Source: Bifidobacterium breve (lineage in GTDB: Bacteria > Actinomycetota > Actinomycetes > Nanopelagicales > Nanopelagicaceae). From it: 64,000 nucleotides of DNA. Under the pieces are notes generated by a model. It was not told the DNA's origin and searched no databases. It saw nothing but the letters and a program-made list of their open reading frames with translations. The stretch covers positions 1 to 64,000 of the forward strand of contig CAMCVO010000005.1 in NCBI GenBank assembly GCA_945881945.1. The letters run 5' to 3'. This document shows positions 1-64,000 of this stretch, piece after piece. Both the position numbers and the translations under genes were made by a program. Each line of letters starts with the position of its first letter. The stretch's first letter is position 1.

Positions 1-571
1 CGAAGGCTGGGATGACAAGGCTCCTAACTACGAAGCGCTATTTAACAAGATCAAGAAGTTAAACCCAGACATGGTTTATGTCGGCGGTATCTTTGATCTA
101 AACGGCGGACAATTGGTTAAAGACAAGGTTAAGTACCTTGGCGATAACAACAAGGTTAAGTTCATGATGCCAGATGGTTTCACTGGTTATCCAGACTTCC
201 TAGCACTTCCAGAGGCACAAGGTGCATACCTTTCATTTACTGGTCTTTCAATTGATCAGTTCCCTAAGGGTGGCGCTGCCGAGAAGTTCCAAGCTGATTA
301 CCTAGCAGAGTACGGTGAGGCTCCAACTAGCTCATTCTCTGTATACGGTGCAGCAGCAGCTCAGGTAATCCTGGCCGCAATTGCAGCTTCAGACGGAACT
401 CGTAAGAGTGTATTTGAGGCAATGAAGACTGTTGTTATCCCAGCTTCTGAATCAGTAGTTGGTACAGAGCTGAAGTTCGATGCGAACGGCGATATTCTTT
501 CAAAGGATATTACTATTCTTATCGTTAAGGACAACAAAGAGACCTTCGAGAAGGCAATCACAGTCAACTAG
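1..571 (+). CDS. Liv-type ABC transporter substrate-binding protein, C-terminal part
   Basis: The reading frame is open from base 2 and runs to a TAG at 569-571, so the 5' part lies outside the window. About 189 residues are visible. They look like the C-terminal lobe of a periplasmic-binding-protein type I (LivK-like) receptor: an early NPDMVYVGG segment, a central hinge-like stretch with SSFSVYGAAAAQ, and a terminal beta-rich tail. It would bind an amino acid or similar small ligand outside the membrane and deliver it to the LivHMGF genes directly downstream. A terminator-like hairpin separates it from the permease genes, which suggests higher expression of the receptor. The ligand cannot be told from the sequence. 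Confidence 0.85.
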   Translation, partial: EGWDDKAPNYEALFNKIKKLNPDMVYVGGIFDLNGGQLVKDKVKYLGDNNKVKFMMPDGFTGYPDFLALPEAQGAYLSFTGLSIDQFPKGGAAEKFQADYLAEYGEAPTSSFSVYGAAAAQVILAAIAASDGTRKSVFEAMKTVVIPASESVVGTELKFDANGDILSKDITILIVKDNKETFEKAITVN

Positions 572-598
572 TTCTAATTCTTTAGAACTATAAGGTTT

Positions 599-632
599 GG
601 GCGGCTACTAGAAAAAAGTAGCCGCCCTTATC
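599..632 (+). terminator. Rho-independent terminator-like hairpin after the first binding protein
   Basis: An 11-bp perfect stem, GGGCGGCTACT paired with AGTAGCCGCCC around an A-rich 7-nt loop, is followed by TTATCTT. A second small stem (GTTCTAA/TTAGAAC) lies at 571-588. It sits between the binding protein and livH and so probably attenuates rather than fully stops transcription. Confidence 0.8.
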
Positions 633-752
633 TTGACTCTCAGCAAAAAGAAACAAATTTTTACTTATCAAAACTTAGGTTTTACTGTATCTTTTGAGGT
701 CGGTTAAGGTTATAAAAACAGGCAGTACCTAGATATTTTGAAAGAGGTTTAC

Positions 753-1805
753 GTGGCCAAGGCTGCAGTAGCAACAAAATTTAGCGGCACCCCTGGACAA
801 ATCCGCCGCCAACGTATTGAAAGAATTGGCGCTACTGCAATCAGTCTTGGCGCTGCATTTTGGATGTTAATAAATATTATTGAATCTCCTGACCAGTTTG
901 CACAATCAGCGATCGCCGGACTTCGTAACGGCTTGATTTACGCGATGATTGCACTTGGTTACACCCTTGTTTATGGAATTATCGAGTTAATTAACTTTGC
1001 CCATGGCGACCTTTTCATGCTTAGCGCAGTCTTCTCTTCATTTTTCATTACCTATTGGATTGGCGCAGATGAATCAAATGGCTTTGGCTGGTTTGCCTTT
1101 GCCCTTTGCCTGGTCGCGGTTATGGTTTTTGGTGCGGTAGTAAATGTGTTGATTGAACGCTTTGCTTATCGCAAATTACGTAATGCTCCACGACTATCAA
1201 CTTTGATTACCGCAGTTGGTATGTCCTTCTTGCTTAACTTCATTGGTTTAAAGTGGAATGGATCAACCCCACGCCAGTGGCCAACAGTTATCCCAAGTGG
1301 TGATATCTATCTTGGTGAGATTCGAATCAGCATGCTTACTATCTGGCTATTTTTGATTGGATTCCCACTCCTACTTGCACTGAATTACTTGGTAACTAAC
1401 ACAAAGCAGGGTAAAGCGATGCGAGCTACCTCCCAAGATAAAGATGCATCAACATTGATGGGTATTAATGTGAACAAAACAATCGCATTTACCTTCGCAA
1501 TTGGTGGAGCGATGGCGGGAGCTGCGGGGCTGTTGTATCAGCAATCAATTGGTACTACTAATTACAACCTTGGCTTCCAGCTTGGTCTGATCGCCTTCAC
1601 TGCAGCGGTATTGGGCGGTATTGGAAATCTATGGGGAGCAGTCCTTGGTGGATTAGTAATTGGATTAATTCAAGGATTAAATGATGGTCTGCCAATCGCA
1701 TTTGGCCAGGCATGGTCACAGACAGTGGTCTTTACAATTCTTATTATTATCTTGGTCTTTAAGCCAGCCGGGCTTTTGGGCAAAGTAACAACGGAAAAGG
1801 TCTAA
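753..1805 (+). CDS. livH: Branched-chain amino acid-type ABC permease LivH (system 1)
   Basis: Inner-membrane permease subunit of a Liv/HAAT-type importer. It is strongly hydrophobic and carries the family hallmark NFAHGDLFMLSA near the first third and the GAAGLLY and AAVLGGIGNLWGA stretches near the end, typical of LivH. I chose GTG at 753 because AAAGAGG lies 5 nt upstream; an in-frame TTG at 738 has no such site. About 350 residues, slightly longer than the usual ~300 because of an N-terminal extension before the first membrane segment. It lies 4 nt upstream of livM and is part of a livHMGF operon with the binding protein at the left edge. Confidence 0.92.
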   Translation: MAKAAVATKFSGTPGQIRRQRIERIGATAISLGAAFWMLINIIESPDQFAQSAIAGLRNGLIYAMIALGYTLVYGIIELINFAHGDLFMLSAVFSSFFITYWIGADESNGFGWFAFALCLVAVMVFGAVVNVLIERFAYRKLRNAPRLSTLITAVGMSFLLNFIGLKWNGSTPRQWPTVIPSGDIYLGEIRISMLTIWLFLIGFPLLLALNYLVTNTKQGKAMRATSQDKDASTLMGINVNKTIAFTFAIGGAMAGAAGLLYQQSIGTTNYNLGFQLGLIAFTAAVLGGIGNLWGAVLGGLVIGLIQGLNDGLPIAFGQAWSQTVVFTILIIILVFKPAGLLGKVTTEKV

Positions 1806-1809
1806 GTCG

Positions 1810-2997
1810 ATGGCAAAAGTTTCAGTAGCCAATAACGTTTCTAAATCAAACCGCAATTGGATTCGCGGTTACACCATCGCTGGCTTCTTTCTTTTCATAA
1901 CCTACCAATTTCTACTTCCATGGGATGGCTTGCCATCTGGTATTTATCAGACGGTAAACCAGTGGATGCCACCATCTGCAGTTAATGAATCACTTGTATA
2001 TGTGATTATGGCTTTGGGATTAAATATTGTGGTTGGTTACGCAGGGTTATTAGATCTTGGTTATGTAGCATTTTGGGCAATTGGTGGTTATTGCGCCGGT
2101 TGGTTTATGTCAGAGTTTTTCTACTTCCTAAATATTCACTTCTTTGGTTCAGTACCAGCAGGAACTCCTGGAATTCACATTAACTTCTGGATGGTTTTGA
2201 TTATTGGTGGCTTTGTCTGCGCACTCTTTGGCGTATTAATTGGCGCACCAACTCTTCGTTTAAAGAGTGATTACCTAGCGTTGGTAACTCTTGGCTTTGG
2301 TGAGATTATTCCGCAGGTCTTCTTTAATGGTGAGAACTTCTTTGGATTTAACATTTCCAACGGCACAAAGGGAATTGTGGTGGTGGATCCAAGTCCAGCT
2401 GGATTTAAAAATCTAGGGCCTTTTGATGCTGGTTGGAAATTACTACTCTTCTTATTCTTAACTGCGGTAATGGTATTTATTTCACTACGTCTTCGCCGTG
2501 GTCGATTGGGCAGGGCTTGGCTTGCAGTTCGTGAGGATGAGTTAGCAGCTTCGATGATGGGTGTGCCATTGATGCGCACAAAGCTTGCAGCTTATGCAGT
2601 AGGTGCCTTTGCCGGTGGTTTAGGTGGTGTGGCATTTGCTACCCACGTAAATGGTGTTTACGCCGAGCGATTTAACTTTGCCATCTCAATCTTCCTTCTT
2701 GCCATGGTGGTTCTGGGCGGTATGGGAAATGTTTGGGGCGTAATTTTGGGAGCATTTGTGCTCTCCTGGGTAAATGGAAATGGTTTGTCTGCCTTTGGTC
2801 GGGTTTATAACGACAGTTTTGGCACCAGCATCGATTTCACCTCATTCACATTCTTACTCTTTGGCTTGGTTCTAATCTTTATGATGCTATTTAAGCGTGA
2901 GGGATTAATTCCAGAGTCTCGCATGAAGCTATTAATGCATGAGGGTGAGTTAGATGATGCCGATTCTGATGGCAAAAAGCAGAAGGCAGGTAAGTAA
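1810..2997 (+). CDS. livM: Branched-chain amino acid-type ABC permease LivM (system 1)
   Basis: Second membrane subunit of the importer, pairing with LivH. Recognised by the LivM hallmarks NIVVGYAGLLDLGYVAFWAIG, TLRLKSDYLALVTLGFGEI and the EAA-like loop RAWLAVREDELAASMMG, followed by VVLGGMGNVWG. At 395 residues it is longer than many LivM proteins, with an extra N-terminal hydrophobic stretch and a charged C-terminal tail rich in Asp and Lys. Its TAA shares a base with the livG ATG, so translation is probably coupled. Confidence 0.92.
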   Translation: MAKVSVANNVSKSNRNWIRGYTIAGFFLFITYQFLLPWDGLPSGIYQTVNQWMPPSAVNESLVYVIMALGLNIVVGYAGLLDLGYVAFWAIGGYCAGWFMSEFFYFLNIHFFGSVPAGTPGIHINFWMVLIIGGFVCALFGVLIGAPTLRLKSDYLALVTLGFGEIIPQVFFNGENFFGFNISNGTKGIVVVDPSPAGFKNLGPFDAGWKLLLFLFLTAVMVFISLRLRRGRLGRAWLAVREDELAASMMGVPLMRTKLAAYAVGAFAGGLGGVAFATHVNGVYAERFNFAISIFLLAMVVLGGMGNVWGVILGAFVLSWVNGNGLSAFGRVYNDSFGTSIDFTSFTFLLFGLVLIFMMLFKREGLIPESRMKLLMHEGELDDADSDGKKQKAGK

Positions 2998-3776
2998 TGG
3001 CTAATGTATTAGAGGCTAAGAATATTTCAGTTGCATTTGGCGGCCTACTTGCTGTCAATGATGTCAGCTTTAATATTCCAAACAAATCAATTGTCTCCCT
3101 TATTGGTCCAAATGGTGCTGGCAAGACCACCTTCTTCAATGTTTTAACTGGTCTTTATAAGCCATCTGCTGGAAATATTATTTTTGGCGATCGGGATATC
3201 ACCGATCTGCCACCACACAAGATTGCTTCAATTGGAATTGCTAGAACCTTCCAAAACATCCGGCTATTTGGTTTGATGACTGCGCAAGAGAACTTACTTG
3301 TCGCAATGCACTCACACTTAAAAGCTGGCATCACCTCAACTATCTTGCGCACTAAAAAGCAGCGCAAAGAGGAGTCTGATGCTGAGGATAAGGCCCAATC
3401 AATTCTAGATTTTGCAGGTGTTGGAAAGTGGACTCATGAGTTTGCTAGAAACCTTTCATATGGTGATCAACGCCGGCTTGAGGTTGCTAGAGCATTAGCG
3501 CTAGATCCAAAGGTCTTATTACTTGATGAGCCAACTGCTGGCATGAATGCCCAGGAGTCACAGGTATTTATTGAGTTTATTAATAAGTTGGTTGCAGAGC
3601 GTGATATCGCAGTGATGTTAATTGAGCATGATATGAAGGTTGTTATGTCATTGTCTCAACGAGTAACTGTTTTGGATCAGGGCGAGAAGATCGCTGAAGG
3701 TTCCCCAGATGAGATTAAGAACAATCCAAGAGTCATTGAGGCTTATCTTGGTAAACCTAAGGCGGCCCGCAAATGA
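2997..3776 (+). CDS. livG: ABC transporter ATP-binding protein LivG (system 1)
   Basis: Cytoplasmic ATPase of the Liv-type importer. Walker A GPNGAGKT near residue 40, signature LSYGDQRRLE, Walker B LLLDEPTAG and switch His in IEHD are all intact. The LivG-specific ARTFQNIRLF segment follows the Q-loop. Length (259 aa) is normal for the family. Its start overlaps the livM stop and its end overlaps livF by 4 nt, as expected for an operon. Confidence 0.93.
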   Translation: MANVLEAKNISVAFGGLLAVNDVSFNIPNKSIVSLIGPNGAGKTTFFNVLTGLYKPSAGNIIFGDRDITDLPPHKIASIGIARTFQNIRLFGLMTAQENLLVAMHSHLKAGITSTILRTKKQRKEESDAEDKAQSILDFAGVGKWTHEFARNLSYGDQRRLEVARALALDPKVLLLDEPTAGMNAQESQVFIEFINKLVAERDIAVMLIEHDMKVVMSLSQRVTVLDQGEKIAEGSPDEIKNNPRVIEAYLGKPKAARK

Positions 3777-4486
3777 GTTCAATGTTAGAGGTTAAAAATA
3801 TTCAAGTTGCCTACGGCAAGATCATTGCCGTTAAAGATGTATCGGTAACTGTTGAAAAGGGTGAGATTGTTACCTTAATTGGTTCAAATGGTGCTGGTAA
3901 ATCAACCACACTTCGAACTATCTCTGGATTAATAAAGCCAAAATCTGGTGAGATCTCATTTAATGGCCAACGAATTGATGGCATGCCAGGACACGACATC
4001 GTAGCTATGGGTATCTGCCACTCACCTGAGGGTCGTCGAATATTTCCTCGTATGACAGTTAAGGAAAATCTTGAGTTAGGTGCTTTCTTACGTAATGACA
4101 AAGCAGCTGTTAATGCTGATATGGAGCGAGTATTAGATCTATTCCCAAGATTAAAGGAGCGAATTGATCAACGCGCCGGAACTATGTCAGGTGGTGAGCA
4201 ACAGATGCTTGCAGTAAGCCGGGCATTAATGGGTGATCCAAAGCTGCTACTACTAGATGAGCCATCTATGGGATTAGCACCAGTATTAGTTGAACTGATC
4301 TTTGAGACAATTGTTAAGATTCGCCAGCAAGGAGTAACAATCTTGTTGATTGAACAAAATGCTACCGCCGCCCTTGAGGTTGCCGATCGAGCTTATGTTC
4401 TTGAATCTGGCAAGGTGAAGATCAGTGGCAGTGCTAAAGAGTTAAGTGCTGATGACAAGGTAACTAAGGCTTACCTAGGTCATTAA
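3773..4486 (+). CDS. livF: ABC transporter ATP-binding protein LivF (system 1)
   Basis: Second cytoplasmic ATPase, forming a heterodimer with LivG. Walker A GSNGAGKS, signature MSGGEQQM, Walker B LLLDEPSMG and the LivF-typical IEQN (in place of IEHD) are visible. The CHSPEGRRIFPRMTVKENL stretch is a LivF hallmark. It is 237 residues and ends the first Liv operon. The next gene is convergent, 22 nt away, with no clear hairpin between them. Confidence 0.93.
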   Translation: MSSMLEVKNIQVAYGKIIAVKDVSVTVEKGEIVTLIGSNGAGKSTTLRTISGLIKPKSGEISFNGQRIDGMPGHDIVAMGICHSPEGRRIFPRMTVKENLELGAFLRNDKAAVNADMERVLDLFPRLKERIDQRAGTMSGGEQQMLAVSRALMGDPKLLLLDEPSMGLAPVLVELIFETIVKIRQQGVTILLIEQNATAALEVADRAYVLESGKVKISGSAKELSADDKVTKAYLGH

Positions 4487-4508
4487 TTCTTTTCTTTAAG
4501 TATTTTCT

Positions 4509-5861
4509 TCATCCCATAACTGTTCCGCTAGTTAAATTACGTGCACGCTTTCTTGAAAAGGTCCCCAAATTTATCTTCTGGTTAGTTTTTGTGCATCGAT
4601 AAATAATTGGGTTTTCATCAGGTAAGGCACCATTTTCAACCTCAGTAATTAAGTGGGCCATGATGAAACCAGCACCTGGGGCATTCTTGAATTGATTTCC
4701 ACTAGTTCCTATTGCAACATAAAACCCTGGCACATCTGTTTTGTCATAGATTGGCGTCCAATCAGATGAAACATCATATACACCAACTACACCAACTGGT
4801 GTGGAAGGAATTTGGGCCACCGGAAACCTTCTAGCAAATCTATATGCTTGAGATTCAAAAACCTCAACTGTTCTTGTCATATTTACATCATCAACTTTGT
4901 CTGGCTCCACCCACTCCAGTTCATCACACTCTGGCTCTGTGCCGCCAACTAAGGTGATGCCACCAGGGCCTGATCTAACATAGGTACCCAGATCTAAGTC
5001 ACCCATAATTGGACCAGCTAAAATGTCCTTTGGAGTTGATATCTGGTGTACTTCAGCTCTAAGTGGTTTTAACTCCATTGTAAAATCACTGCCAGCACCT
5101 GCCATTTGATTTATTAATGTTGACCATGGCCCTGCCACATTAACTACTACATCAGCTTTGATCATCTGACTACCTGTATCAGATGCTTTTTTACTTTGGG
5201 AATCAAAATCACTTACTAAAACAGATGAAACTCGACCATTAACCTTCTCAATCCCAACTACCACTTTACGAAATTTGAAATCAACTCCCTCTCGCTTGGC
5301 GGCCATAGCAAAATTTTCAGCTGCAAGCAGGGGGTCTGAAACATAACCACCATGTTTGCCATAGATAGCTCCGAGCTCTTCTGTTGCTTCATCCCAAAAC
5401 TCATCTGACTTTACTGGCTTGTTAGGCCAATATTTACCAGCATCAATACCAGGCATGCGCGCTTTTAAAGTTTTCGAATCCCAGATCTCATACGGAATAC
5501 CAGCTTGGTCAAACAATCCCATAGTTTTCTCATTTGATAGCACTGGTACATCCAGCATTACGTACCCTCGATCTTCAAGATATGCGTAGTGGGCTTGCGA
5601 ATCACTCACGGGGTTTTTTGAGTAACCACTCGTGCCGTCAATTAGATCCTTAAAATCTTTCCAATGAAAATATGATTCCCAAGAAAGCATAACCGCATCA
5701 AATGTTGAGTAGTTGAATCTAACTACCGCACTGGAAGCGCTAGTAGAACCCATTCCTGCACCAGAATTTCTCTCAACAACAGTTACCTCATGACCCAGTC
5801 TTCGTAGTTGAAGTGCTATCGATGAGCCAATTACGCCAGCGCCTATGACTACTACATGCAT
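4509..5861 (-). CDS. FAD-dependent amine/amino-acid oxidoreductase (DAO family)
   Basis: A DAO-fold flavoprotein of 450 residues, starting with the dinucleotide-binding motif GAGVIGSSIALQL and an acidic VVERN ending the second beta strand. The TSASSAVVRFNYS segment after it resembles sarcosine/glycine-betaine-type oxidases. The C-terminal part has a second flavin-contact region around GIGTSGNQFKNAPGAG-like residues. It would oxidise the C-N bond of an amino acid or N-methylated amine. It sits at the 3' end of the minus-strand Liv system 2, 51 nt from livM, so that importer may bring in its substrate. The exact substrate is unknown. Confidence 0.75.
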   Translation of the reverse strand: MHVVVIGAGVIGSSIALQLRRLGHEVTVVERNSGAGMGSTSASSAVVRFNYSTFDAVMLSWESYFHWKDFKDLIDGTSGYSKNPVSDSQAHYAYLEDRGYVMLDVPVLSNEKTMGLFDQAGIPYEIWDSKTLKARMPGIDAGKYWPNKPVKSDEFWDEATEELGAIYGKHGGYVSDPLLAAENFAMAAKREGVDFKFRKVVVGIEKVNGRVSSVLVSDFDSQSKKASDTGSQMIKADVVVNVAGPWSTLINQMAGAGSDFTMELKPLRAEVHQISTPKDILAGPIMGDLDLGTYVRSGPGGITLVGGTEPECDELEWVEPDKVDDVNMTRTVEVFESQAYRFARRFPVAQIPSTPVGVVGVYDVSSDWTPIYDKTDVPGFYVAIGTSGNQFKNAPGAGFIMAHLITEVENGALPDENPIIYRCTKTNQKINLGTFSRKRARNLTSGTVMG

Positions 5862-5912
5862 GGCGAGTAAATACCTTTAAATATGCAATCAGATTGTTCA
5901 CGCATTTAAGTG

Positions 5913-6950
5913 CTATTTTCCTCTTCTTCTTATAAATTTAAATTCCTGCCCCTTAGTAATTCCAGATGAACGCCAAAGGAGCATTCCTACTAAAGTAGCA
6001 GCAATTATTAAGGATCTAGCTCCATTTGGTAGGTCAATTTTTAACCCTACAATTGATTTACCTTGTTCCCATAAAAGCAATATCTGCCCAACTGCGGTTA
6101 CAACCAAGGTTCCAGCAATTGCACCCCACATACTTGCTGACCCACCTATAACCAACATTGCCAGTGTCAGAAAGGTAAATACCAAGTAATAATCCTGGAC
6201 CTGCCATGTGCCCGCCACATGGACATACATACCACCGGATAATCCAGCCAATGCCCCGGATAAAGTAAATGCTACCCATCGCACTTTTTGGATACTAATG
6301 CCAAGTGCAGGAGCTGACATTAAATCCTCTCGAGTAGCTCTAAGTTTTCTACCGATGGAGGAAACATTTAAACCATAAACTAAAATTATGGCAACAGCTG
6401 CTAAAAGTAAAGGTTCATAAACACCAGAAAACTTTGGCACTGCCGGTAAGGCTTGAGAGCCAGGACCTAACTTTGTATTGTTAAAAAAGAAATTATAAAA
6501 TAATCCAAGTACAGCAAAGGTTGCAATGCCTGCAGCCAAACCGTTAAGCCTCATCAAAAATGCTCCAGAAATAGCTGCCACAATTCCACCAGCTACTGCT
6601 GCAAATAGTATTGATAGATAAAGATTTAAATTCCAGCCAATTAATGGTTCCCATAAATTCTCAAGGGCAAGAGCATTACCTTTTACACGCTCAGAGGCGG
6701 TACTCATTCCAGAGACCCAAGCCCCAATCATTGCAAAGGCGCCATGGCCAAAGGATAAAACTCCTGAATTGCCCACAAATACTTGCAGTGCTAACACCAT
6801 TACAAGATTACATAGTGCAAACTGCACAGCCAATTGCAAACTTGCCGAAATTAATCCGACACTAATTGCAAGTATCGAAACAATTATCAGCGGACCAATA
6901 ATTTCTTCAGATTTAAATCTGGTAATTCCATCAACTTTATTGTTCTTCAT
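5913..6950 (-). CDS. livM: Liv-type ABC permease LivM (system 2)
   Basis: Membrane subunit of the second importer. Shows the LivM motif set: VFVGNSGVLSFGHGAFAMIGA, the loop RATREDLMSAPALG, and MLVIGGSASMWGAIAG. It is 345 residues, with a highly basic C-terminal tail. Its ATG overlaps the livH stop by 4 nt. Order on the minus strand is K, G, F, H, M, unlike H, M, G, F in systems 1 and 3, which suggests this system has a separate history. Confidence 0.9.
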   Translation of the reverse strand: MKNNKVDGITRFKSEEIIGPLIIVSILAISVGLISASLQLAVQFALCNLVMVLALQVFVGNSGVLSFGHGAFAMIGAWVSGMSTASERVKGNALALENLWEPLIGWNLNLYLSILFAAVAGGIVAAISGAFLMRLNGLAAGIATFAVLGLFYNFFFNNTKLGPGSQALPAVPKFSGVYEPLLLAAVAIILVYGLNVSSIGRKLRATREDLMSAPALGISIQKVRWVAFTLSGALAGLSGGMYVHVAGTWQVQDYYLVFTFLTLAMLVIGGSASMWGAIAGTLVVTAVGQILLLWEQGKSIVGLKIDLPNGARSLIIAATLVGMLLWRSSGITKGQEFKFIRRRGK

Positions 6951-7816
6951 ACTCTCTCCATTTCATTCTGCTTCGAGAGAATTCCCCCTGGGCGCACCAG
7001 CAAAATTATGACAACAGCCAAAAATAGATATGAATACGCATAAACTCGTGCGTTTCCTAAGAAAGTATTTAGAATACTGAGAATAAACCCAACTATAAAC
7101 CCTCCCAAAGCACAACCACGTAGCGATGAAATACCACCAATTACTATTCCAACAAGAGCTAAAATTGTGATGTTCAATCCAAACATAGGCTCTACTTGTG
7201 GATTTTCAACTACGATAATGAATCCAACAAATGCTGCTAGCAATCCTGAAATTGCAAAGGATGAGGTAATTAAACGATTAGATCGCACCCCAAGCAATCT
7301 GGCAGTCTTAAAATCTGAGGAGGCTGCCCTAAGCTGTAAGCCAAGAGTGGTGAAGTCAACCAAGTAACCCATAGCCAGTAAAATTAAAACCGTTAATGCC
7401 ACTGTGACTAAACTTGAAATAGTTACATTAAGTCCTGCAATTTCAACAGATCCGGTCATCCAAGGCGCAACCGCTGCTGAACGAGGTAACGCGCCAAAGA
7501 TAAGTTCATAGGATTTTTGTAATCCGACCGACAACCCAAAAGATGCAATTAACATAATTGCTGGACCAGTTCCTCTTAAGCGACGATACACAGCGAGTTC
7601 AGTAATAATTGCTAGCACCGTGGCGGTAAAAGCGGCCAGGATAAAGGAAATTACTAATGGTAAATCATTTGTTATTACCATAATATAGGCGGAGATCGTT
7701 ATTAGTTCGGCATGAGCAAAGTTCACAAGTTTTAAAACACCAAAGACTAATCCCAAACCTAATGCCGCCAGCGCATAAGTTCCACCAAGGCTAAATGCGT
7801 CTAATAATGGTTGCAT
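6947..7816 (-). CDS. livH: Liv-type ABC permease LivH (system 2)
   Basis: Membrane subunit, 289 residues, starting MQPLLDAFSLGGTYALAALGLGL, close to the usual LivH N-terminus. NFAHAELITISAY and LVGIVIGGISSLRGCALGG are the family's signature stretches. It abuts livF (livF ends at 7817, livH begins at 7816) and overlaps livM by 4 nt. Confidence 0.9.
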   Translation of the reverse strand: MQPLLDAFSLGGTYALAALGLGLVFGVLKLVNFAHAELITISAYIMVITNDLPLVISFILAAFTATVLAIITELAVYRRLRGTGPAIMLIASFGLSVGLQKSYELIFGALPRSAAVAPWMTGSVEIAGLNVTISSLVTVALTVLILLAMGYLVDFTTLGLQLRAASSDFKTARLLGVRSNRLITSSFAISGLLAAFVGFIIVVENPQVEPMFGLNITILALVGIVIGGISSLRGCALGGFIVGFILSILNTFLGNARVYAYSYLFLAVVIILLVRPGGILSKQNEMERV

Positions 7817-8533
7817 TTATGACCCCGTTCCAAAGTAAGCTTTACGAAGCATCTCCTCATTTTTTGCATCAGACGGAGTTAATGATGCTTGAATCTGACC
7901 ATCTCTAATAACAACCGTTTCATCTGCGAATGTCGTTACTAAATGTGCTCGTTGCTCAACAATAATAACCGCTGTTTTGTTAGCAATAATCTCTTTGAGT
8001 TTTTCAAACACATCAATAATAACTGTTGGAGCTAAACCCAAAGACGGTTCATCTAAGAGTAAAACTTTTGGATTACTCAATAATGCGCGAGCTATAGCCA
8101 GTTGTTGTTGTTGGCCCCCAGATAACATGCCCGCTTGATGTGTGGCATGAGAATTCAAAACTGGAAAAAGCTCTCGTATTTGGTCTAAGGCAACTTTAGA
8201 TGAAGCCTTATCTTTTCGACCGGTAAGGCCTAACATCAAATTCTCTGTAACACTCAAACCACTAAATATTTGACGACCTTCAGGCACCAGTGATAATCCC
8301 ATGCGCACAATATCTTCAGGCTTCCTGCCCGATATCGTCTCGCCCAGAAGTGAAATTGATCCTGATTTTGGAGTTATCTCTCCAGCTATTGTTTTAAGCA
8401 ATGTAGATTTTCCAACACCATTAGGCCCAACAATCCCCAAAGATTTTCCTGCTGAGATAGAGAGTGAAATGCCAAACAGAACATCAACTTTTCCATAACC
8501 AGAGTAGAGATTTTCAACTGTAAGTAGTGTCAT
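7817..8533 (-). CDS. livF: ABC transporter ATP-binding protein LivF (system 2)
   Basis: ATPase of importer 2, 238 residues. Walker A GPNGVGKS (Val replaces the usual Ala), signature LSGGQQQQL, Walker B LLLDEPSLG and VEQR (Arg instead of the usual Asn of LivF). LVPEGRQIFSGLSVTENL identifies it as LivF rather than LivG. Its start shares a base with the livG stop. Confidence 0.92.
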   Translation of the reverse strand: MTLLTVENLYSGYGKVDVLFGISLSISAGKSLGIVGPNGVGKSTLLKTIAGEITPKSGSISLLGETISGRKPEDIVRMGLSLVPEGRQIFSGLSVTENLMLGLTGRKDKASSKVALDQIRELFPVLNSHATHQAGMLSGGQQQQLAIARALLSNPKVLLLDEPSLGLAPTVIIDVFEKLKEIIANKTAVIIVEQRAHLVTTFADETVVIRDGQIQASLTPSDAKNEEMLRKAYFGTGS

Positions 8534-9273
8534 CAGATAGTCTCTCCAAAAGATGCATCACCTAAATAGGCATTTTTAACCTCAGAATTACTCAGTGCAT
8601 CACTTGGGGCTCCATCAAAAATTAGAACGCCTGTGGCTAAAACTATGACTCGATCACATGCTCTTGCTACTAAACCAACATTATGTTCGACTAAAAACAT
8701 TCCACAGCCAATCTTGTTCTTAATCACACTCAGGGCATTCAGAAGTTTTGGAACTTCAGACTCATTTAAGCCGGCTGCAGGTTCATCCATAATCAAGTAC
8801 TTTGGTTGAGCTGCAACCGCACGTGCTAGGCCCACTAATCGAGCATTACCGTGACTTAGAGTTGCCGCAGTCGTAGTTGCAAGTGATTGCAATCCTAAAA
8901 TATCCATAGTTTGCTCTGCTCTTGCTTGTGCTTCATGGGGTTTTACACCCAGCCCTAAAGCCCCAAGCGCCACATTCTCTGCCACTGTTAACTGAGTAAA
9001 TAATCTTCCAGATTGAAATGTTCGAGCAATTCCAGCACGAGCACGTTCATCTGGTCGCATGCCATCCATTGATAAACCATTTACAGTAATTGTTCCATTA
9101 TCTTGCTGTTCATAACCAGCAATAATATTGATGAATGTAGTTTTGCCTGCCCCGTTTGGTCCTAATAATCCTAAGGTTTCACCTGGTTTGATAGTAAGGG
9201 ATACACCCTTAAGCACTTGCAGGGCCCCAAAAGACTTGCTTATCTCAGAAGCAGAAAAACCACCCTGGTTCAT
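8533..9273 (-). CDS. livG: ABC transporter ATP-binding protein LivG (system 2)
   Basis: ATPase of importer 2, 246 residues. Walker A GPNGAGKT, LivG-type ARTFQSGRLF, a divergent signature LSHGNARLVG, Walker B LIMDEPAAG and VEHN (Asn where LivG usually has Asp). It is preceded by the binding protein gene and a hairpin, and followed without gap by livF. Confidence 0.9.
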   Translation of the reverse strand: MNQGGFSASEISKSFGALQVLKGVSLTIKPGETLGLLGPNGAGKTTFINIIAGYEQQDNGTITVNGLSMDGMRPDERARAGIARTFQSGRLFTQLTVAENVALGALGLGVKPHEAQARAEQTMDILGLQSLATTTAATLSHGNARLVGLARAVAAQPKYLIMDEPAAGLNESEVPKLLNALSVIKNKIGCGMFLVEHNVGLVARACDRVIVLATGVLIFDGAPSDALSNSEVKNAYLGDASFGETI

Positions 9274-9333
9274 TTACTGCCTCCTAATCACACTTGTAAA
9301 TTACTAGCATCAAATTGTTGATTAAAAGTATAC

Positions 9334-9373
9334 AAAGTATGGGGTGCACTTTTTATTGTGCACCCCATACTTT
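9334..9373 (-). terminator. Strong hairpin between livK and livG of system 2
   Basis: A 16-bp perfect stem, AAAGTATGGGGTGCAC with its complement, encloses an 8-nt loop. On the minus strand it follows the binding-protein stop codon and precedes livG. It has no long T run, so it may act as partial terminator or as an mRNA-stabilising end that lets livK be made in excess. Confidence 0.7.
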
Positions 9374-9407
9374 ACTTACACTGAATTAGTTGATTAATTC
9401 AAATCAA

Positions 9408-10613
9408 CTATAGAACCGGCTTTTGTGCTGCTCGGTACTCAATGAATTTATGCTTTCCACCCTCAACGGTTATAACCGCCATTGGGCGAGTCACATTCAC
9501 ATGAAGATCCTCTGAGAAGGATGTTGGTCCAGCTGTAAGGTCTTCATTGTTGAATTTATTAAACTCAGCAGCAAGTGCTGCGCCATCAACTGAACCAGCG
9601 CGCTCTACGGCTAGTTTAAATGCTTCAATTGTTGAAGCACCAGTGATCAAACCACCAGTTGCAGCATCTTGGCCAGTCTTTTCTTTGTATGCTGCTAACA
9701 GTTCAACAACCTTTGGATTTGGGTCATCACCAAAAACAGAAGCGTATGTAACTGTATAGAAGTTACTCAAATTAGGAACAGCGCCAAGCCAGAATGCGCC
9801 ATCTAGTCCAAATCCAGAGATAACTGGTGTATTAACTCCAGCATTTCTGATTGCAGCAAGTGCTTGAGCACCGCCACCAGGATATGAACAAAGGGCAATT
9901 ACCGCTGCTGCATCTTTTTTAGCATTTGCAACTTGAGCTGTTACTGGCTTATCAAGTGCACCAGCTTGGGTCTGTGAGAATTGTTGAGTGGACTTAACAG
10001 TTCCGCCCAATTCCTTGAATCGAGTTTCAAAAGCATCACATTGTGAAGTTGTGTAAGCAATTGACATATCTTTAAACAAAGTTACGGTTTGGCCCAAATT
10101 CTCATACGCATACTCTGCCATGATGGCGGCTTCGCCTGGAACTGCAGATCCCATGGAATATCCAAGGTCCAACCCATTATCTGGGCCCATAGCAGTTGAT
10201 CCAACACAAGGAGCAACAACAAGCACTCCAGCATCATTTGCAACCTGTGAAGACTTTGCATTTATGTCATAGTCGCAGGTTACCAACAGCATTTTTGCAC
10301 CCTTTGCAACTAAGTCTGTTGCGATTTGTTGACCTTTATCTGGGTTAGTTTCGGTATCAACGGCTTCAAGGACGACCTGGCATCCACTGATGCCTCCTGC
10401 AGCATTGATTTTATCTACTGCAATTTGTGCAGTTGCTAATGCGGGAGCATCAAAAGGCGCCATGAATCCTGTTTGAGCCATAGCCGCACCAATTAAAATA
10501 GGCTCCGCACAGTCAAGAGCTGCAGTATCGCCATCAGATGAACATGCAGATAATCCACCAACTGAAAGAATCAGAGATGAGATTGTTATCGCAAACTTTT
10601 TACGAAGTTTCAT
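9408..10613 (-). CDS. Liv-type substrate-binding lipoprotein (system 2)
   Basis: Extracellular receptor of importer 2. The N-terminus has basic residues, a hydrophobic stretch and a lipobox ending LSAC followed by SSDGD, so the mature protein is membrane-anchored. The body (401 aa) begins PILIGAAMAQTGFMAPFDAP, the usual start of PBP1 amino-acid/amide receptors. AAGGISGCQV and the VVAPCVGSTAMG region follow. ATG is preceded by AAGGAGAG, 6-7 nt away. Ligand unknown; hydrophobic or aromatic amino acids or amides are plausible from family knowledge. Confidence 0.9.
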   Translation of the reverse strand: MKLRKKFAITISSLILSVGGLSACSSDGDTAALDCAEPILIGAAMAQTGFMAPFDAPALATAQIAVDKINAAGGISGCQVVLEAVDTETNPDKGQQIATDLVAKGAKMLLVTCDYDINAKSSQVANDAGVLVVAPCVGSTAMGPDNGLDLGYSMGSAVPGEAAIMAEYAYENLGQTVTLFKDMSIAYTTSQCDAFETRFKELGGTVKSTQQFSQTQAGALDKPVTAQVANAKKDAAAVIALCSYPGGGAQALAAIRNAGVNTPVISGFGLDGAFWLGAVPNLSNFYTVTYASVFGDDPNPKVVELLAAYKEKTGQDAATGGLITGASTIEAFKLAVERAGSVDGAALAAEFNKFNNEDLTAGPTSFSEDLHVNVTRPMAVITVEGGKHKFIEYRAAQKPVL

Positions 10614-10936
10614 TAACTCTCCTTAACGAGTTCCATTAAAGTTAAACCTTTTAACCTTAAATTACCTCTTTCACCATCATAGGGCTCTACTGAATCGAGC
10701 CATGCTGGATACCTAAATCCTGCTACCTCGCCCCCTTGAGGTCAAGCACTATCTGCGAAGATAAACATATTTAAAACGGACCCTTTATTAGGGTGGATTT
10801 AAATACGCTGAAAAATGCAGTGATATAGGGTTTGTATCAAAATCGTTGTAAGTCAAAAAGCCTAGGGCAGGTCTACCAGGTGAGCTTCAAAATGTTTATA
10901 CTGGGTAAATCTTAGGCTAGGAGCATACCGGGCAGC
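10614..10936. other. Divergent intergenic region between two Liv systems
   Basis: This 323-nt stretch separates livK (minus) from livH (plus) and must hold both promoters. I see no gene or tRNA. It contains a short perfect stem ACCCT/AGGGT near 10780-10795, several A/T-rich blocks, and a TATACT hexamer at 10897-10902 pointing at livH. The upstream half reads CTCGCCCCCTTGAGG at about 10727-10742, the only G/C-rich patch. Confidence 0.5.
10897..10902 (+). promoter_or_regulatory. Candidate -10 box for Liv system 3
   Basis: TATACT lies 34 nt before the livH ATG, with no convincing -35 partner. Supported only by its match to the consensus and its position. Confidence 0.35.
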
Positions 10937-11830
10937 ATGAGCGACCTCATTCAATACCTATTCAATGGACTTGTGGTTGGTTCAATATTTGCAATCGCAG
11001 CTGTTGGAATTTCACTTCTTTATAGTGTGCTTAGATTGGTTAACTTTGCAGCTGGTGATTTTCTTACCTTAGGCGCATTTATAACCTACTTTTTGAGTGT
11101 AACTTTAGAATTAAATTTTTTCTTCTCAATAGTTGTTTCGATGTTGGCTGGAATGGGAGTTAGTTGGTTTTTAGAGCTTGTGCTCTGGAGAAATTTACGA
11201 AGAAACAAAGCCGGTACATTGGCACTATTCCTAGTAGCAACAGGCGTTGCTTTAATGCTACGTCCAATAATTCAGTTTCTATTTGGAACAGAAACACGAA
11301 AGTTCAATGTTGATATATTTAAAACATATGATTTTTTTGGCGCAAGAATAGCTCACACCCAATTACTTGTGCTGATTTTTGCCTCGGCTTCAATTCTGAC
11401 TATTGCTCTATTTATTTCAAAGGCAAGAATAGGTAAGGACATGAGAGCATACGCAAACAACCCAGGACTTGCCTCAGTTTCAGGAATTAATGTAGATCGC
11501 GTAGTGCTAGCTACCTGGTTAATTTCAGGAGCCCTTGGCTCACTAGCAGGTGTATTTCAAGGACTTGTACAAGGTCAATTTAATAATGCAATGGGTGAGA
11601 GCCTACTGCTCTCATTTTTTGCAGCGGTAGTGCTAGGAACTATCGGTGATGCTTATGGGGCATTAGTGGGTGGGATGCTGCTTGGATTATTTATGGAGCT
11701 TTCGCAGTTAAGTATTTTCTTTGGTGGCGTTCCAAGTAATTACAAACCAGTTGTGGCATTTGCAACATTGGTGTTAGTGCTGCTCTTCAAGCCCGAAGGC
11801 TTATTCGGGTATCGAGCGAGAAAGGTCTAA
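10937..11830 (+). CDS. livH: Liv-type ABC permease LivH (system 3)
   Basis: Membrane subunit of the third importer, 297 residues. The N-terminus FNGLVVGSIFAIAAVGISL and NFAAGDFLTLGA are typical LivH; VVLGTIGDAYGALVGG is the C-terminal signature. The central segment has a stretch of residues between membrane spans (RKFNVDIFKTYDFFGA) seen in LivH-like proteins of urea/amide or amino-acid systems. It is first in an operon with livM, livG and livF, separated by 3, 0 and 0 nt. Confidence 0.9.
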   Translation: MSDLIQYLFNGLVVGSIFAIAAVGISLLYSVLRLVNFAAGDFLTLGAFITYFLSVTLELNFFFSIVVSMLAGMGVSWFLELVLWRNLRRNKAGTLALFLVATGVALMLRPIIQFLFGTETRKFNVDIFKTYDFFGARIAHTQLLVLIFASASILTIALFISKARIGKDMRAYANNPGLASVSGINVDRVVLATWLISGALGSLAGVFQGLVQGQFNNAMGESLLLSFFAAVVLGTIGDAYGALVGGMLLGLFMELSQLSIFFGGVPSNYKPVVAFATLVLVLLFKPEGLFGYRARKV

Positions 11831-11833
11831 CTC

Positions 11834-12814
11834 ATGCAAGCATTTGTGCAGCCAGGTTTTTGGGTATTTGTATTAGCACTTGCTGGTATATATGGAATTT
11901 TTGCATTAGGACTTCAAATTCAATACGGCGTTGGCGGTATTATGAATTTTGGTCATGTAGGAATGATGGCTGTTTCTGGTTACTCAATTGCCGTGCTCGT
12001 AATCAAATATCAATGGAGCTTTTGGTGGGCAGCTTTTTTTGGAGTTGTCCTAGCAGCATTTCTAGGAGCACTTCTCGGGTTAACAACTCTTCGCTTGAGT
12101 GGTGATTACTTTGCAATTGCCAGCATTGCATTTGCAGAAATAACTAGATACTGGATTCTCAATACTGACAGCGTCACCGGTGGTACGCAAGGCACTCTTG
12201 CCATTCCAAGTCCTTCAGGTTTTGGTGGATACACAGATCAACCCGATAAAATTTTAACCTGGATATCTGACCTGCTCTACCCGATAGTTGGCGATGAGGC
12301 ATCGCGGGATATGGCGATGATTTTTATTGTTTGGCCATTTTTATTCCTACTCATCTTGATCTCATCAAGACTGCAACAAACCTCCTGGGCCAGAGTGCTG
12401 CGCGCAACTCGAGAAGATGATGATGTTCCTCGATCATTGGGCAAAAATGTATTTCGTTTTCGATTGCAAACATTAATAATTGGCTCAGTTTTTGGAGGGA
12501 TTGCTGGCGTATTTTGGGCGCTGCAATTTGCTCTACTAGCACCTGAAGACTTCCTACGTATTGTAACTTTTTATGGCTGGATGATCTTAATTCTTGCTGG
12601 TGCAACTAGAGTAAAAGGATTAATTATTGCATCGATATTTTTTGGATTTCTTTATGGGTCAACGAGATTTTTGGAGTTCTGGCCACTATCCCTTCTATCC
12701 TCGCCAGAGCGTGCTTATTTGAGAGTATTCCTAATTGGACTTGTGATTGTTTTATTGATGGTCAAACGACCACAGGGCCTATTTGGAAAGCGGCAAGAAA
12801 TGGTTCTGGAGTAA
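11834..12814 (+). CDS. livM: Liv-type ABC permease LivM (system 3)
   Basis: Membrane subunit, 326 residues. IYGIFALGLQIQYGVGGIMNF and TLRLSGDYFAIASIAFAEI are LivM signatures, and the EAA-like loop is RATREDDDVPRSLG. The loop between spans is longer than usual, containing GYTDQPDKILTWISD. The final ~20 residues are basic. The stop codon directly abuts the livG start. Confidence 0.9.
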   Translation: MQAFVQPGFWVFVLALAGIYGIFALGLQIQYGVGGIMNFGHVGMMAVSGYSIAVLVIKYQWSFWWAAFFGVVLAAFLGALLGLTTLRLSGDYFAIASIAFAEITRYWILNTDSVTGGTQGTLAIPSPSGFGGYTDQPDKILTWISDLLYPIVGDEASRDMAMIFIVWPFLFLLILISSRLQQTSWARVLRATREDDDVPRSLGKNVFRFRLQTLIIGSVFGGIAGVFWALQFALLAPEDFLRIVTFYGWMILILAGATRVKGLIIASIFFGFLYGSTRFLEFWPLSLLSSPERAYLRVFLIGLVIVLLMVKRPQGLFGKRQEMVLE

Positions 12815-13642
12815 ATGATGAATCAATCAGCTAAAACTTCAAGCGGTAATTCAAATTCCTCTAACTTGGATTCAGTAACACTTGATGTTAAAGATATCTC
12901 GGTCAGTTTTGGTGGCGTCAAGCCCGTCCAAAATGTGAGTTTTTCAATTAAGGAGAACTCCTTTACATCTGTTATAGGGCCAAACGGAGCGGGTAAAACT
13001 TCACTTTTCAACTTAATTAGCGGAATCAATAAGGTGAGCTCTGGCGAGATTATTTTTCGTGGAGAGGCAATTGAGTCCATCCATGCCCATAAAATTGCTC
13101 AAAAAGGATTGATCAGAACCTTTCAAGGAGCAAAGATTATTAAGCGACTGACCGTTGCAGAAAACTTAATGATGGCGGTAAAAGATAATCCAGGAGACAA
13201 TCTCTCCGGCTTTCTAAAGCCAAAGAAACGAAAAGCTTTTGAATTGTTAGCTAGGGCTGAAGCCATGCGAAGACTAGATCAGGTAGGGCTGACTAAATTT
13301 GCCGATGAGTACGCTGGAATTCTCTCTGGCGGTCAACGTAAATTACTTGATCTATCACGGGCCCTAATGGCGAAGCCAAGTTTATTGCTTTTGGATGAAC
13401 CTTTTGCTGGGGTTAACCCGACCTTGGTGGAAAAACTCTTAACTGTTTTAGCTGAACTTAGAAAAGAACAATCCATGACATTTTTATTAATAGAACATGA
13501 CTTAGAGACGGTAATGAATATTTCAGATCGCGTAATTGTTATGGCTGATGGAAAAATTATTGCCGATGGTCTGCCAAATTCAATATATGAGAATGAATTG
13601 GTAATTGATGCATATCTTGGATCTCGAAGAAAGGATGCATAA
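12815..13642 (+). CDS. livG: ABC transporter ATP-binding protein LivG (system 3)
   Basis: ATPase of importer 3, 275 residues. It has a Ser/Asn-rich N-terminal extension of ~20 residues before the ABC fold starts at LDVKDISVSFGG. Walker A GPNGAGKT, IRTFQGAKIIKRLTVAEN, signature LSGGQRKLLD, Walker B LLLDEPFAG and IEHD are intact. The tandem ATG ATG at 12815 leaves the exact start slightly open. Confidence 0.92.
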   Translation: MMNQSAKTSSGNSNSSNLDSVTLDVKDISVSFGGVKPVQNVSFSIKENSFTSVIGPNGAGKTSLFNLISGINKVSSGEIIFRGEAIESIHAHKIAQKGLIRTFQGAKIIKRLTVAENLMMAVKDNPGDNLSGFLKPKKRKAFELLARAEAMRRLDQVGLTKFADEYAGILSGGQRKLLDLSRALMAKPSLLLLDEPFAGVNPTLVEKLLTVLAELRKEQSMTFLLIEHDLETVMNISDRVIVMADGKIIADGLPNSIYENELVIDAYLGSRRKDA

Positions 13643-14386
13643 ATGACTAAAAATGATTCCAGCCAACCTTTGTTCAATATTGAGAATTTACATGGTGGCT
13701 ATGGTGATATACAAATTTTGAATGGCGTGACTATCAAGGTGCCGAATAAAACTATTGTCACAATTGTGGGACCAAATGGTGCTGGCAAATCTACGATTCT
13801 CAAGGCGATATACGGAATCGCTGATGTCACATCTGGTTCAGTCACATTAAATAAAGATGGTGCTGTTACAGATGTTTTGGCAACAAAACCTCACAATTTA
13901 TCCAGAATTGGAGTTGGCTATGTGCCGCAGATTGACAATATTTTTCCAGCATTAAGCATTGATGAAAATCTTGAGGTTGGCTTTGTTAACTTTGCCAATA
14001 CAAATTTAGAGCAAATGCGTGATGACATTTATGTCCGGTATCCGGATTTAAAAAGAAGATCCAAAGATCGAGCTGGCACTCTTTCTGGAGGCCAACGACA
14101 GATGCTTGCAATGGCAAGAGCTTTGATGTCTTCACCCAGCATTTTGTTACTCGATGAGCCATCAGCTGGGTTAGCACCTGCGCTGGTGGATCAGTTATTT
14201 GATGAACTTGTTAAGATTAATCAGGTCGGGGTTACCATCTTGATGGTTGAGCAAAATGCAAGACGCGCACTGGGGATTTCAGATTATGGATATGTATTAG
14301 ATATGGGTCGGAATCGACACGAAGGAATCGGAACAAGCCTGGTAAATGACCCAGAGATTGTTGGAATATATCTGGGCAAGAAGTGA
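13643..14386 (+). CDS. livF: ABC transporter ATP-binding protein LivF (system 3)
   Basis: Last gene of the HMGF block, 247 residues. Walker A GPNGAGKS, signature LSGGQRQM, Walker B LLLDEPSAG and VEQN mark it as LivF. A short insertion (LNKDGAVTDVLATKPH) lengthens the segment after Walker A. It is followed by 193 nt containing a poly-G tract and then by two binding-protein genes. Confidence 0.92.
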   Translation: MTKNDSSQPLFNIENLHGGYGDIQILNGVTIKVPNKTIVTIVGPNGAGKSTILKAIYGIADVTSGSVTLNKDGAVTDVLATKPHNLSRIGVGYVPQIDNIFPALSIDENLEVGFVNFANTNLEQMRDDIYVRYPDLKRRSKDRAGTLSGGQRQMLAMARALMSSPSILLLDEPSAGLAPALVDQLFDELVKINQVGVTILMVEQNARRALGISDYGYVLDMGRNRHEGIGTSLVNDPEIVGIYLGKK

Positions 14387-14454
14387 TTATTACTTTTATG
14401 TTACAAATCTCAACCACCTGTATCTAAGCCCTGATAAGTTTTGGTTTTAGATCC

Positions 14455-14464
14455 GGGGGGGGGG
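14455..14464 (+). repeat. Run of ten G upstream of a binding-protein gene
   Basis: The sequence ATCC is followed by exactly ten G and then CGTGC, 115 nt before the ATG at 14580. In a low-G+C, compact sequence a run of this length is unusual and is a candidate for slipped-strand length variation. The rest of the 193-nt gap holds a strong AGGAGGAG ribosome-binding site for the next gene but no obvious terminator for livF. Confidence 0.85.
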
Positions 14465-14579
14465 CGTGCTGAGCCAGATTTTCCCTTAACACTCTTTCTA
14501 TTTAGTAAATCTAGTAATAGCCTTAAAGGGCTGAACAAAACTCTCAGCTCGTAGGGCTGGGTCAACTACTAGGAGGAGC

Positions 14580-15827
14580 ATGAAAATCAAATTAGTATTT
14601 ATTGCTACAGCACTGGCATCAACACTTGTGCTGGGCTCTGTGCCCGCGCAAGCTGCGGCCATTGATATGAAGATTGGCACAATCCATCCATTAACTGGAG
14701 GAAATGCAGATTATGGAATTGGCTTAACTTCAGCCGCCGAATGGGCTGCAGAATCAGTCACAAAGGCTATGAAATCAGCACGGGTAGCAGGATCCTGCAA
14801 GATAACAGCATCTGAAGATGATCAAGCAACTCCAGCGCTTGCGGTTGAGGCTGCCACCAAATTGGTTAAGAGCAATAAAGTAAATGCAATTGTTGGCCCA
14901 CTAACATCAGGCTCAACACTTGGCGCTGCCCAATCTGTAACGGTGCCAAACAATATTGTGATGATTGCAACCGCAGCATCAAGCCCAACCATTACAAAAT
15001 TTGCTGATAAAGATCTTTTGTTTAGAACCTATCCTTCAGATGCATTTCAAGGAAAGGTGATCGTTGCCGCTGTTCAAAAAGCTTATGGTAAAGGGGTAAC
15101 GCTAAGCATTGGCGCACGAAATGACGCTTTTGGCACAGCATTAGCTAACGTAGTAACAAATGAATGGGTCAAAGGTGGAGGCGATATTGGGCGAAAGGTT
15201 CTATGGAATCCAGAAAATGCGACCTTTGATTCAGAAGCTAAACTCCTTACCGAAGGCTCGCCAGATGTCTGGGTAATTGTTGATTTTCCAGATACTTTTG
15301 CAAAGGTAGGACCAGCACTGGTTCGAACCGGCAAGTGGGATCCAAAGAAAACCTTCTTCACTGAGGCCATGAATAACGAAGCAGTTATTCAAACAATTGG
15401 TGTCTCTGTAATGGCTGGTGCAAGAGGAACTGCTGCAAAATCAATTGGTATTAGTGCTGATAAGTGGAAAGCAGATCGCAAAGCCGCAAAGCCAAATACA
15501 AAAGAAACTTTTGTTGACGCTTCAGCTTACGATGCCACAGTACTTCTATGTCTTGCAGCTATTCATGGAAAAAGCACAAAGAGCTCTGCCTTGATCAAGA
15601 GTTTGCGTGCTGTTTCAGGATCACAGGGTGGAACTGTAATTCCTTGGACAAAACTTACTGATGCGGTAAAAGCCGCTGCAGCTGGTAAGAAAATCACTTA
15701 CCAAGGTGCTTGGACAACTGCAAAATTTGATGCAGCTGGAGATTCATCCGGTGCACTATTTAAGGTGTTCAGCATAGATACTGCAGGAAAAATCACTTCA
15801 AATGATGCGGACGATGTTCGCTTCTAA
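14580..15827 (+). CDS. Liv-type substrate-binding protein, secreted copy A (system 3)
   Basis: Extracellular receptor, 415 residues. The signal peptide is a classical one ending VPAQA-A, with no lipobox Cys, unlike its neighbour. The mature part begins IDMKIGTIHPLTGGNADYG, a PBP1 start; SEDDQATPALAVEAATKLV, VGPLTSGSTLGAAQ and TAASSPTI follow. An ideal AGGAGGAGC precedes the ATG. It is a close paralogue of the next gene. The absence of an anchor would make it a soluble protein in a monoderm cell unless it is held by its permease, which is odd. Confidence 0.9.
   Translation: MKIKLVFIATALASTLVLGSVPAQAAAIDMKIGTIHPLTGGNADYGIGLTSAAEWAAESVTKAMKSARVAGSCKITASEDDQATPALAVEAATKLVKSNKVNAIVGPLTSGSTLGAAQSVTVPNNIVMIATAASSPTITKFADKDLLFRTYPSDAFQGKVIVAAVQKAYGKGVTLSIGARNDAFGTALANVVTNEWVKGGGDIGRKVLWNPENATFDSEAKLLTEGSPDVWVIVDFPDTFAKVGPALVRTGKWDPKKTFFTEAMNNEAVIQTIGVSVMAGARGTAAKSIGISADKWKADRKAAKPNTKETFVDASAYDATVLLCLAAIHGKSTKSSALIKSLRAVSGSQGGTVIPWTKLTDAVKAAAAGKKITYQGAWTTAKFDAAGDSSGALFKVFSIDTAGKITSNDADDVRF
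15261..15358 (+). repeat. 98-nt block identical to 16810-16907
   Basis: Reading the two paralogous binding-protein genes side by side, this block matches 16810-16907 base for base, while flanking segments differ at many silent sites. It is consistent with gene conversion between the duplicates. Confidence 0.8.
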
Positions 15828-15874
15828 AAAATAATTTCAGGTCGATCTAAGTAGATCACTTGAAAGTTTCAGTT

Positions 15875-15916
15875 AAGAAATCTTGGCCCTTTACTTTAAA
15901 GGGCCAAGATTTCTTT
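15875..15916 (+). terminator. Rho-independent terminator after binding protein A
   Basis: AAGAAATCTTGGCCCTTTA and its near-exact complement form a stem of about 19 bp with a tiny loop, followed by T-rich sequence. The same element, with only the loop and one base changed, occurs after binding protein B at 17424-17465. A preceding GATCTAAGTAGATC inverted repeat is also duplicated. Confidence 0.9.
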
Positions 15917-16113
15917 CTTTATATTAATAGAGTCCCTTGCTAAAGCTCTAAATTTCTATGATTAGTTTGGGTATGCAAAGGCTAGAATCCATCCTTGGTG
16001 GGTTATCTATTCACTACAAAAGGCCTATCTTGTAAGTGGCACATGGGTTAAAGTTAGTGGGAGCACATTCAACTTTCTTGGACGTAGATGCCAAGATAAC
16101 CACAAGGAGAGAT

Positions 16114-17376
16114 ATGACAAAAAGGAATAAATGGATTTTGCCCAGTTTAATAGTGGCAGTTTCCTCATTGGTAGTAACTGGATGTTCTGATTCATCATCA
16201 AGTGCTGGAGTTAATTTAAAGATTGGCACAATCCACCCACTAACTGGAGGCAACGCCGATTATGGAATTGGTTTAACTACTGCAGCAGAGTTTGCTGCCG
16301 ATCAAATTAATGCTGCTATGGCAGAGGCAAATGTTGCAGGTTCTTGTGAAATAACAGCATCTGAAGATGATCAAGCAACCCCAGCACTTGCAGTTGAAGC
16401 TGCCACTAAGCTGGTAAAGAGTAATCAGGTTAACGCAATTGTTGGTCCACTGACTTCAGGATCAACACTTGGTGCTGCCCAATCTGTCACGGTGCCAAAC
16501 AATATCGTGATGATTGCAACCGCAGCTTCTAGTCCTGAGATAACAACATTTGCTGACAAAGACCTACTGTTCAGAACTTATCCTTCAGATGCATTCCAAG
16601 GAAAAGTAATTGTTGCAGCTGTGCAAAAAATCTATGGCAGTACTGCAAAATTAAATGTTGGAGCTCGTAACGATGCATTTGGTACTGCTTTAGCAAATGT
16701 TATTGAGACTGAATGGAAAAATGGTGGTGGAGTTATTGGCAGTAAAGTTCTGTGGAACCCAGAGAACGCCACTTTTGATTCAGAGGCTAAGCAACTAGCT
16801 GATGGTTCTCCAGATGTCTGGGTAATTGTTGATTTTCCAGATACTTTTGCAAAGGTAGGACCAGCACTGGTTCGAACCGGCAAGTGGGATCCAAAGAAAA
16901 CCTTCTTTACTGAGGCCATGTATGACGAAGCAGTGATTAAAACCATTGGCGTAAAGGTGATGGCAGGTGCAAGAGGTACTGCTGCGAAATCAATCGGAGT
17001 TGACGCTGATAAGTGGAAAGCAGATCGCAAAGCCGCAAAGCCAGATACAAAGGAAACTTTCGTTGACGCTTCAGCTTACGATGCCACTGTACTTCTATGC
17101 CTTGCAGCAATTCACGGTAAAAGTACAGAAAGCTCAGCACTTACGAAAAGTCTTAGGGCAGTTTCAGGAACTGAAGGTGGAACTGAAATACCTTGGACAA
17201 GTTTAGTAGATGCAGTGAAAGCAGCCGCAGCTGGTGACAACTTCACTTACCAAGGTGCTTGGACAACTGCAAAATTTGATGCAGCTGGTGACTCAAGTGG
17301 CGCTTTGTTTAGAGTCTACAACGTAGGAGCTGATGGAAAACTAAGCTCAAATGATGCAGAGGATGTGCGCTTCTAA
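16114..17376 (+). CDS. Liv-type substrate-binding lipoprotein, copy B (system 3)
   Basis: Receptor of 420 residues, closely similar to the upstream gene throughout the mature domain (same IGTIHPLTGGNADYGIGL start and ending ...DDVRF/EDVRF). Here the signal peptide is lipoprotein-type with VVTGCSDSSSS, giving a membrane anchor. I chose ATG at 16114 because AAGGAGAG lies just upstream; an in-frame earlier ATG at 16036 would bury the signal peptide. The two copies may differ in ligand or only in anchoring. Confidence 0.9.
   Translation: MTKRNKWILPSLIVAVSSLVVTGCSDSSSSAGVNLKIGTIHPLTGGNADYGIGLTTAAEFAADQINAAMAEANVAGSCEITASEDDQATPALAVEAATKLVKSNQVNAIVGPLTSGSTLGAAQSVTVPNNIVMIATAASSPEITTFADKDLLFRTYPSDAFQGKVIVAAVQKIYGSTAKLNVGARNDAFGTALANVIETEWKNGGGVIGSKVLWNPENATFDSEAKQLADGSPDVWVIVDFPDTFAKVGPALVRTGKWDPKKTFFTEAMYDEAVIKTIGVKVMAGARGTAAKSIGVDADKWKADRKAAKPDTKETFVDASAYDATVLLCLAAIHGKSTESSALTKSLRAVSGTEGGTEIPWTSLVDAVKAAAAGDNFTYQGAWTTAKFDAAGDSSGALFRVYNVGADGKLSSNDAEDVRF
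16810..16907 (+). repeat. 98-nt block identical to 15261-15358
   Basis: Second member of the identical block shared by the two binding-protein genes, within the segment encoding PDVWVIVDFPDTF and onward. Confidence 0.8.
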
Positions 17377-17423
17377 AAAATAATTTCAGGTCGATCTAAG
17401 TAGATCACTTGAAAGTTCCAGTT

Positions 17424-17465
17424 AAGAAATCTTGGCCCTTTAAAGTAAAGGGCCAAGATTTCTTT
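17424..17465. terminator. Bidirectional terminator, duplicate of 15875-15916
   Basis: AAGAAATCTTGGCCCTTTA pairs with the following arm as in the first copy. It overlaps the TAA of the convergent aminotransferase gene at 17464-17466, so it can serve both strands. Confidence 0.9.
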
Positions 17466-18657
17466 ATACAGCGCTAAGTGCCACTCCAATTCTGCTCACA
17501 GCATCTTCAATAATTTCAGAGCTAGTTGCAAAATTAATTCTAATAAAGCCAGCACTGCTGGGCCCATAAAGTTTTCCTGGCGCAACCGCAATTTTACCGT
17601 GAGAAAGTAAGATTTCTGATAGTTCAAACTGATTCTTTTCACTCAATTTAAGATTGATGCTTCGCATATCAAGCCAGCCAAAATAACCTGCGTCGGGTAT
17701 GCAATAACTAATTGGGAAATCTAATTGATTGATAATCTTTCCAAGATGGAATCTGGATTTATCCAGTTCTGTAATTACAGAATCTAGCCACCCAATACTG
17801 TCTTGATATGCTGCTGTCGAAGCAACTGCTCCGAATAAAGAAGCTCGAGAATGAACTGCTGTGGGAATCTGGTTAAGAATTGATCGAGTTTTTGGATCCA
17901 CCGCAACCATCTGAGCACATTTTAAGCCAGCAATATTCCATGATTTCGTTGCAGATAAGAATGCTATTCCAACCTGTTTTGCTATAGATGATGAATTCAA
18001 AAATGGTGTAAAGGTGTTTTCTCTATAAACTAAAGGTGCATGAATTTCATCTGACGCGATGAGCACTTTGTACTTGAGAGCTAACTCTGCAAGTTTCGCT
18101 AAGTCATCTTTTGAAAATACTGCCCCAACTGGGTTGTGTGGGTTACAGAGTATATGAACTTTAACACCAGAGGCATAACCTTTTTCAATTTCTAAAAAAT
18201 TAAGAGAGTACTTCAAATCTTGTTCAATAAGTGGTGCGTCATATATTTGACATTTCAATTCTTTAATCCAATTAAAGAAATTGTAATAAACGGGGGTATT
18301 CACCATAATTAAATCTCCAGATCTAACGACCTGTCGGCAAACCTCGATCACACCAACTCCCACATCAGTGCATATCTTTACGTCATCAGGGGATAACTCC
18401 CACCCCCATCTACTTTTAGCAAAGCCAGATAATCCCTCTCCCAGCTCAGGGAATTTACCAAGGTAACCTGCATCTGAGTTATTTACTAAAGATGTCAGTG
18501 CATCTTTAATCGGTTGGGCTAGGTCATAGTCCATAACAGCAAATGGCATGGGAAGAATTTCAGGATCGAAAGCACGCCATTTTTCACTTTTTCTATTTTG
18601 TAACAGGAGTTTTGGTTGCACTGAAATCTTAACTACTTCATTGAAAGCATCAGTCAC
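17464..18657 (-). CDS. MalY/PatB-type PLP-dependent C-S lyase or aminotransferase
   Basis: Fold-type I PLP enzyme, 397 residues. The family hallmarks are MPFAVMDYDLAQPI near residue 35, SDEIHAPLVY (Asp binding the pyridine N) and SATKSWNIAGLKCAQ with the PLP lysine. MalY/PatB proteins are usually cystathionine beta-lyases, and some transaminate aromatic amino acids. The start is GTG at 18657 without a clear ribosome-binding site, which fits a leaderless or weakly initiated mRNA. The divergent lactonase-like gene begins 34 nt away. Sulfur amino acid cleavage is the likeliest role. Confidence 0.82.
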   Translation of the reverse strand: MTDAFNEVVKISVQPKLLLQNRKSEKWRAFDPEILPMPFAVMDYDLAQPIKDALTSLVNNSDAGYLGKFPELGEGLSGFAKSRWGWELSPDDVKICTDVGVGVIEVCRQVVRSGDLIMVNTPVYYNFFNWIKELKCQIYDAPLIEQDLKYSLNFLEIEKGYASGVKVHILCNPHNPVGAVFSKDDLAKLAELALKYKVLIASDEIHAPLVYRENTFTPFLNSSSIAKQVGIAFLSATKSWNIAGLKCAQMVAVDPKTRSILNQIPTAVHSRASLFGAVASTAAYQDSIGWLDSVITELDKSRFHLGKIINQLDFPISYCIPDAGYFGWLDMRSINLKLSEKNQFELSEILLSHGKIAVAPGKLYGPSSAGFIRINFATSSEIIEDAVSRIGVALSAV

Positions 18658-18691
18658 CCATTAAGAGTAGTCGACCTTTAGCACTTTTGAA

Positions 18692-19489
18692 ATGATTGAA
18701 AGGGGGGTAATCTTAGACCTTAACATGAGGACTCAAACCTTAAGGAAACTAACTGGTCACCCAATTTCACTTGCAGTTTTAAACTTTGGACTTTTCAAGG
18801 TTCATTCCAATGGCAGGGTAATTGGAATCCCTGGATTTCTGATTGAAACCAATGCAGGAGAGAGAATATTAATTGACACTGGGTTTCCAGAAAAATATGC
18901 CAAAGATATAAACCAAGCTTCAGATGAAGATAGATTGGGAGAATTTGGCGAGCTTTTGGAGCTTACTTATGAACACCAACCTGAGGAACAGCTGGCAAAA
19001 TTGGGTTTAACTAAATCGGATATTGATTATTTGATAATCACTCATACCCATATTGACCACGTAGGTAACATTGGTGGATTTCCTAATGTTCCAATTATCA
19101 TAGGCAAGGAAGAGCGTGAACTAGATAAACCTATATATTGGCGAGGGAACAAGCCTTTAGATTGGCCAAACACCGAATACATCTTGATTACCGAAGACAC
19201 TCATTTAGGCGAAAACTTTGAAGTTCTACATGTACCAGGGCACACTCCAGGTGAATTATCGATTCTTGTTAAATTGCCAGAGACTGGATCAATTCTTTTA
19301 ACTAGTGATGCGATTTCAAGGGAATCTGAGATTGCAGAGGGATGTTTGGATGCCACAAATCCTGCGCAGGCAATTTCTAGCGCCAAACGCATTTTGGAAT
19401 TAGCCAGAAAAAGGGACGCTTTGGTAATTTATGGGCACGGCCCAGAACAGTGGAATCAATTAAAGAAAGCTCCACATCGATACAAATAA
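18692..19489 (+). CDS. Metallo-beta-lactamase-fold hydrolase (lactonase-like)
   Basis: About 265 residues with the dizinc motif THTHIDHVGN, a later HVPGHTPGELS histidine, LTSDAIS aspartate and YGHGPEQW histidine. The N-terminal FLIETNAGERILIDTGFP is typical of the AttM/AiiA lactonase-like branch. It would hydrolyse a lactone, ester or thioester in the cytoplasm. The start is uncertain: ATG at 18692 has no ribosome-binding site, while ATG at 18725 follows a GGGGGG stretch at 17 nt. Quorum-quenching should not be assumed; in this catabolic setting a metabolic lactone is equally possible. Confidence 0.75.
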   Translation: MIERGVILDLNMRTQTLRKLTGHPISLAVLNFGLFKVHSNGRVIGIPGFLIETNAGERILIDTGFPEKYAKDINQASDEDRLGEFGELLELTYEHQPEEQLAKLGLTKSDIDYLIITHTHIDHVGNIGGFPNVPIIIGKEERELDKPIYWRGNKPLDWPNTEYILITEDTHLGENFEVLHVPGHTPGELSILVKLPETGSILLTSDAISRESEIAEGCLDATNPAQAISSAKRILELARKRDALVIYGHGPEQWNQLKKAPHRYK

Positions 19490-19505
19490 ATCAACTACCA
19501 CAAAA

Positions 19506-20240
19506 CTATCTAACGTCTCTACCTTGATTCAAAATTATTACATTTCCACTGGAAACATCCCCTGCTGGAGATATTAAAAATCCAACCCACGCAGCTATTT
19601 CCTCTGGTTTCATAGCGCTACCTCTTGGCATCTGAGAAATAGCTTTGTTTAGCACCTCCTCGCTAAGTACTTTAAACAAAGGTGATTCCGTCATAGCAGG
19701 AGCAATAGAATTTACACAAATACTCTGATCGGCATATCTTCGCGCTAAATCCTTCGTCAACGTATCCATGGCAGCTTTACTCGCTCGATAATGTGGAGGA
19801 TCAAAAACATCGAAGTTGTAAGCACCGTTAGATGAGATATTAACAATTTTCTTAATACCTGAGCGTTTTAACATTAACTTTATCGCCTCTTGAGAGCAGA
19901 AAAATGCTGATGAGAAATTTACTGCCATCTGCGAATAGAACTCACTAGGAGGTATGTTCGGAAATTCAGACATATAGCAATTGCCAGCATTATTAACTAA
20001 TGCATCAACTCCACCGAATTTTTCTGCTACAGATGCAAATGCATCCTTGATTGCGTCTGCATCAGTTAGATCTACACAATATGAAAATACACTTGGAGCA
20101 AATTCTCTTTCAAGGTTTCTTAATCCCTCTTCATTAATATCAAAAGCAACTATTTGAAAATCACTTTGAACAAGTTTAGCTGTTATGGCTAATCCCATTC
20201 CTCCTGCTGCTCCCGTGACAACTGCAATTTTCTTGCTCAT
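19506..20240 (-). CDS. Short-chain dehydrogenase/reductase
   Basis: Classical SDR of 244 residues. TGAAGGMGLAI binds NAD(P), the acidic residue in VAFDINE after the second strand suggests NAD(H), NNAG is intact, and the catalytic triad is visible as ISSNG and YRASK. The C-terminal VGFLISPAGDVSSGNVIILNQG is standard. It is divergent from kynureninase with 91 nt between. Substrate unknown; an oxidation of a hydroxyl in aromatic or sugar catabolism is plausible. Confidence 0.8.
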   Translation of the reverse strand: MSKKIAVVTGAAGGMGLAITAKLVQSDFQIVAFDINEEGLRNLEREFAPSVFSYCVDLTDADAIKDAFASVAEKFGGVDALVNNAGNCYMSEFPNIPPSEFYSQMAVNFSSAFFCSQEAIKLMLKRSGIKKIVNISSNGAYNFDVFDPPHYRASKAAMDTLTKDLARRYADQSICVNSIAPAMTESPLFKVLSEEVLNKAISQMPRGSAMKPEEIAAWVGFLISPAGDVSSGNVIILNQGRDVR

Positions 20241-20318
20241 GCAGGAAGTCTTTCACAAAGAATCAGAATTTTCACCCATCTAGAGAAATATTCTTTATGA
20301 TTTAATTAGTAATCCCTC

Positions 20319-20324
20319 TATACT
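20319..20324 (+). promoter_or_regulatory. -10 box of a leaderless kynU transcript
   Basis: TATACT ends 7 nt before the kynU ATG and no Shine-Dalgarno sequence is present, so transcription likely begins at or next to the A of ATG. Confidence 0.6.
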
Positions 20325-20331
20325 TTTACTT

Positions 20332-21597
20332 ATGGAGCGCTCATATGCATTAGAACTTGATCGGCTCGACCCACTAAATCAATATAAAAAACTATTTTAT
20401 ATTGACGATAGTTCTGTTTGCTACTTGGATGGCAACTCCCTAGGCAGATTGCCAATAGAAACTATTCAAGCAGTAGAAGATTTGTTAAAGAATGAATGGG
20501 GCAAGAAAATCGTTGGTGGGTGGACGGATTGGATTGATAAAGCGCAAAGCATCGGAGATTTAGTTGGCAGGTCATCACTTGGCGCTGCTCCTGGTCAAAC
20601 ACTTGCGCTTGATACAAATACAATAAATCTTTATCAATTGGCATGGGCTGCAGTTAAATCAAATCCAAGTCGTAAAAAAATCCTTATTGATAGAGCTAAT
20701 TTCCCTAGTGATCGTTATGCAATGGAGGGAATTGCTAATGACTTGGGCATGGAATTGGTTTACATTGAGAACGAGGATTTGCGAGAGTCTGAGAATGAGA
20801 TAATTTCAAATGAGTTGTTGAGTAAATACTTAGACAAAGATGTAGCTTTAGTGACCTTACAGATCATTCAGTATAGATCTGGTGGTTTGAACGATTATGC
20901 AAGTATTGAAAAAATGGTAAGAGATAATGGATCCCTAATGCTTTGGGATTGTTCTCACGCTATAGGTTCAGTGAATCTACAATTTGACAAGCATAAAATT
21001 GGCTTAGCGGTGGGCTGCACTTACAAATACGGCAATTCTGGACCTGGAGCCCCCGGCTGGTTGTATGTATCTACAGAGCTTCAACAGAAATTGAATGTAC
21101 CGATACGTGGTTGGTTTGGCGTGAAAAACCAATTTGCAATGGGACCAGTTTTTGAGCGCTCAGCCAGCATTCGTGGCTTTCAAATTTCGACGCCGCCAAT
21201 AATCGGTTTAAAAGCTGTAGAAGTTGGATTTAAGATGATCGAGGCCGCCACTATGGAGTTGATTAATGAGAAATGTTTAAAGGGTACTGATTTGATGATA
21301 GCTCTTTACGATGAATTGTTGAAACCTTTGGGCTTTAAACTCGCAACACCAAGAGATTCTACTAAAAGATGTGGGCACATAATTATCACTCATCAAGATG
21401 GCGCACAAATAGCAGTAGCTTTACGACAACTAAAAAACGTTTTCCCTGATTATCGGGAACCAAATGGAATCAGATTTTCGTTTTCACCGTTGCCTACCTC
21501 GTTTGTTGAAGTTTATGATGGCTTTAAACGACTTAAAGAGCTGGCCGAATCAGGGGATTATAAAACAGTCACAGTCCAAAGCTCCAAAGTAACTTGA
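20332..21597 (+). CDS. kynU: Kynureninase
   Basis: PLP enzyme that hydrolyses L-kynurenine to anthranilate plus L-alanine. The 421-residue protein has the family signatures LDGNSLG (32-38), LWDCSHAIGSV (Asp206 to the pyridine N) and CTYKYGNSGPGAPG with the PLP lysine at 232, plus the ERSASIRGFQISTPPI region near 280-300 matching the kynureninase substrate loop. Length is normal. Its product feeds the 2-aminobenzoate-CoA ligase encoded at 51421-53013, and tryptophan dioxygenase is at 42374. It starts directly after a -10 box (leaderless). Confidence 0.88.
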   Translation: MERSYALELDRLDPLNQYKKLFYIDDSSVCYLDGNSLGRLPIETIQAVEDLLKNEWGKKIVGGWTDWIDKAQSIGDLVGRSSLGAAPGQTLALDTNTINLYQLAWAAVKSNPSRKKILIDRANFPSDRYAMEGIANDLGMELVYIENEDLRESENEIISNELLSKYLDKDVALVTLQIIQYRSGGLNDYASIEKMVRDNGSLMLWDCSHAIGSVNLQFDKHKIGLAVGCTYKYGNSGPGAPGWLYVSTELQQKLNVPIRGWFGVKNQFAMGPVFERSASIRGFQISTPPIIGLKAVEVGFKMIEAATMELINEKCLKGTDLMIALYDELLKPLGFKLATPRDSTKRCGHIIITHQDGAQIAVALRQLKNVFPDYREPNGIRFSFSPLPTSFVEVYDGFKRLKELAESGDYKTVTVQSSKVT

Positions 21598-21680
21598 TTG
21601 ATGATCTAAGTGCTTTAAATCAGCTTTAGGTGATACTTAACATTATCCTGATAAATACGCACTAGATTGAATTTTTACCC

Positions 21681-21686
21681 TATCAT
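21681..21686 (+). promoter_or_regulatory. -10 box of a leaderless transcript
   Basis: TATCAT is followed by 6 nt and then the ATG at 21693; no ribosome-binding site is visible. Confidence 0.5.
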
Positions 21687-21692
21687 TTCACT

Positions 21693-21998
21693 ATGGAGTT
21701 ATTTGATTTGCGGGTAACTGTTGAAAGCATAGGCGGCAGATCTGTTTGTGGACTAAAACCTGGTGACTACTTTGAGCTTACCAACAGTGCCGAATTAAGA
21801 ATTCCAGATGGAAAGCATTTTTGCATGTATGCGATAGCTTCAGTTCTGCCTCTACTTCCAGCAAAACAACGTCAAATGTCAGCCGATGATTGGTTGGAAC
21901 AAGACTCTCTGGTTGCATGCCCAGACCCAGAGGAGCAAATGGTAATGAAGATTGAAAGAATTGGCCGCGTTAAGTTAAACGCAAGTGATTTAACTTAA
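21693..21998 (+). CDS. Small TIGR04076-like protein
   Basis: A 101-residue protein with the pattern VTVESIGGRSVCGLKPGDYFEL, CMYAIASVLPLLPAKQR and VACPDPEEQMVMKIERIG. This Cys...GDxF...CPDP...IER arrangement matches my memory of the uncharacterised TIGR04076 family. Three conserved Cys could bind a metal or be redox active. It lies just after kynureninase and ends by sharing TTAA with the convergent aldo/keto reductase. Function unknown; recurrence beside catabolic flavoenzymes would hint at an accessory role. Confidence 0.6.
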   Translation: MELFDLRVTVESIGGRSVCGLKPGDYFELTNSAELRIPDGKHFCMYAIASVLPLLPAKQRQMSADDWLEQDSLVACPDPEEQMVMKIERIGRVKLNASDLT

Positions 21999-23038
21999 TT
22001 ATTGTTGGTATGCATAATTGTTCTATGCTTGCTGTCATATCTTTCTAAGTAATAAACCGGTCCTTTAGGCCCTTTTGCTAACGATGTAATATTTTTCAAG
22101 TTGTGTAATTCTTGTTCGGTAAATTTCATACCTGGAATTCGAAGGTTTGAATTTAAATGTTCACGATTTCTGGCGCCGACAATAACAGCTGTTACGGCTG
22201 GTTGATGAAGAATATAGGCAGAAGCAATAGTGCCAATGTCAGTTTCATGCTTCTTAGCGATTTCATGTAATACAGCGAGTAATTTTTGAAAAAGATCCCA
22301 GCCGCCAAATTCTTCAATAATTAATCTATATTTGACACCTGATCTAGTTTCAAATGCTTTAGGTTCTCCAACTCCAAGGTACTTTTCGGAGATAAATCCA
22401 CCCGCAACAGTGCCGTAACAAAGAATACTAATATCATTTTCCAAGCAAAATTCAGTCATTTCATTCTCAGCTCTATTATCAATAAGCGAGTACTGAAGTT
22501 GAATGCTTGCTGGCTTGAATCCTGCGCTTAACATTTCACTGAGCCGATCAACATCAAAGTTTGTAACACCTACATGTCGAATTTTTCCTTCATTTTTTAA
22601 AATGAATAATTCTTCCATTGCTGCTAGATAATGTTTGGCCTCATATTTCCACCAATGGAATTGCACTAAATCTACATAATCTGTCCCTAATCTCTTTAGG
22701 GATCGATTTACAATTCTTCTGACATCCTCTCTTTCAAAGTCATCTAAGTGAAGTTCGTTTGGCACATATTTTGTGTGTAGCTGAACTTTACTTCTGGACT
22801 CCTCACCATATTTATCGCCTAGCTTTAGAATTGCTTTACCAATTAACTCTTCTACGCCCGTGTAGATATCACCAAAATCCAAAGTAGAAATACCTGCTTC
22901 TACAAATTCATTTATATCTGCAATTGCTTGGTCATCTTCAATTTTTTGATTAAGTGAGTGTCCTGAACTTAATTGCCAACCCCCCTTAATTACTGGGGAT
23001 ATTTGATATGAACCCTGGAGATTTACCTTTTCCATCAC
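21995..23038 (-). CDS. Aldo/keto reductase
   Basis: TIM-barrel NAD(P)H oxidoreductase, 347 residues. Catalytic Asp and Tyr in STLDFGDIYTGVEE, Lys in LHTKYVPNE and His in LVQFHWWKYE are visible; the cofactor end is AVIVGARNREHL. Its start overlaps the stop of the AKR-RidA gene by 4 nt, and the two AKR parts are clearly paralogous (DFGD/DMAD, YGTVAGGFISEKYLG/YGTLCGGFISKKWLG). It is the last gene of the cupin-aminotransferase-AKR operon. Substrate unknown. Confidence 0.8.
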   Translation of the reverse strand: MMEKVNLQGSYQISPVIKGGWQLSSGHSLNQKIEDDQAIADINEFVEAGISTLDFGDIYTGVEELIGKAILKLGDKYGEESRSKVQLHTKYVPNELHLDDFEREDVRRIVNRSLKRLGTDYVDLVQFHWWKYEAKHYLAAMEELFILKNEGKIRHVGVTNFDVDRLSEMLSAGFKPASIQLQYSLIDNRAENEMTEFCLENDISILCYGTVAGGFISEKYLGVGEPKAFETRSGVKYRLIIEEFGGWDLFQKLLAVLHEIAKKHETDIGTIASAYILHQPAVTAVIVGARNREHLNSNLRIPGMKFTEQELHNLKNITSLAKGPKGPVYYLERYDSKHRTIMHTNNN

Positions 23039-24492
23039 TGAATTTCAGCCTCTGCTTCAATTTCAACAAGGTATTCATCTCCCACCAAGTTTGCAAAAAA
23101 TGTGGTGTTTGCTGGTTTTATATCTGCGAATCTTTCACCGTGAGCTAGCAACGCCCCTTTCCAGCCTTTACTGTTTCGCACAAATACTCTGGTGCGTACC
23201 ACATCTGATAATTTAGAGCCTAAAGATTCCAAAGATGCTTCAATTTTATCAATTATAAAATGCGCTTGTGCGATCGGATCATCTCTTCCAACAACGAAAT
23301 CACCATGAGTTGCAGTAGTTCCTGAGGTTAAAACGCGGTTACCGATCCTAATTGCTCGTGAGTAGCCAGCCAGGGATTCCCAGGGAGTACCAGAGTTAAT
23401 TTGTTGCACCTGACCATTTTGTATTGGGTCATAGACTGGTGGGAATTCCTCTAAATGATGGCTTAAATCACCTGAAGCAGTTAAGTAAGGCGGCTTGCGA
23501 TACTCATCGCCACAGTCACCAGGTATTGGATTTAGCAAATCAATTGCAGCTTGGATTCTCTCAATTTGTTTCTTCTTTAAAGAAAATGTAAATAAAGAAG
23601 TTGTATCTTGAAGATGAGAATTTTCACCCAACCTGGCGCCAATTATTACGCCCCCAACTGCTTTCTGACTCAGTTGGAACTTACTGGCAATAGTTGCGAT
23701 CGAACGCTCAGTTTCTTGGCTGATTTGATCTAATACTCTGAGTAAATTCTGGAACTTATCCCAACCTCCTGCTGCATCAATAAATCTTTTATATTTCATT
23801 AACGACCAATTACCTAGGTTTTTTTGTTCAGGCTCTGGCTTACCTAACCATTTTTTGGAAATAAAACCACCACATAGGGTCCCATAAGCTAAAATTGCAA
23901 TTGAGTTCTCTGCACAATAATCAGCCATTTTCCCTGAACCTCTACGGTCAACTAATGAATAAGAAATCTGATTTGAAACAATTTCAATCCCAGTAGTTTT
24001 GGCAATTCTTAGATGGGCTGTGTCAAAATTGGTGGTGCCTAGTGCACCTATTAGTCCCTCTTCTTTTAGTTCTTGAAGATAAATTAGAGTATCTAGCCAA
24101 AATGGATTTGAAAAACTCCAAGCGTGATACTGAAGTAAGTCCACTTTTTCACTTTGCAGTCGAGACAAGCGTTCTTGAATGGCATTTCGAACTTGTTCTC
24201 GGGTAACTGGTCCTGGCTTTGGGACCCATTTGGTCATTAATTTTGCTTGGTTTCCATCAGGCTCAATTTTTTTAAATGTTCCAGCAATTATTTCAGCTGA
24301 TCCGTAATGATCTGCCATGTCAAATGTGTATAGTCCAGATTGAACATAAGGTGCCATTAATTTTGCGGATGTGACAGGATTTAAAGTTTTACCATCTTTT
24401 TCCATGTCAGCAATCTGCCAAAGTCCAGTAATAGCCCTTGAAATAACCAAACCTTTAGCAAGCTTGTAAACCTCCACCGCATCCTTTGCCAT
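23035..24492 (-). CDS. Aldo/keto reductase fused to a RidA-like domain
   Basis: Two-domain protein, 485 residues. Residues 1-335 form an AKR (TFDMADHYGSAE, MTKWVPK, LQYHAW catalytic residues; GVIIGARLGENSHL cofactor site). Residues ~365-485 form a YjgF/RidA domain (RVLTSGTTATHG, VVRTRVFVRN, YLVEIEAEAEIQ). At the position of the arginine that binds the substrate carboxylate in active RidA deaminases this domain has Asn-Thr (PANTTF), so it may not deaminate imines. A reductase tethered to a RidA domain suggests handling of a reactive imine/enamine or keto intermediate. It lies 6 nt after the class V aminotransferase, and no frameshift is seen at the junction. Confidence 0.82.
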   Translation of the reverse strand: MAKDAVEVYKLAKGLVISRAITGLWQIADMEKDGKTLNPVTSAKLMAPYVQSGLYTFDMADHYGSAEIIAGTFKKIEPDGNQAKLMTKWVPKPGPVTREQVRNAIQERLSRLQSEKVDLLQYHAWSFSNPFWLDTLIYLQELKEEGLIGALGTTNFDTAHLRIAKTTGIEIVSNQISYSLVDRRGSGKMADYCAENSIAILAYGTLCGGFISKKWLGKPEPEQKNLGNWSLMKYKRFIDAAGGWDKFQNLLRVLDQISQETERSIATIASKFQLSQKAVGGVIIGARLGENSHLQDTTSLFTFSLKKKQIERIQAAIDLLNPIPGDCGDEYRKPPYLTASGDLSHHLEEFPPVYDPIQNGQVQQINSGTPWESLAGYSRAIRIGNRVLTSGTTATHGDFVVGRDDPIAQAHFIIDKIEASLESLGSKLSDVVRTRVFVRNSKGWKGALLAHGERFADIKPANTTFFANLVGDEYLVEIEAEAEIQ

Positions 24493-24498
24493 CTGAGT

Positions 24499-25653
24499 TT
24501 ATGTTCTTAAAAGTGCGGAAGTTTTGGTGAAACCATCTATAACTTTCTTTACATCATCTTGATTGTTATAAAAATGAGGTGAGATTCTCACGTTACCATC
24601 TCTACAGGAGGTCACAATCCCAATTTCCTCCAGTGCGGCAACATGAGCATGTTCATCTTTAGAGGCAACTGCTAAGAGGGAACCATGGTATTCAGGGTTT
24701 GCTGGAGTGACTACCTTGCCCCCAATTTTGGTGATTCCATCTCTAATCTCTGAGTGAATTTCAGCTACGTATTTTTCAATGTTTAGGATGCCAACTTTAA
24801 GCATAAATTCTAATGCGGCAGTTGCCGGATATAAAGGGGCCACATTAGGGGTTCCGTTTTCAAAACGTCTTGCGTGTTGAGCGGGCTGGTAGGAATCTAT
24901 TTTCATTGCAAAGATATCTTCAGCGGCAAACCAGCCTGTAACGGTCGGGATTAGAGCACTAGTAGTACTTTGACGGGCATACATGAATCCAACTCCCGGA
25001 ACAGCCAGCATGTACTTTTGTAAGCCACCAACAATGAAGTCTGCATTTATTTCATTTACATTTAACGATAGTGAACCCACTGATTGGTATGCATCAAGCA
25101 CTACTAAAGCACCCATCTTATGAGCTGCCTCAATTATTGGCTGGATATCTGTGCGCACCCCATTTCTATAACAAACGTGAGCTATCGCAACTAAAAGCGT
25201 CTCTTCATCTATTGCATTGATTAGTGATTGTGTATCAACGGTTAGATCTGCGTTGCTTGGGATATGAACAACTTTTGCGCCGCGAGATTCTTGGGCGTGC
25301 CATATCTGGCCCATAGTGGGGAATTCATTATTTGTGGTAATAATTTTATTTCTCTTACCAGAAAAATTCAATGCCGTTGCTAGTGCATTCACTCCAGCCG
25401 ATGCTGATGTTGTAATTGCTATTTCCTCAGATTTTGCTGAAAGAAATTGAGCAATTAACTTTCGGAGAATTTCCTGTTGTGTTACCCAATCATTCCAAGC
25501 TGAACCTTTTTCTTCCAAAGTTGAGATATAAGTTCCAAAGGCGGCTTTAACAGAGTTGGCTAAAGCACCGTGTGAGCAAGAGTTAACATATGTAAGCTTT
25601 TCAAACAGCGGAAATTCGGAGCGATATAGGGCGGCTAAATCATTTGTAATCAA
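24499..25653 (-). CDS. Class V aminotransferase family PLP enzyme
   Basis: Fold-type I PLP protein of 384 residues related to cysteine desulfurases, isopenicillin-N epimerases and kynureninases. TTSASAGVNALATAL, VVLDAYQSVGS (Asp to the pyridine N) and VGGLQKYMLAVPGVGF with the PLP lysine are visible. The ending TSCRDGNVRISPHFYNNQDD is typical of the epimerase/lyase branch. The start is TTG at 25653 with AAAGG 5 nt upstream. It sits in an operon with a double cupin, AKR-RidA and AKR. It could be a second kynureninase-like lyase, but the LDGNSLG signature is absent. Confidence 0.75.
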   Translation of the reverse strand: MITNDLAALYRSEFPLFEKLTYVNSCSHGALANSVKAAFGTYISTLEEKGSAWNDWVTQQEILRKLIAQFLSAKSEEIAITTSASAGVNALATALNFSGKRNKIITTNNEFPTMGQIWHAQESRGAKVVHIPSNADLTVDTQSLINAIDEETLLVAIAHVCYRNGVRTDIQPIIEAAHKMGALVVLDAYQSVGSLSLNVNEINADFIVGGLQKYMLAVPGVGFMYARQSTTSALIPTVTGWFAAEDIFAMKIDSYQPAQHARRFENGTPNVAPLYPATAALEFMLKVGILNIEKYVAEIHSEIRDGITKIGGKVVTPANPEYHGSLLAVASKDEHAHVAALEEIGIVTSCRDGNVRISPHFYNNQDDVKKVIDGFTKTSALLRT

Positions 25654-25677
25654 GGTGCCTTTCTTGGAGCATATGTA

Positions 25678-26463
25678 TTAATTTGACTCAGAGTAGCCAG
25701 GAGCTGGGCTTCCATCTGGATAGTATGCAGCAGATGGGGAGCCTTCGGGCCGGAAAACCCCCAATACCCAAAGATCTTCTGTTGCTGTATTAGTCAGGGA
25801 ATGAAGCAGCCTTGGCACCACTGCAAAAGCTGACCCTGCAGTTAGTGATTGACTTTTACCTCCTGAAATAAATTCTCCACCACCTCTTAAAATATAACAA
25901 ATCTCGTCATACAAATGGTAATGGCTGGGAGCACCTGAAGGTGGAATAAAGCCAACAAACATTGTCGCATCAGCTGATCCATTGCTTGCATCAAATATAA
26001 CTTCAAACTGTCGATCCGAAGTGGCTGTTGATTTTTGGTTGCCACCCTGAGTTACAACACGAGTAAAGTTTGAAGTGTTATGTGTTTGCCTGCGCCCATA
26101 AGGTCCAGAAGAATTTGGCACATAAACTTCGATTGCGATTAAATTATCGGCATAGGTCCAAATAAAAGTTTCTCCACTTTTTATTTGAATTGCACTCCCA
26201 GGCTCAACTTTTATTGAGTTGTCAACACCAGTAACGCTCTCGCCAATAACTTCTAAACTTGCCGTGCCGGAGCGAACAAATATGTAGGTCGTGCCAGCAA
26301 GTGAGCCTTTGGGGGATGAATTGCCAGTCATGTGAATTTCAGTTGCCGTCATAGCCTCGGCGTAGGGCTGGGAGTCAATTAGGTTAAAACATTGGCCTTG
26401 ACCGCGAATAACAACATCGTTTGGCGATAAGGTAGTGGCATTAAAGACTTTGCCTGGCTCCAT
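25678..26463 (-). CDS. Bicupin protein
   Basis: Two cupin barrels in about 261 residues. The second (residues ~160-250) carries the metal-binding pattern in GAPSHYHLYDEICYILRGGGEF with further His in PRLLHSL; the first lacks a clear His set (AGTTYIFVRSGTASLEVIGE). This resembles ureidoglycine aminohydrolase-like and other double-cupin proteins. I chose ATG at 26463: an earlier in-frame start at 26586 would overlap the divergent OsmC gene and add an unrelated hydrophobic tail. It leads the minus-strand operon. Substrate unknown. Confidence 0.72.
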   Translation of the reverse strand: MEPGKVFNATTLSPNDVVIRGQGQCFNLIDSQPYAEAMTATEIHMTGNSSPKGSLAGTTYIFVRSGTASLEVIGESVTGVDNSIKVEPGSAIQIKSGETFIWTYADNLIAIEVYVPNSSGPYGRRQTHNTSNFTRVVTQGGNQKSTATSDRQFEVIFDASNGSADATMFVGFIPPSGAPSHYHLYDEICYILRGGGEFISGGKSQSLTAGSAFAVVPRLLHSLTNTATEDLWVLGVFRPEGSPSAAYYPDGSPAPGYSESN

Positions 26464-26483
26464 GAAAGGAAGATATCGTATAA

Positions 26484-26912
26484 ATGAAAATTTATAAATA
26501 TGCAAGTGCAGTTTGGAATGGACCAGTACCAACTGGAACAGGCTCCATGAGATTAGGAAAAAATGGCGGATCACTTGCCTATTCACTGAAATCGCGAGTT
26601 GAAGATACGGATATGACCAACCCTGAGGAATTAGTTGGGGCAGCTCTTGCTGGATGTTTTTCTATGCATTTAACTAGCTTGATTGAGGATGCTGGTAAAA
26701 AACCTGGGGTAATTGAAGCCAGTGCCAAGGTAACACTTGAGCAACGCGCTGATGGATTTTGGATAAGCGAAATCCAGTTAATTGCGCGAGGCTCTGGGCA
26801 AGAATTAAGTAATGAAGAGTTTGTCGCATTTGCCGAAAAAGCCAAGGCGACCTGCCCGGTTTCAAAGTTGTATTCAAGCGCATTGATTACCCTAGATGCT
26901 GCGCTGGCTTAA
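26484..26912 (+). CDS. OsmC-family thiol peroxidase
   Basis: A 142-residue OsmC protein that reduces organic hydroperoxides. NPEELVGAALAGCFSM carries the peroxidatic Cys and a downstream KATCPVSKLYS the second Cys, both in expected spacing. SGPVPTGTGSMRLG-like residues and SLAYSLKSR form the N-terminal strand. Its ATG is only 20 nt from the divergent bicupin start, so the two promoters must overlap or lie inside the genes. Confidence 0.88.
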   Translation: MKIYKYASAVWNGPVPTGTGSMRLGKNGGSLAYSLKSRVEDTDMTNPEELVGAALAGCFSMHLTSLIEDAGKKPGVIEASAKVTLEQRADGFWISEIQLIARGSGQELSNEEFVAFAEKAKATCPVSKLYSSALITLDAALA

Positions 26913-26944
26913 CCGAAGCTGCAGTCACTTGCTTTGGAAAACAT

Positions 26945-26958
26945 ATCTTGATCAAGAT
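26945..26958. promoter_or_regulatory. Perfect 14-bp palindrome upstream of prpB
   Basis: ATCTTGATCAAGAT is a perfect palindrome 47 nt before the prpB start. It is a candidate operator for a regulator encoded outside the window. Confidence 0.4.
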
Positions 26959-26993
26959 TTCCGTGGGATTTTTAGCCAGCATCGACCAGATGG

Positions 26994-26999
26994 TAAGTT
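26994..26999 (+). promoter_or_regulatory. Possible -10 box of the prp operon (leaderless)
   Basis: TAAGTT is followed by 6 nt and then the GTG of prpB, with no ribosome-binding site nearby. It matches the loose TANNNT pattern only. Confidence 0.35.
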
Positions 27000-27005
27000 A
27001 AACCA

Positions 27006-27902
27006 GTGAGTCAACTTACGCCAGGCGCTCGATTCACTCAGGCGCTAGCAAGTGAATCCCCACTACAAATTGTTGGCACAATTAATGCCAACCACGCACT
27101 ATTGGCAAAGCGCGCAGGCTATAAGGCTATTTATCTATCGGGTGGTGGTGTCTCTGCTGGTTCACTTGGAGTTCCAGATCTTGGTATTAGCTCCTTACAG
27201 GATGTAGTTATAGATGCAACTAGAATCACAGATGTTTGCGACCTACCATTGCTTGTAGATGTTGATACAGGATTTGGTGCATCAGCTTTCAATATTGCCA
27301 GGACTGTGCGAACTCTTGAGAAGATCGGCGTAGCTGCAATTCACATCGAAGACCAAGTTGGTGCAAAACGGTGTGGTCACCGACCAAATAAGGAAATTGT
27401 AAGCAAAGCTGAAATGGTGGATCGAATTAAAGCTGCAGTTGATGCTCGTAATGACCCGTCCTTCTTAATTATGGCTAGAACAGATTCCATAGCCAATGAA
27501 GGGCTAAGCAGTGCAATTGACCGCATGAACTCATATATAGAGGCCGGTGCAGATCTATTGTTTCCAGAGGCTGTATCTGAACTGTCCACTTATAAAACAA
27601 TTACAAGTGGGGTAAATGTCCCAGTCCTAGCAAATATAACTGAATTTGGCTTAACGCCACTTTTTAATAAATCAGAGTTAGCTTCAGCTGGCGTTGAAAT
27701 GATCCTTTATCCATTATCGGCCTTCCGGGCGATGAATAAAGCTGCCGAGAAAGTTTATGAAGCAATAAGAAAAGAAGGGTCACAGAAATCTGTCATTGAT
27801 ACCATGCAGACCCGCGAGGAGTTGTATCAGCGAATTAATTATTACGAATATGAAACCGCATTAGACCGGCTAATTAAAGATAGGAAAACTGATGATGAGT
27901 GA
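27006..27902 (+). CDS. prpB: 2-methylisocitrate lyase
   Basis: Cleaves 2-methylisocitrate into pyruvate and succinate, the last step of the methylcitrate cycle. The 298-residue protein has the lyase-family signatures [29 protein letters not shown] (catalytic KRCGH) and [12 protein letters not shown]. The C-terminus ending [18 protein letters not shown] is diagnostic of PrpB. GTG start. It overlaps prpC by 11 nt, confirming a prpBCD operon. Confidence 0.93.
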
Positions 27903-29046
27903 TTCGCTTAAAATTGAGTTCAAACCTAAGAAGTCAGTTGCACTATCAGGAGTAGTCGCTGGCGCAACCTCACTTTGTTCGGTCGGCAAAAGTGGAAATG
28001 ATCTGCATTATCGCGGATACGATATTTATGACCTTGCTGATAAATGTGAATTTGAAGAGGTTGCATTTTTATTAATACATGAGAAGCTGCCGAATAAATC
28101 TGAATTAACTGCGTATAAATCAAAACTCAAGTCATTACGTGGATTATCTCCTACTGTTCAAAAAGTTCTAGAAGCTCTTCCTAAAACTTCCCATCCAATG
28201 GATGTTCTTCGCACCGGTGTATCAGCGTTGGGCTGTGAATCTCCAGAATCTCTAGTTCACACAACTGAAGAAGCTCGCGAGATAGCCGATCGTTTAGTAG
28301 CAAGTTTTGGTTCAATGTTGCTTTATTGGTATCACTTTTCAAATACTGGTAAGAGAATTAATGTTGAAACTGACGACGATTCAGTTGGCGGGCATTTTTT
28401 ACATATGCTTCACGGAGTTACCCCAAGTGCAGAATGGGTCAAAGCAATGCATATCTCATTAATACTTTATGCAGAGCATGAATTTAATGCTTCCACTTTT
28501 ACTGGACGTGTAATTGCCGGAACTGGGTCTGATATTTTTGCATCTATTGCAGGAGCAATTGGAGCCCTTCGCGGTCCAAAACATGGCGGAGCAAATGAAG
28601 TTGCCCTTGAAATTCAGGAGCGCTATCAGAATCCGGATGATGCTGAGATAGATATAAAGAAAAGAATTGCTGAAAAAGAGGTAGTAATTGGATTTGGACA
28701 CCCGGTTTATACAATTTTAGACCCACGAAATAAAGTTATTAAGTCTGTTGCCCATGATTTGAGCAAGAGTGCGCAAGATCTGAAACTCTATGAGATTGCA
28801 GAACGGATTGAAACTGTAATGTGGGAGAGCAAGAAGATGTTTCCTAATTTAGATTGGTTCTCTGCAGTTGCATATAAAATTATGGGAATTCCAACATCCT
28901 TCTTTACGCCGATATTTGTGATGGCTAGAACAACTGGTTGGTCTGCACATGTAATTGAACAAAGAATCAATAATAAAATTATTCGACCAAGCGCTGAATA
29001 TACTGGTCCTGATGACTTAGAATTTATCCCAATCGAGAAAAGATAG
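27892..29046 (+). CDS. prpC: 2-methylcitrate synthase
   Basis: Citrate-synthase-fold enzyme, 384 residues, condensing propionyl-CoA with oxaloacetate. [33 protein letters not shown] (first catalytic His), GPKHGGANE (second His) and [14 protein letters not shown] (third His region), with a later catalytic Asp region [11 protein letters not shown], are all present. Length and RGYDI... start are typical of PrpC rather than housekeeping GltA. Adjacent ATG codons at 27892 and 27895 leave the start open by one codon. Confidence 0.93.
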
Positions 29047-29053
29047 GAATACA

Positions 29054-30520
29054 TTGTCAGCAAACATAACTCGTGAAGTTCAAGAATATGATAAAGAGAT
29101 AATTGATATTGTTGATTACGTAGAAAAATTTGAGATTAATTCTGACACTGCCTATCAGACTGCTTGGAGCTGTTTACTGGACACCCTAGGGTGTGGATTA
29201 GAAGCACTTGAGTATGAAGAATGTAGAAAACTCTTAGGACCTACAGTTGCAGGAATTAGCGTCGCTAACGGAGTGAGGGTTCCAGGAACAAATTATGAAT
29301 TAGATCCAATCCAAGGTGCTTTCAACATCGGAGCAATGATCAGGTGGTTGGACTTTAATGACACCTGGCTTGCTGCAGAGTGGGGCCATCCTTCTGATAA
29401 CTTAGGTGGAATTCTGGCAACGGCTGATTGGTTATCAAGAATATCGGTAGCAAATAATAAACCACCTTTGAAAATGCGAGATGTTTTAACTGCCATGATT
29501 AAAGCTCATGAAATTCAAGGTTGTATTGCACTGGAAAACTCTTTTAATAAAGTAGGACTAGATCACGTAATTCTCGTAAAGGTTGCCTCAACGGCAGTCG
29601 TTGCGAAAATGTTAGGCCTAACACGCGAGCAAATTCTTAGTGCAGTTTCACATGCTTGGCTTGATGGGCAGTCATTACGCACATACCGTCATTTTCCTAA
29701 TGCAGGTTCAAGAAAATCATGGGCGGCTGGGGATGCAACCTCTCGTGCGGTTCGACTTTCACTAATCGCTAAGACTGGAGAAATGGGTTATCCAACAGTT
29801 CTCTCTGCTAAGACCTGGGGATTTTATGATTCACTTTTTCAGAAAAATAAGTTTAAGTTTCAGCGACCTTATGGCTCATATGTTATGGAAAATATCCTGT
29901 TTAAGATTTCTTTCCCTGCTGAATTCCACTCTCAAACTGCAGTGGAAGCTGCAATGACAATACATAAACAAATGAAGCAGGCTGGAAAACAAGCATCTAA
30001 CATAAAAAGTATAAAGATTCGTACACATGAAGCCTGCATTAGAATTATTGACAAAAAGGGTCCATTGAGAAATCCTGCAGATCGTGATCATTGTATTCAA
30101 TATATGGTTGCTGTTCCATTAATTTTTGGTCGCTTGACTGCTAGAGATTATGAAGACGATATTGCTGCCGATCCGGGCATTGATATTCTCCGCGATAAAA
30201 TTGTGTGTATCGAAGATACGAAATTTACAGCTGACTATCATGATCCCAACAAACGCTCAATCGCAAATGCATTAACAGTTGAATTTGATGACGGTACGGT
30301 TATGGATGAAGTTGTAGTGGAGTATCCAGTCGGTCATGCCCGCAGACGAACTGAAGGAATTCCTCTTCTGCTAGAGAAATTTAAGATCAATCTTGCTCGG
30401 ATATTTAATGAAGGCCAGCAGAAGAAAATTTGGGAAACTTCAATGGATTATGAGAAATTGATTAATCTCCCAGTGAACGAATATCTGGATTTGTATGTAA
30501 ATCCAGAGTATCAAAGGTAA
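29054..30520 (+). CDS. prpD: 2-methylcitrate dehydratase
   Basis: MmgE/PrpD-family enzyme, 488 residues, dehydrating 2-methylcitrate to 2-methylaconitate. [50 protein letters not shown] and [14 protein letters not shown] are close to characterised PrpD proteins. The start is TTG at 29054 with AGGA upstream. No acnD/prpF or aconitase gene follows, so the rehydration to 2-methylisocitrate must use an aconitase elsewhere or PrpD itself. Confidence 0.93.
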
Positions 30521-30622
30521 TTATTTAATTGAGTGCTGATAACTTAGATTCACTCGTACCTAGTAAGATCATAAATATATTGAGTGGATTTGCATTTGTA
30601 ACCAGAGATATGGGGTAACTGT

Positions 30623-31015
30623 ATGGCCGGGGCAAAAGTAGAGATAATTAGATACCTTGAGTGGGCAGAAACTGATGCGGCAGGTCATCAGCATTACACC
30701 AGTGCTTTTCGATGGGTAGAAGAGTGTGAGGCAGCTTTATATAGAAGTGTTGGGCTACCCTCAACACTTTTTGGTCAGATACCAAGAGTAAAAGTACAAA
30801 TGGAGTATAAGCGCAGAATTTTTTTTGGTGAGCAGATTAAAACTAATCTTGAGGTTACCAGGATAGGAAATTCATCGGCAGAGTTTGCTTTTACTGCATC
30901 AGTAGATGGCGAGATTGCTGCAATCGGTAGTTACATAATTGTTTATTCACCAAGTAAAGAAGTTGGCTCACAAAGATGGCCAGATGATTGGCGTTTAAAG
31001 TTATTTACTGAGTAA
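30623..31015 (+). CDS. 4-hydroxybenzoyl-CoA-type acyl-CoA thioesterase
   Basis: Hot-dog-fold protein, 130 residues. The pattern LEWAETDAAGHQHYTSAFRWVEECEAALYR contains the Asp in TDxAG that acts in the 4HBT family. It would hydrolyse an aromatic or short acyl-CoA, possibly relieving CoA trapping when aryl-CoA intermediates build up in the neighbouring pathway. Its 3' end overlaps the convergent flavoprotein gene by 15 nt. A GGGG stretch 8 nt upstream may serve as the ribosome-binding site. Confidence 0.8.
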   Translation: MAGAKVEIIRYLEWAETDAAGHQHYTSAFRWVEECEAALYRSVGLPSTLFGQIPRVKVQMEYKRRIFFGEQIKTNLEVTRIGNSSAEFAFTASVDGEIAAIGSYIIVYSPSKEVGSQRWPDDWRLKLFTE

Positions 31016-32557
31016 GTTTGCAACCATTAATCCACTGCCACCACCAACACCACCACCTGGCCATGTTCCCGAACCGCATATATAAAGATTCTTAATAGGA
31101 GTTTTGTGTCCAGTCCAACCAGGGATCGGGCGAAGGAAGAAAAATTGCGAAGGGTGGTGGCTTCCACCAAGTGAGTCACCTTTAATTAAGTTAACGTTGT
31201 ATCTTTCAAGATCACTAGGGGTCAGTACCTTTCGTGCCAAGATCTTATTTTTTAATCCTGGAGCATACTCTTCGATGATATTGATTACACGATCTGCGTA
31301 TTGCTCTCCAATATCATCCCATTTTTTACCATCAATCTCTCCAGAAGCATCACCAGTAATTTCAAGTGGTAAAACTCGGACTTGAATCCAAAGTATGTGT
31401 TTACCGTTGGGAGCTCTGGATGGATCGCTGACGGTAGGTTGGCCAATTACCAATGTTGGTTGCTCTGGCAACTTACCCGCTGCTGCCATTGCATATGTCA
31501 TCGCCATGTCATCTATATATGGAGCAATATGAACATAATTAAAGTCACCAGCTTCAGCAGCTCGCCAGGTTGGTGGATCACTTAATGCAAGATGAATCAT
31601 CATGGTACCCAGACCAGGCTTGAAGTTCTTAATTTTTGAAATGTTCTCATCAGATTTAACAACTCCCGGAAGTAGATTTGGGATAAGCGCTGGATTGACA
31701 TTTGCAATAATGGATTCAGCCTTAAAACTTTTACCATCAGCAGTAACTACGCCAATCGCTTTCCCATCTTTCAGCAAAATCTCAGTCACCTTGGAGTTAA
31801 CCAATACCTCACCACCATTTTCAACAATTATTTTGGTCAGCGCATTTGTGATTGAGTCGGCACCCCCTTTGCCGAGCACCATTCCAAACTCCTGACCGCC
31901 AATTGACTCCAAAAATGAAAACAGCGCCCCACCTGAGATATCTGGTCCGTAATCAAGATGCATTCCCCAAGTTGCAGCCAGCGCTTTAGTTTCTTTGTGA
32001 ACAAAATATTCGTCAGCAAATGATCTACTTGATTGAAGTAGTAACCGTATTAGCTCAAATAATCCAGTGGTACCTATAGCTCGCCAGCTTTTAAAAAGTA
32101 ACTTTGCTGCAGCAAGGGATGGTAACTCAGTGGATAAAATTGGAAACAAGTGTGGCGATAATTTAATAAGCTTGTCTGTGAGTAACTTCCAAGATTCGAC
32201 ATCCTCTGGTGCAATTTTTTTTAGGGTCTCAATGTTACTTTCGCGATTCATGGTTATTCCAATAGATTTTCCATCTGGGAAAACTGAACAATATGGTTTG
32301 GCTGATGGGATAAATTCCAATCCGTTGCGGATTAAATCCTCTTTTAGTAGAGCCATAACTCCGCCGCCTGCAAATAAACTTAAGTTTGTTGCAAACAGAT
32401 CATGGCGATAACCTGGCAAAGTTATTTCTTCAGTCCTAACTGCGCCTCCAAATTTATCGGAAGCCTCCAAGACCATTACTGACTTACCGCGCTTTGCAAG
32501 TATCGCAGCTGCACTTAATCCATTTATTCCGGATCCAATTACCAAAACTTTACTCAT
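31001..32557 (-). CDS. PYROXD2/phytoene-dehydrogenase-like flavoprotein A
   Basis: FAD-dependent oxidoreductase of ~518 residues. N-terminal KVLVIGSGINGLSAAAILAK is the dinucleotide-binding fold, with VMVLEASDKFGGAVRTEE as the CrtI-type motif, and the C-terminal second FAD motif reads CGSGTWPGGGVGGGSGLM. The start is ATG at 32557; a GTG at 32572 is less likely. It is clearly related to the divergent gene at 32614. The family includes carotene desaturases and the poorly understood PYROXD2 group; no carotenoid genes are present, so carotenoid synthesis is unlikely. Confidence 0.75.
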   Translation of the reverse strand: MSKVLVIGSGINGLSAAAILAKRGKSVMVLEASDKFGGAVRTEEITLPGYRHDLFATNLSLFAGGGVMALLKEDLIRNGLEFIPSAKPYCSVFPDGKSIGITMNRESNIETLKKIAPEDVESWKLLTDKLIKLSPHLFPILSTELPSLAAAKLLFKSWRAIGTTGLFELIRLLLQSSRSFADEYFVHKETKALAATWGMHLDYGPDISGGALFSFLESIGGQEFGMVLGKGGADSITNALTKIIVENGGEVLVNSKVTEILLKDGKAIGVVTADGKSFKAESIIANVNPALIPNLLPGVVKSDENISKIKNFKPGLGTMMIHLALSDPPTWRAAEAGDFNYVHIAPYIDDMAMTYAMAAAGKLPEQPTLVIGQPTVSDPSRAPNGKHILWIQVRVLPLEITGDASGEIDGKKWDDIGEQYADRVINIIEEYAPGLKNKILARKVLTPSDLERYNVNLIKGDSLGGSHHPSQFFFLRPIPGWTGHKTPIKNLYICGSGTWPGGGVGGGSGLMVANLLSK

Positions 32558-32601
32558 GAGAAATTTTCTCACAGTTATTGACTATTACATAACACTACGA
32601 A

Positions 32602-32607
32602 TAGGTT
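32602..32607 (+). promoter_or_regulatory. Possible -10 box of a leaderless transcript
   Basis: TAGGTT, 6 nt and then ATG at 32614, with no ribosome-binding site. Confidence 0.35.
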
Positions 32608-32613
32608 TTAACC

Positions 32614-34224
32614 ATGGGCGAGGAAGTAAAATATGATGCGATAATCATTGGGAGTGGGATAAATTCTCTAGTTGCCGGTGCGGTACTCAGTAAGTCAGGT
32701 TGGCGAGTGCTTATTTGCGAACGCAATGACCGAGCTGGTGGAGCAATTAGAACTGAGCAAGCAACTTTGCCAGGTTTTACTCATGAATTACTTTCAAGTT
32801 GGCACCCACTTTTTGTTGGTGGACCCGCCTACGCCTTGCTAAAAGAGGACTTAGAAAATAAGGGCTTACTCTATAAAAATACTGAATTACCTACAGGTGT
32901 GATTTGTAAAGAAGGCAGTGCTATTTTATTCACAGATCCAAACAAAACAATTGCAGAATTTTCCAGATTATCAGATGGTGATTCATGGTCACAAATGATG
33001 GCTGAATTCATGCCAAAGATTGATTTGGCCTTTGGACTACTTGGTGCAGATCTTTGGCGAGCATCATCACTTAAACTCGCACGATCTGCCCAGAAGCGAT
33101 TTGGAAATCGTGGATTGGTGGCAACTGGTGCGGAGTTGCTGGAACCAGCTCAACCATGGCTAGATCGGCAATTCACCTCTCCGATTAGTAAAGCACTGCT
33201 TGCTCCTTGGGCTTTGCACAATGGCATGGGACCTGATGATGCTGGAAGTGCCTTTATTACTAAAGTTATTTCTGCTGCAATTGCACTTGGTGGCATGCCA
33301 GTTCCAGTTGGTGGCGGCATAAAACTTGTGGATGCTCTGCTGTCAATAATTGCTGACCATGGTGGTAAGTTGCAAACAAATGCTGACGTGACCAAAGTTT
33401 TGATCAAGAAAAATAAAGCCTATGGCGTTGAGTTATCAAGTGGTGAGATATTCACCTGCAAAAGAGCTGTACTAGCTTCAACTACTCCACAAGTTTTATA
33501 TCAGCAATTGTTAAGCCAGCATCCGGTTAGCGCTGAGATAACAACAGCGGCCAAAAATTTTCGGTATGGTAGAGCTGCAATTCAAATACACCTAGCCCTG
33601 TCTGAGCCTCCGATCTGGAAAAATGACCCAAGAATGAAGGATGTTGCAATTGTTCACGTTTTAGATGGAGTTGGCTCACTCTCTGAATCTGTTAACGCAG
33701 CAAATAGGGGATTTCTTCCAGCACGGCCAACTATTGTTGTTGGGCAACCATGCACAGTGGACTCAACTAGAGCCCCAGATGGTCAGTCAGTGATTTGGAT
33801 ACAGCTTCAAGAAAACCCACAAGTAATAAAAGCAGATCTTGCTAATCAAATTGAAGCAGGAGATGGCGGATGGAGTTCCGAGGTTTTACATGCTTATGCA
33901 GATCGAGTCATTGATCAACTGAGTGAACAAATAACCAATTTAAAATCTGCCACCTTGGCAAAAATAGTACTTGGACCTCGCGAAATTGAATCAATGAATA
34001 AGAATTTGGTAGGAGGCGACCCTTATGCAGGTGATTGTCGGATCGATCAATTTGCGCCATGGCGCCCATTAGCAACTGCCACCGGGCATCGCACACCCGT
34101 AAAAAAACTATGGCACATTGGTGCCTCGACCCATCCTGGCCCTGGGCTGGGCGGGGGATCAGGTCTAATAGTTGCCCAACGGCTGCTTAAGAAAAGCCTT
34201 ATTCGAAGAGTATTTTCAAAATAA
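32614..34224 (+). CDS. PYROXD2/phytoene-dehydrogenase-like flavoprotein B
   Basis: FAD-dependent oxidoreductase of 536 residues. DAIIIGSGINSLVAGAVLSK and LICERNDRAGGAIRTEQ form the N-terminal FAD fold; GASTHPGPGLGGGSGL near the end is the second FAD motif. It resembles its divergent neighbour along the whole length (shared YALLKEDL, TATGHRTPVKKL / WTGHKTPIKNL), so the pair probably arose by duplication and may work as a heterodimer. Substrate unknown. It ends inside a bidirectional terminator. Confidence 0.75.
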   Translation: MGEEVKYDAIIIGSGINSLVAGAVLSKSGWRVLICERNDRAGGAIRTEQATLPGFTHELLSSWHPLFVGGPAYALLKEDLENKGLLYKNTELPTGVICKEGSAILFTDPNKTIAEFSRLSDGDSWSQMMAEFMPKIDLAFGLLGADLWRASSLKLARSAQKRFGNRGLVATGAELLEPAQPWLDRQFTSPISKALLAPWALHNGMGPDDAGSAFITKVISAAIALGGMPVPVGGGIKLVDALLSIIADHGGKLQTNADVTKVLIKKNKAYGVELSSGEIFTCKRAVLASTTPQVLYQQLLSQHPVSAEITTAAKNFRYGRAAIQIHLALSEPPIWKNDPRMKDVAIVHVLDGVGSLSESVNAANRGFLPARPTIVVGQPCTVDSTRAPDGQSVIWIQLQENPQVIKADLANQIEAGDGGWSSEVLHAYADRVIDQLSEQITNLKSATLAKIVLGPREIESMNKNLVGGDPYAGDCRIDQFAPWRPLATATGHRTPVKKLWHIGASTHPGPGLGGGSGLIVAQRLLKKSLIRRVFSK

Positions 34225-34255
34225 GAACCCCACCAAATTTATTGATGGGGTTCTT
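34223..34255. terminator. Bidirectional terminator between convergent genes
   Basis: AAGAACCCCA pairs with TGGGGTTCTT around a 13-nt A/T-rich loop. It begins at the stop codon of the plus-strand flavoprotein and lies 14 nt from the stop of the minus-strand cyclase. Confidence 0.85.
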
Positions 34256-34268
34256 AAGTCTTACTTAG

Positions 34269-35042
34269 TTACTTTGAAATTAATGCCAAAACTCTAGTTG
34301 GTGAACCAGATCCACCAACAATTTTTAATGGAGCTGCAATAACAATTGCGCCAGTTGTTGGTAACTTATCAAGGTTGCGAAGCTGAGTTAGGCCGTACTT
34401 ATTGTTTCCAAGTAGGTAGTTGTGGCAAGGAAACGGAACATCCATTCCAAATGCACCACCAGCATCTATACCAACCGTCTCAACACCCAAACCAAGAATG
34501 TCACGCTTTGTCGCTAGAAACTCTGCAGTTGATGGTGGCAATCCAGGTGTGTGCGGCCCTTTGTCATCAGCATTTGCAAATGCTTTAGGGTCATCACCAA
34601 ATTTAGACCAGCCAGTGCGAAACAGCACCCAAGCGCCAGCAGGAATTTGTCCATTAGCTTTTTCCCAAGCCTCGATATGAGATACCTCCAGTAGAAAATC
34701 TGGATTTGCAGCTGATTCTTTTACAAAATCTAGAACTACTGCTGGTCCAATCAAACGTTTAGCTGGGATTGAAGCGACATCGTCACCATCTTTACCGGTA
34801 ATCCAATGGTTAGGTGCGTCTAAATGGGTACCAGTGTGTTCACCGGTATGAAAATTATTCCAATACCAGGCAGGTCCTCGGTCGTCGTACTTTGAGATCT
34901 CCTCCAATTTAAATGATGCTGTTTGTCCAAATGGTTCTGGAAGCACCAATATTGGGGTATTTGAATGTAGTGGTGCAGTTAAATCAAGTACTTGCACTGC
35001 CCCTGATGCTAAATCTGCCGCCAAATCTTTTAAGCCAGCCAT
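34269..35042 (-). CDS. Cyclase-family hydrolase (kynurenine formamidase or isatin hydrolase)
   Basis: Metal-dependent cyclase-family protein, 257 residues. HTGEHTGTHLDAPNHW is the metal-binding signature; LDLTAPLHSNTPIL begins the fold. Bacterial KynB is usually about 210 residues, whereas isatin hydrolases are about 260, so the length favours the second. Either activity leads towards anthranilate: N-formylkynurenine to kynurenine, or isatin to isatinate. ATG follows AAGGAG. The kynureninase, tryptophan dioxygenase and indolepyruvate oxidoreductase genes of the window fit both readings. Confidence 0.78.
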   Translation of the reverse strand: MAGLKDLAADLASGAVQVLDLTAPLHSNTPILVLPEPFGQTASFKLEEISKYDDRGPAWYWNNFHTGEHTGTHLDAPNHWITGKDGDDVASIPAKRLIGPAVVLDFVKESAANPDFLLEVSHIEAWEKANGQIPAGAWVLFRTGWSKFGDDPKAFANADDKGPHTPGLPPSTAEFLATKRDILGLGVETVGIDAGGAFGMDVPFPCHNYLLGNNKYGLTQLRNLDKLPTTGAIVIAAPLKIVGGSGSPTRVLALISK

Positions 35043-35272
35043 ATTTACTCCTTAAGTAGTTGTGAGCGGGTTTTTTCTTTCAATTAACCACCCCTTGATA
35101 TTAGCCCTGCAGTGAGGATATTTCTAGATATGTAACTGCCAGAAAATAGAGTAAAACTGTAGTTGAAACCACATTTTCCAGCATGGGGAATCTATAGACA
35201 TGCACCCCCAACCGTGGAAAGATTAGGATCACCTTATACAGTAATGCCGGAGCACCAGGACTGAGGGGAAAA

Positions 35273-37438
35273 ATGGCCGAACGATCCTTTGCAACAGAGG
35301 TAGGCAAACTTCGCGCCTCAGAAGGAGAAGAGTTTTTTGGCGAAGGAATTCTGGCTGTAACAAAAGCACTCTTACAATCTGGCGTTTCTTACGTTGGCGG
35401 CTATCAAGGTGCCCCTATTTCACACCTGATGGATGTACTGGGGGATGCAAAAGAAATTCTAGATGAGCTAGGCGTGCACTTTGAAAACAGTGCATCAGAA
35501 GCCACTGCGGCTGCGTCCCTAGCAGCATCTGTTCACTATCCATTAAGGGGTGCGGTTACCTTTAAATCAACTGTGGGAACAAATGTTGCATCTGATGCAT
35601 TAGCAAATCTCGCCTCAGGAGGAGTAACTGGTGGCGCGTTGATTATTGTTGGAGAAGATTACGGTGAAGGATCATCAATTATGCAAGAGCGCTCGCACGC
35701 TTTTGCGATGAAATCTCAAATTTGGTTACTAGATCCAAGGCCAAATCTGACGGCAATTGTGGATTCAGTAGAAACTGGATTTAAACTTTCAGAGGCCAGT
35801 AATTCACCAGTAATGTTGCAGCTTCGGTTGCGCTCTTGTCACTTACATGGTCGCTTTATTGCTAAAAACAATATTAAGCCAAAATTTACGCTTCGAGATG
35901 CCATGGAAAATCCTGTTCGTGATACCAACAGAATCGTTCTTCCACCTGCAAGCTTTCTACATGAGCAAGAAAAAGTAACCAAACGTTGGCCAGCTGCAGT
36001 TAAATTTATTCAAGATAATAAAATAAATGAATTTTTTGCCGAAGGTGCTGCAGATTTTGGAATTATTCTTCAAGGTGGATTGTTCAACACCGTAATTCGT
36101 GCATTGCAATTGTTGGGTCTTTCAGATGTGTACGGCAATAGCAAAATTCCACTTTATGTCCTCAATGTTACATACCCGATCATTGATGAAGAGGTAGTTA
36201 GATTTGCAAAGGATAAGAAAGGTGTGCTCCTAGTTGAGGAGGGTCAGCCTGACTACATCGAACAAAACATCAATGCAGTTTTAAGGCGAGCTGGAATCAC
36301 AACCGCATTGCATGGAAAAGATCTTTTGCCAGTAGCGGGTGAGTACACACCGGCAGCAGTTATTAAAGGGCTGTTGGAGTTTGTTAGAAAATTCGGCCCA
36401 GAATTATTAAACGATGAAAAACTTCCTGCAGTGGTAAAACCATCAGGGGATAAACCTAACTCCATAAATTCAGTTGCCCCGACCGAGCAAATACATGGCC
36501 GACCACCATCATTTTGCACAGGTTGCCCTGAGAGACCAATATTTACTGCACTTAAATTAGCTGAGCGAGAAACTGGAAAGCATCACGTCTCGGCCGATAT
36601 CGGTTGCCACTTATTTTCAATTCTGCCACCTTTTAATATTGGTGCAACAACAATGGGTTATGGCTTAGGTGCAGCTGGAGCTGCGGCATTGCATGACACC
36701 TCAAGTGAAAAGCGCACGATTAGCTTTATGGGTGATGGTGGATTTTGGCATAACGGCTTAACAAGTGGAATTGGCAATGCAGTGTTTAATAAGAATGATG
36801 GATTAGTTGTAGTAGTTGACAATGCATATAGTGCTGCTACAGGTGGCCAAGATTTGCTGTCATCTGCTTCTTCGAGTGAAATTCGTTCAACTAAACATCC
36901 AATCGAGCGAGCAGTGCGTGGTGTTGGTGTTGAATGGGCAAAAACTGTAACCAATACTTTTAAAGTTGGTGAGATGAAAAAAATGTTTAAGGATGCTTTA
37001 TCAACAAAGGAATTAGGGCCTAAGGTAATAGTTGCACAAAGTGAGTGCACCTTAAATAAGACTAGGCGTGAGCGCCCGTTAATGGCTAAGAAGGTTAAAG
37101 AAGGTAAGCGAGTTGTCCGTGAGCGATTTGGCATAGATCCTGATACTTGTACCGGAGATCATTCATGTATTCGAATTAATGGCTGTCCATCATTAACAAT
37201 TGCTGCTAATCCAGATCCAATGCGAAAGGATCCAGTGGCAGCGATTTTGAATACATGTGTTGGGTGTGGACTTTGCGGGGAAGCTGCACATGCTGCAGTT
37301 CTTTGCCCATCTTTTTATAAGACTTCCGTGATTAGTAATCCATCTCCTTGGGATCAATTCAAATCAAAGTTACGAAACTTTATTATTGGGGCACTTCAAA
37401 CGGGTATTGAGAAACGGTTGTCAGGAATTGAAGCCTAA
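35273..37438 (+). CDS. iorA: Indolepyruvate:ferredoxin oxidoreductase, alpha subunit
   Basis: Oxidatively decarboxylates arylpyruvates to arylacetyl-CoA with ferredoxin as acceptor. The 721-residue protein has an N-terminal pyrimidine domain (YVGGYQGAPISHLMDVL), a central domain, a TPP-binding domain (FMGDGGFWHNGLTSGIGNAVFN with the GDG...N motif) and a C-terminal ferredoxin-like region with two Cys clusters (CTGDHSCIRINGC and CVGCGLCGEAAH). GAGGGG lies 5 nt before ATG. It overlaps iorB. It may process indolepyruvate or phenylpyruvate produced by a transaminase. Confidence 0.87.
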   Translation: MAERSFATEVGKLRASEGEEFFGEGILAVTKALLQSGVSYVGGYQGAPISHLMDVLGDAKEILDELGVHFENSASEATAAASLAASVHYPLRGAVTFKSTVGTNVASDALANLASGGVTGGALIIVGEDYGEGSSIMQERSHAFAMKSQIWLLDPRPNLTAIVDSVETGFKLSEASNSPVMLQLRLRSCHLHGRFIAKNNIKPKFTLRDAMENPVRDTNRIVLPPASFLHEQEKVTKRWPAAVKFIQDNKINEFFAEGAADFGIILQGGLFNTVIRALQLLGLSDVYGNSKIPLYVLNVTYPIIDEEVVRFAKDKKGVLLVEEGQPDYIEQNINAVLRRAGITTALHGKDLLPVAGEYTPAAVIKGLLEFVRKFGPELLNDEKLPAVVKPSGDKPNSINSVAPTEQIHGRPPSFCTGCPERPIFTALKLAERETGKHHVSADIGCHLFSILPPFNIGATTMGYGLGAAGAAALHDTSSEKRTISFMGDGGFWHNGLTSGIGNAVFNKNDGLVVVVDNAYSAATGGQDLLSSASSSEIRSTKHPIERAVRGVGVEWAKTVTNTFKVGEMKKMFKDALSTKELGPKVIVAQSECTLNKTRRERPLMAKKVKEGKRVVRERFGIDPDTCTGDHSCIRINGCPSLTIAANPDPMRKDPVAAILNTCVGCGLCGEAAHAAVLCPSFYKTSVISNPSPWDQFKSKLRNFIIGALQTGIEKRLSGIEA

Positions 37439-39023
37439 TTCGAAAACACCACAAGATCGTCCAATTACTTTAGCCCTACTTGCAATGGGTGGTGAAGGCG
37501 GTGGTGTTTTAGCTGACTGGGCCATTGATATGGCCGAACGTAATGGTTTCTTTGCCCAAACCACTTCAGTTCCTGGTGTAGCCCAGCGAACTGGAACAAC
37601 TGTTTACTACCTTGAGTTTTACCCCGATGATGGCATCAGTAGACTTGGATCTCACGAACCAATTTTGAGCACTATGGCAATGCCTGGTGAAGTAGATATT
37701 GTGGTTGCATCTGAATTAATGGAGGCAGGAAGAGCGATATCTCGAGGGTTTGTAACATCAGATGTCACAACATTAATAACATCGACTAACCGTGTTTATT
37801 CTATGACTGAACGGACAGCTTTAGGGGATGGTCGCGTGGATTCGGAGGCAATCCTTAAGTCTGCAAAGGATTCTTCTAAAAAACTTATTGCTGCAGATTT
37901 TGCCAAAGTAGCAGAGGATTCATCTAGTGTTATTTCAGCAGCCCTGTTTGGTGCTTTAGCGGGCAGCAATGCACTGCCATTTGGCAAGGAACATTTCATC
38001 GCAGCTATTGAGCGTGGCGGAGTAGGTGTTAAATCTTCCATAGCAGCTTTTGAAAAAAGCTTTGAAATTGCTAGTGCATTAATTAAATCAGAAGGCAAAA
38101 CGCAAAGTAGTGCAGTATCAGTACAGATTGGCTCCAAACCGGTCAACCCTGGTGAAATTTCACAAGAAGAACAATCCAAGATAATTAACGATCCAACCTC
38201 AGTTGTTGGATATAAGTTAACTAACTTAGCCGCGCAGGTAAAAAGTGAAGTACCAGAATCAGCCCGCGTTATGGTAATCAATGGAATTAAAAGAACAGCT
38301 GACTACCAAAGCACTAAATATGCCGAACGGTATCTATCTAGAGTTTTAGAAATTGCAAAGATAGAAGCTCAAGATGGAAATGGTTCAGGTAGGCTCCTGA
38401 ATGAAACGGCTCGATATACAGCGCTATGGATGACTTATGAAGACACTATCCGTGTAGCTGATTTGAAAACTAGGCGTAGTAGATTTCAGAGAGTAAATGC
38501 AGAAGCACGAGTTAACAAAGAACAGCTCATGGAGGTCCGCGAGTACCTCCATCCAATGTCGGAGGAGATTGCCGATACTCTGCCAACACCAATTGGTAAA
38601 TGGATTCTGCGAACAAAGGTAGTTACAAGAAGCATTGAGAAAATTACGGCTAATGGCATGATTCTTAATACAGCATCAATCGGTGGTTATTTGTTGCTGT
38701 ATACACTTGCTCGATTAAAGCCGATACGCCCTAGATCCCTTCGTTTTAACTTGGAGCAGGAGCGTATAGATTCCTGGCTAGGAAGGATCAAAACATTAGC
38801 AAGTACAAACTATGACCTAGCTTGCGAAGTTGCTGAATGTGCAAATGTAATAAAGGGTTATGGAGATACTCATCGCAATGGTTGGCGAAATTTCACCTTC
38901 ATTATGGATGAGTTGGATCGAATCGCGGCCAATACTGATGCAGCGGTAAGAGTTAAAGACCTGCGAGTGGCAGCACTTGCCGATGAGGATGGTATTAAAT
39001 TAAGGGCGCTTTTAAGCCTTTAA
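37428..39023 (+). CDS. iorB: Indolepyruvate:ferredoxin oxidoreductase, beta subunit with C-terminal extension
   Basis: About 531 residues. The first ~200 match the gamma/beta domain of 2-oxoacid:acceptor oxidoreductases (ALLAMGGEGGGVLADW, VPGVAQRTGTTVYYLE), followed by a long helical C-terminal extension (~330 residues) as in the IorB form of aerobic bacteria. The start is unsure: in-frame TTG codons occur at 37386, 37407 and 37428; I chose the last because it gives the usual short lead before the first strand. All overlap iorA. The stop shares TTAA with the convergent monooxygenase. Confidence 0.82.
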   Translation: MKPNSKTPQDRPITLALLAMGGEGGGVLADWAIDMAERNGFFAQTTSVPGVAQRTGTTVYYLEFYPDDGISRLGSHEPILSTMAMPGEVDIVVASELMEAGRAISRGFVTSDVTTLITSTNRVYSMTERTALGDGRVDSEAILKSAKDSSKKLIAADFAKVAEDSSSVISAALFGALAGSNALPFGKEHFIAAIERGGVGVKSSIAAFEKSFEIASALIKSEGKTQSSAVSVQIGSKPVNPGEISQEEQSKIINDPTSVVGYKLTNLAAQVKSEVPESARVMVINGIKRTADYQSTKYAERYLSRVLEIAKIEAQDGNGSGRLLNETARYTALWMTYEDTIRVADLKTRRSRFQRVNAEARVNKEQLMEVREYLHPMSEEIADTLPTPIGKWILRTKVVTRSIEKITANGMILNTASIGGYLLLYTLARLKPIRPRSLRFNLEQERIDSWLGRIKTLASTNYDLACEVAECANVIKGYGDTHRNGWRNFTFIMDELDRIAANTDAAVRVKDLRVAALADEDGIKLRALLSL

Positions 39024-41416
39024 ACTTCACCAAAAATTTGGGTGATTTGTTCAAAAGACATAGCATTTTTTGCTGCCGCAGCTTGTTGCTTTTCTCTTTC
39101 TAGATTGCGTTCTAATTGTATTTTGGCGGAAACATATTGCTTTGGCCAAGGCATCTTTGAATATCCGCTCTTAGCACCCTCAGTTAAGATCCAAGCTGGA
39201 TTTGCCAAGTGAGGCCGGGCAACTGCGCATAGATCTGCTCGGCCAGCTGCAATGATGGTGTTTGCGCTATCGGCGTCAAAAATTGCTCCAACTGCAATGG
39301 TGGGAATATTTACTTGGTTTCGTATTCGATCTGCAAAAGGTGTTTGAAAAGTTCGTCCATAAATCGGCTTTTCTTTTTTGCTGACTTGCCCTGAAGAACA
39401 ATCGATAATGTCTGCCCCTGCATCCTTGAAAGCTTTAGCAATTTCAACAGCATCACTTGGCGTAATTCCGCCAGGAGTCCAGTCATGGGCTGAGATTCGA
39501 ACACTAATTGGTTTACCTGCTGGCCAAACCTGTCTAATTGCTTTGAAAACCTCGATTGGATATCTAAGCCTATTTTCTAATGACCCACCATATTCATCTT
39601 TTCTTTGATTAGTTAATGGCGAAATAAATGAAGATAGTAAATATCCATGAGCTGCGTGCAACTCCAACCAATCAAAACCGGCAGCAATGGCTGATTTTGT
39701 TGCATTAACAAAGTCAGCTTTGACCTGTTCCATATCCTCACGAGTCATCTCTCGAGAGAGTTGAGATACACCTTCAATATATTGGTAGGGCGATGCGGCA
39801 ATTATTGGCCAGTTGCCCTCTTTAAGTGGTTGATCAATTCCTTCCCACGGCACTCGAGTCGATGACTTCGCTCCAGCATGTCCTATTTGAATTCCAATTT
39901 TTGCTTCTGTGTTGGCATGGACAAAATTCACAATTCTGCGCCATCCCTCTAGTTGCTCAGTGTTATAAATTCCTGGGCAACCTGGAGTTATCCTCGCATC
40001 AGCTGAAGTACAGGTCATTTCAGTCATAACAAGGGCAGCTCCACCCATGGCTCGTGCACCCAAGTGCACTAAATGGTAATCAGAAGGCAAGCCATCAACT
40101 GCGGAGTACTGTGCCATTGGCGAGACAACAATTCTGTTCTGAAGTACTAAATCCCTTACCTTAAACGGTGTAAACATCGGTGGGATTTGCGCGTCTGGCT
40201 CAGGAAGATTCAAACCTGCATCAGCGAACGCCTTGGCTGCAAACCATTTTTCATAATTCTCGACATATTTTGAATCACGTAATTTCAAATTATCATGTGT
40301 GATTCTTTGACTACGCGTTAAAAGTGAGTAATTAAATTGTTCTGGCTCCATATCAGTGTACTGAGCAGCATCCTCAAACCATTCCATTGCATTTTTTGCA
40401 GCATTTTGAATCTTAATAACCTCAACACCACGTACTGCTTGATAATCTGCCAAAATCTCTTCCATGCTTCTAGGACCGAGATCTTGTAAAAATTTCGCAA
40501 AGTCAATTGCATCTTCCATAGCCAATTTGGTGCCAGAACCAATTGAGAAATGCGCTGTGTGAGCAGAATCGCCCATCAAGACCACCGGTACTTTTTTCCC
40601 ATTGATTGTGTTCCATTGTGTCCAATTTTCACAAATAACTCTGGGGAACTTGATCCAGTTTGCAGATCCTCTCAGGTGTGCTGAGTTGCTCATGAGCTTT
40701 GAACCCTGTAAATCATTTGCAAATAACTTTTCACAAAATGAAATTGCTTCATCCTGACTCATATCCGCCAAGCCAGCCTTAAGCCATACATCTTCAGGGG
40801 TTTCCACTATAAATGTTGAAGTGTCCCCATCAAATTGATAAATGTGCGCTTGGAACCAACCAAATTCAGTTTCAACAAAAGAGAAAGTGAAATCCTTAAA
40901 GACTTTTTTAGTTCCCAGCCACACAAATCGACAAATTCGCGTGTCAATATTCGGCTTGAAAGTTTCAGAATACTTGGTCCTAATTGCTGAATTTAACCCA
41001 TCCGAGGCGATAACAAGGTCTGCATCATATTTAATTGCGATCTCTTGATCATCTTTTACTTCAGTTTCAAATACCAACTTTACGCCAAGCCCCTCGGCTC
41101 GTTCTTGCAGAATATTTAGTAAGCGTTTACGACCAATGCCACAGAATCCATGCCCACCCGAGATCAGACTTTTTCCTTTAATTCGAACATCAATATCATC
41201 CCAGTGATTGAAAGATTGAAGAATTGTTCGAGCTGTATCCTCATCGGCTTTAACAAAGTTTGACAGAGTTGCATCCGAAAAAACAACGCCCCATCCAAAA
41301 GTATCGTAGGGACGATTTCGCTCTATAACGGTTATTTCATGATTTGAGTTCTGCTTTTTCATAAGAATTGAAAAATACAGACCTGCTGCACCACCACCGA
41401 TACAAACAATCTTCAT
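39020..41416 (-). CDS. 2-Aminobenzoyl-CoA monooxygenase/reductase
   Basis: Bifunctional flavoenzyme, 798 residues. Residues ~1-390 are a PHBH-type FAD monooxygenase (KIVCIGGGAAGLYFS; DLVIASDGLNS; GDSAHTAHFSIGSG). Residues ~420-790 are an Old-Yellow-Enzyme reductase (FTPFKVRDLVLQNRIVVSPM; WLELHAAHGYLLSSFISP; CAVARPHLANP). Only the 2-aminobenzoyl-CoA enzyme of Azoarcus and salicylyl-CoA 5-hydroxylase relatives are known to me with this fusion. The first hydroxylates C5 and hydrogenates the ring, giving 2-amino-5-oxocyclohex-1-enecarboxyl-CoA. I place the start at 41416, at the beginning of the FAD fold. The matching CoA ligase is at 51421-53013, which favours the aminobenzoyl reading. Confidence 0.87.
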   Translation of the reverse strand: MKIVCIGGGAAGLYFSILMKKQNSNHEITVIERNRPYDTFGWGVVFSDATLSNFVKADEDTARTILQSFNHWDDIDVRIKGKSLISGGHGFCGIGRKRLLNILQERAEGLGVKLVFETEVKDDQEIAIKYDADLVIASDGLNSAIRTKYSETFKPNIDTRICRFVWLGTKKVFKDFTFSFVETEFGWFQAHIYQFDGDTSTFIVETPEDVWLKAGLADMSQDEAISFCEKLFANDLQGSKLMSNSAHLRGSANWIKFPRVICENWTQWNTINGKKVPVVLMGDSAHTAHFSIGSGTKLAMEDAIDFAKFLQDLGPRSMEEILADYQAVRGVEVIKIQNAAKNAMEWFEDAAQYTDMEPEQFNYSLLTRSQRITHDNLKLRDSKYVENYEKWFAAKAFADAGLNLPEPDAQIPPMFTPFKVRDLVLQNRIVVSPMAQYSAVDGLPSDYHLVHLGARAMGGAALVMTEMTCTSADARITPGCPGIYNTEQLEGWRRIVNFVHANTEAKIGIQIGHAGAKSSTRVPWEGIDQPLKEGNWPIIAASPYQYIEGVSQLSREMTREDMEQVKADFVNATKSAIAAGFDWLELHAAHGYLLSSFISPLTNQRKDEYGGSLENRLRYPIEVFKAIRQVWPAGKPISVRISAHDWTPGGITPSDAVEIAKAFKDAGADIIDCSSGQVSKKEKPIYGRTFQTPFADRIRNQVNIPTIAVGAIFDADSANTIIAAGRADLCAVARPHLANPAWILTEGAKSGYSKMPWPKQYVSAKIQLERNLEREKQQAAAAKNAMSFEQITQIFGEV

Positions 41417-41523
41417 AAAGTAAATTAGCCCTTCCAAAGCTGCTTTTTGCGACATTGCATAAGACCTAGATGGATAAATAATAGTGGGGGCACAACTTTT
41501 TTACTAGCCTCCAGCAGGAGAGA

Positions 41524-42336
41524 TTGGATTTAGTGGCTAAGAGAGTTAATGTTAGTTCCATGACATTGAATAAATTTCAAGGCAAGTCCATCCTTATTAC
41601 TGGCGGTGCTGGCGGAATTGGTAGTCAGATTGCACGCAGTTTTGTAGAGCAAGGTGGCAAGGTTGGAATTTTAGACTCCAATTTAAATGCGATCAAAATC
41701 ATACTGGCAGAGATTGAATCTAGTGGCGGCACGGCATTTGGCCTAGAGGTTGATGTTCGTGACTCGAAAGCGGTTGATCAAGCAATCAGCGAACTAGCTA
41801 AATCACTTGGTGGAGTCAATGTCTTAGTTGCAGCTGCTGGTGGATCACTCGGTACACCAAGAGATTTAGATGAAATATCAGATGCTGATCTTGACTTAGT
41901 TTTGGATGTAAATATAAAAGGAACTTTTAATTGTGCAAGATCTGTAATCCCTTATATGAAAAAATCTGGCGGAGGATCAATAATTACTTTTTCATCAATT
42001 GGTGGTCGAAGCCCCAGCCCAGTAACTGGGGTTCCATATGCGGCCGCAAAAGCTGCAATTCTTGGATTAACCAAGAGACTCGCAAAAGAAGTTGGAGAGT
42101 TTAATATTCGGGTTAATGCAATCGCACCTGGACTTTTTCTAACTGACAGGCTTGAGGTTATGTTTAATGAGATGTCAGCAAGTGAAAAATCTGAGGTCTT
42201 AAATGGGATACCACTAGGTCGTATGCCAACGCTTAGAGAGTGTGCTGACCCGGTTTTGTTCTTAGCAAGTGAAGAATCCTCCTTTATAACTGGTATTGTT
42301 TTAGATGTAAACGGTGGCAGAATGATGCCAAACTAA
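41524..42336 (+). CDS. Short-chain dehydrogenase/reductase
   Basis: Classical SDR, ~258-270 residues. TGGAGGIGSQIARSF, acidic ILDSN (NAD preference), AAAGG, FSSIGG and catalytic YAAAK are all present. TTG at 41524 lies just 3 nt after AGGAG, GTG at 41533 12 nt after it, and ATG at 41563 would give a standard N-terminus, so the start is open. It lies between the divergent monooxygenase and tryptophan dioxygenase, and may act on the 5-oxo/5-hydroxy group of the dearomatised ring. Confidence 0.8.
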   Translation: MDLVAKRVNVSSMTLNKFQGKSILITGGAGGIGSQIARSFVEQGGKVGILDSNLNAIKIILAEIESSGGTAFGLEVDVRDSKAVDQAISELAKSLGGVNVLVAAAGGSLGTPRDLDEISDADLDLVLDVNIKGTFNCARSVIPYMKKSGGGSIITFSSIGGRSPSPVTGVPYAAAKAAILGLTKRLAKEVGEFNIRVNAIAPGLFLTDRLEVMFNEMSASEKSEVLNGIPLGRMPTLRECADPVLFLASEESSFITGIVLDVNGGRMMPN

Positions 42337-42373
42337 TCTGACAAAGTTTTGCTGGCGAAAGGTGGAAATCTAG

Positions 42374-43084
42374 ATGAGTTACGGACCGGATCAAATTCTT
42401 AACGGTGAAGGCAAAAGTGACTATGAAAGATATTTAAAGTTAAGCGAACTTTTAAATCTACAACCAGTTAAAGAAACATGGAAACATAGAGATGAGCTGC
42501 TATTTACAGTTGTTCATCAGACTTCGGAGCTTTGGCTCAAGCATGCAACAGCGGAAGCTGGCCAAGCGGCATCCTTGTTAGCGAATAATGAAATTCGACC
42601 GGCATTGCGCCTTTTTCCTAGAATATTACTGGCGATTAAGTACTGTCATGAATCTCTCGACATGCTTGAGCAAATGTCACCTTGGGATTATCAGCAAGTC
42701 CGCAGAGCATTAGGACATGGTTCTGGGTTTGATTCACCAGGCATGAACTCTATTCGTAAATCAATTCCACTGTTGGGCGTAGAGTTCAAGCGAATGCTTA
42801 CCTCTGAAGGTATTGATTTAGTGCAATTGTTTGTTCGCCATACAGAGTTTGAGGATCTCTACCTTTTAGCAGAAGCTCTCATTGAGTTAGATGAGCGTAT
42901 GTACCTGTGGCGCCATCGTCATTTTAAGGTAGTAGAAAGAAGTATTGGATTGAAAGTTTCAGGAACGCAGGGAACGCCAGTAGAGATTTTATCGCGACTT
43001 AACAATTTTACGTTTTTCCCAGAGCTATGGGATGCACGTACCGCTGTTACTAATTATGCAATTGCAGAAGAGGGCGAAAATTAA
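42374..43084 (+). CDS. kynA: Tryptophan 2,3-dioxygenase
   Basis: Haem enzyme that opens the indole ring to N-formylkynurenine. At 236 residues it is shorter than typical (~270-280), lacking part of the N-terminus, but key motifs remain: DELLFTVVHQTSELWLK (His48), RRALGHGSGFDSPG, LYLWRHRHFKVVERSIG with the haem-ligand His183 in the WRxxH motif, and SGTQGTPVEIL. GFDS replaces the usual GFQS and GTQGTP the usual GTGGSSG, so it may be a divergent subgroup. AGGTGG lies 9 nt before ATG. Ends by sharing TTAA with the next, convergent gene. Confidence 0.82.
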   Translation: MSYGPDQILNGEGKSDYERYLKLSELLNLQPVKETWKHRDELLFTVVHQTSELWLKHATAEAGQAASLLANNEIRPALRLFPRILLAIKYCHESLDMLEQMSPWDYQQVRRALGHGSGFDSPGMNSIRKSIPLLGVEFKRMLTSEGIDLVQLFVRHTEFEDLYLLAEALIELDERMYLWRHRHFKVVERSIGLKVSGTQGTPVEILSRLNNFTFFPELWDARTAVTNYAIAEEGEN

Positions 43085-43884
43085 TCTTCTTTAAATTTTG
43101 AATAATCTGGTGGTCGTTTCTCTGTAAATGCTGCTCCACCTTCTTTAGCTTCATCAGTTTTTATATAAAGATCTAGCACATCAAATGCGATCGACTGAAT
43201 TCCAATAATGTGGTCACTATCTGCGTTAAATGAGTGCTTTAATGTCTTCAATGCAGTCGGAGATAGCGCTGCAACTTTTTTAGCCCAGTCCATTGCCGAA
43301 TCCATTAAGTTTGATGGTTCTACAACCTTATTAACCAAACCCCAACGTTCTGCAGTTTGGGCATCATATTGTTCACAAAGAAACCATATTTCACGTGCCC
43401 GTTTCTCACCAACGACTCTAGCAAGGTATGCGGTACCAAACCCTGCGTCAAATGAGCCAACTCGAGGACCAACTTGACCAAATTTTGCCGTACTTACCGC
43501 AATTGATAGATCGCACAGCACATGAAGAACATGTCCACCACCAATTGCAAAACCATTTACAGCAGCAATTACCGGCTTTGGAATAGCCCTAATTATTTTA
43601 TGGAGTGCTTCAATTTCAAACATTCCAGTCTCTGTTTCACCATACCCACCAGTTGCAGCTCTCTCTTTTTGATCACCACCTGTGCAAAATGCTTTTTCAC
43701 CAGCACCAGTCAAAATCACTGCGCCTACTGATTTATCAACCCAGGCATATTTGAAAGCGGCAAGTAACTCATCAACAGTTCGACCTCGCAGCGCGTTGTA
43801 GCGGTCTGGGCGATTTATAGTTATTACCGCAACTCCAGACTTAACTGCATAATTCACATCGGTAAAATCTTTTGTTTCAATCAT
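43081..43884 (-). CDS. Ring-opening hydrolase of the BadI/MenB crotonase branch
   Basis: Crotonase-fold protein, 267 residues. RPDRYNALRGRTVDELLAAF, AFCTGGDQ (66-72), GFAIGGGHVLH and FGQVGPRVGSFDAGFG with Asp146 are shared by MenB (dihydroxynaphthoyl-CoA synthase) and BadI (2-ketocyclohexanecarboxyl-CoA hydrolase) rather than ordinary enoyl-CoA hydratases. The C-terminal ending KRPPDYSKF is MenB-like, but no menaquinone genes are near. From memory both families have a Tyr two residues before the T-D/E-E motif; here it is Ile, with Tyr one residue earlier. Next to the aminobenzoyl-CoA genes, hydrolytic C-C ring opening of a 2-oxocyclohexanecarboxyl-CoA is the attractive role. Confidence 0.72.
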   Translation of the reverse strand: MIETKDFTDVNYAVKSGVAVITINRPDRYNALRGRTVDELLAAFKYAWVDKSVGAVILTGAGEKAFCTGGDQKERAATGGYGETETGMFEIEALHKIIRAIPKPVIAAVNGFAIGGGHVLHVLCDLSIAVSTAKFGQVGPRVGSFDAGFGTAYLARVVGEKRAREIWFLCEQYDAQTAERWGLVNKVVEPSNLMDSAMDWAKKVAALSPTALKTLKHSFNADSDHIIGIQSIAFDVLDLYIKTDEAKEGGAAFTEKRPPDYSKFKED

Positions 43885-43893
43885 TAGATAATC

Positions 43894-45075
43894 TTACCCA
43901 TTTACTTCAATTACTACCGCAACACCTAAGCCAACACCAATACATGCAGCAGCAATTCCTATGCCACCGCCTTGACGTTTAAGCTCTCGTGCGCAATCAA
44001 CAATTACCCGTGCCGCACTTGCACCCACAGGGTGTCCGATCGCAATTGCACCCCCGTTAACATTAACTTTGGAGATGTCAATTTCTGGTATCTCATGGAG
44101 CACCGACAAGACCATGGCAGCAAATGCCTCGTTAATTTCCCAGACTTTAACATCAGATATTTTCTTTTGAGTTTTTGCTAAAACCTTATGAATTGCAGAT
44201 ATCGGAGCCAGAGAAAACTCATTGGGAGTTACGGCAGTTACTTGAGCTCCTATGATTTTACCGATTCCCTCAAGACCAAGTTTTTCCAGTCCGGTTTGAT
44301 CAGTTATTAACATGGCAACACTTCCGTCATTTAGTGGTGATGAATTTCCAGCTGTTCCTGCTCCATGTTCTGAAAAAACTGATGGTAATTCAGAAAGTTT
44401 TTGCAGCGAGGTATCTGCCCTAATTGATTCATCTCGATCTACTTGATTAAACGTGGTTACAAAATTTTCATGTAAATTATTTGCCCAGGCGGCATCAGCT
44501 AGCTGATGAGAGCGAAATGCCCATTCATCTTGAGATTGCCTTGATATTTTAAAACGCTCAGCAACTTCTTCAGCACATCTGCCAAGGCTCTGAGTCCATT
44601 GTGATGGAAACAAAGGATTGGTCATTCGCCACCCAACTGTTGATTGGTGGTAAGTGGGGTCGATTGGTTTTTCCTTATTAACTCGCTCAACAATCCAAGG
44701 TGCTCTGCTCATAGACTCAACACCACCGGCAATAACAAAATCACTATCCCCACTTCTGATAGCACGAGATGCTTGGATAACTGCTTCGGCGCCAGAACCA
44801 CATAAGCGATTCACCGTCACGCCCGGAATTGTTTTTGGAAAATTTGCTAACAATAAACCCATCCTTGCAACATTTCTGTTGTCTTCACCGGCTCCATTTG
44901 AGTCTCCAATAACAACATCATCTATTGAGTTCAAATCAAATCCAGGAACCTTTTTTACCAACGCTGAAAGTGTGAAACCAAGCAAATCATCTGGTCGAAT
45001 TTTTGACAATCCACCAAAGTAACGCCCAAAAGGGGTTCGGACAGCCTCAGCAATTATTACTTCTCTTTGGTTCAT
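43894..45075 (-). CDS. Thiolase, 3-oxoadipyl-CoA type
   Basis: Degradative thiolase, 393 residues. TPFGRYFGGLSKIRPDDLL, GEDNRNVARM, VNRLCGSGAEAV (nucleophile Cys92), GGVESMSRAPW, TVGWRMTNPL and GGAIAIGHPVGASAAR follow the PcaF/PaaJ pattern of beta-ketoadipyl-CoA thiolases. The final motif is AACIGVGLG rather than CIGGGxG. It lies 9 nt downstream of... more exactly, upstream on the minus strand of the BadI-like gene, so the two form an operon. It would release succinyl-CoA plus acetyl-CoA from 3-oxoadipyl-CoA, or plus propionyl-CoA from a 2-methyl derivative. Confidence 0.82.
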   Translation of the reverse strand: MNQREVIIAEAVRTPFGRYFGGLSKIRPDDLLGFTLSALVKKVPGFDLNSIDDVVIGDSNGAGEDNRNVARMGLLLANFPKTIPGVTVNRLCGSGAEAVIQASRAIRSGDSDFVIAGGVESMSRAPWIVERVNKEKPIDPTYHQSTVGWRMTNPLFPSQWTQSLGRCAEEVAERFKISRQSQDEWAFRSHQLADAAWANNLHENFVTTFNQVDRDESIRADTSLQKLSELPSVFSEHGAGTAGNSSPLNDGSVAMLITDQTGLEKLGLEGIGKIIGAQVTAVTPNEFSLAPISAIHKVLAKTQKKISDVKVWEINEAFAAMVLSVLHEIPEIDISKVNVNGGAIAIGHPVGASAARVIVDCARELKRQGGGIGIAAACIGVGLGVAVVIEVNG

Positions 45076-45090
45076 ATGTCGTATTATTAC

Positions 45091-45104
45091 CTATCTTGAG
45101 ATAG
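45091..45104. promoter_or_regulatory. Palindrome in the divergent thiolase/SDR promoter region
   Basis: CTATCTTGAGATAG pairs at six of seven positions. It lies centrally between the thiolase start (45075) and the SDR start (45150), where one regulator could control both strands. Confidence 0.4.
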
Positions 45105-45149
45105 ATAAAACCGATTTAAGTGAAAATTTATGCTTTGGACGGAGAATTT

Positions 45150-45896
45150 ATGGGGGAGGCAGCACTAAGAATTCTTGTCACTGGAGCCAGTCGAGGAATT
45201 GGTCGTGAAATTGCGCAGCAACTACTGGACTCCGGGCATAACGTTGCGGTTACTGCAAGATCACAGGATGACTTAGAGGATTTAGTTACTGGTTATAGCA
45301 ACAGTATGGTAATTGTTGCTGACTCTACTCAACCAAAAAGTGCAGAAGAAGCTGTGAGTAAAGTTGTTAACCAGTGGAATGGCCTAGATGTTTTAATTAT
45401 TAATGCTGGAGATGGAAGCGCGGCTCCAATTGAGAAAACAACTGATGAAATTTGGGATAAATCAATTGCGATAAATCTGACAGCACCTTTTCATTACTTA
45501 AGGGCTGCAGTGCCCACCATGAAAAACGGAAAATTTGGAAGAGTGGTGGTAATTGCAAGTACAGCAGGTCTGGAGGGGGAGCCAAATGTCTCGGCATACA
45601 CAGCTGCTAAACATGGGGTAATTGGTTTGGTCAGATCTTCCGCCGCCGAACTGGCAAAGCATGGAATTACTGTTAATGCAGTTTGTCCTAGCTATGTCGA
45701 TACACCGATGACGCAACGCTCATTACAGGCTGCGGCACTACGCACAGGCAAAACCTTTGATGAGGTAAAGGCAGCACTGCTGTCCAAAATTCCAGGTGGT
45801 AGATTCTTGAGTGTGGATGAGGTAGCCAAAGCTGCAATTTCATTTATAGCCCTACCAGATCAAACAGGCCAGACTCAGATTGTTAAAGGAGATTGA
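45150..45896 (+). CDS. Short-chain dehydrogenase/reductase (FabG-like)
   Basis: SDR of 248 residues. ILVTGASRGIGREIAQ, TARSQ (NADP-type basic residue), INAGDGS, IASTAG and YTAAK are present, and VCPSYVDTPMT fits 3-hydroxyacyl-CoA/ACP dehydrogenases. ATG at 45150 has GGAG 6 nt upstream and is preferred over GTG at 45120. First gene of the operon SDR-RidA-two acyl-CoA synthetases-mutase, with 1-nt spacing to the next gene. It may interconvert keto and hydroxy acyl-CoA intermediates. Confidence 0.8.
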   Translation: MGEAALRILVTGASRGIGREIAQQLLDSGHNVAVTARSQDDLEDLVTGYSNSMVIVADSTQPKSAEEAVSKVVNQWNGLDVLIINAGDGSAAPIEKTTDEIWDKSIAINLTAPFHYLRAAVPTMKNGKFGRVVVIASTAGLEGEPNVSAYTAAKHGVIGLVRSSAAELAKHGITVNAVCPSYVDTPMTQRSLQAAALRTGKTFDEVKAALLSKIPGGRFLSVDEVAKAAISFIALPDQTGQTQIVKGD

Positions 45897-45897
45897 A

Positions 45898-46293
45898 ATG
45901 AGTTTAGAAAAGATTAATCCAGCAGAACTTGCAGCTCCAATTGGTTTTTCACACGCTGTTAAAGCAAGTGGCGGTACAACAATTTATCTAGCCGGCCAAA
46001 CTGCATTGAATAAAGATAATGTGATTGAAGGAAAAGGAATTGTTGAGCAATTTGAAAAAGTCATGACAAACCTTCTTAAAGCACTCAGTGAGGCAGGAGG
46101 ATCTCCAGAGAATTTAGTAAAACTTAATATATTCGCAGTTGATCCGGTCGACTACCGAGCAAATTCAAAAGAAATTGGCAAGATATGGCAAAGGTTAATT
46201 GGAAAAAATTATCCAGCCATGACATTGGTAGGTGTTACAAAGCTTTGGGACTCTGATGCACTTTTAGAGATCGAAGGGGTGGCAGTTATTTGA
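45898..46293 (+). CDS. RidA/YjgF-family protein
   Basis: 131-residue RidA-fold protein (FSHAVKASGGTTIYLAGQTA; VKLNIFAVDPVDY; LLEIEGVAVI). Members hydrolyse imines/enamines; 2-aminomuconate deaminase belongs to this superfamily. The arginine usual in active RidA (in the P-A-R-S region) is Met108 here (YPAMTL), so standard imine deaminase activity is doubtful. ATG at 45898 follows AAAGGAG. It sits in an operon of acyl-CoA genes beside aminobenzoyl-CoA genes, where a cyclic enamine must lose ammonia. Confidence 0.78.
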   Translation: MSLEKINPAELAAPIGFSHAVKASGGTTIYLAGQTALNKDNVIEGKGIVEQFEKVMTNLLKALSEAGGSPENLVKLNIFAVDPVDYRANSKEIGKIWQRLIGKNYPAMTLVGVTKLWDSDALLEIEGVAVI

Positions 46294-48371
46294 GTAATCC
46301 CATCACAGCACTATGGTCTGCTAGATCCGTGGCGGTAATAGGTGCCACTGAGCGACTAGGGGCTATGGGCCGCCTCCCGTTGGAGTATCTGCAACGGTAC
46401 GGTTATGAAGGTGAAGTGTTTCCAATTAACCCAAAGGGAGAAAGTATTTTGGGTTTTAAGACTTACAAAAATATAAAAGAGGTTCAAAAAAAGATTGATT
46501 TAGCACTCATTATGGTGCCATTTGATCTAGTTCATCAAGCTGTTCTTGATTGTTCAGATGCAAATGTAAGTGTGGCCGTTGTTATGTCTTCTGGGTTTGC
46601 AGAATCAAGTGATGCGGGAGCGGATGCTCAAAGTGTTTTAGTTAAAATTGCAAAAAAATCAGGAATGCGAATAGTAGGCCCGAACTGCATTGGCTCAGCA
46701 GGCGGAGCTTCAAAATTGGCAGCAACATTTTCACCAGTTTTTTCAGGGTCATCCACTTCACTAGAAGATGGAAATATTGCCTTAGTCAGCCAATCTGGTG
46801 CACTTGGATATGGAATTTACTCACTGGCCAATGAACGGGGCCTATCTATTGGTTATGTAGTAACAACCGGTAATGAAGCAGATGTTATTGCACTAGAGGT
46901 AGCGCAAGCGTTGGCAAATGACAACAAAGTAAGTGGAATTTTGATTTATGCGGAGTCTCTTTCTGACCTGGGATTACTTAATGAAGTTGCTACCAATAAA
47001 CCCACTGCAATTTTAAAATCTGGAAGGTCAGTTGCAGGTGCCATAGCCGCCGCATCACATACTGGAGCACTTGCAACCGAGGATCGTGTGATTGATGCAG
47101 CAATTACCGCCAGCGGTGCAGTGCGAGTTGATGATGTGGAGCAACTGCTAGATGCGGGCAGCATATTTTCGACGGAATTGCCTATGAAGGGTTCCAATGT
47201 TGCAATTTTAACAACTTCAGGTGGCAGTGGAATTCTTGGCACAGATGCAATTGAAAAGTATGGTCTCACATTAGCTAAATTATCTTCTGAAACAATCATT
47301 GAACTTGATAAAATTGTCCCAAGTTATGGCAATACTTCAAACCCAATTGATGTTACAGCTGCCATCATGTCTAGCCCAGATTTATTTGAGAGATGTGTGA
47401 AGGTATTAATCAAAGATCCAAATATTGACGCAATCGTTGCCACATTTTGCGTGCTAGTAGGCAAAGATGTTGAAGCCATTGCCTCTACTCTTAGAGATAG
47501 CAGGAGCATTCGTGAAATTCCATTAGTTGTTGCTCGAACTGGATCTAAATTGCTAGCACCTGAGGCGGATAACTTGTTTAAAGTTTCTAAAATACCGGTG
47601 TTTCCAACTCCTGAGCGTGCGGTTCGAGCTTTGGGTATGCTCTATAAAGTTTGCCTACCAAAGCGCAAAGTTAACCGGGCTGCGTTGTGTCAGCCTCTTG
47701 CTACGCCAGATCACAAAGCCACTGAAGCACAACTAAAAGAAGCTTTTGCAACTGTTGGTATTCAAATACCGCGCTCAGTTGTAGTTTCAAATAAGGATGA
47801 AGTTATTGCCGCTGTTTCTAAAGTAGGTGGTAGAGCGGTGATGAAGGCGATAATCCCTGGACTATTGCATAAAAGTGAAGCAGGTGCAGTTGCATTAGAT
47901 ATTACTGAAACTAACGCTATGCAAACTTATGAAAAGCTTTCACAACTAGACAAAAATTCAAATAGCCATAACAAAGTATTGATTGAATCATTTATTCCTA
48001 AAGGAGTTGAGGCATTAGTCGGAGTCACTTCAAGTGCTGCAGGTAAGATTTTAACAATTGGAGTAGGCGGCGTACTTACCGAGGTGATTTCTGATGTGTC
48101 ACTTCGCCTACTACCCGTGGACGAGAATGTAGTCAATGAAATGATTGATGAAACGCAATTAGGGGTACTCCTTGCTGGGGTAAGAGGCGCCAAGCCCGCC
48201 AATCGAGATGCATTTATTAGCACTGTATTGCGAATTACCGATGCTGTAATAGATTGGCCCATAGGAAGCGAGTTGGATATTAATCCAGTAACTGTCTTGC
48301 CAGAGGGCGCTTGGGTTTTAGATGCTGCTTACGCATCCTCTGCAAAAATGGCTGACGGAGGGGGGCTCTGA
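46290..48371 (+). CDS. ADP-forming acyl-CoA synthetase (Acd type)
   Basis: Single-chain NDP-forming acyl-CoA synthetase, 693 residues. The CoA-binding domain (SVAVIGATERLGAMGRLP), the succinyl-CoA-synthetase-like domains (VVMSSGFAESS, VGPNCIGSA, LVSQSGALGYGIYSLA, SHTGALA with the phospho-His) and the ATP-grasp part (from residue ~470; RAVMKAIIPGLLHKSEAGAVALDI) are in the usual order. The start is TTG at 46290, overlapping the RidA TGA, so translation is coupled. It could conserve energy from an acyl-CoA product or activate a carboxylic acid; the acid is not known. Confidence 0.85.
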   Translation: MSNPITALWSARSVAVIGATERLGAMGRLPLEYLQRYGYEGEVFPINPKGESILGFKTYKNIKEVQKKIDLALIMVPFDLVHQAVLDCSDANVSVAVVMSSGFAESSDAGADAQSVLVKIAKKSGMRIVGPNCIGSAGGASKLAATFSPVFSGSSTSLEDGNIALVSQSGALGYGIYSLANERGLSIGYVVTTGNEADVIALEVAQALANDNKVSGILIYAESLSDLGLLNEVATNKPTAILKSGRSVAGAIAAASHTGALATEDRVIDAAITASGAVRVDDVEQLLDAGSIFSTELPMKGSNVAILTTSGGSGILGTDAIEKYGLTLAKLSSETIIELDKIVPSYGNTSNPIDVTAAIMSSPDLFERCVKVLIKDPNIDAIVATFCVLVGKDVEAIASTLRDSRSIREIPLVVARTGSKLLAPEADNLFKVSKIPVFPTPERAVRALGMLYKVCLPKRKVNRAALCQPLATPDHKATEAQLKEAFATVGIQIPRSVVVSNKDEVIAAVSKVGGRAVMKAIIPGLLHKSEAGAVALDITETNAMQTYEKLSQLDKNSNSHNKVLIESFIPKGVEALVGVTSSAAGKILTIGVGGVLTEVISDVSLRLLPVDENVVNEMIDETQLGVLLAGVRGAKPANRDAFISTVLRITDAVIDWPIGSELDINPVTVLPEGAWVLDAAYASSAKMADGGGL

Positions 48372-49930
48372 TGGATGTAGGTACTTTAGTAGCCAGATCC
48401 ATGCAAAAGTATCGAGACCGTATTGCAGTTGAAAGTTCTGAAGGATCTTTAACTTACGGTGAAATTGGATCAAGAATTTTTCAACTAGCACGAGGTTTAA
48501 AGTCATTAGGGCTTGAAGATGGCGACAGAGTACTTGATCTGCAGTTTAATCAAACTTCATACCTTGAGACAGATTTAGCAATTAGCACAGCAGGATTATG
48601 CAGAGTGGCCTTGAATTATAGATTACATCCAAAAGATTGGGTTCGAATAACAAATGATTGCCAAGCCAAGGTTCTAATTCTTGATGCCAAATTTTGGGAT
48701 GAGTCTGCTGAAGTTCGCGAGATTGTTGAGCATGTAATTCTGATTCACGGAGATCAGGATAAAACCTTGCCCTATGAGGCATTTTTAGCAAAGCAGGATC
48801 CACATCCTTTTTCAACTTCAGTATCACCTGATGCCTTAGTTTCACTTAACTACAGTTCTGGTACAACTGGTAATCCAAAAGGTGCAATTAGAACTCATCG
48901 CAATCGAACTGCAAGTTTATCTAACATAGTTTCTGATATTTTAGGAAGAATTCCAAATCAAACCGACTGTTGGATTCATGCTGGACCAATTACACACACT
49001 AGTGGTTTATTTGTTTTACCGTATTTCGCATATGGTGCAAAGCAAATTATTCTAGAGAAGTTCTATCCTGAAGAGTTAATTGATGTTATTCAAAATCGAG
49101 GTGGAAACGCAACCGCCTTAGTTCCCACAATGGTGGCCAGGCTACTTTCTACTCCAAACATCAGCGCAGAGAAATTTACAAATTTGAGAATGCTTGGGTA
49201 TGCCGGTGCACCTATGCCACCTGAGCAAATCAGGCAGTGCTATGAGAAAATCACTAAGCATATGGTGCAGTACTACGGCTTGGTAGAAGCAATTCCTCCG
49301 GTAACAGTGTTAAGTGAAGCAGATCATGAGCAGGGGCTTTTCAATAATCCTGAGTTATTAACTAGTGCTGGAAATCCCTGCATGGGCGTGGAAATATTAA
49401 TAGTAGATGAGCATGGCAAAGAGGTTCCAACTGGTGAAATTGGCGAAGTAATCACTCGGGGTGATCATGTTATGCATGGATATTATGGAGCTGCTGGTAA
49501 GGATCCAACAGTTACAAAAGCTGTTCGTGATGGTTGGTTACACACTGGTGATCTAGGAAGAGTTGATTCAGATAATCGACTGTACCTAGTTGATCGTAAA
49601 GGCGAGATGATAATTAGTGGTGGCTACAACATTTACCCAAGAGAAATCGAAGATGTGATTGCAGAAATTCCTGAGGTGCGAGAGGTTGCCGTAATGGGAA
49701 TTAATGATTCCGAATGGGGGCAACGCGTGACTGCAATGGTCACAATTGATCCAAATTCAAAAGCAGATCAAAATGAAATAAAAAATAAAATACTTGATCA
49801 TTGCAAGTCCAAGTTAGCCTCTTATAAAAAACCAAAAGATTTGAGAATTGTTTCAGAGTTTCCACTGAACTCCACTGGAAAAATTTCAAAGAAGTTATTG
49901 AAGCAACAACTTGAGGCAGAGGGTGTGTAA
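48371..49930 (+). CDS. AMP-forming acyl-CoA synthetase
   Basis: ANL-superfamily acyl-CoA ligase, 519 residues. P-loop LNYSSGTTGNPKGA, VQYYGLVEAIPP, WLHTGDLGRVD and the C-terminal catalytic Lys region LNSTGKISKKLL are all intact. It has the general fatty-acid/aryl-CoA ligase shape without the benzoate/aminobenzoate signatures of the ligase at 51421. It shares a base with the previous stop and abuts the mutase large subunit. It may activate a free acid released from the same pathway. Confidence 0.85.
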   Translation: MDVGTLVARSMQKYRDRIAVESSEGSLTYGEIGSRIFQLARGLKSLGLEDGDRVLDLQFNQTSYLETDLAISTAGLCRVALNYRLHPKDWVRITNDCQAKVLILDAKFWDESAEVREIVEHVILIHGDQDKTLPYEAFLAKQDPHPFSTSVSPDALVSLNYSSGTTGNPKGAIRTHRNRTASLSNIVSDILGRIPNQTDCWIHAGPITHTSGLFVLPYFAYGAKQIILEKFYPEELIDVIQNRGGNATALVPTMVARLLSTPNISAEKFTNLRMLGYAGAPMPPEQIRQCYEKITKHMVQYYGLVEAIPPVTVLSEADHEQGLFNNPELLTSAGNPCMGVEILIVDEHGKEVPTGEIGEVITRGDHVMHGYYGAAGKDPTVTKAVRDGWLHTGDLGRVDSDNRLYLVDRKGEMIISGGYNIYPREIEDVIAEIPEVREVAVMGINDSEWGQRVTAMVTIDPNSKADQNEIKNKILDHCKSKLASYKKPKDLRIVSEFPLNSTGKISKKLLKQQLEAEGV

Positions 49931-51424
49931 ATGGTTTTAGAAAATCCTGGTGAGTACCCATACACAAGAGGGATAAACCCATCAGCTGGCGTTTGGACTA
50001 TGGGCCAGTACGGTGGATTTGGAACTCCAACTGAAACTAATGCCCGTTTCAGGATGTTGCTTGATCAAGGATTAACCGGATTTAGTGTTGCCTTAGATTT
50101 ACCAACTCAATTGGGATTAGATTCTGATGATCCTCTTTCATTGGGTGAAGTTGGTCGCGTCGGTGTGGCAATAGATTCACTTGCAGATATTGAGATTTTA
50201 ATGGAGGGCATTCCTTTAGAAAAAATAAGTCAGGTACGAACAACAGCCAATTCAATTGGTTATATATGGGCAGCAATGTTTATTGCCTTAGCAGAGCGCA
50301 GGGGAATTGATCCAAATAAATTTGGAATGTTTATCCAAAATGATGTACTAAAGGAGTATGTCGCAAGAGGCACTCAAATTTTTCCAGCAGAGGCAGGCTT
50401 AAAGTTATCAGTTGATGTAATTGAGTATCTAACAGCAAATATTCCCAATTGGGTTCCACTTGCAATGAGTGGGTACCATATTCGTGAAGCAGGTTCTACA
50501 GCGGTCCAGGAAATTGCTTTTACATTTGCTAATGCCAGAGAGTATCTAGATCGTGCACTTTTGCGTGGCGTCTCGGTAGACGCTGTTGCACCTACCTTAT
50601 TCACATTCCTATCCTCAAATATTGATTTTCTTCCCGAGGTGGCAAAATTTCGAGCTGCTCGTCGGGTTTGGGCCAAGTTGATGCGCGAGAAGTATCAAAC
50701 AAAAAATCCAGCTTCTGAAAAATTAAGAATTTTTGCTTTCACCGCTGGGTCATCCCTTACAGCACAGCAGTCAATGAATAATGTGGTTCGTACTTCAATT
50801 GAAATGATGGCTGCTGCATTGGGCGGAATTCAAACCATGCATGTTTCTGCATTTGATGAAGCACTTGGAGTACCAACGGAAGAGGCAGCCACACTTGCAT
50901 TGCGCACACAACAGGTTGTGGCGTTTGAAACTGGAATACTCAATACGGCAGATCCTTTGGCTGGGAGTTATGAGCTAGAGCGATTAACTGATTCGCTAGA
51001 GAGTGATATTTGGAAGCTTTTAGAAAGTATTGAAAAACGTGGTGGGGCATTGGAATGTGTTAACAATGGATATTTTGTTAATGAAATTTCAGAGAATGCA
51101 TATCAACTTACTGCTGCGATCGAATCAGGTATTAAAAAAGTTGTTGGAGTCAACGTTTTCCAATCAGATTCAGCTCCATTTAAACAATTTGAGATTAACC
51201 CCGCAAGTGAATCTGACCAGGTTAAAGCATTGAAGCAGGTAAAAGAAAAGCGAGATAACAAAGCGGTTCAGGAATCATTGATTAACTTATTTAATGTGGC
51301 TACGTCAGGTGAAAATATCATTGAAGCCACGGTGAGAGCGGTCAAGAATTATGCAACTGTGGGTGAAATTGTTGGAGAGTTGCGCAAGGTTTATGGAAAA
51401 TGGCAACCAACAAAAATCTTCTAA
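49931..51424 (+). CDS. B12-dependent acyl-CoA mutase, large (catalytic) subunit
   Basis: Substrate-binding TIM-barrel subunit of a methylmalonyl-CoA-mutase family enzyme, 497 residues and without a cobalamin domain, which is supplied by the gene at 53809. FSVALDLPTQLGLDSDDP, FIQNDVLKEYVARG and MSGYHIREAGSTAVQE (Tyr182, His183) are clear. Tyr27 (in TMGQYGGF) and Arg146 correspond to MCM Tyr89 and Arg207, which contact the carboxylate of methylmalonyl-CoA. Gly25 replaces Arg87 and a 3-residue deletion removes the Arg82 region (PSAGVW). So this is neither standard MCM nor isobutyryl-CoA mutase (Phe, Gln). Substrate is open; see findings. Confidence 0.87.
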   Translation: MVLENPGEYPYTRGINPSAGVWTMGQYGGFGTPTETNARFRMLLDQGLTGFSVALDLPTQLGLDSDDPLSLGEVGRVGVAIDSLADIEILMEGIPLEKISQVRTTANSIGYIWAAMFIALAERRGIDPNKFGMFIQNDVLKEYVARGTQIFPAEAGLKLSVDVIEYLTANIPNWVPLAMSGYHIREAGSTAVQEIAFTFANAREYLDRALLRGVSVDAVAPTLFTFLSSNIDFLPEVAKFRAARRVWAKLMREKYQTKNPASEKLRIFAFTAGSSLTAQQSMNNVVRTSIEMMAAALGGIQTMHVSAFDEALGVPTEEAATLALRTQQVVAFETGILNTADPLAGSYELERLTDSLESDIWKLLESIEKRGGALECVNNGYFVNEISENAYQLTAAIESGIKKVVGVNVFQSDSAPFKQFEINPASESDQVKALKQVKEKRDNKAVQESLINLFNVATSGENIIEATVRAVKNYATVGEIVGELRKVYGKWQPTKIF

Positions 51425-53013
51425 CTCTTTAACCTGAATCTTTGCAATTTTCCAGTTGTAGTTTTTGGTAATGACTCTACAAAATTCAAAATTCTTGGAT
51501 ACTTAAAAGGTGCAATCTTGTTTTTGACATGATCTTGAAGTTCTTTTCGAAGTTCATCTGAAGGCAAGAATTCAGAACGCAGAACAACATATGCAGTTAC
51601 AACCATGCCGCGATCGGCATCAGCCGTACCGATTACTGCAACTTCTGCAACAGAATTGTGAAGCAGCAGAGCATTTTCAACTTCAGGAGCTGCAATGTTG
51701 TAACCAGAGGAAATTATCATGTCATCAGCCCTAGATTCATATTTAAAATATCCCTCAGCTGTTCTGGTATAAATATCTCCAGTTAGATTCCAACCCTGCT
51801 GTACATAATTTTTTTGTCTTTCATCATTTAAATATCTACAGCCCGTTGGTCCCTTAACTGCCAATAATCCAGGATTACCATCAGGAACTTCTTTGAAATT
51901 GCCATCAACAATCTTTGCTTGGTATCCCGGAACTGGCTTTCCAGTCATTCCTGGCATTATCTCTTCATCGCTAGCAGATATGAATATATGAAGTAATTCA
52001 GTTGCACCAATGCCATCAATTAACTTAATCCCAGTAGCTTCAAACCAAGCATTCCAGGTGGCAAGCGGAAGATGCTCGCCAGCTGATACACATCTGCGTA
52101 GATGTGATAAATCTTTTCCAGGCAACAATGAAAGCATGGCGCGATACGCAGTTGGGGCGGTGAAAAGACAAGTAACTCTATGTTCAATTATTTTTTCTAA
52201 TAAAACTGGAGGCGCAGCATTCTCAAGCAACACTGATGTGGCCCCAATTCGCAGGGGAAATATGACTAAACCACCAAGGCCAAAGGTAAATGCGATGGGT
52301 GGACTGCCGCAGAAGACATCATCTTTAGTTGGTTTCACAATATGCTTAGAAAATGTATCTGCGATAGTAAGTAAATCCCTATGAAAATGCATCGTGGCTT
52401 TTGGCAAACCAGTTGAACCTGATGTAAAAGCCAGAATACTTACATCATCTGCGGCAGTAACACAAGGCGTAAAGCTAGTAGGTTGATTGGAAATTTTTGT
52501 AGTGAAATCGCTCTCAACTCCCACTACATACGTTTTCCCTTGATAGTTAGATACTGCATTCCACTCAGCAGTAAAACGTGAATCAACAAATGCAAATTGA
52601 ACTTGCCCTATCGCTACAATTTTTTCTAATTCTAAAGTTCGTTGCAAGGGAATTGTTGTAACGGCAATAGCTCCAACCCGAAGAATTGCAAGCCATATTG
52701 CAACTGAGGTTGCATTATTGGGACATCTAATAGCTACTCTATTGCCGGGAACCACACCCTCAGCACACAAAAAGTTTGCAATCTGATTAACTAATTTAAG
52801 TAACTGGGAGTAGGTGAAAGCTCCCTCAGCTGCAATCAAAGCAGTTTTATTCTCGCCAACTTTTTCAATTGTCTTCTCTAGCAACTCATAACTAGTATTT
52901 AAATACTCAGGATAAGTTGCCGATTCATGATTTAATATTAGATCAGGCCATAATGATACTTCTGGCAGACTTTTTCTAGCAAAGGTATCTATATGAGCAG
53001 ACTTACTTGCCAA
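51421..53013 (-). CDS. 2-Aminobenzoate (anthranilate)-CoA ligase
   Basis: ANL ligase, ~530 residues, activating anthranilate with ATP and CoA. Beyond the P-loop AFTSGSTGLPKATMHFH, it has the aminobenzoate/benzoate-CoA ligase signatures AFTFGLGGLVIFPLRIGA, FTAPTAYRAML, DGIGATELLHIF, GYNIAAPEVENALL and the terminal KTTTGKLQRFRL. I prefer TTG at 53013, preceded by AGGAGG at 10 nt, over an earlier in-frame codon. It overlaps meaB by 11 nt and shares CTAA with the convergent mutase. It supplies the substrate of the monooxygenase/reductase at 39020. Confidence 0.87.
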   Translation of the reverse strand: MASKSAHIDTFARKSLPEVSLWPDLILNHESATYPEYLNTSYELLEKTIEKVGENKTALIAAEGAFTYSQLLKLVNQIANFLCAEGVVPGNRVAIRCPNNATSVAIWLAILRVGAIAVTTIPLQRTLELEKIVAIGQVQFAFVDSRFTAEWNAVSNYQGKTYVVGVESDFTTKISNQPTSFTPCVTAADDVSILAFTSGSTGLPKATMHFHRDLLTIADTFSKHIVKPTKDDVFCGSPPIAFTFGLGGLVIFPLRIGATSVLLENAAPPVLLEKIIEHRVTCLFTAPTAYRAMLSLLPGKDLSHLRRCVSAGEHLPLATWNAWFEATGIKLIDGIGATELLHIFISASDEEIMPGMTGKPVPGYQAKIVDGNFKEVPDGNPGLLAVKGPTGCRYLNDERQKNYVQQGWNLTGDIYTRTAEGYFKYESRADDMIISSGYNIAAPEVENALLLHNSVAEVAVIGTADADRGMVVTAYVVLRSEFLPSDELRKELQDHVKNKIAPFKYPRILNFVESLPKTTTGKLQRFRLKS

Positions 53014-53767
53014 GATTTCTAACCCTCCTATGGTTCTCAACCTCTGTCATAAATTCAACTACCCCAACTCCTAGTTGCATTGATCCCAACAGAACTGGCG
53101 GGGTCCAAGCTACTCCCTTATTTGTTTTTAACATAGATAGTGCAATGGATTTTTCTATATCCTGTTTCGTATCTGATGCTCCATCACGATCAGATTTATT
53201 TACAAGGTATATGTCACCAATCTCCAGCAATCCAGCTTTTGCGGCCTGAATTCCATCACCCATGCCGGGAGCCAAAACAACACAAACCGTATCTGCCACT
53301 CGCATGATTTCTACTTCACTTTGACCAACACCAACAGTTTCTATAATTATAAAATCAAAATTGGCCAACTGAATTAATTTCAAAACTTGTTTTATGCTGG
53401 CAGACAATCCACCTAAATGCCCCCTAGTGGCAATTGATCGAATAAAAACTTTTGGATCAGTGAAATGGTCAGCTAAGCGAATACGATCACCAAGCAACGC
53501 ACCACCAGATATTGGCGATGATGGGTCAACTGCAAGTACTGCTATCGATAAATTCTTTTTGCGTAAAAACTTAATGATCGCATCTACGGTTGTGGATTTA
53601 CCAACACCTGGTGCACCAGTAATACCCAGTACTTGTGCTGTTGGCTCCACATTATCCACCTCTATGCCAACAGTAGAGTTTTCAATAGTAGTGATTGCTT
53701 TAGCCAGCGCCTGACGATTTCCAGATTGTATTTCTTTGAGTAGTTCCTGGTCGGTAAAAGCATCCAT
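53003..53767 (-). CDS. meaB: MeaB/ArgK-type GTPase, acyl-CoA mutase chaperone
   Basis: G3E GTPase, 254 residues, protecting and reloading adenosylcobalamin mutases. Walker A GAPGVGKS (51-58), AVDPSSPISGGALLGDRIR, FIRSIATRGHLGGLS and the NKSD GTP motif are all present. ATG at 53767 follows AGGG at 8 nt; longer in-frame versions would run antisense into the mutase small subunit gene. Its position between ligase and mutase genes ties the B12 enzyme to the aromatic pathway. Confidence 0.92.
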   Translation of the reverse strand: MDAFTDQELLKEIQSGNRQALAKAITTIENSTVGIEVDNVEPTAQVLGITGAPGVGKSTTVDAIIKFLRKKNLSIAVLAVDPSSPISGGALLGDRIRLADHFTDPKVFIRSIATRGHLGGLSASIKQVLKLIQLANFDFIIIETVGVGQSEVEIMRVADTVCVVLAPGMGDGIQAAKAGLLEIGDIYLVNKSDRDGASDTKQDIEKSIALSMLKTNKGVAWTPPVLLGSMQLGVGVVEFMTEVENHRRVRNLGK

Positions 53768-53808
53768 GTGGTAAACCCTACGATAAAATTTTGTGATAAG
53801 TTGAGAGT

Positions 53809-54228
53809 ATGGCGCAGAATCCTCAACTTGCCCCAATTCGGGTTGTCGTTGCGAAACCTGGTTTGGATGGGCACGACCGAGGGGCAAAAGTAGTGGCACG
53901 GGCGCTGCGGGATTCTGGTTGTGAAGTTATCTATACAGGCCTTCATCAAAGCCCAGAGCAAATAATTGCCACAGCAATCCAAGAGGACGCACAAGCAATC
54001 GGATTATCAATTCTTTCTGGCGCTCACATGTCTATATTCGAACGCATTCTGACTTTACTCAAAGAAAATAATGCGCAGAATATTGTGATTTTTGGGGGAG
54101 GAATAATTCCAGAAGCTGATCGACAAGCTTTAAAAGATAAGGGCGTTGGTGAGATTTTTACACCAGGAGCGACAACTCAAGAAATAATTACGTGGCTACA
54201 AAATGCCGTTGGCGCAAATAGCAAATAA
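53809..54228 (+). CDS. B12-dependent acyl-CoA mutase, small cobalamin-binding subunit
   Basis: B12-binding Rossmann-like domain, 139 residues. [16 protein letters not shown] contains the DxHxxG motif (Asp20, His22, Gly25) whose His ligates cobalt; SILSGAH and [11 protein letters not shown] are the other cofactor contacts. Separate large and small subunits are typical of isobutyryl-, 2-hydroxyisobutyryl- and related mutases, while standard bacterial MCM is fused. It is divergent from meaB with 41 nt between. Its large subunit lies 2.4 kb upstream. Confidence 0.92.
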
Positions 54229-54274
54229 TTTTTCAAAATTCACAATAAAGTCAACCTAATAAATTACGTTCCAC

Positions 54275-54280
54275 TATCCT
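54275..54280 (+). promoter_or_regulatory. -10 box of a leaderless transcript
   Basis: TATCCT, 7 nt and then ATG at 54288; no ribosome-binding site. Confidence 0.45.
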
Positions 54281-54287
54281 TATCTAT

Positions 54288-55028
54288 ATGAGTTATCCAC
54301 CTGATCACATTGTTAATCAAAGTGGGCCAGCTGGTGTGCTAAAAATTAATTATGGGATGGGTCCGGATGAGGTAGTTGAGTTTTATGGAAATGATCAAAA
54401 TCCAGTGGTGGTTTTTCTAATCCATGGTGGATTTTGGCGGCCAACAATTGACCGATCTCATCTGCAACTATTATCGGCGGCTTTAGCAGAAGAAGGTCAT
54501 TACATCGGCTTAATTGAGTATCGACGAGTGCAGGGACAACCAACTCAATATCTGACAGATATACTTTCGGCAATTTCGAAAATTAAGGATAAAAAAATTA
54601 TTTTAATTGGACACTCAGCTGGTGGGCAATTGGCTATTTTGGCAGCTAGAGAAATAAAGAATTGCATTGGGGTTGTTGCTGCATCACCAGTTGCTGATCT
54701 AGTTGCAGGCGAGTTGGAAAATCTTGGCGACGGTGCTATCAATTTGTATCTTGGTGGCAAAGCTAAGGATTTTCAAGAGCTAGATCCAATAAGAGTTTCT
54801 CCTCCAAAATGTATAGTTGAAATTATCCATACCGAAAATGACTTTATTCCAAAACATGTTGCACAAAACTATTATGATTTGCATAAATCAAATCATGAGA
54901 ATATTAGATTCACCCTAATAGATAATGCAGACCATTACACCTTGATTGATCCTCGGGGAAGTGGTTTTGAGAAATTAACTAAGGTTTTAACTGATATGCA
55001 AAAAGTTTCATCAGGTGAGATAAAATAA
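54288..55028 (+). CDS. Alpha/beta hydrolase, arylformamidase-like
   Basis: 246-residue alpha/beta hydrolase. LIHGGFWRP resembles the HGGxW motif of arylformamidases, which hydrolyse N-formylkynurenine; the nucleophile is in IGHSAGGQLA, with acid/His in ENDFIP and ADHYTLID. It is therefore a second candidate for the step after tryptophan dioxygenase, beside the cyclase at 34269. ATG directly follows a -10 box. It shares a base with the downstream SDR. Confidence 0.72.
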   Translation: MSYPPDHIVNQSGPAGVLKINYGMGPDEVVEFYGNDQNPVVVFLIHGGFWRPTIDRSHLQLLSAALAEEGHYIGLIEYRRVQGQPTQYLTDILSAISKIKDKKIILIGHSAGGQLAILAAREIKNCIGVVAASPVADLVAGELENLGDGAINLYLGGKAKDFQELDPIRVSPPKCIVEIIHTENDFIPKHVAQNYYDLHKSNHENIRFTLIDNADHYTLIDPRGSGFEKLTKVLTDMQKVSSGEIK

Positions 55029-55819
55029 TGAAGTCTCGAAATATTTTTGTTACCGGCGGCATGGGTGGAATTGGCAAAGCTTGCGTGCAAAAATTCATAA
55101 ATCAAGGCGATAAAGTTGTATTCACCTACGCACAAGAAAAATCTAATGAGATTGAGGCAGAAAAATTTGCGAAGACTCTTGGACCAGAAGCTACCTCAAT
55201 AGCAATTGATATGAGCGACCCAACCTCAATCAGAGGCGCCCTGGAGCAGTCGCAATCAACAATGGGCTCAATTGATACATTGATAAATGCTGCGGCAGTT
55301 GGCTCGGCAACTGTGACCTCGTACGCGGATGACAAAGATATGCAGGATTTAAAAATGTTAGAGATTAATGCATTTGGGGCACTGAAAATTTCTGAGATAT
55401 TCATTGATCTTAATCGCCATGAAACTTTGGTAAAGAAGCTAATAAATTTCAGTTCAGTTGGGGGAGGTTTTCAAGCTTTTCCACATTTTAGACTTTCAGA
55501 TGGAATGAGCAAGGCAGCGGTTTCATTCTTGACGAAGCAACTAGCAGCTGAGCATGTACACACCAACATTGACGTCTTTGCGATTGCGCCAGGTGCAACA
55601 AACACAGGCATGTTTCAAGCCAGCACTCTAAATGGAATGACTGATATTGAGCGAAAGGATTTTATTGCTCAGTTGCCTAAGGGGCGTTTAATTGAACCAG
55701 AGGAGATTGCAAATTTAGTACTTTTCCTTGCTGCAGTTGAGTCAACCTATCTACACGGAGCGGTAATCGATGCCTCTATGGGATTGGGCTCAAGACCAGG
55801 ATTAATTAGTGAATTATAA
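55028..55819 (+). CDS. SDR-family protein lacking the catalytic Tyr
   Basis: 263-residue Rossmann protein. VTGGMGGIGKACV and NAAAVG are normal SDR motifs, and NFSSVGG holds the Ser, but the YxxxK site reads DGMSK: Asp stands where the Tyr should be. C-terminal LVLFLAAVESTYLHGAVIDASMG is standard. It may be inactive, use another acid or have an altered mechanism. It is translationally coupled to the arylformamidase-like hydrolase upstream. Confidence 0.75.
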   Translation: MKSRNIFVTGGMGGIGKACVQKFINQGDKVVFTYAQEKSNEIEAEKFAKTLGPEATSIAIDMSDPTSIRGALEQSQSTMGSIDTLINAAAVGSATVTSYADDKDMQDLKMLEINAFGALKISEIFIDLNRHETLVKKLINFSSVGGGFQAFPHFRLSDGMSKAAVSFLTKQLAAEHVHTNIDVFAIAPGATNTGMFQASTLNGMTDIERKDFIAQLPKGRLIEPEEIANLVLFLAAVESTYLHGAVIDASMGLGSRPGLISEL

Positions 55820-55881
55820 AGTTATTTACTTCAAAAAGAGTGAAGTAAAATTCAATCTCAGATGTGTGGTTGTATACCACT

Positions 55882-56817
55882 ATGAGTAATCCTACAAACA
55901 GTAAAATATGGGGCGCACTTTGGGTGGTTTATATCGTTTGGGGTTCTACATATCTAGCAATTGAGTACTCAATTCGTTCTATGCCTCCGCTACTAGCAAT
56001 GGGATTCCGCTTTCTTGCAGCCAGCTCTCTTCTCGGTATTGTATTAGTGATTAAATTTGGTCCGAAATTTTTCCAGGTTTCACCTCGTCAAATTCTAGCT
56101 CTTGCTTTGCTTGGAGCACTTTTACTAGGACTTGGCTTAGGAATGGTTACCTTGGCGCAATTTAATGATGTTCCTTCTGGCATGGTTGCACTTTTAATCT
56201 CAGCCCTGCCATTTTGGATTGCAATTTTCAAAGCAATCGAAGGCGCAAAAACCTCTATTTGGAGTTGGGTTGGGATTGGAATTGGATTTATCGGAGTTGG
56301 TATTTTATTACAGCCAGAGCTATCAAAACCAAATAATAGTTCCCACCTCTTCTGGATGTTCATGGTGATTCTTGGAAATCTCGGTTGGGCTTTTGGAACT
56401 TATATTGCACCTCGCTTGGGCCTACCTAAACAAACTCTAGTTGTGACTTTTTATCAGATGCTTCTAGGTGGGGTAGGCATAACGCTAGCTGGGCTGTTAG
56501 CTCGAGAGAGTCTCAAAGATTTTTTTGATGCAACTTTTGCATCCTGGATGTGGTGGATATTTTTAGTTTTGATCGGATCTATCGCAACGTATACAGCTTA
56601 CCTTTGGCTCGTTGCCAATGCCCCGGTTGGATTAATTGCAACATATGCATATGTAAATCCAATTATTGCAGTATTACTTGGTGTGCTCTTTTTGGATGAA
56701 AAGTTATCAATAACCTTATTGATTGGCGCAGTGGTAGTGATATTTGGAGTTTTCCTTGTGGTAAAAACTGAGAGTAAATTAACTGAAATTGTTTCACCCA
56801 TTGTGGGTGAAAAATAG
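55882..56817 (+). CDS. EamA/DMT-family transporter
   Basis: About ten hydrophobic segments in 311 residues, arranged as two EamA repeats (WVVYIVWGSTYLAIEYSIRSMPP in the first; IATYAYVNPIIAVLLGVLFLDE in the second). These typically export amino acids or metabolites. ATG at 55882 is preferred over an in-frame GTG at 55864, as it gives the family's usual start. The last codons are inside a hairpin. Confidence 0.85.
   Translation: MSNPTNSKIWGALWVVYIVWGSTYLAIEYSIRSMPPLLAMGFRFLAASSLLGIVLVIKFGPKFFQVSPRQILALALLGALLLGLGLGMVTLAQFNDVPSGMVALLISALPFWIAIFKAIEGAKTSIWSWVGIGIGFIGVGILLQPELSKPNNSSHLFWMFMVILGNLGWAFGTYIAPRLGLPKQTLVVTFYQMLLGGVGITLAGLLARESLKDFFDATFASWMWWIFLVLIGSIATYTAYLWLVANAPVGLIATYAYVNPIIAVLLGVLFLDEKLSITLLIGAVVVIFGVFLVVKTESKLTEIVSPIVGEK
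56792..56812 (+). terminator. Terminator-like hairpin overlapping the transporter stop
   Basis: TTTCACCC pairs with GGGTGAAA around ATTGT, followed by AAAATAG that contains the stop. A second small stem (CTGTC/GACAG, 56929-56942) lies in the 159-nt gap before the convergent gene. Confidence 0.55.
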
Positions 56818-56976
56818 ATTTAGATTTACACCATTAAAGAGATTTTTAGATTGTAAATAACTATATGGGCCTAAAGCTTATGTTGTCTTTGTAAAAAGCG
56901 ATATGGTCTAAATGTTGGTATAGGCTCTGTCTTTTGACAGATATTGTCCCTATGCTAATTTTTCTTGATTTAACTA

Positions 56977-58308
56977 TTATTTCTTAGAATGCTCGTGCAA
57001 TCTAATTGAGACTTTTTCAACTTGTGCAGATAATTGAGAAAACTCAACTAAAGTCGATTTGCCAGCTGCAACTACATGCTTGCCATCAACCCACACATCA
57101 CTAACATCTGCTCGACCAACTGCAAATACCAGTTGAGCAAAAATATTGTGAAGCGGGATCAGGTGGGGTTTATTAAGATCAATTAGGATCAGGTCAGCTT
57201 GCTTACCAACTTCGATACTTCCAATTGAATCTTCCAGTCCTAAAGCCTTAGCAGCCTCAATAGTGGCCATCCTAAAAATTTGGTCAGCTTTGAGATTCTC
57301 TGCTCCATTACGTTCGGAATACAAATTGGCTGCCAAACGTATTACAGACCACATATCTAAATCATTACTGGATGAGCAGCCATCTGTACCGAGAGTGACC
57401 GCTAAGTTGCTATCTTGATACTTTTTTATATCCGCAATCCCGCTACCTAATTTGAGATTGCTACCAGGGCAATGCGCAACCGCTGCATGAAATCTAGCTA
57501 AAATTTTAATATCATCATCAGTAAGGTGAACACCGTGGCCAACTATTGTTTGGGATTGTAAAACCCCAGAGCTCTCTAGTAATGCAGTTGGAGTTTTGGA
57601 ATATTTCTTTTGAATCTGATCATTCTCAGATAAGTTCTCTGAAATATGTATGCTAATTCCCGCATTCATCTGCTGTGCCAATTCGCTGACCTGTTTTAAG
57701 TGCGATGGTGAGAGTGTGTAGGTAGCATGCGGCATTAAGAATGTTGGAACATTCGGTCCACCGATTTCAGATAAGACCTGCTGCCAATTTTTTGCAAGCT
57801 CTATTCGCTGCTCCCATTGCAGCCCATCTAATCCTGGAAAATCTAAAAAAATTGGCCCTGAAATATGCCGGATTCCTGCGCTGACCGCTCCTTTGTGGGC
57901 AGCATCAGGAAATAAATACATATCAAGTGTGGTGGTTGTACCAGCCAGCAATGATTCCACTGCACCTAATCGGGTTCCTAGTTCAACATTTTCAGGATTC
58001 ATAATTAAAGATTCTGCTGTCCATACCCGATCGAGAAAACCTTGTAGATCAACACCTTCTGCCCAGCCTCGAAGTAAAGACATCGCTAAGTGAGTATGAG
58101 TATTTATCAGCCCCGGAGCGAGAATTTTGCCATGAGCATCAAATTTATTTTTAGCCTCAAGATGTGCCAGCTCTTCGGTAGGAGCAATATGTGTTATCTG
58201 ACCATTTGTTATTGCGATCGAGTAGTTCTTGTGTACCTGATTTTCCTTATTGACTGTAATTAGATAGCTAGCATTGATTATCAATGTATCTACCTTTGAA
58301 GTAATCAT
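56977..58308 (-). CDS. mtaD: Methylthioadenosine/S-adenosylhomocysteine-type deaminase
   Basis: Amidohydrolase-fold deaminase, 443 residues. NTHTHLAMSLLRGWAEG (two metal His), SIHISEN, VGHGVHL and TLGTDGCSSSNDLDMW (metal Asp) are the MtaD/SahH-deaminase motifs. It would deaminate methylthioadenosine, S-adenosylhomocysteine or 5'-deoxyadenosine. It is 12 nt downstream of the phosphorylase gene on the same strand, forming a salvage operon with the nucleoside importer. Confidence 0.83.
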   Translation of the reverse strand: MITSKVDTLIINASYLITVNKENQVHKNYSIAITNGQITHIAPTEELAHLEAKNKFDAHGKILAPGLINTHTHLAMSLLRGWAEGVDLQGFLDRVWTAESLIMNPENVELGTRLGAVESLLAGTTTTLDMYLFPDAAHKGAVSAGIRHISGPIFLDFPGLDGLQWEQRIELAKNWQQVLSEIGGPNVPTFLMPHATYTLSPSHLKQVSELAQQMNAGISIHISENLSENDQIQKKYSKTPTALLESSGVLQSQTIVGHGVHLTDDDIKILARFHAAVAHCPGSNLKLGSGIADIKKYQDSNLAVTLGTDGCSSSNDLDMWSVIRLAANLYSERNGAENLKADQIFRMATIEAAKALGLEDSIGSIEVGKQADLILIDLNKPHLIPLHNIFAQLVFAVGRADVSDVWVDGKHVVAAGKSTLVEFSQLSAQVEKVSIRLHEHSKK

Positions 58309-58320
58309 CTGGTTAATTCC

Positions 58321-59058
58321 CTAAGAAAAAGACTTAATTGCACTATCAATTATTTTGATGACTTTAGAGGTAGCACTTTTAAGTGACAAATCAATATCTG
58401 CCATAGTGATTGGTTGATCACTTATACCTGCTGCTGGATTTACTACTACTGCCATGCTGGCATATCTTAAACCTGCCTCTTTTGCTAAGCACACCTCCGG
58501 GATCCCAGTCATTCCTACAACTGTTGCACCGGCAAGGCGGGCTAACCTAATTTCAGTTGGAGTTTCAAAGCGAGGTCCATTAAAGCCAGCATAAATTCCG
58601 CCAACTGAAATTTCTATGCCAGCAGCAGCCGCTGCTGAGATCAAACTTTGTTTCACATTTTCATCATAAGGATTAGACATGTCAGTGTGCTTAACTCCAC
58701 CAGGTTGGATCCCATCAAAAAAGGTATTGGCTCGATTAGAGGTGAAATCTATAAAATCATCAAGCAGTTGTATTGATCCAGGTACTAGATTTGGATCAAT
58801 ACCTCCAACAACATTTATTGCTATGACAAAATCAACACCGACCTGAGAAAGAGCGTTGATATTGGCTCGATAATTGACCGCACTAGGTGGCAGGCTATGG
58901 TCAGATTGATGTCTGGTAAGAAAAAATATCTCTGACCCATGCCATCCACCCTGCGTTAATTGCGCTTGACCATAAGCTGTTTCTATTATTACTGAAGTAG
59001 GTTCGGAAAGTATTGAAAGATTATAGAAACCTGTTCCTGCAATGATACCGATCTTCAT
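58321..59058 (-). CDS. Methylthioinosine/purine nucleoside phosphorylase (MTAP family)
   Basis: 245-residue PNP-fold enzyme. IGIIAGTGFYNL, FLTRHQSDHSLPPSAVNYRANI and GPRFETPTEIRL are MTAP-family motifs. Late in the chain VVNPAAGISDQPI has Asn where adenosine-specific MTAP has Asp, suggesting 6-oxopurine substrates such as methylthioinosine. That fits the deaminase next door acting first. No clear ribosome-binding site precedes ATG. Confidence 0.82.
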   Translation of the reverse strand: MKIGIIAGTGFYNLSILSEPTSVIIETAYGQAQLTQGGWHGSEIFFLTRHQSDHSLPPSAVNYRANINALSQVGVDFVIAINVVGGIDPNLVPGSIQLLDDFIDFTSNRANTFFDGIQPGGVKHTDMSNPYDENVKQSLISAAAAAGIEISVGGIYAGFNGPRFETPTEIRLARLAGATVVGMTGIPEVCLAKEAGLRYASMAVVVNPAAGISDQPITMADIDLSLKSATSKVIKIIDSAIKSFS

Positions 59059-59092
59059 TATGAGCTCACATCCATATATTTAATTAGATAGC

Positions 59093-60601
59093 TTATGCAC
59101 TAAGTCCAGCCATTAACCTACCTAGATAATCTCGATCCGCATTTTTATTATCAATAGTGGCGACAATAATTCCGCCAGACATAACAGCTATTCGATCAGA
59201 GAGTGAAATAATCTCATCTAACTCAGCAGAAACTAGGAGAACGCCAGCACCCCCATCGCGAGCTGCAATCAGCTGTTTATGGATGAACTCAATCGATCCA
59301 ACATCAACACCACGGGTTGGTTGAGCTGCTACTAGTACTTGCAAATCCTGACTGAGCTCACGAGCTATTACTACCTTTTGCTTGTTACCACCTGATAATG
59401 CTGATGCAAGTGCAGCAGGTGAGGTAGTGCGAATATCAAACTTTTTCACCAGTAGGTCTGCATTTTTTTTAATTGCACTCATATTACGAAACCAACCTCT
59501 AGCAAATGGTTGTTGGTCAAACCGGTTGAGAATTAAATTATCTGCAATTGAGTAAGAGGAGACCAAACCATGTTTTTCTCTATCCTCTGGAATATGGGAT
59601 AAACCAGCTTCATGCACCGCATGCGGGTGCATATCTTTTGTTCCCATACCGCCTACCAACACTTCACCCTTAGCACGCACACGCATACCGCAAATTGCTT
59701 CAACTAATTCGCGCTGGCCATTTCCTTCTACGCCCGCTATGCCAAGAATTTCTCCAGATCTAACCTGCAGATCAACACCTTTTACGGCCAGCAACTTTCG
59801 ATCATCAAAAACCTCTAATCCTTTAACACTTAAAACTGGTTGCCCAGGATTTGCAGCACCCTTACTAACCTCCAAAACTACATTTCTGCCAACCATCATT
59901 TGCGCCAAACCAGCTTCATCACTTTGTTTCGGAGTGGTAGTACCAACTACTTTGCCATCACGTAGTACAACTACTCGATCGGCAAGTGCCATTACCTCAC
60001 GAAGTTTATGAGTAATAACTATTACTCCAACGCCTAATTGCGCCAAGTTCTTAATGACGAGTATTAGTTCATCAGTTTCTTGCGGTGTTAGAACTGCAGT
60101 TGGCTCATCAAATATCAGAAGCCGTACATCCTTGCTTAGTGCCTTTAAGATCTCTACCCGCTGTTGCATACCAACTGGAAGATCTTCAATATTCGCAGTT
60201 GGATCAACTGCAAGTCCAAATTTTTCTGATAACGCTCGGACCTTCTTCTCTGCTTTTTTAATACTTATGAATATGCCATCTTTTGGTTCATCACCCAAAA
60301 TTATATTTTCTGTCACACTCATAACTGGTACTAATTGAAAATGTTGGTGCACCATTCCAACACCGCTTGCAATCACCGCTGCTGTATCTCCAGGGGCCAT
60401 TTGCTTTCCATCAATATAAATCTCACCCTGATCAGGGCGTAATAAGCCAAAAACAGATTTAACCAGAGTTGATTTACCTGCACCATTTTCACCCAAGAGT
60501 GCAACAATTTCACCAGCATTAACCTCAAAAGATATATTGTTGTTGGCGATAACTGAGCCAAAGCTTTTTGTTAAGTTTTTAACCTGCAGTAAAGTCGCCA
60601 T
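59093..60601 (-). CDS. nupO: Nucleoside ABC importer ATPase (two ABC domains)
   Basis: 502 residues with tandem ABC domains. The first has Walker A GENGAGKS, Q-loop MVHQHFQLVP and signature LPVGMQQRVE with IFDEPTAVL. The second has a degenerate Walker A (GVEGNGQRE), signature LSGGNKQKV and AAQPTRGVDVG, as usual for the sugar/nucleoside-type importers of BMP systems. It precedes NupQ and NupP permease genes on the same strand and pairs with the BMP-family receptor at the right edge. Confidence 0.88.
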   Translation of the reverse strand: MATLLQVKNLTKSFGSVIANNNISFEVNAGEIVALLGENGAGKSTLVKSVFGLLRPDQGEIYIDGKQMAPGDTAAVIASGVGMVHQHFQLVPVMSVTENIILGDEPKDGIFISIKKAEKKVRALSEKFGLAVDPTANIEDLPVGMQQRVEILKALSKDVRLLIFDEPTAVLTPQETDELILVIKNLAQLGVGVIVITHKLREVMALADRVVVLRDGKVVGTTTPKQSDEAGLAQMMVGRNVVLEVSKGAANPGQPVLSVKGLEVFDDRKLLAVKGVDLQVRSGEILGIAGVEGNGQRELVEAICGMRVRAKGEVLVGGMGTKDMHPHAVHEAGLSHIPEDREKHGLVSSYSIADNLILNRFDQQPFARGWFRNMSAIKKNADLLVKKFDIRTTSPAALASALSGGNKQKVVIARELSQDLQVLVAAQPTRGVDVGSIEFIHKQLIAARDGGAGVLLVSAELDEIISLSDRIAVMSGGIIVATIDNKNADRDYLGRLMAGLSA

Positions 60602-60604
60602 CTA

Positions 60605-61597
60605 TTAAGCCTTCTCCCGCTCATATGGTTGACCAGCAGCTGCTGGGCCACGAACTTTTCCAGCGGAAAATGCCAGCACCACAATAGTTAACACATATGG
60701 AAGCATGTTTATAAATGGCCCAGGGATATTAACTAAGCCATCTATCATTAATTGGTTAGCCAGTGCTTGGGCAAAACCAAAGAAAACTGCAGCCAGTAAT
60801 GCTCCAATTGGATTCCATCTACCAAAGATCATGATCGCCAAGGCGGTAAAGCCTTTTCCGGCTGAAAATCCACGATCAAAAGAGCCAACAAGCTCAAGTG
60901 TTAGATAAGCACCAGTAAGTCCACCAAATGCACCAGCGATAACCACATTTGTATATTTGATTCTCAATACTGAAATTCCCGAAGTATCAGCACTACTTGG
61001 ATGTTCCCCAATCGCTCTAGTACGCAGGCCCCAGGGCGTGTGATAAATTGCAAAATACAGTACCAAAATAAATATCAGACCAAAGTAGGTTATTGGTCCA
61101 CTTTGAAATAACACCCGACCTAGGAATGGAATCTCAGCCAGCCCTGGAATAGACCAACGTGGAAATATTGCAGGTAATGAATAACCTTGCTTATAAAAAA
61201 ATGATGTTAAACCGGTCGCAAGAATATTCACTATTGTGCCGGCAATAATTTGATCCATTTTCCAAGATACTGTTAATAGAGCAAGTAGTAACCCAGTAGC
61301 CGCGCCACTGGCTATCGCAGCGATCAATCCCCAAATTAGATTTTGAGACAGAGCCGCTACAAAAAATCCAAAAAATGATGAAGTTAATAGAGTTCCTTCA
61401 ATTCCAATGTTTACTACGCCAGTGCGCTCACACATTATTCCAACCATTGCGGCCATCGCCAGCGGTAATCCAAAAGTTATCGATGATGCAGCCACGGCAA
61501 CAGTTGAAACTGAATTAATTGTATAAGCGATGGCAATAGCAAGTATGACAAGATAGAGGTAGATCGTCTTTTTTGAGCGCATCACTGATTTAGTCAT
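60605..61597 (-). CDS. nupQ: Nucleoside ABC importer permease (NupQ type)
   Basis: ~330-residue membrane protein. CERTGVVNIGIEGTLL and KGFTALAIMIFGRWNPIGALLAAVFFG are the NupQ/YufQ signatures. I chose ATG at 61597 rather than GTG at 61618, since 61597 follows the nupP stop by one base and avoids a long overlap. Basic C-terminal tail. Forms the channel with NupP. Confidence 0.87.
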   Translation of the reverse strand: MTKSVMRSKKTIYLYLVILAIAIAYTINSVSTVAVAASSITFGLPLAMAAMVGIMCERTGVVNIGIEGTLLTSSFFGFFVAALSQNLIWGLIAAIASGAATGLLLALLTVSWKMDQIIAGTIVNILATGLTSFFYKQGYSLPAIFPRWSIPGLAEIPFLGRVLFQSGPITYFGLIFILVLYFAIYHTPWGLRTRAIGEHPSSADTSGISVLRIKYTNVVIAGAFGGLTGAYLTLELVGSFDRGFSAGKGFTALAIMIFGRWNPIGALLAAVFFGFAQALANQLMIDGLVNIPGPFINMLPYVLTIVVLAFSAGKVRGPAAAGQPYEREKA

Positions 61598-61598
61598 T

Positions 61599-62657
61599 TT
61601 AGTTACTACCCCAACCACTTGTTACTTGAGTAGTAGTATCATTTTTTAACTTTAAGATTCGACTGATTATTGGTGCCGTTACAAAGAACAAAACAATTGC
61701 AAGAATCAGATCAATTATCTCAGGGCTTACACCTGCGCTAAATTGCATAGTTGGACCAGCCCCGCGCATTCCTCCAAATAGTATTGCCCCAGGGATCACA
61801 GCCAATGGATTAGCTCGGGCAAGTAGTGCGATAGTGATTCCATCAAAGCCAAGCCCTTGGTTAAAGGCAGGTTCAAATTTACCTACTACGCCTAAAGTTT
61901 CAACTGCACCACCAAAACCAGCCAGAGCGCCGCAAGCAACCATTGCAAAAACTGTATTTCGTTTAACCGCAATTCCTGCATACCAAGCTGCATTTTTATT
62001 TTTACCAACTGTTTCAAATCTAAACCCAGTTGTGGTTTTCTTGAAAATCCACCAAACACCAAGTGCTAGTAGGCCGCTGAGAAAAAAGCCGATTGGTAGA
62101 CCAGCAACACTGCCAATCTTGGCAGTGTCTAAAACTTCAGGCGTCCTGGCAATAATTGAACCCTCTTCTTTTAAGGGTCCATTAGATAAGTATTCGGCTA
62201 ACTGCAAAACGATACTATTTAACATGATTGTTGTTATGACCTCATGGATACCACGGTATGCCTTCAGTGCACCAGCAATATAACCAACGATTGATCCAAA
62301 GAATCCACCAATCAGTAGGCACAGCGGAACATGAGCAATCATTGGCAATCCTGTGATTGCATACCCAGCCCATGCAGCAGCTAGTGCGCCAGAAATTAGT
62401 TGACCTTGCGCGCCAATGTTAAAAAGTCCAGCCCTTAGACCAATCACCACTGCCAACCCGCTAATTGCAAGCGGGGTGGCTTTACCAAAAGTTTTGGCAA
62501 GTCCTTCTTGGGTTGAAAATGCGGTAGTGAATAAGCTTTGATAAGCCTTAACCGGGTCTGAACCTTGAGTGATCATTAAAATTGCGCCAATTGCGAATGC
62601 AATAAAAAGTGCAATTAGCGGAGTAATCCAAGCACGAATAAATCTCACGACATCCAC
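61599..62657 (-). CDS. nupP: Nucleoside ABC importer permease (NupP type)
   Basis: 352-residue membrane protein. GLRAGLFNIGAQGQLISGALAAAWAGY and KAYRGIHEVITTIMLNSI are the NupP/YufP signatures; GFDGITIALLARANPLAVIPGAILFGG is at the C-terminal side. First permease of the operon nupP-nupQ-nupO-phosphorylase-deaminase. Confidence 0.88.
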   Translation of the reverse strand: MDVVRFIRAWITPLIALFIAFAIGAILMITQGSDPVKAYQSLFTTAFSTQEGLAKTFGKATPLAISGLAVVIGLRAGLFNIGAQGQLISGALAAAWAGYAITGLPMIAHVPLCLLIGGFFGSIVGYIAGALKAYRGIHEVITTIMLNSIVLQLAEYLSNGPLKEEGSIIARTPEVLDTAKIGSVAGLPIGFFLSGLLALGVWWIFKKTTTGFRFETVGKNKNAAWYAGIAVKRNTVFAMVACGALAGFGGAVETLGVVGKFEPAFNQGLGFDGITIALLARANPLAVIPGAILFGGMRGAGPTMQFSAGVSPEIIDLILAIVLFFVTAPIISRILKLKNDTTTQVTSGWGSN

Positions 62658-62705
62658 CCATGGCTTATCATCTAAGACCTAAATCTACCCGTGGCAATTT
62701 CTCTG

Positions 62706-63707
62706 TCAACCACGATTAAAAGCACCAATGATTGCATCAAATCGTCGCTGCCAAACAGTTTTTGAGATCCTCGCATCTGGATTGAAAAGTTCCCCAGCAT
62801 GAAACATCCCGGGTATTAAGTAAAACTCCACCTGATTGCCAGCCGCCTGTAATCGCTTGACAAAATCAATCACATCATCTCGAAACAGGTCTACATCACC
62901 AACATCGGTATAAATTGGAGCTAATCCGGATAAGTTCTCAGCTCGGGCCGGTGCTGCATAAATGCTTACCTGAGAAAATTCTGGGCTGGCTTCAGAAAAA
63001 GGCTGCTGGCCTAGATACCAACCCCAAGATTGGATATTCGCCTTTCGATCCCATACTCCAAGATCGGTGATCTCATAGGTGGCTGGAGTTTGGTTTCGGT
63101 CATCAATCATTGGATATGGCGCACAGATTAGAGCAAACTGTTTAATCGCCTCTTCTTTCATTCGCAGTGCCAATGCAATCGCTAGTCCGCCACCAGCACT
63201 GCCGCCATAGAGCACAATTTTATCTGGTGAAATTTTTAACTCTAGGGTGTTTGCTCTTACCCATGAGCTCACATCTGCGCAGTCATCCAATGCAGCCGGA
63301 AATGGATGTTCGGGCGCAAGTCGGTATTGAATTGCTATAACTAAGCAATCTAACTTCAGTGATAAAAAGGCAGCGTTAGCATCATCTGAGTTGAGATCTC
63401 CCATAACCATGCCACCACCATGGATTAATATCACTGCGCAATCAATGTGGCGGGTAGTAGTTGGATCCACGGGGCGATAAAGTCGAATAGGAATGTCAGG
63501 CCCACCATGTTTAGATGCAATCTTCATGTCGGTTCGATTGACCGACTGGGTCAGTGGGAATTGAGATAGATATTTGGCAATCAATTCTCGTCGTTCTTCA
63601 ATACTCTCAGGTGCGTTTAAACCGCCTGGGTAATTACTTAGCAGTAGATCTAAACTCTCCTGCAACTGTGGATCCACCTGATATTTTCTGGCTTGAGTAT
63701 TGGTCAT
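62706..63707 (-). CDS. HSL-family esterase
   Basis: Alpha/beta hydrolase of the hormone-sensitive-lipase family, 333 residues. Oxyanion-hole motif HGGGMVMGD, nucleophile in GGSAGGGLA, acid in DVGDVDLFRDD and His in FHAGEL. It lies between the transporter genes and the BMP receptor on the same strand, and is flanked upstream by a terminator. It would hydrolyse small esters, perhaps nucleoside esters, but that is guesswork. Confidence 0.82.
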   Translation of the reverse strand: MTNTQARKYQVDPQLQESLDLLLSNYPGGLNAPESIEERRELIAKYLSQFPLTQSVNRTDMKIASKHGGPDIPIRLYRPVDPTTTRHIDCAVILIHGGGMVMGDLNSDDANAAFLSLKLDCLVIAIQYRLAPEHPFPAALDDCADVSSWVRANTLELKISPDKIVLYGGSAGGGLAIALALRMKEEAIKQFALICAPYPMIDDRNQTPATYEITDLGVWDRKANIQSWGWYLGQQPFSEASPEFSQVSIYAAPARAENLSGLAPIYTDVGDVDLFRDDVIDFVKRLQAAGNQVEFYLIPGMFHAGELFNPDARISKTVWQRRFDAIIGAFNRG

Positions 63708-63750
63708 TGACTCGTCCTACTCACCATATTGGTTTAGAAATCAATAAATA

Positions 63751-63795
63751 AAACAAGGCAAGGGTTTAATTAACATAAACCCCTGCCTTGTTTTA
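63751..63795. terminator. Terminator between the BMP receptor and the esterase
   Basis: AAACAAGGCAAGGGTTT pairs with AAACCCCTGCCTTGTTTT with one mismatch around a short A/T loop. On the minus strand it follows the receptor stop codon at 63806. Confidence 0.85.
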
Positions 63796-63805
63796 ATTGC
63801 TTAAG

Positions 63806-64000
63806 TTACGGTTTAACGCCAGTTGCAATTTCACCGCTAATTACCTTTGCGGTTACTTCTTCAACCTTTGTCTTAACTTCAGATGGGATTTTGGAATCAA
63901 AGTCATGATAAGGAGCAGCTCCTACATCACCAACATAGTTTCCACCAGCAAATGATCCATCTTTAACTTGACCAATAAGTGCAACTACACCCTGAGGAAT
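63806..64000 (-). CDS. BMP-family nucleoside-binding lipoprotein, C-terminal fragment
   Basis: The final 64 codons of a gene that starts beyond the right edge. On the minus strand it reads IPQGVVALIGQVKDGSFAGG and ends SGEIATGVKP followed by TAA. This is the usual C-terminal region of BMP/PnrA-like receptors (GxxKDGxFxGG...). It would deliver nucleosides to the NupOPQ importer encoded nearby. Confidence 0.82.
   Translation of the reverse strand: MPQGVVALIGQVKDGSFAGGNYVGDVGAAPYHDFDSKIPSEVKTKVEEVTAKVISGEIATGVKP

What the first reader, a model, noticed from the sequence alone, without database searches (positions are those of the whole stretch)
23035..24492. Aldo/keto reductase fused to a RidA-like domain
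The reading frame joins a full AKR to a full RidA fold with no sign of frameshift. RidA proteins are normally free-standing. The RidA part lacks the usual catalytic Arg, so it may bind rather than hydrolyse an imine or keto compound and pass it to the reductase.
Basis: seen in the sequence. Interest (0 to 1): 0.58.

Follow-up and report, generated by a model that had tools for sequence, protein, structure and literature searches.

The report
Reductase fused to a Rid domain
A bacterial gene joins a carbonyl-reducing enzyme to a small imine-handling domain; the joined protein is real, occurs in several unrelated bacterial phyla, and usually sits beside amino-acid transporters, so it probably carries out two linked steps in the breakdown of an amino-acid-like compound that is still unknown.

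Summary
The fusion is real and conserved. The 485-codon ORF 23035-24492 (-) holds a complete aldo/keto reductase (AKR; residues 22-317) and a complete Rid domain (373-483). Full-length homologues occur in 3 of 59 relative genomes, 17 plasmid records and the best 80 of 546 GTDB relatives, eight named phyla, so assembly error is excluded. Fused Rid domains form one clade. The junction (321-347) is the most conserved stretch: 91% identity, against 69% (AKR) and 76% (Rid). Neighbours point to amino acids: an APC permease lies directly upstream in 49 of 75 loci, and amino-acid-type ABC transporters adjoin it in 8 of 8 alphaproteobacterial regions viewed. Best reading: a two-step enzyme in which the Rid half releases a carbonyl from an amino-acid-derived enamine/imine and the AKR half reduces it, as RutC plus a reductase do. 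Substrate, direction and Rid activity remain unshown. I found no paper on this architecture in the library searched.

The parts
23035..24492 (-). AKR-Rid fusion gene, 485 codons, stop included
   Evidence: conserved full length in other genomes
23542..24429 (-). aldo/keto reductase domain (residues 22-317); tetrad D58, Y63, K88, H123
   Evidence: Pfam PF00248 1.1e-50; tetrad residues 56 of 56; fold match to AKRs, Z 27-32
23452..23532 (-). invariant junction (residues 321-347), the most conserved stretch of the protein
   Evidence: mean column identity 91% against 68.5% (AKR) and 75.5% (Rid) in 56 rows; model confidence falls to about 60 at 331-350 in the monomer
23044..23376 (-). Rid domain (residues 373-483), Rid6-like, Asn462 in place of RidA Arg105, Glu479 kept
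   Evidence: Pfam PF01042 3.3e-18; alignment; N462 56 of 56, E479 53 of 56 with 3 gaps; fold match to 3i7t, Z 18.9
21995..23038 (-). second aldo/keto reductase (AKR2), 4-base overlap with the fusion's end, 38% identical to the fused AKR, no Rid domain
   Evidence: directly downstream of the fusion in 13 of 17 actinobacterial loci
21693..21998 (+). TIGR04076 family protein, convergent with AKR2
   Evidence: next gene after AKR2, opposite strand, in 12 of 17 actinobacterial loci; beside AKR2 in alphaproteobacterial plasmid clusters
24499..25653 (-). PLP class V enzyme (SufS/kynureninase-like), 6 bases upstream of the fusion, same strand
   Evidence: directly upstream of the fusion in 10 of 17 actinobacterial loci
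25678..26586 (-). cupin-domain protein, same strand; true start probably near 26460
   Evidence: kept upstream of the PLP gene in several actinobacterial loci
10937..17376 (+). LIV-type amino acid ABC transporter: two permeases, two ATPases, two binding proteins; this transporter family adjoins the fusion cluster in relatives

Best explanation
The protein is a bifunctional enzyme for breaking down an amino-acid-like solute taken up by the linked transporters. Shown: one conserved polypeptide made of an AKR with a complete catalytic tetrad, a strongly constrained junction, and an Arg-less Rid6-like domain; repeated gene linkage to amino-acid transporters of several kinds. Inferred: the Rid half speeds the hydrolysis of an unstable enamine or imine to a carbonyl compound, and the AKR half reduces that carbonyl with NAD(P)H, so that neither reactive compound is released. 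The junction would line the reductase pocket or the interface between subunits and couple the two sites. In the window's lineage a PLP enzyme next door is a plausible source of the enamine or imine. The opposite order (the AKR oxidises and the Rid half then hydrolyses its product) remains open.
For: Complete domains. AKR tetrad invariant. Confident fold of the whole chain, pLDDT 89.9 and pTM 0.91, and of the Rid part alone, 93.6. Amino-acid linkage by different transporter families: APC permease directly upstream on the same strand in 49 of 75 loci, 42 of them Bacteroidota, median gap 6 bases; LIV-type ABC genes beside it in 7 of 8 alphaproteobacterial regions and a polar amino acid ABC transporter in the eighth; LIV-type labels in 10 of 17 actinobacterial loci; a polar amino acid ABC set directly upstream in G033. 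PLP enzyme directly upstream in 10 of 17 actinobacterial loci. One clade of fused Rid domains, support 100/100. Precedent: RutC makes a carbonyl compound from 3-aminoacrylate, and its assay couples this to NADPH oxidation by YdfG (passages in PMC8113886).
Against: No biochemical data. Arg105 is absent, and published tests found no deaminase activity in Arg-less Rid4-7 proteins (PMC8113886 passage). The PLP enzyme is not kept outside Actinomycetota in my set. Transporter linkage says little about the exact substrate. None of the cluster's enzymes (fusion, AKR2, PLP enzyme) and none of the transporter proteins scanned matched a specific characterised family above an NCBIfam cut-off; one permease passed only the generic domain model TIGR01726. 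The 80 loci are related by descent, so the 49 of 75 are not independent events.
Confidence: 0.42

Rival explanations
1. The Rid half is catalytically silent and acts as a trimer-forming scaffold or amino-acid sensor that organises or regulates the reductase.
For: RidA Arg replaced by Asn in 56 of 56; Rid4-7 reported inactive (PMC8113886 passage); Rid proteins typically assemble as trimers (PMC4433059 passage).
Against: The Rid domain is conserved more strongly (75.5%) than the AKR half (68.5%), with invariant N462, S390, R433, R435, H451 and R454; a bare scaffold would not need a fixed pocket.
Confidence: 0.27
2. The AKR runs as a dehydrogenase: it oxidises an amino alcohol or amine with NAD(P)+, and the Rid half hydrolyses the resulting imine or enamine, as Rid proteins help D-arginine dehydrogenase and 6-hydroxypseudooxynicotine dehydrogenase.
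For: Published pairing of Rid proteins with imine-forming dehydrogenases (title and abstract start of PMC5619798; passages in PMC7688666, and PMC8552603); catabolic gene setting.
Against: Those partners are not AKRs (recalled); the NCBIfam scores nearest the fused AKR are to carbonyl reductases, all far below cut-off.
Confidence: 0.2
3. Binding and hand-over: the Rid half captures an imine or keto compound without chemistry and delivers it to the reductase.
For: Loss of Arg; very conserved junction.
Against: No test available here separates it from the catalytic reading; I met no precedent for it in the passages I read.
Confidence: 0.1
4. Assembly or gene-calling artefact.
For: The window's genome is a draft of 25 contigs, 86% complete.
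Against: Same full-length fusion in many independent assemblies and in 17 plasmid records.
Confidence: 0.01

Closest known systems
Aldo/keto reductase superfamily (PF00248)
   Same: Complete domain, invariant tetrad, fold match Z 27-32 to solved AKRs
   Different: C-terminal extension through an invariant junction into a Rid domain; identity to the solved AKRs listed is only 16-25%
Rid/YjgF superfamily, Rid5/Rid6-like (solved relative Rv2704, 3i7t)
   Same: Complete domain; best fold match Z 18.9 over 116 residues, 37% identity; no RidA Arg, Glu kept, as described for Rid5/Rid6 (PMC4433059 passage)
   Different: Fused to an AKR; Asn fixed where free relatives vary (N in 2 of 20); below the curated cut-offs for RidA (TIGR00004) and RutC (TIGR03610)
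Rut pathway: RutC followed by a semialdehyde reductase (YdfG in the published assay)
   Same: A Rid protein makes a carbonyl compound that a nicotinamide-dependent reductase then reduces (PMC8113886 passages)
   Different: Separate proteins; RutC has its Arg and needs it; that YdfG is not an AKR is recalled, not from a call
Known fusions of Rid domains (2x, 3x, 4x Rid)
   Same: Rid domains in longer polypeptides (PMC4433059 passage)
   Different: Those are repeats of Rid with itself, not with an oxidoreductase

Membership tests
Aldo/keto reductase (PF00248) | Pfam gathering score and near-complete profile | tested here: met
   172.8 bits against 24; profile 4-290 of 291
Aldo/keto reductase (PF00248) | Catalytic tetrad Asp-Tyr-Lys-His (roles recalled from knowledge of the family) | tested here: met
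   D58, Y63, K88, H123 in 56 of 56 rows
Aldo/keto reductase (PF00248) | NAD(P)H-dependent carbonyl reduction | not testable with these tools
   needs an enzyme assay
Rid superfamily (PF01042) | Pfam gathering score, near-complete profile, Rid fold | tested here: met
   66.3 bits against 27.3, profile 7-120 of 121; fold matches to Rid structures
RidA subfamily (TIGR00004) | Curated cut-off 106.25 bits | tested here: not met
   31.3 bits
RidA subfamily (TIGR00004) | Catalytic Arg105 | tested here: not met
   Asn462 at that place, 56 of 56
RutC (TIGR03610) | Curated cut-off 169.1 bits and the active-site Arg | tested here: not met
   31.9 bits; Arg absent
Rid6 (or Rid5) subfamily | Glu kept, Arg variable, Tyr or Phe kept | tested here: met
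   E479 53 of 56 plus 3 gaps, N462, Y377 35 and F 21 of 56; criteria from PMC4433059 passage; this does not separate Rid5 from Rid6
Rid6 (or Rid5) subfamily | Assignment by the NCBI conserved-domain models | not tested
   those models are not among the libraries here

The most novel reading that the evidence does not exclude
An undescribed, widespread two-site enzyme of amino acid catabolism in which an Arg-less Rid domain is an active deaminase using another residue set (invariant Asn462, His451, Arg433/435/454) and passes its product through an invariant junction to a fused reductase. This would show that Arg-less Rid proteins are enzymes and would give a first route to their substrates.
Probability: 0.3. 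Interest if true: 0.66.

Novelty: new variant of a known kind. Interest (0 to 1): 0.5.

Why it matters
The Rid4-7 subfamilies are widespread but have no agreed function (PMC4433059 abstract passage). A natural, conserved fusion of such a domain to a reductase, with the same residue in place of the Arg in all 56 rows aligned and mostly beside amino-acid transporters, gives a concrete, testable partner reaction and could settle whether Arg-less Rid domains catalyse. It would also fill an annotation gap: in the eight plasmid regions read the gene is called only 'aldo/keto reductase'.

Tried and rejected
Assembly error was rejected. A split ancestor was looked for in 59 relative genomes and 295 further Actinomycetota genomes: apart from the window and G002, G023, G033, no listed match covers both domains. 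One row, G097, reached into the junction by coordinates, but on reading it was a free Rid gene overlapped by another frame. L018 (G044) and a few rows with a read-through stop had long match ranges at about 25% identity and were not followed up.

Substrate identification failed. Binding proteins match only leucine/isoleucine/valine-type proteins in general, the permease only broad APC models, and the PLP enzyme only cysteine desulfurase/kynureninase-like proteins. I considered kynurenine as substrate, because the window and L050 carry tryptophan dioxygenase near the cluster, but the label appears in no other locus; kept as a lead only. TIGR04076 has one paper in the library and no known function.

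Literature: searches for Rid/L-PSP together with aldo-keto reductase found no paper on this architecture; most subscription papers are not held. Of the papers cited I saw listings, abstracts or passages, never a whole text.

The full-length Foldseek and VIA searches are dominated by the AKR half, so the Rid half was folded and searched alone. I had no access to model coordinates, so I could not check contacts between junction and active sites. A recalled likeness of the junction's GDCGDEYR ending to plant AKRs was not tested.

Full report
Observation. The reading frame 23035-24492 on the minus strand is open over 485 codons from an ATG. Pfam finds a complete aldo/keto reductase domain (residues 22-317, 1.1e-50) and a complete Rid domain (residues 373-483, 3.3e-18). 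The window lies in a 1.1-Mb draft genome, 86% complete; its closest named relative locus is from a Candidatus Nanopelagicaceae MAG (L040, 80% identity).

The fusion is not an artefact. Full-length homologues occur in G002 and G023 (79% and 80% identity, 2 of the 24 other same-genus genomes) and in G033 (71%, 1 of the 12 other same-family genomes), but in none of the 23 same-class genomes and in none of 295 other Actinomycetota. Outside this lineage, 17 of 72,556 plasmid records hold a match covering at least 80% of the query, at 47-54% identity. A scan of GTDB contigs found 546 relatives; the best 80 all cover both domains. By phylum these are 46 Bacteroidota, 17 Actinomycetota, 6 Pseudomonadota, 3 Chloroflexota, 3 Gemmatimonadota, 2 Acidobacteriota, 1 Calditrichota, 1 Deinococcota and 1 unassigned. 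The distribution in Actinomycetota is patchy, which fits horizontal transfer (inference). In a tree of 56 fused and 21 free Rid domains, the fused ones form a single group with support 100/100, so one fusion event explains this sample; the tree has few columns and one very long branch.

Anatomy. In 56 aligned fusions (the window and 55 of the 80 loci) the AKR residues D58, Y63, K88 and H123 are invariant. The residue at the place of RidA Arg105 is Asn462 in 56 of 56; the placement comes from the alignment of KPANT with KPARS of S. aureus YabJ. Glu479 is kept in 53 of 56, with 3 gaps. In 20 free relatives the Arg position varies, Asn in 2 of 20. Also invariant in the fused Rid domain are S390, R433, R435, H451 and R454. 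The junction, residues 321-347, is the most conserved stretch (91% mean identity; AKR 68.5%, Rid 75.5%). AlphaFold2 gives a confident whole chain (pLDDT 89.9, pTM 0.91), but only about 60 at residues 331-350. An almost invariant stretch that is uncertain in the monomer suggests, without proving, that it is ordered by a ligand or a neighbouring subunit. The Rid part alone folds at pLDDT 93.6 and matches Rv2704 best (Z 18.9, 1.3 A over 116 residues, 37% identity). The AKR part matches many AKRs, with flagellar radial spoke protein 5 first (Z 31.6, rmsd 2.5 over 311 residues, tied with the next rows).

Gene neighbourhood. In the window the fusion is flanked on its own strand by a PLP class V enzyme 6 bases upstream and a second AKR overlapping its end by 4 bases; a TIGR04076 gene runs towards the second AKR. 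Of 17 actinobacterial loci, 13 have the second AKR directly downstream, 12 then have TIGR04076 on the other strand, and 10 have the PLP enzyme directly upstream; L056 also has the second AKR, while L041 and L052 end nearby. Of 8 alphaproteobacterial plasmid regions read (of 17), 7 hold the second AKR and a LIV-type ABC transporter; TIGR04076 is annotated in 6 of these and matched in a seventh whose gene is called hypothetical. The eighth, Antarctobacter, has a polar amino acid ABC transporter divergent from the fusion. In the other phyla the partner is an APC amino acid permease: directly upstream and on the same strand in 49 of 75 loci in which I could call the fusion ORF (5 of 80 failed), median gap 6 bases; 42 of these 49 are Bacteroidota, 4 Pseudomonadota, and one each Calditrichota, Chloroflexota and unassigned. 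In L057 a DUF885 protein and an S9 peptidase precede the permease; members of the same similarity cluster as that DUF885 protein precede it in Maribacter-type loci, though the two of those that I scanned did not themselves reach Pfam significance. The constant theme is uptake of amino acids or peptides.

Mechanism. I favour a two-step enzyme: enamine/imine hydrolysis by the Rid half, then carbonyl reduction by the AKR half. The nearest precedent is RutC, whose carbonyl product is reduced in a coupled assay with NADPH and YdfG (passages in PMC8113886). The weak point is the missing Arg: that paper says Arg-less Rid4-7 proteins had shown no deaminase activity. A counter-example may be the A. tumefaciens S33 nicotine Rid, annotated Rid6 (PMC7688666 passage) and later listed as a purified, characterised reactive imine deaminase (PMC8552603 passage); I could not read the primary paper nor check whether that protein lacks the Arg. 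The substrate is unknown.

Membership. It is an AKR by sequence and tetrad, and a Rid protein by sequence and fold. It is not RidA (31.3 bits against a cut-off of 106.25, no Arg) and not RutC (31.9 against 169.1). By its residues it fits the description of Rid5/Rid6; the conserved-domain models that separate these were not available.

Verdict. Four library searches found no report of this architecture; the library lacks most subscription journals.

Noticed in passing
window 20332-21597, 34269-35042, 39020-41455, 42374-43084, 48371-53040: Genes that fit a tryptophan-to-anthraniloyl-CoA breakdown island: kynureninase-like, putative cyclase (formamidase type by recall), fused FAD_binding_3 plus Oxidored_FMN protein (811 aa, 2-aminobenzoyl-CoA monooxygenase/reductase type by recall), tryptophan dioxygenase, two AMP-binding ligases, in a 1.1-Mb genome.
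   Followed up: partly
window 14580-17376: Two adjacent LIV-type binding proteins that look like near copies of each other over most of their length but differ at the N-terminus, the second with a lipoprotein-like start.
   Followed up: no
window 45880-46293: A separate free-standing Rid protein (PF01042) in the same window, on a very long branch from the fused Rid domain.
   Followed up: partly
L057 3572-8989: In a gammaproteobacterial MAG the permease before the fusion is preceded by a DUF885 protein and an S9 peptidase, hinting at peptide-derived substrates; genes of the same similarity cluster precede it in Maribacter-type loci.
   Followed up: partly
window 25678-26586: The cupin ORF as called overlaps the divergent OsmC gene 26484-26912 at its 5' end, so its real start is probably downstream, near 26460.
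   Followed up: no
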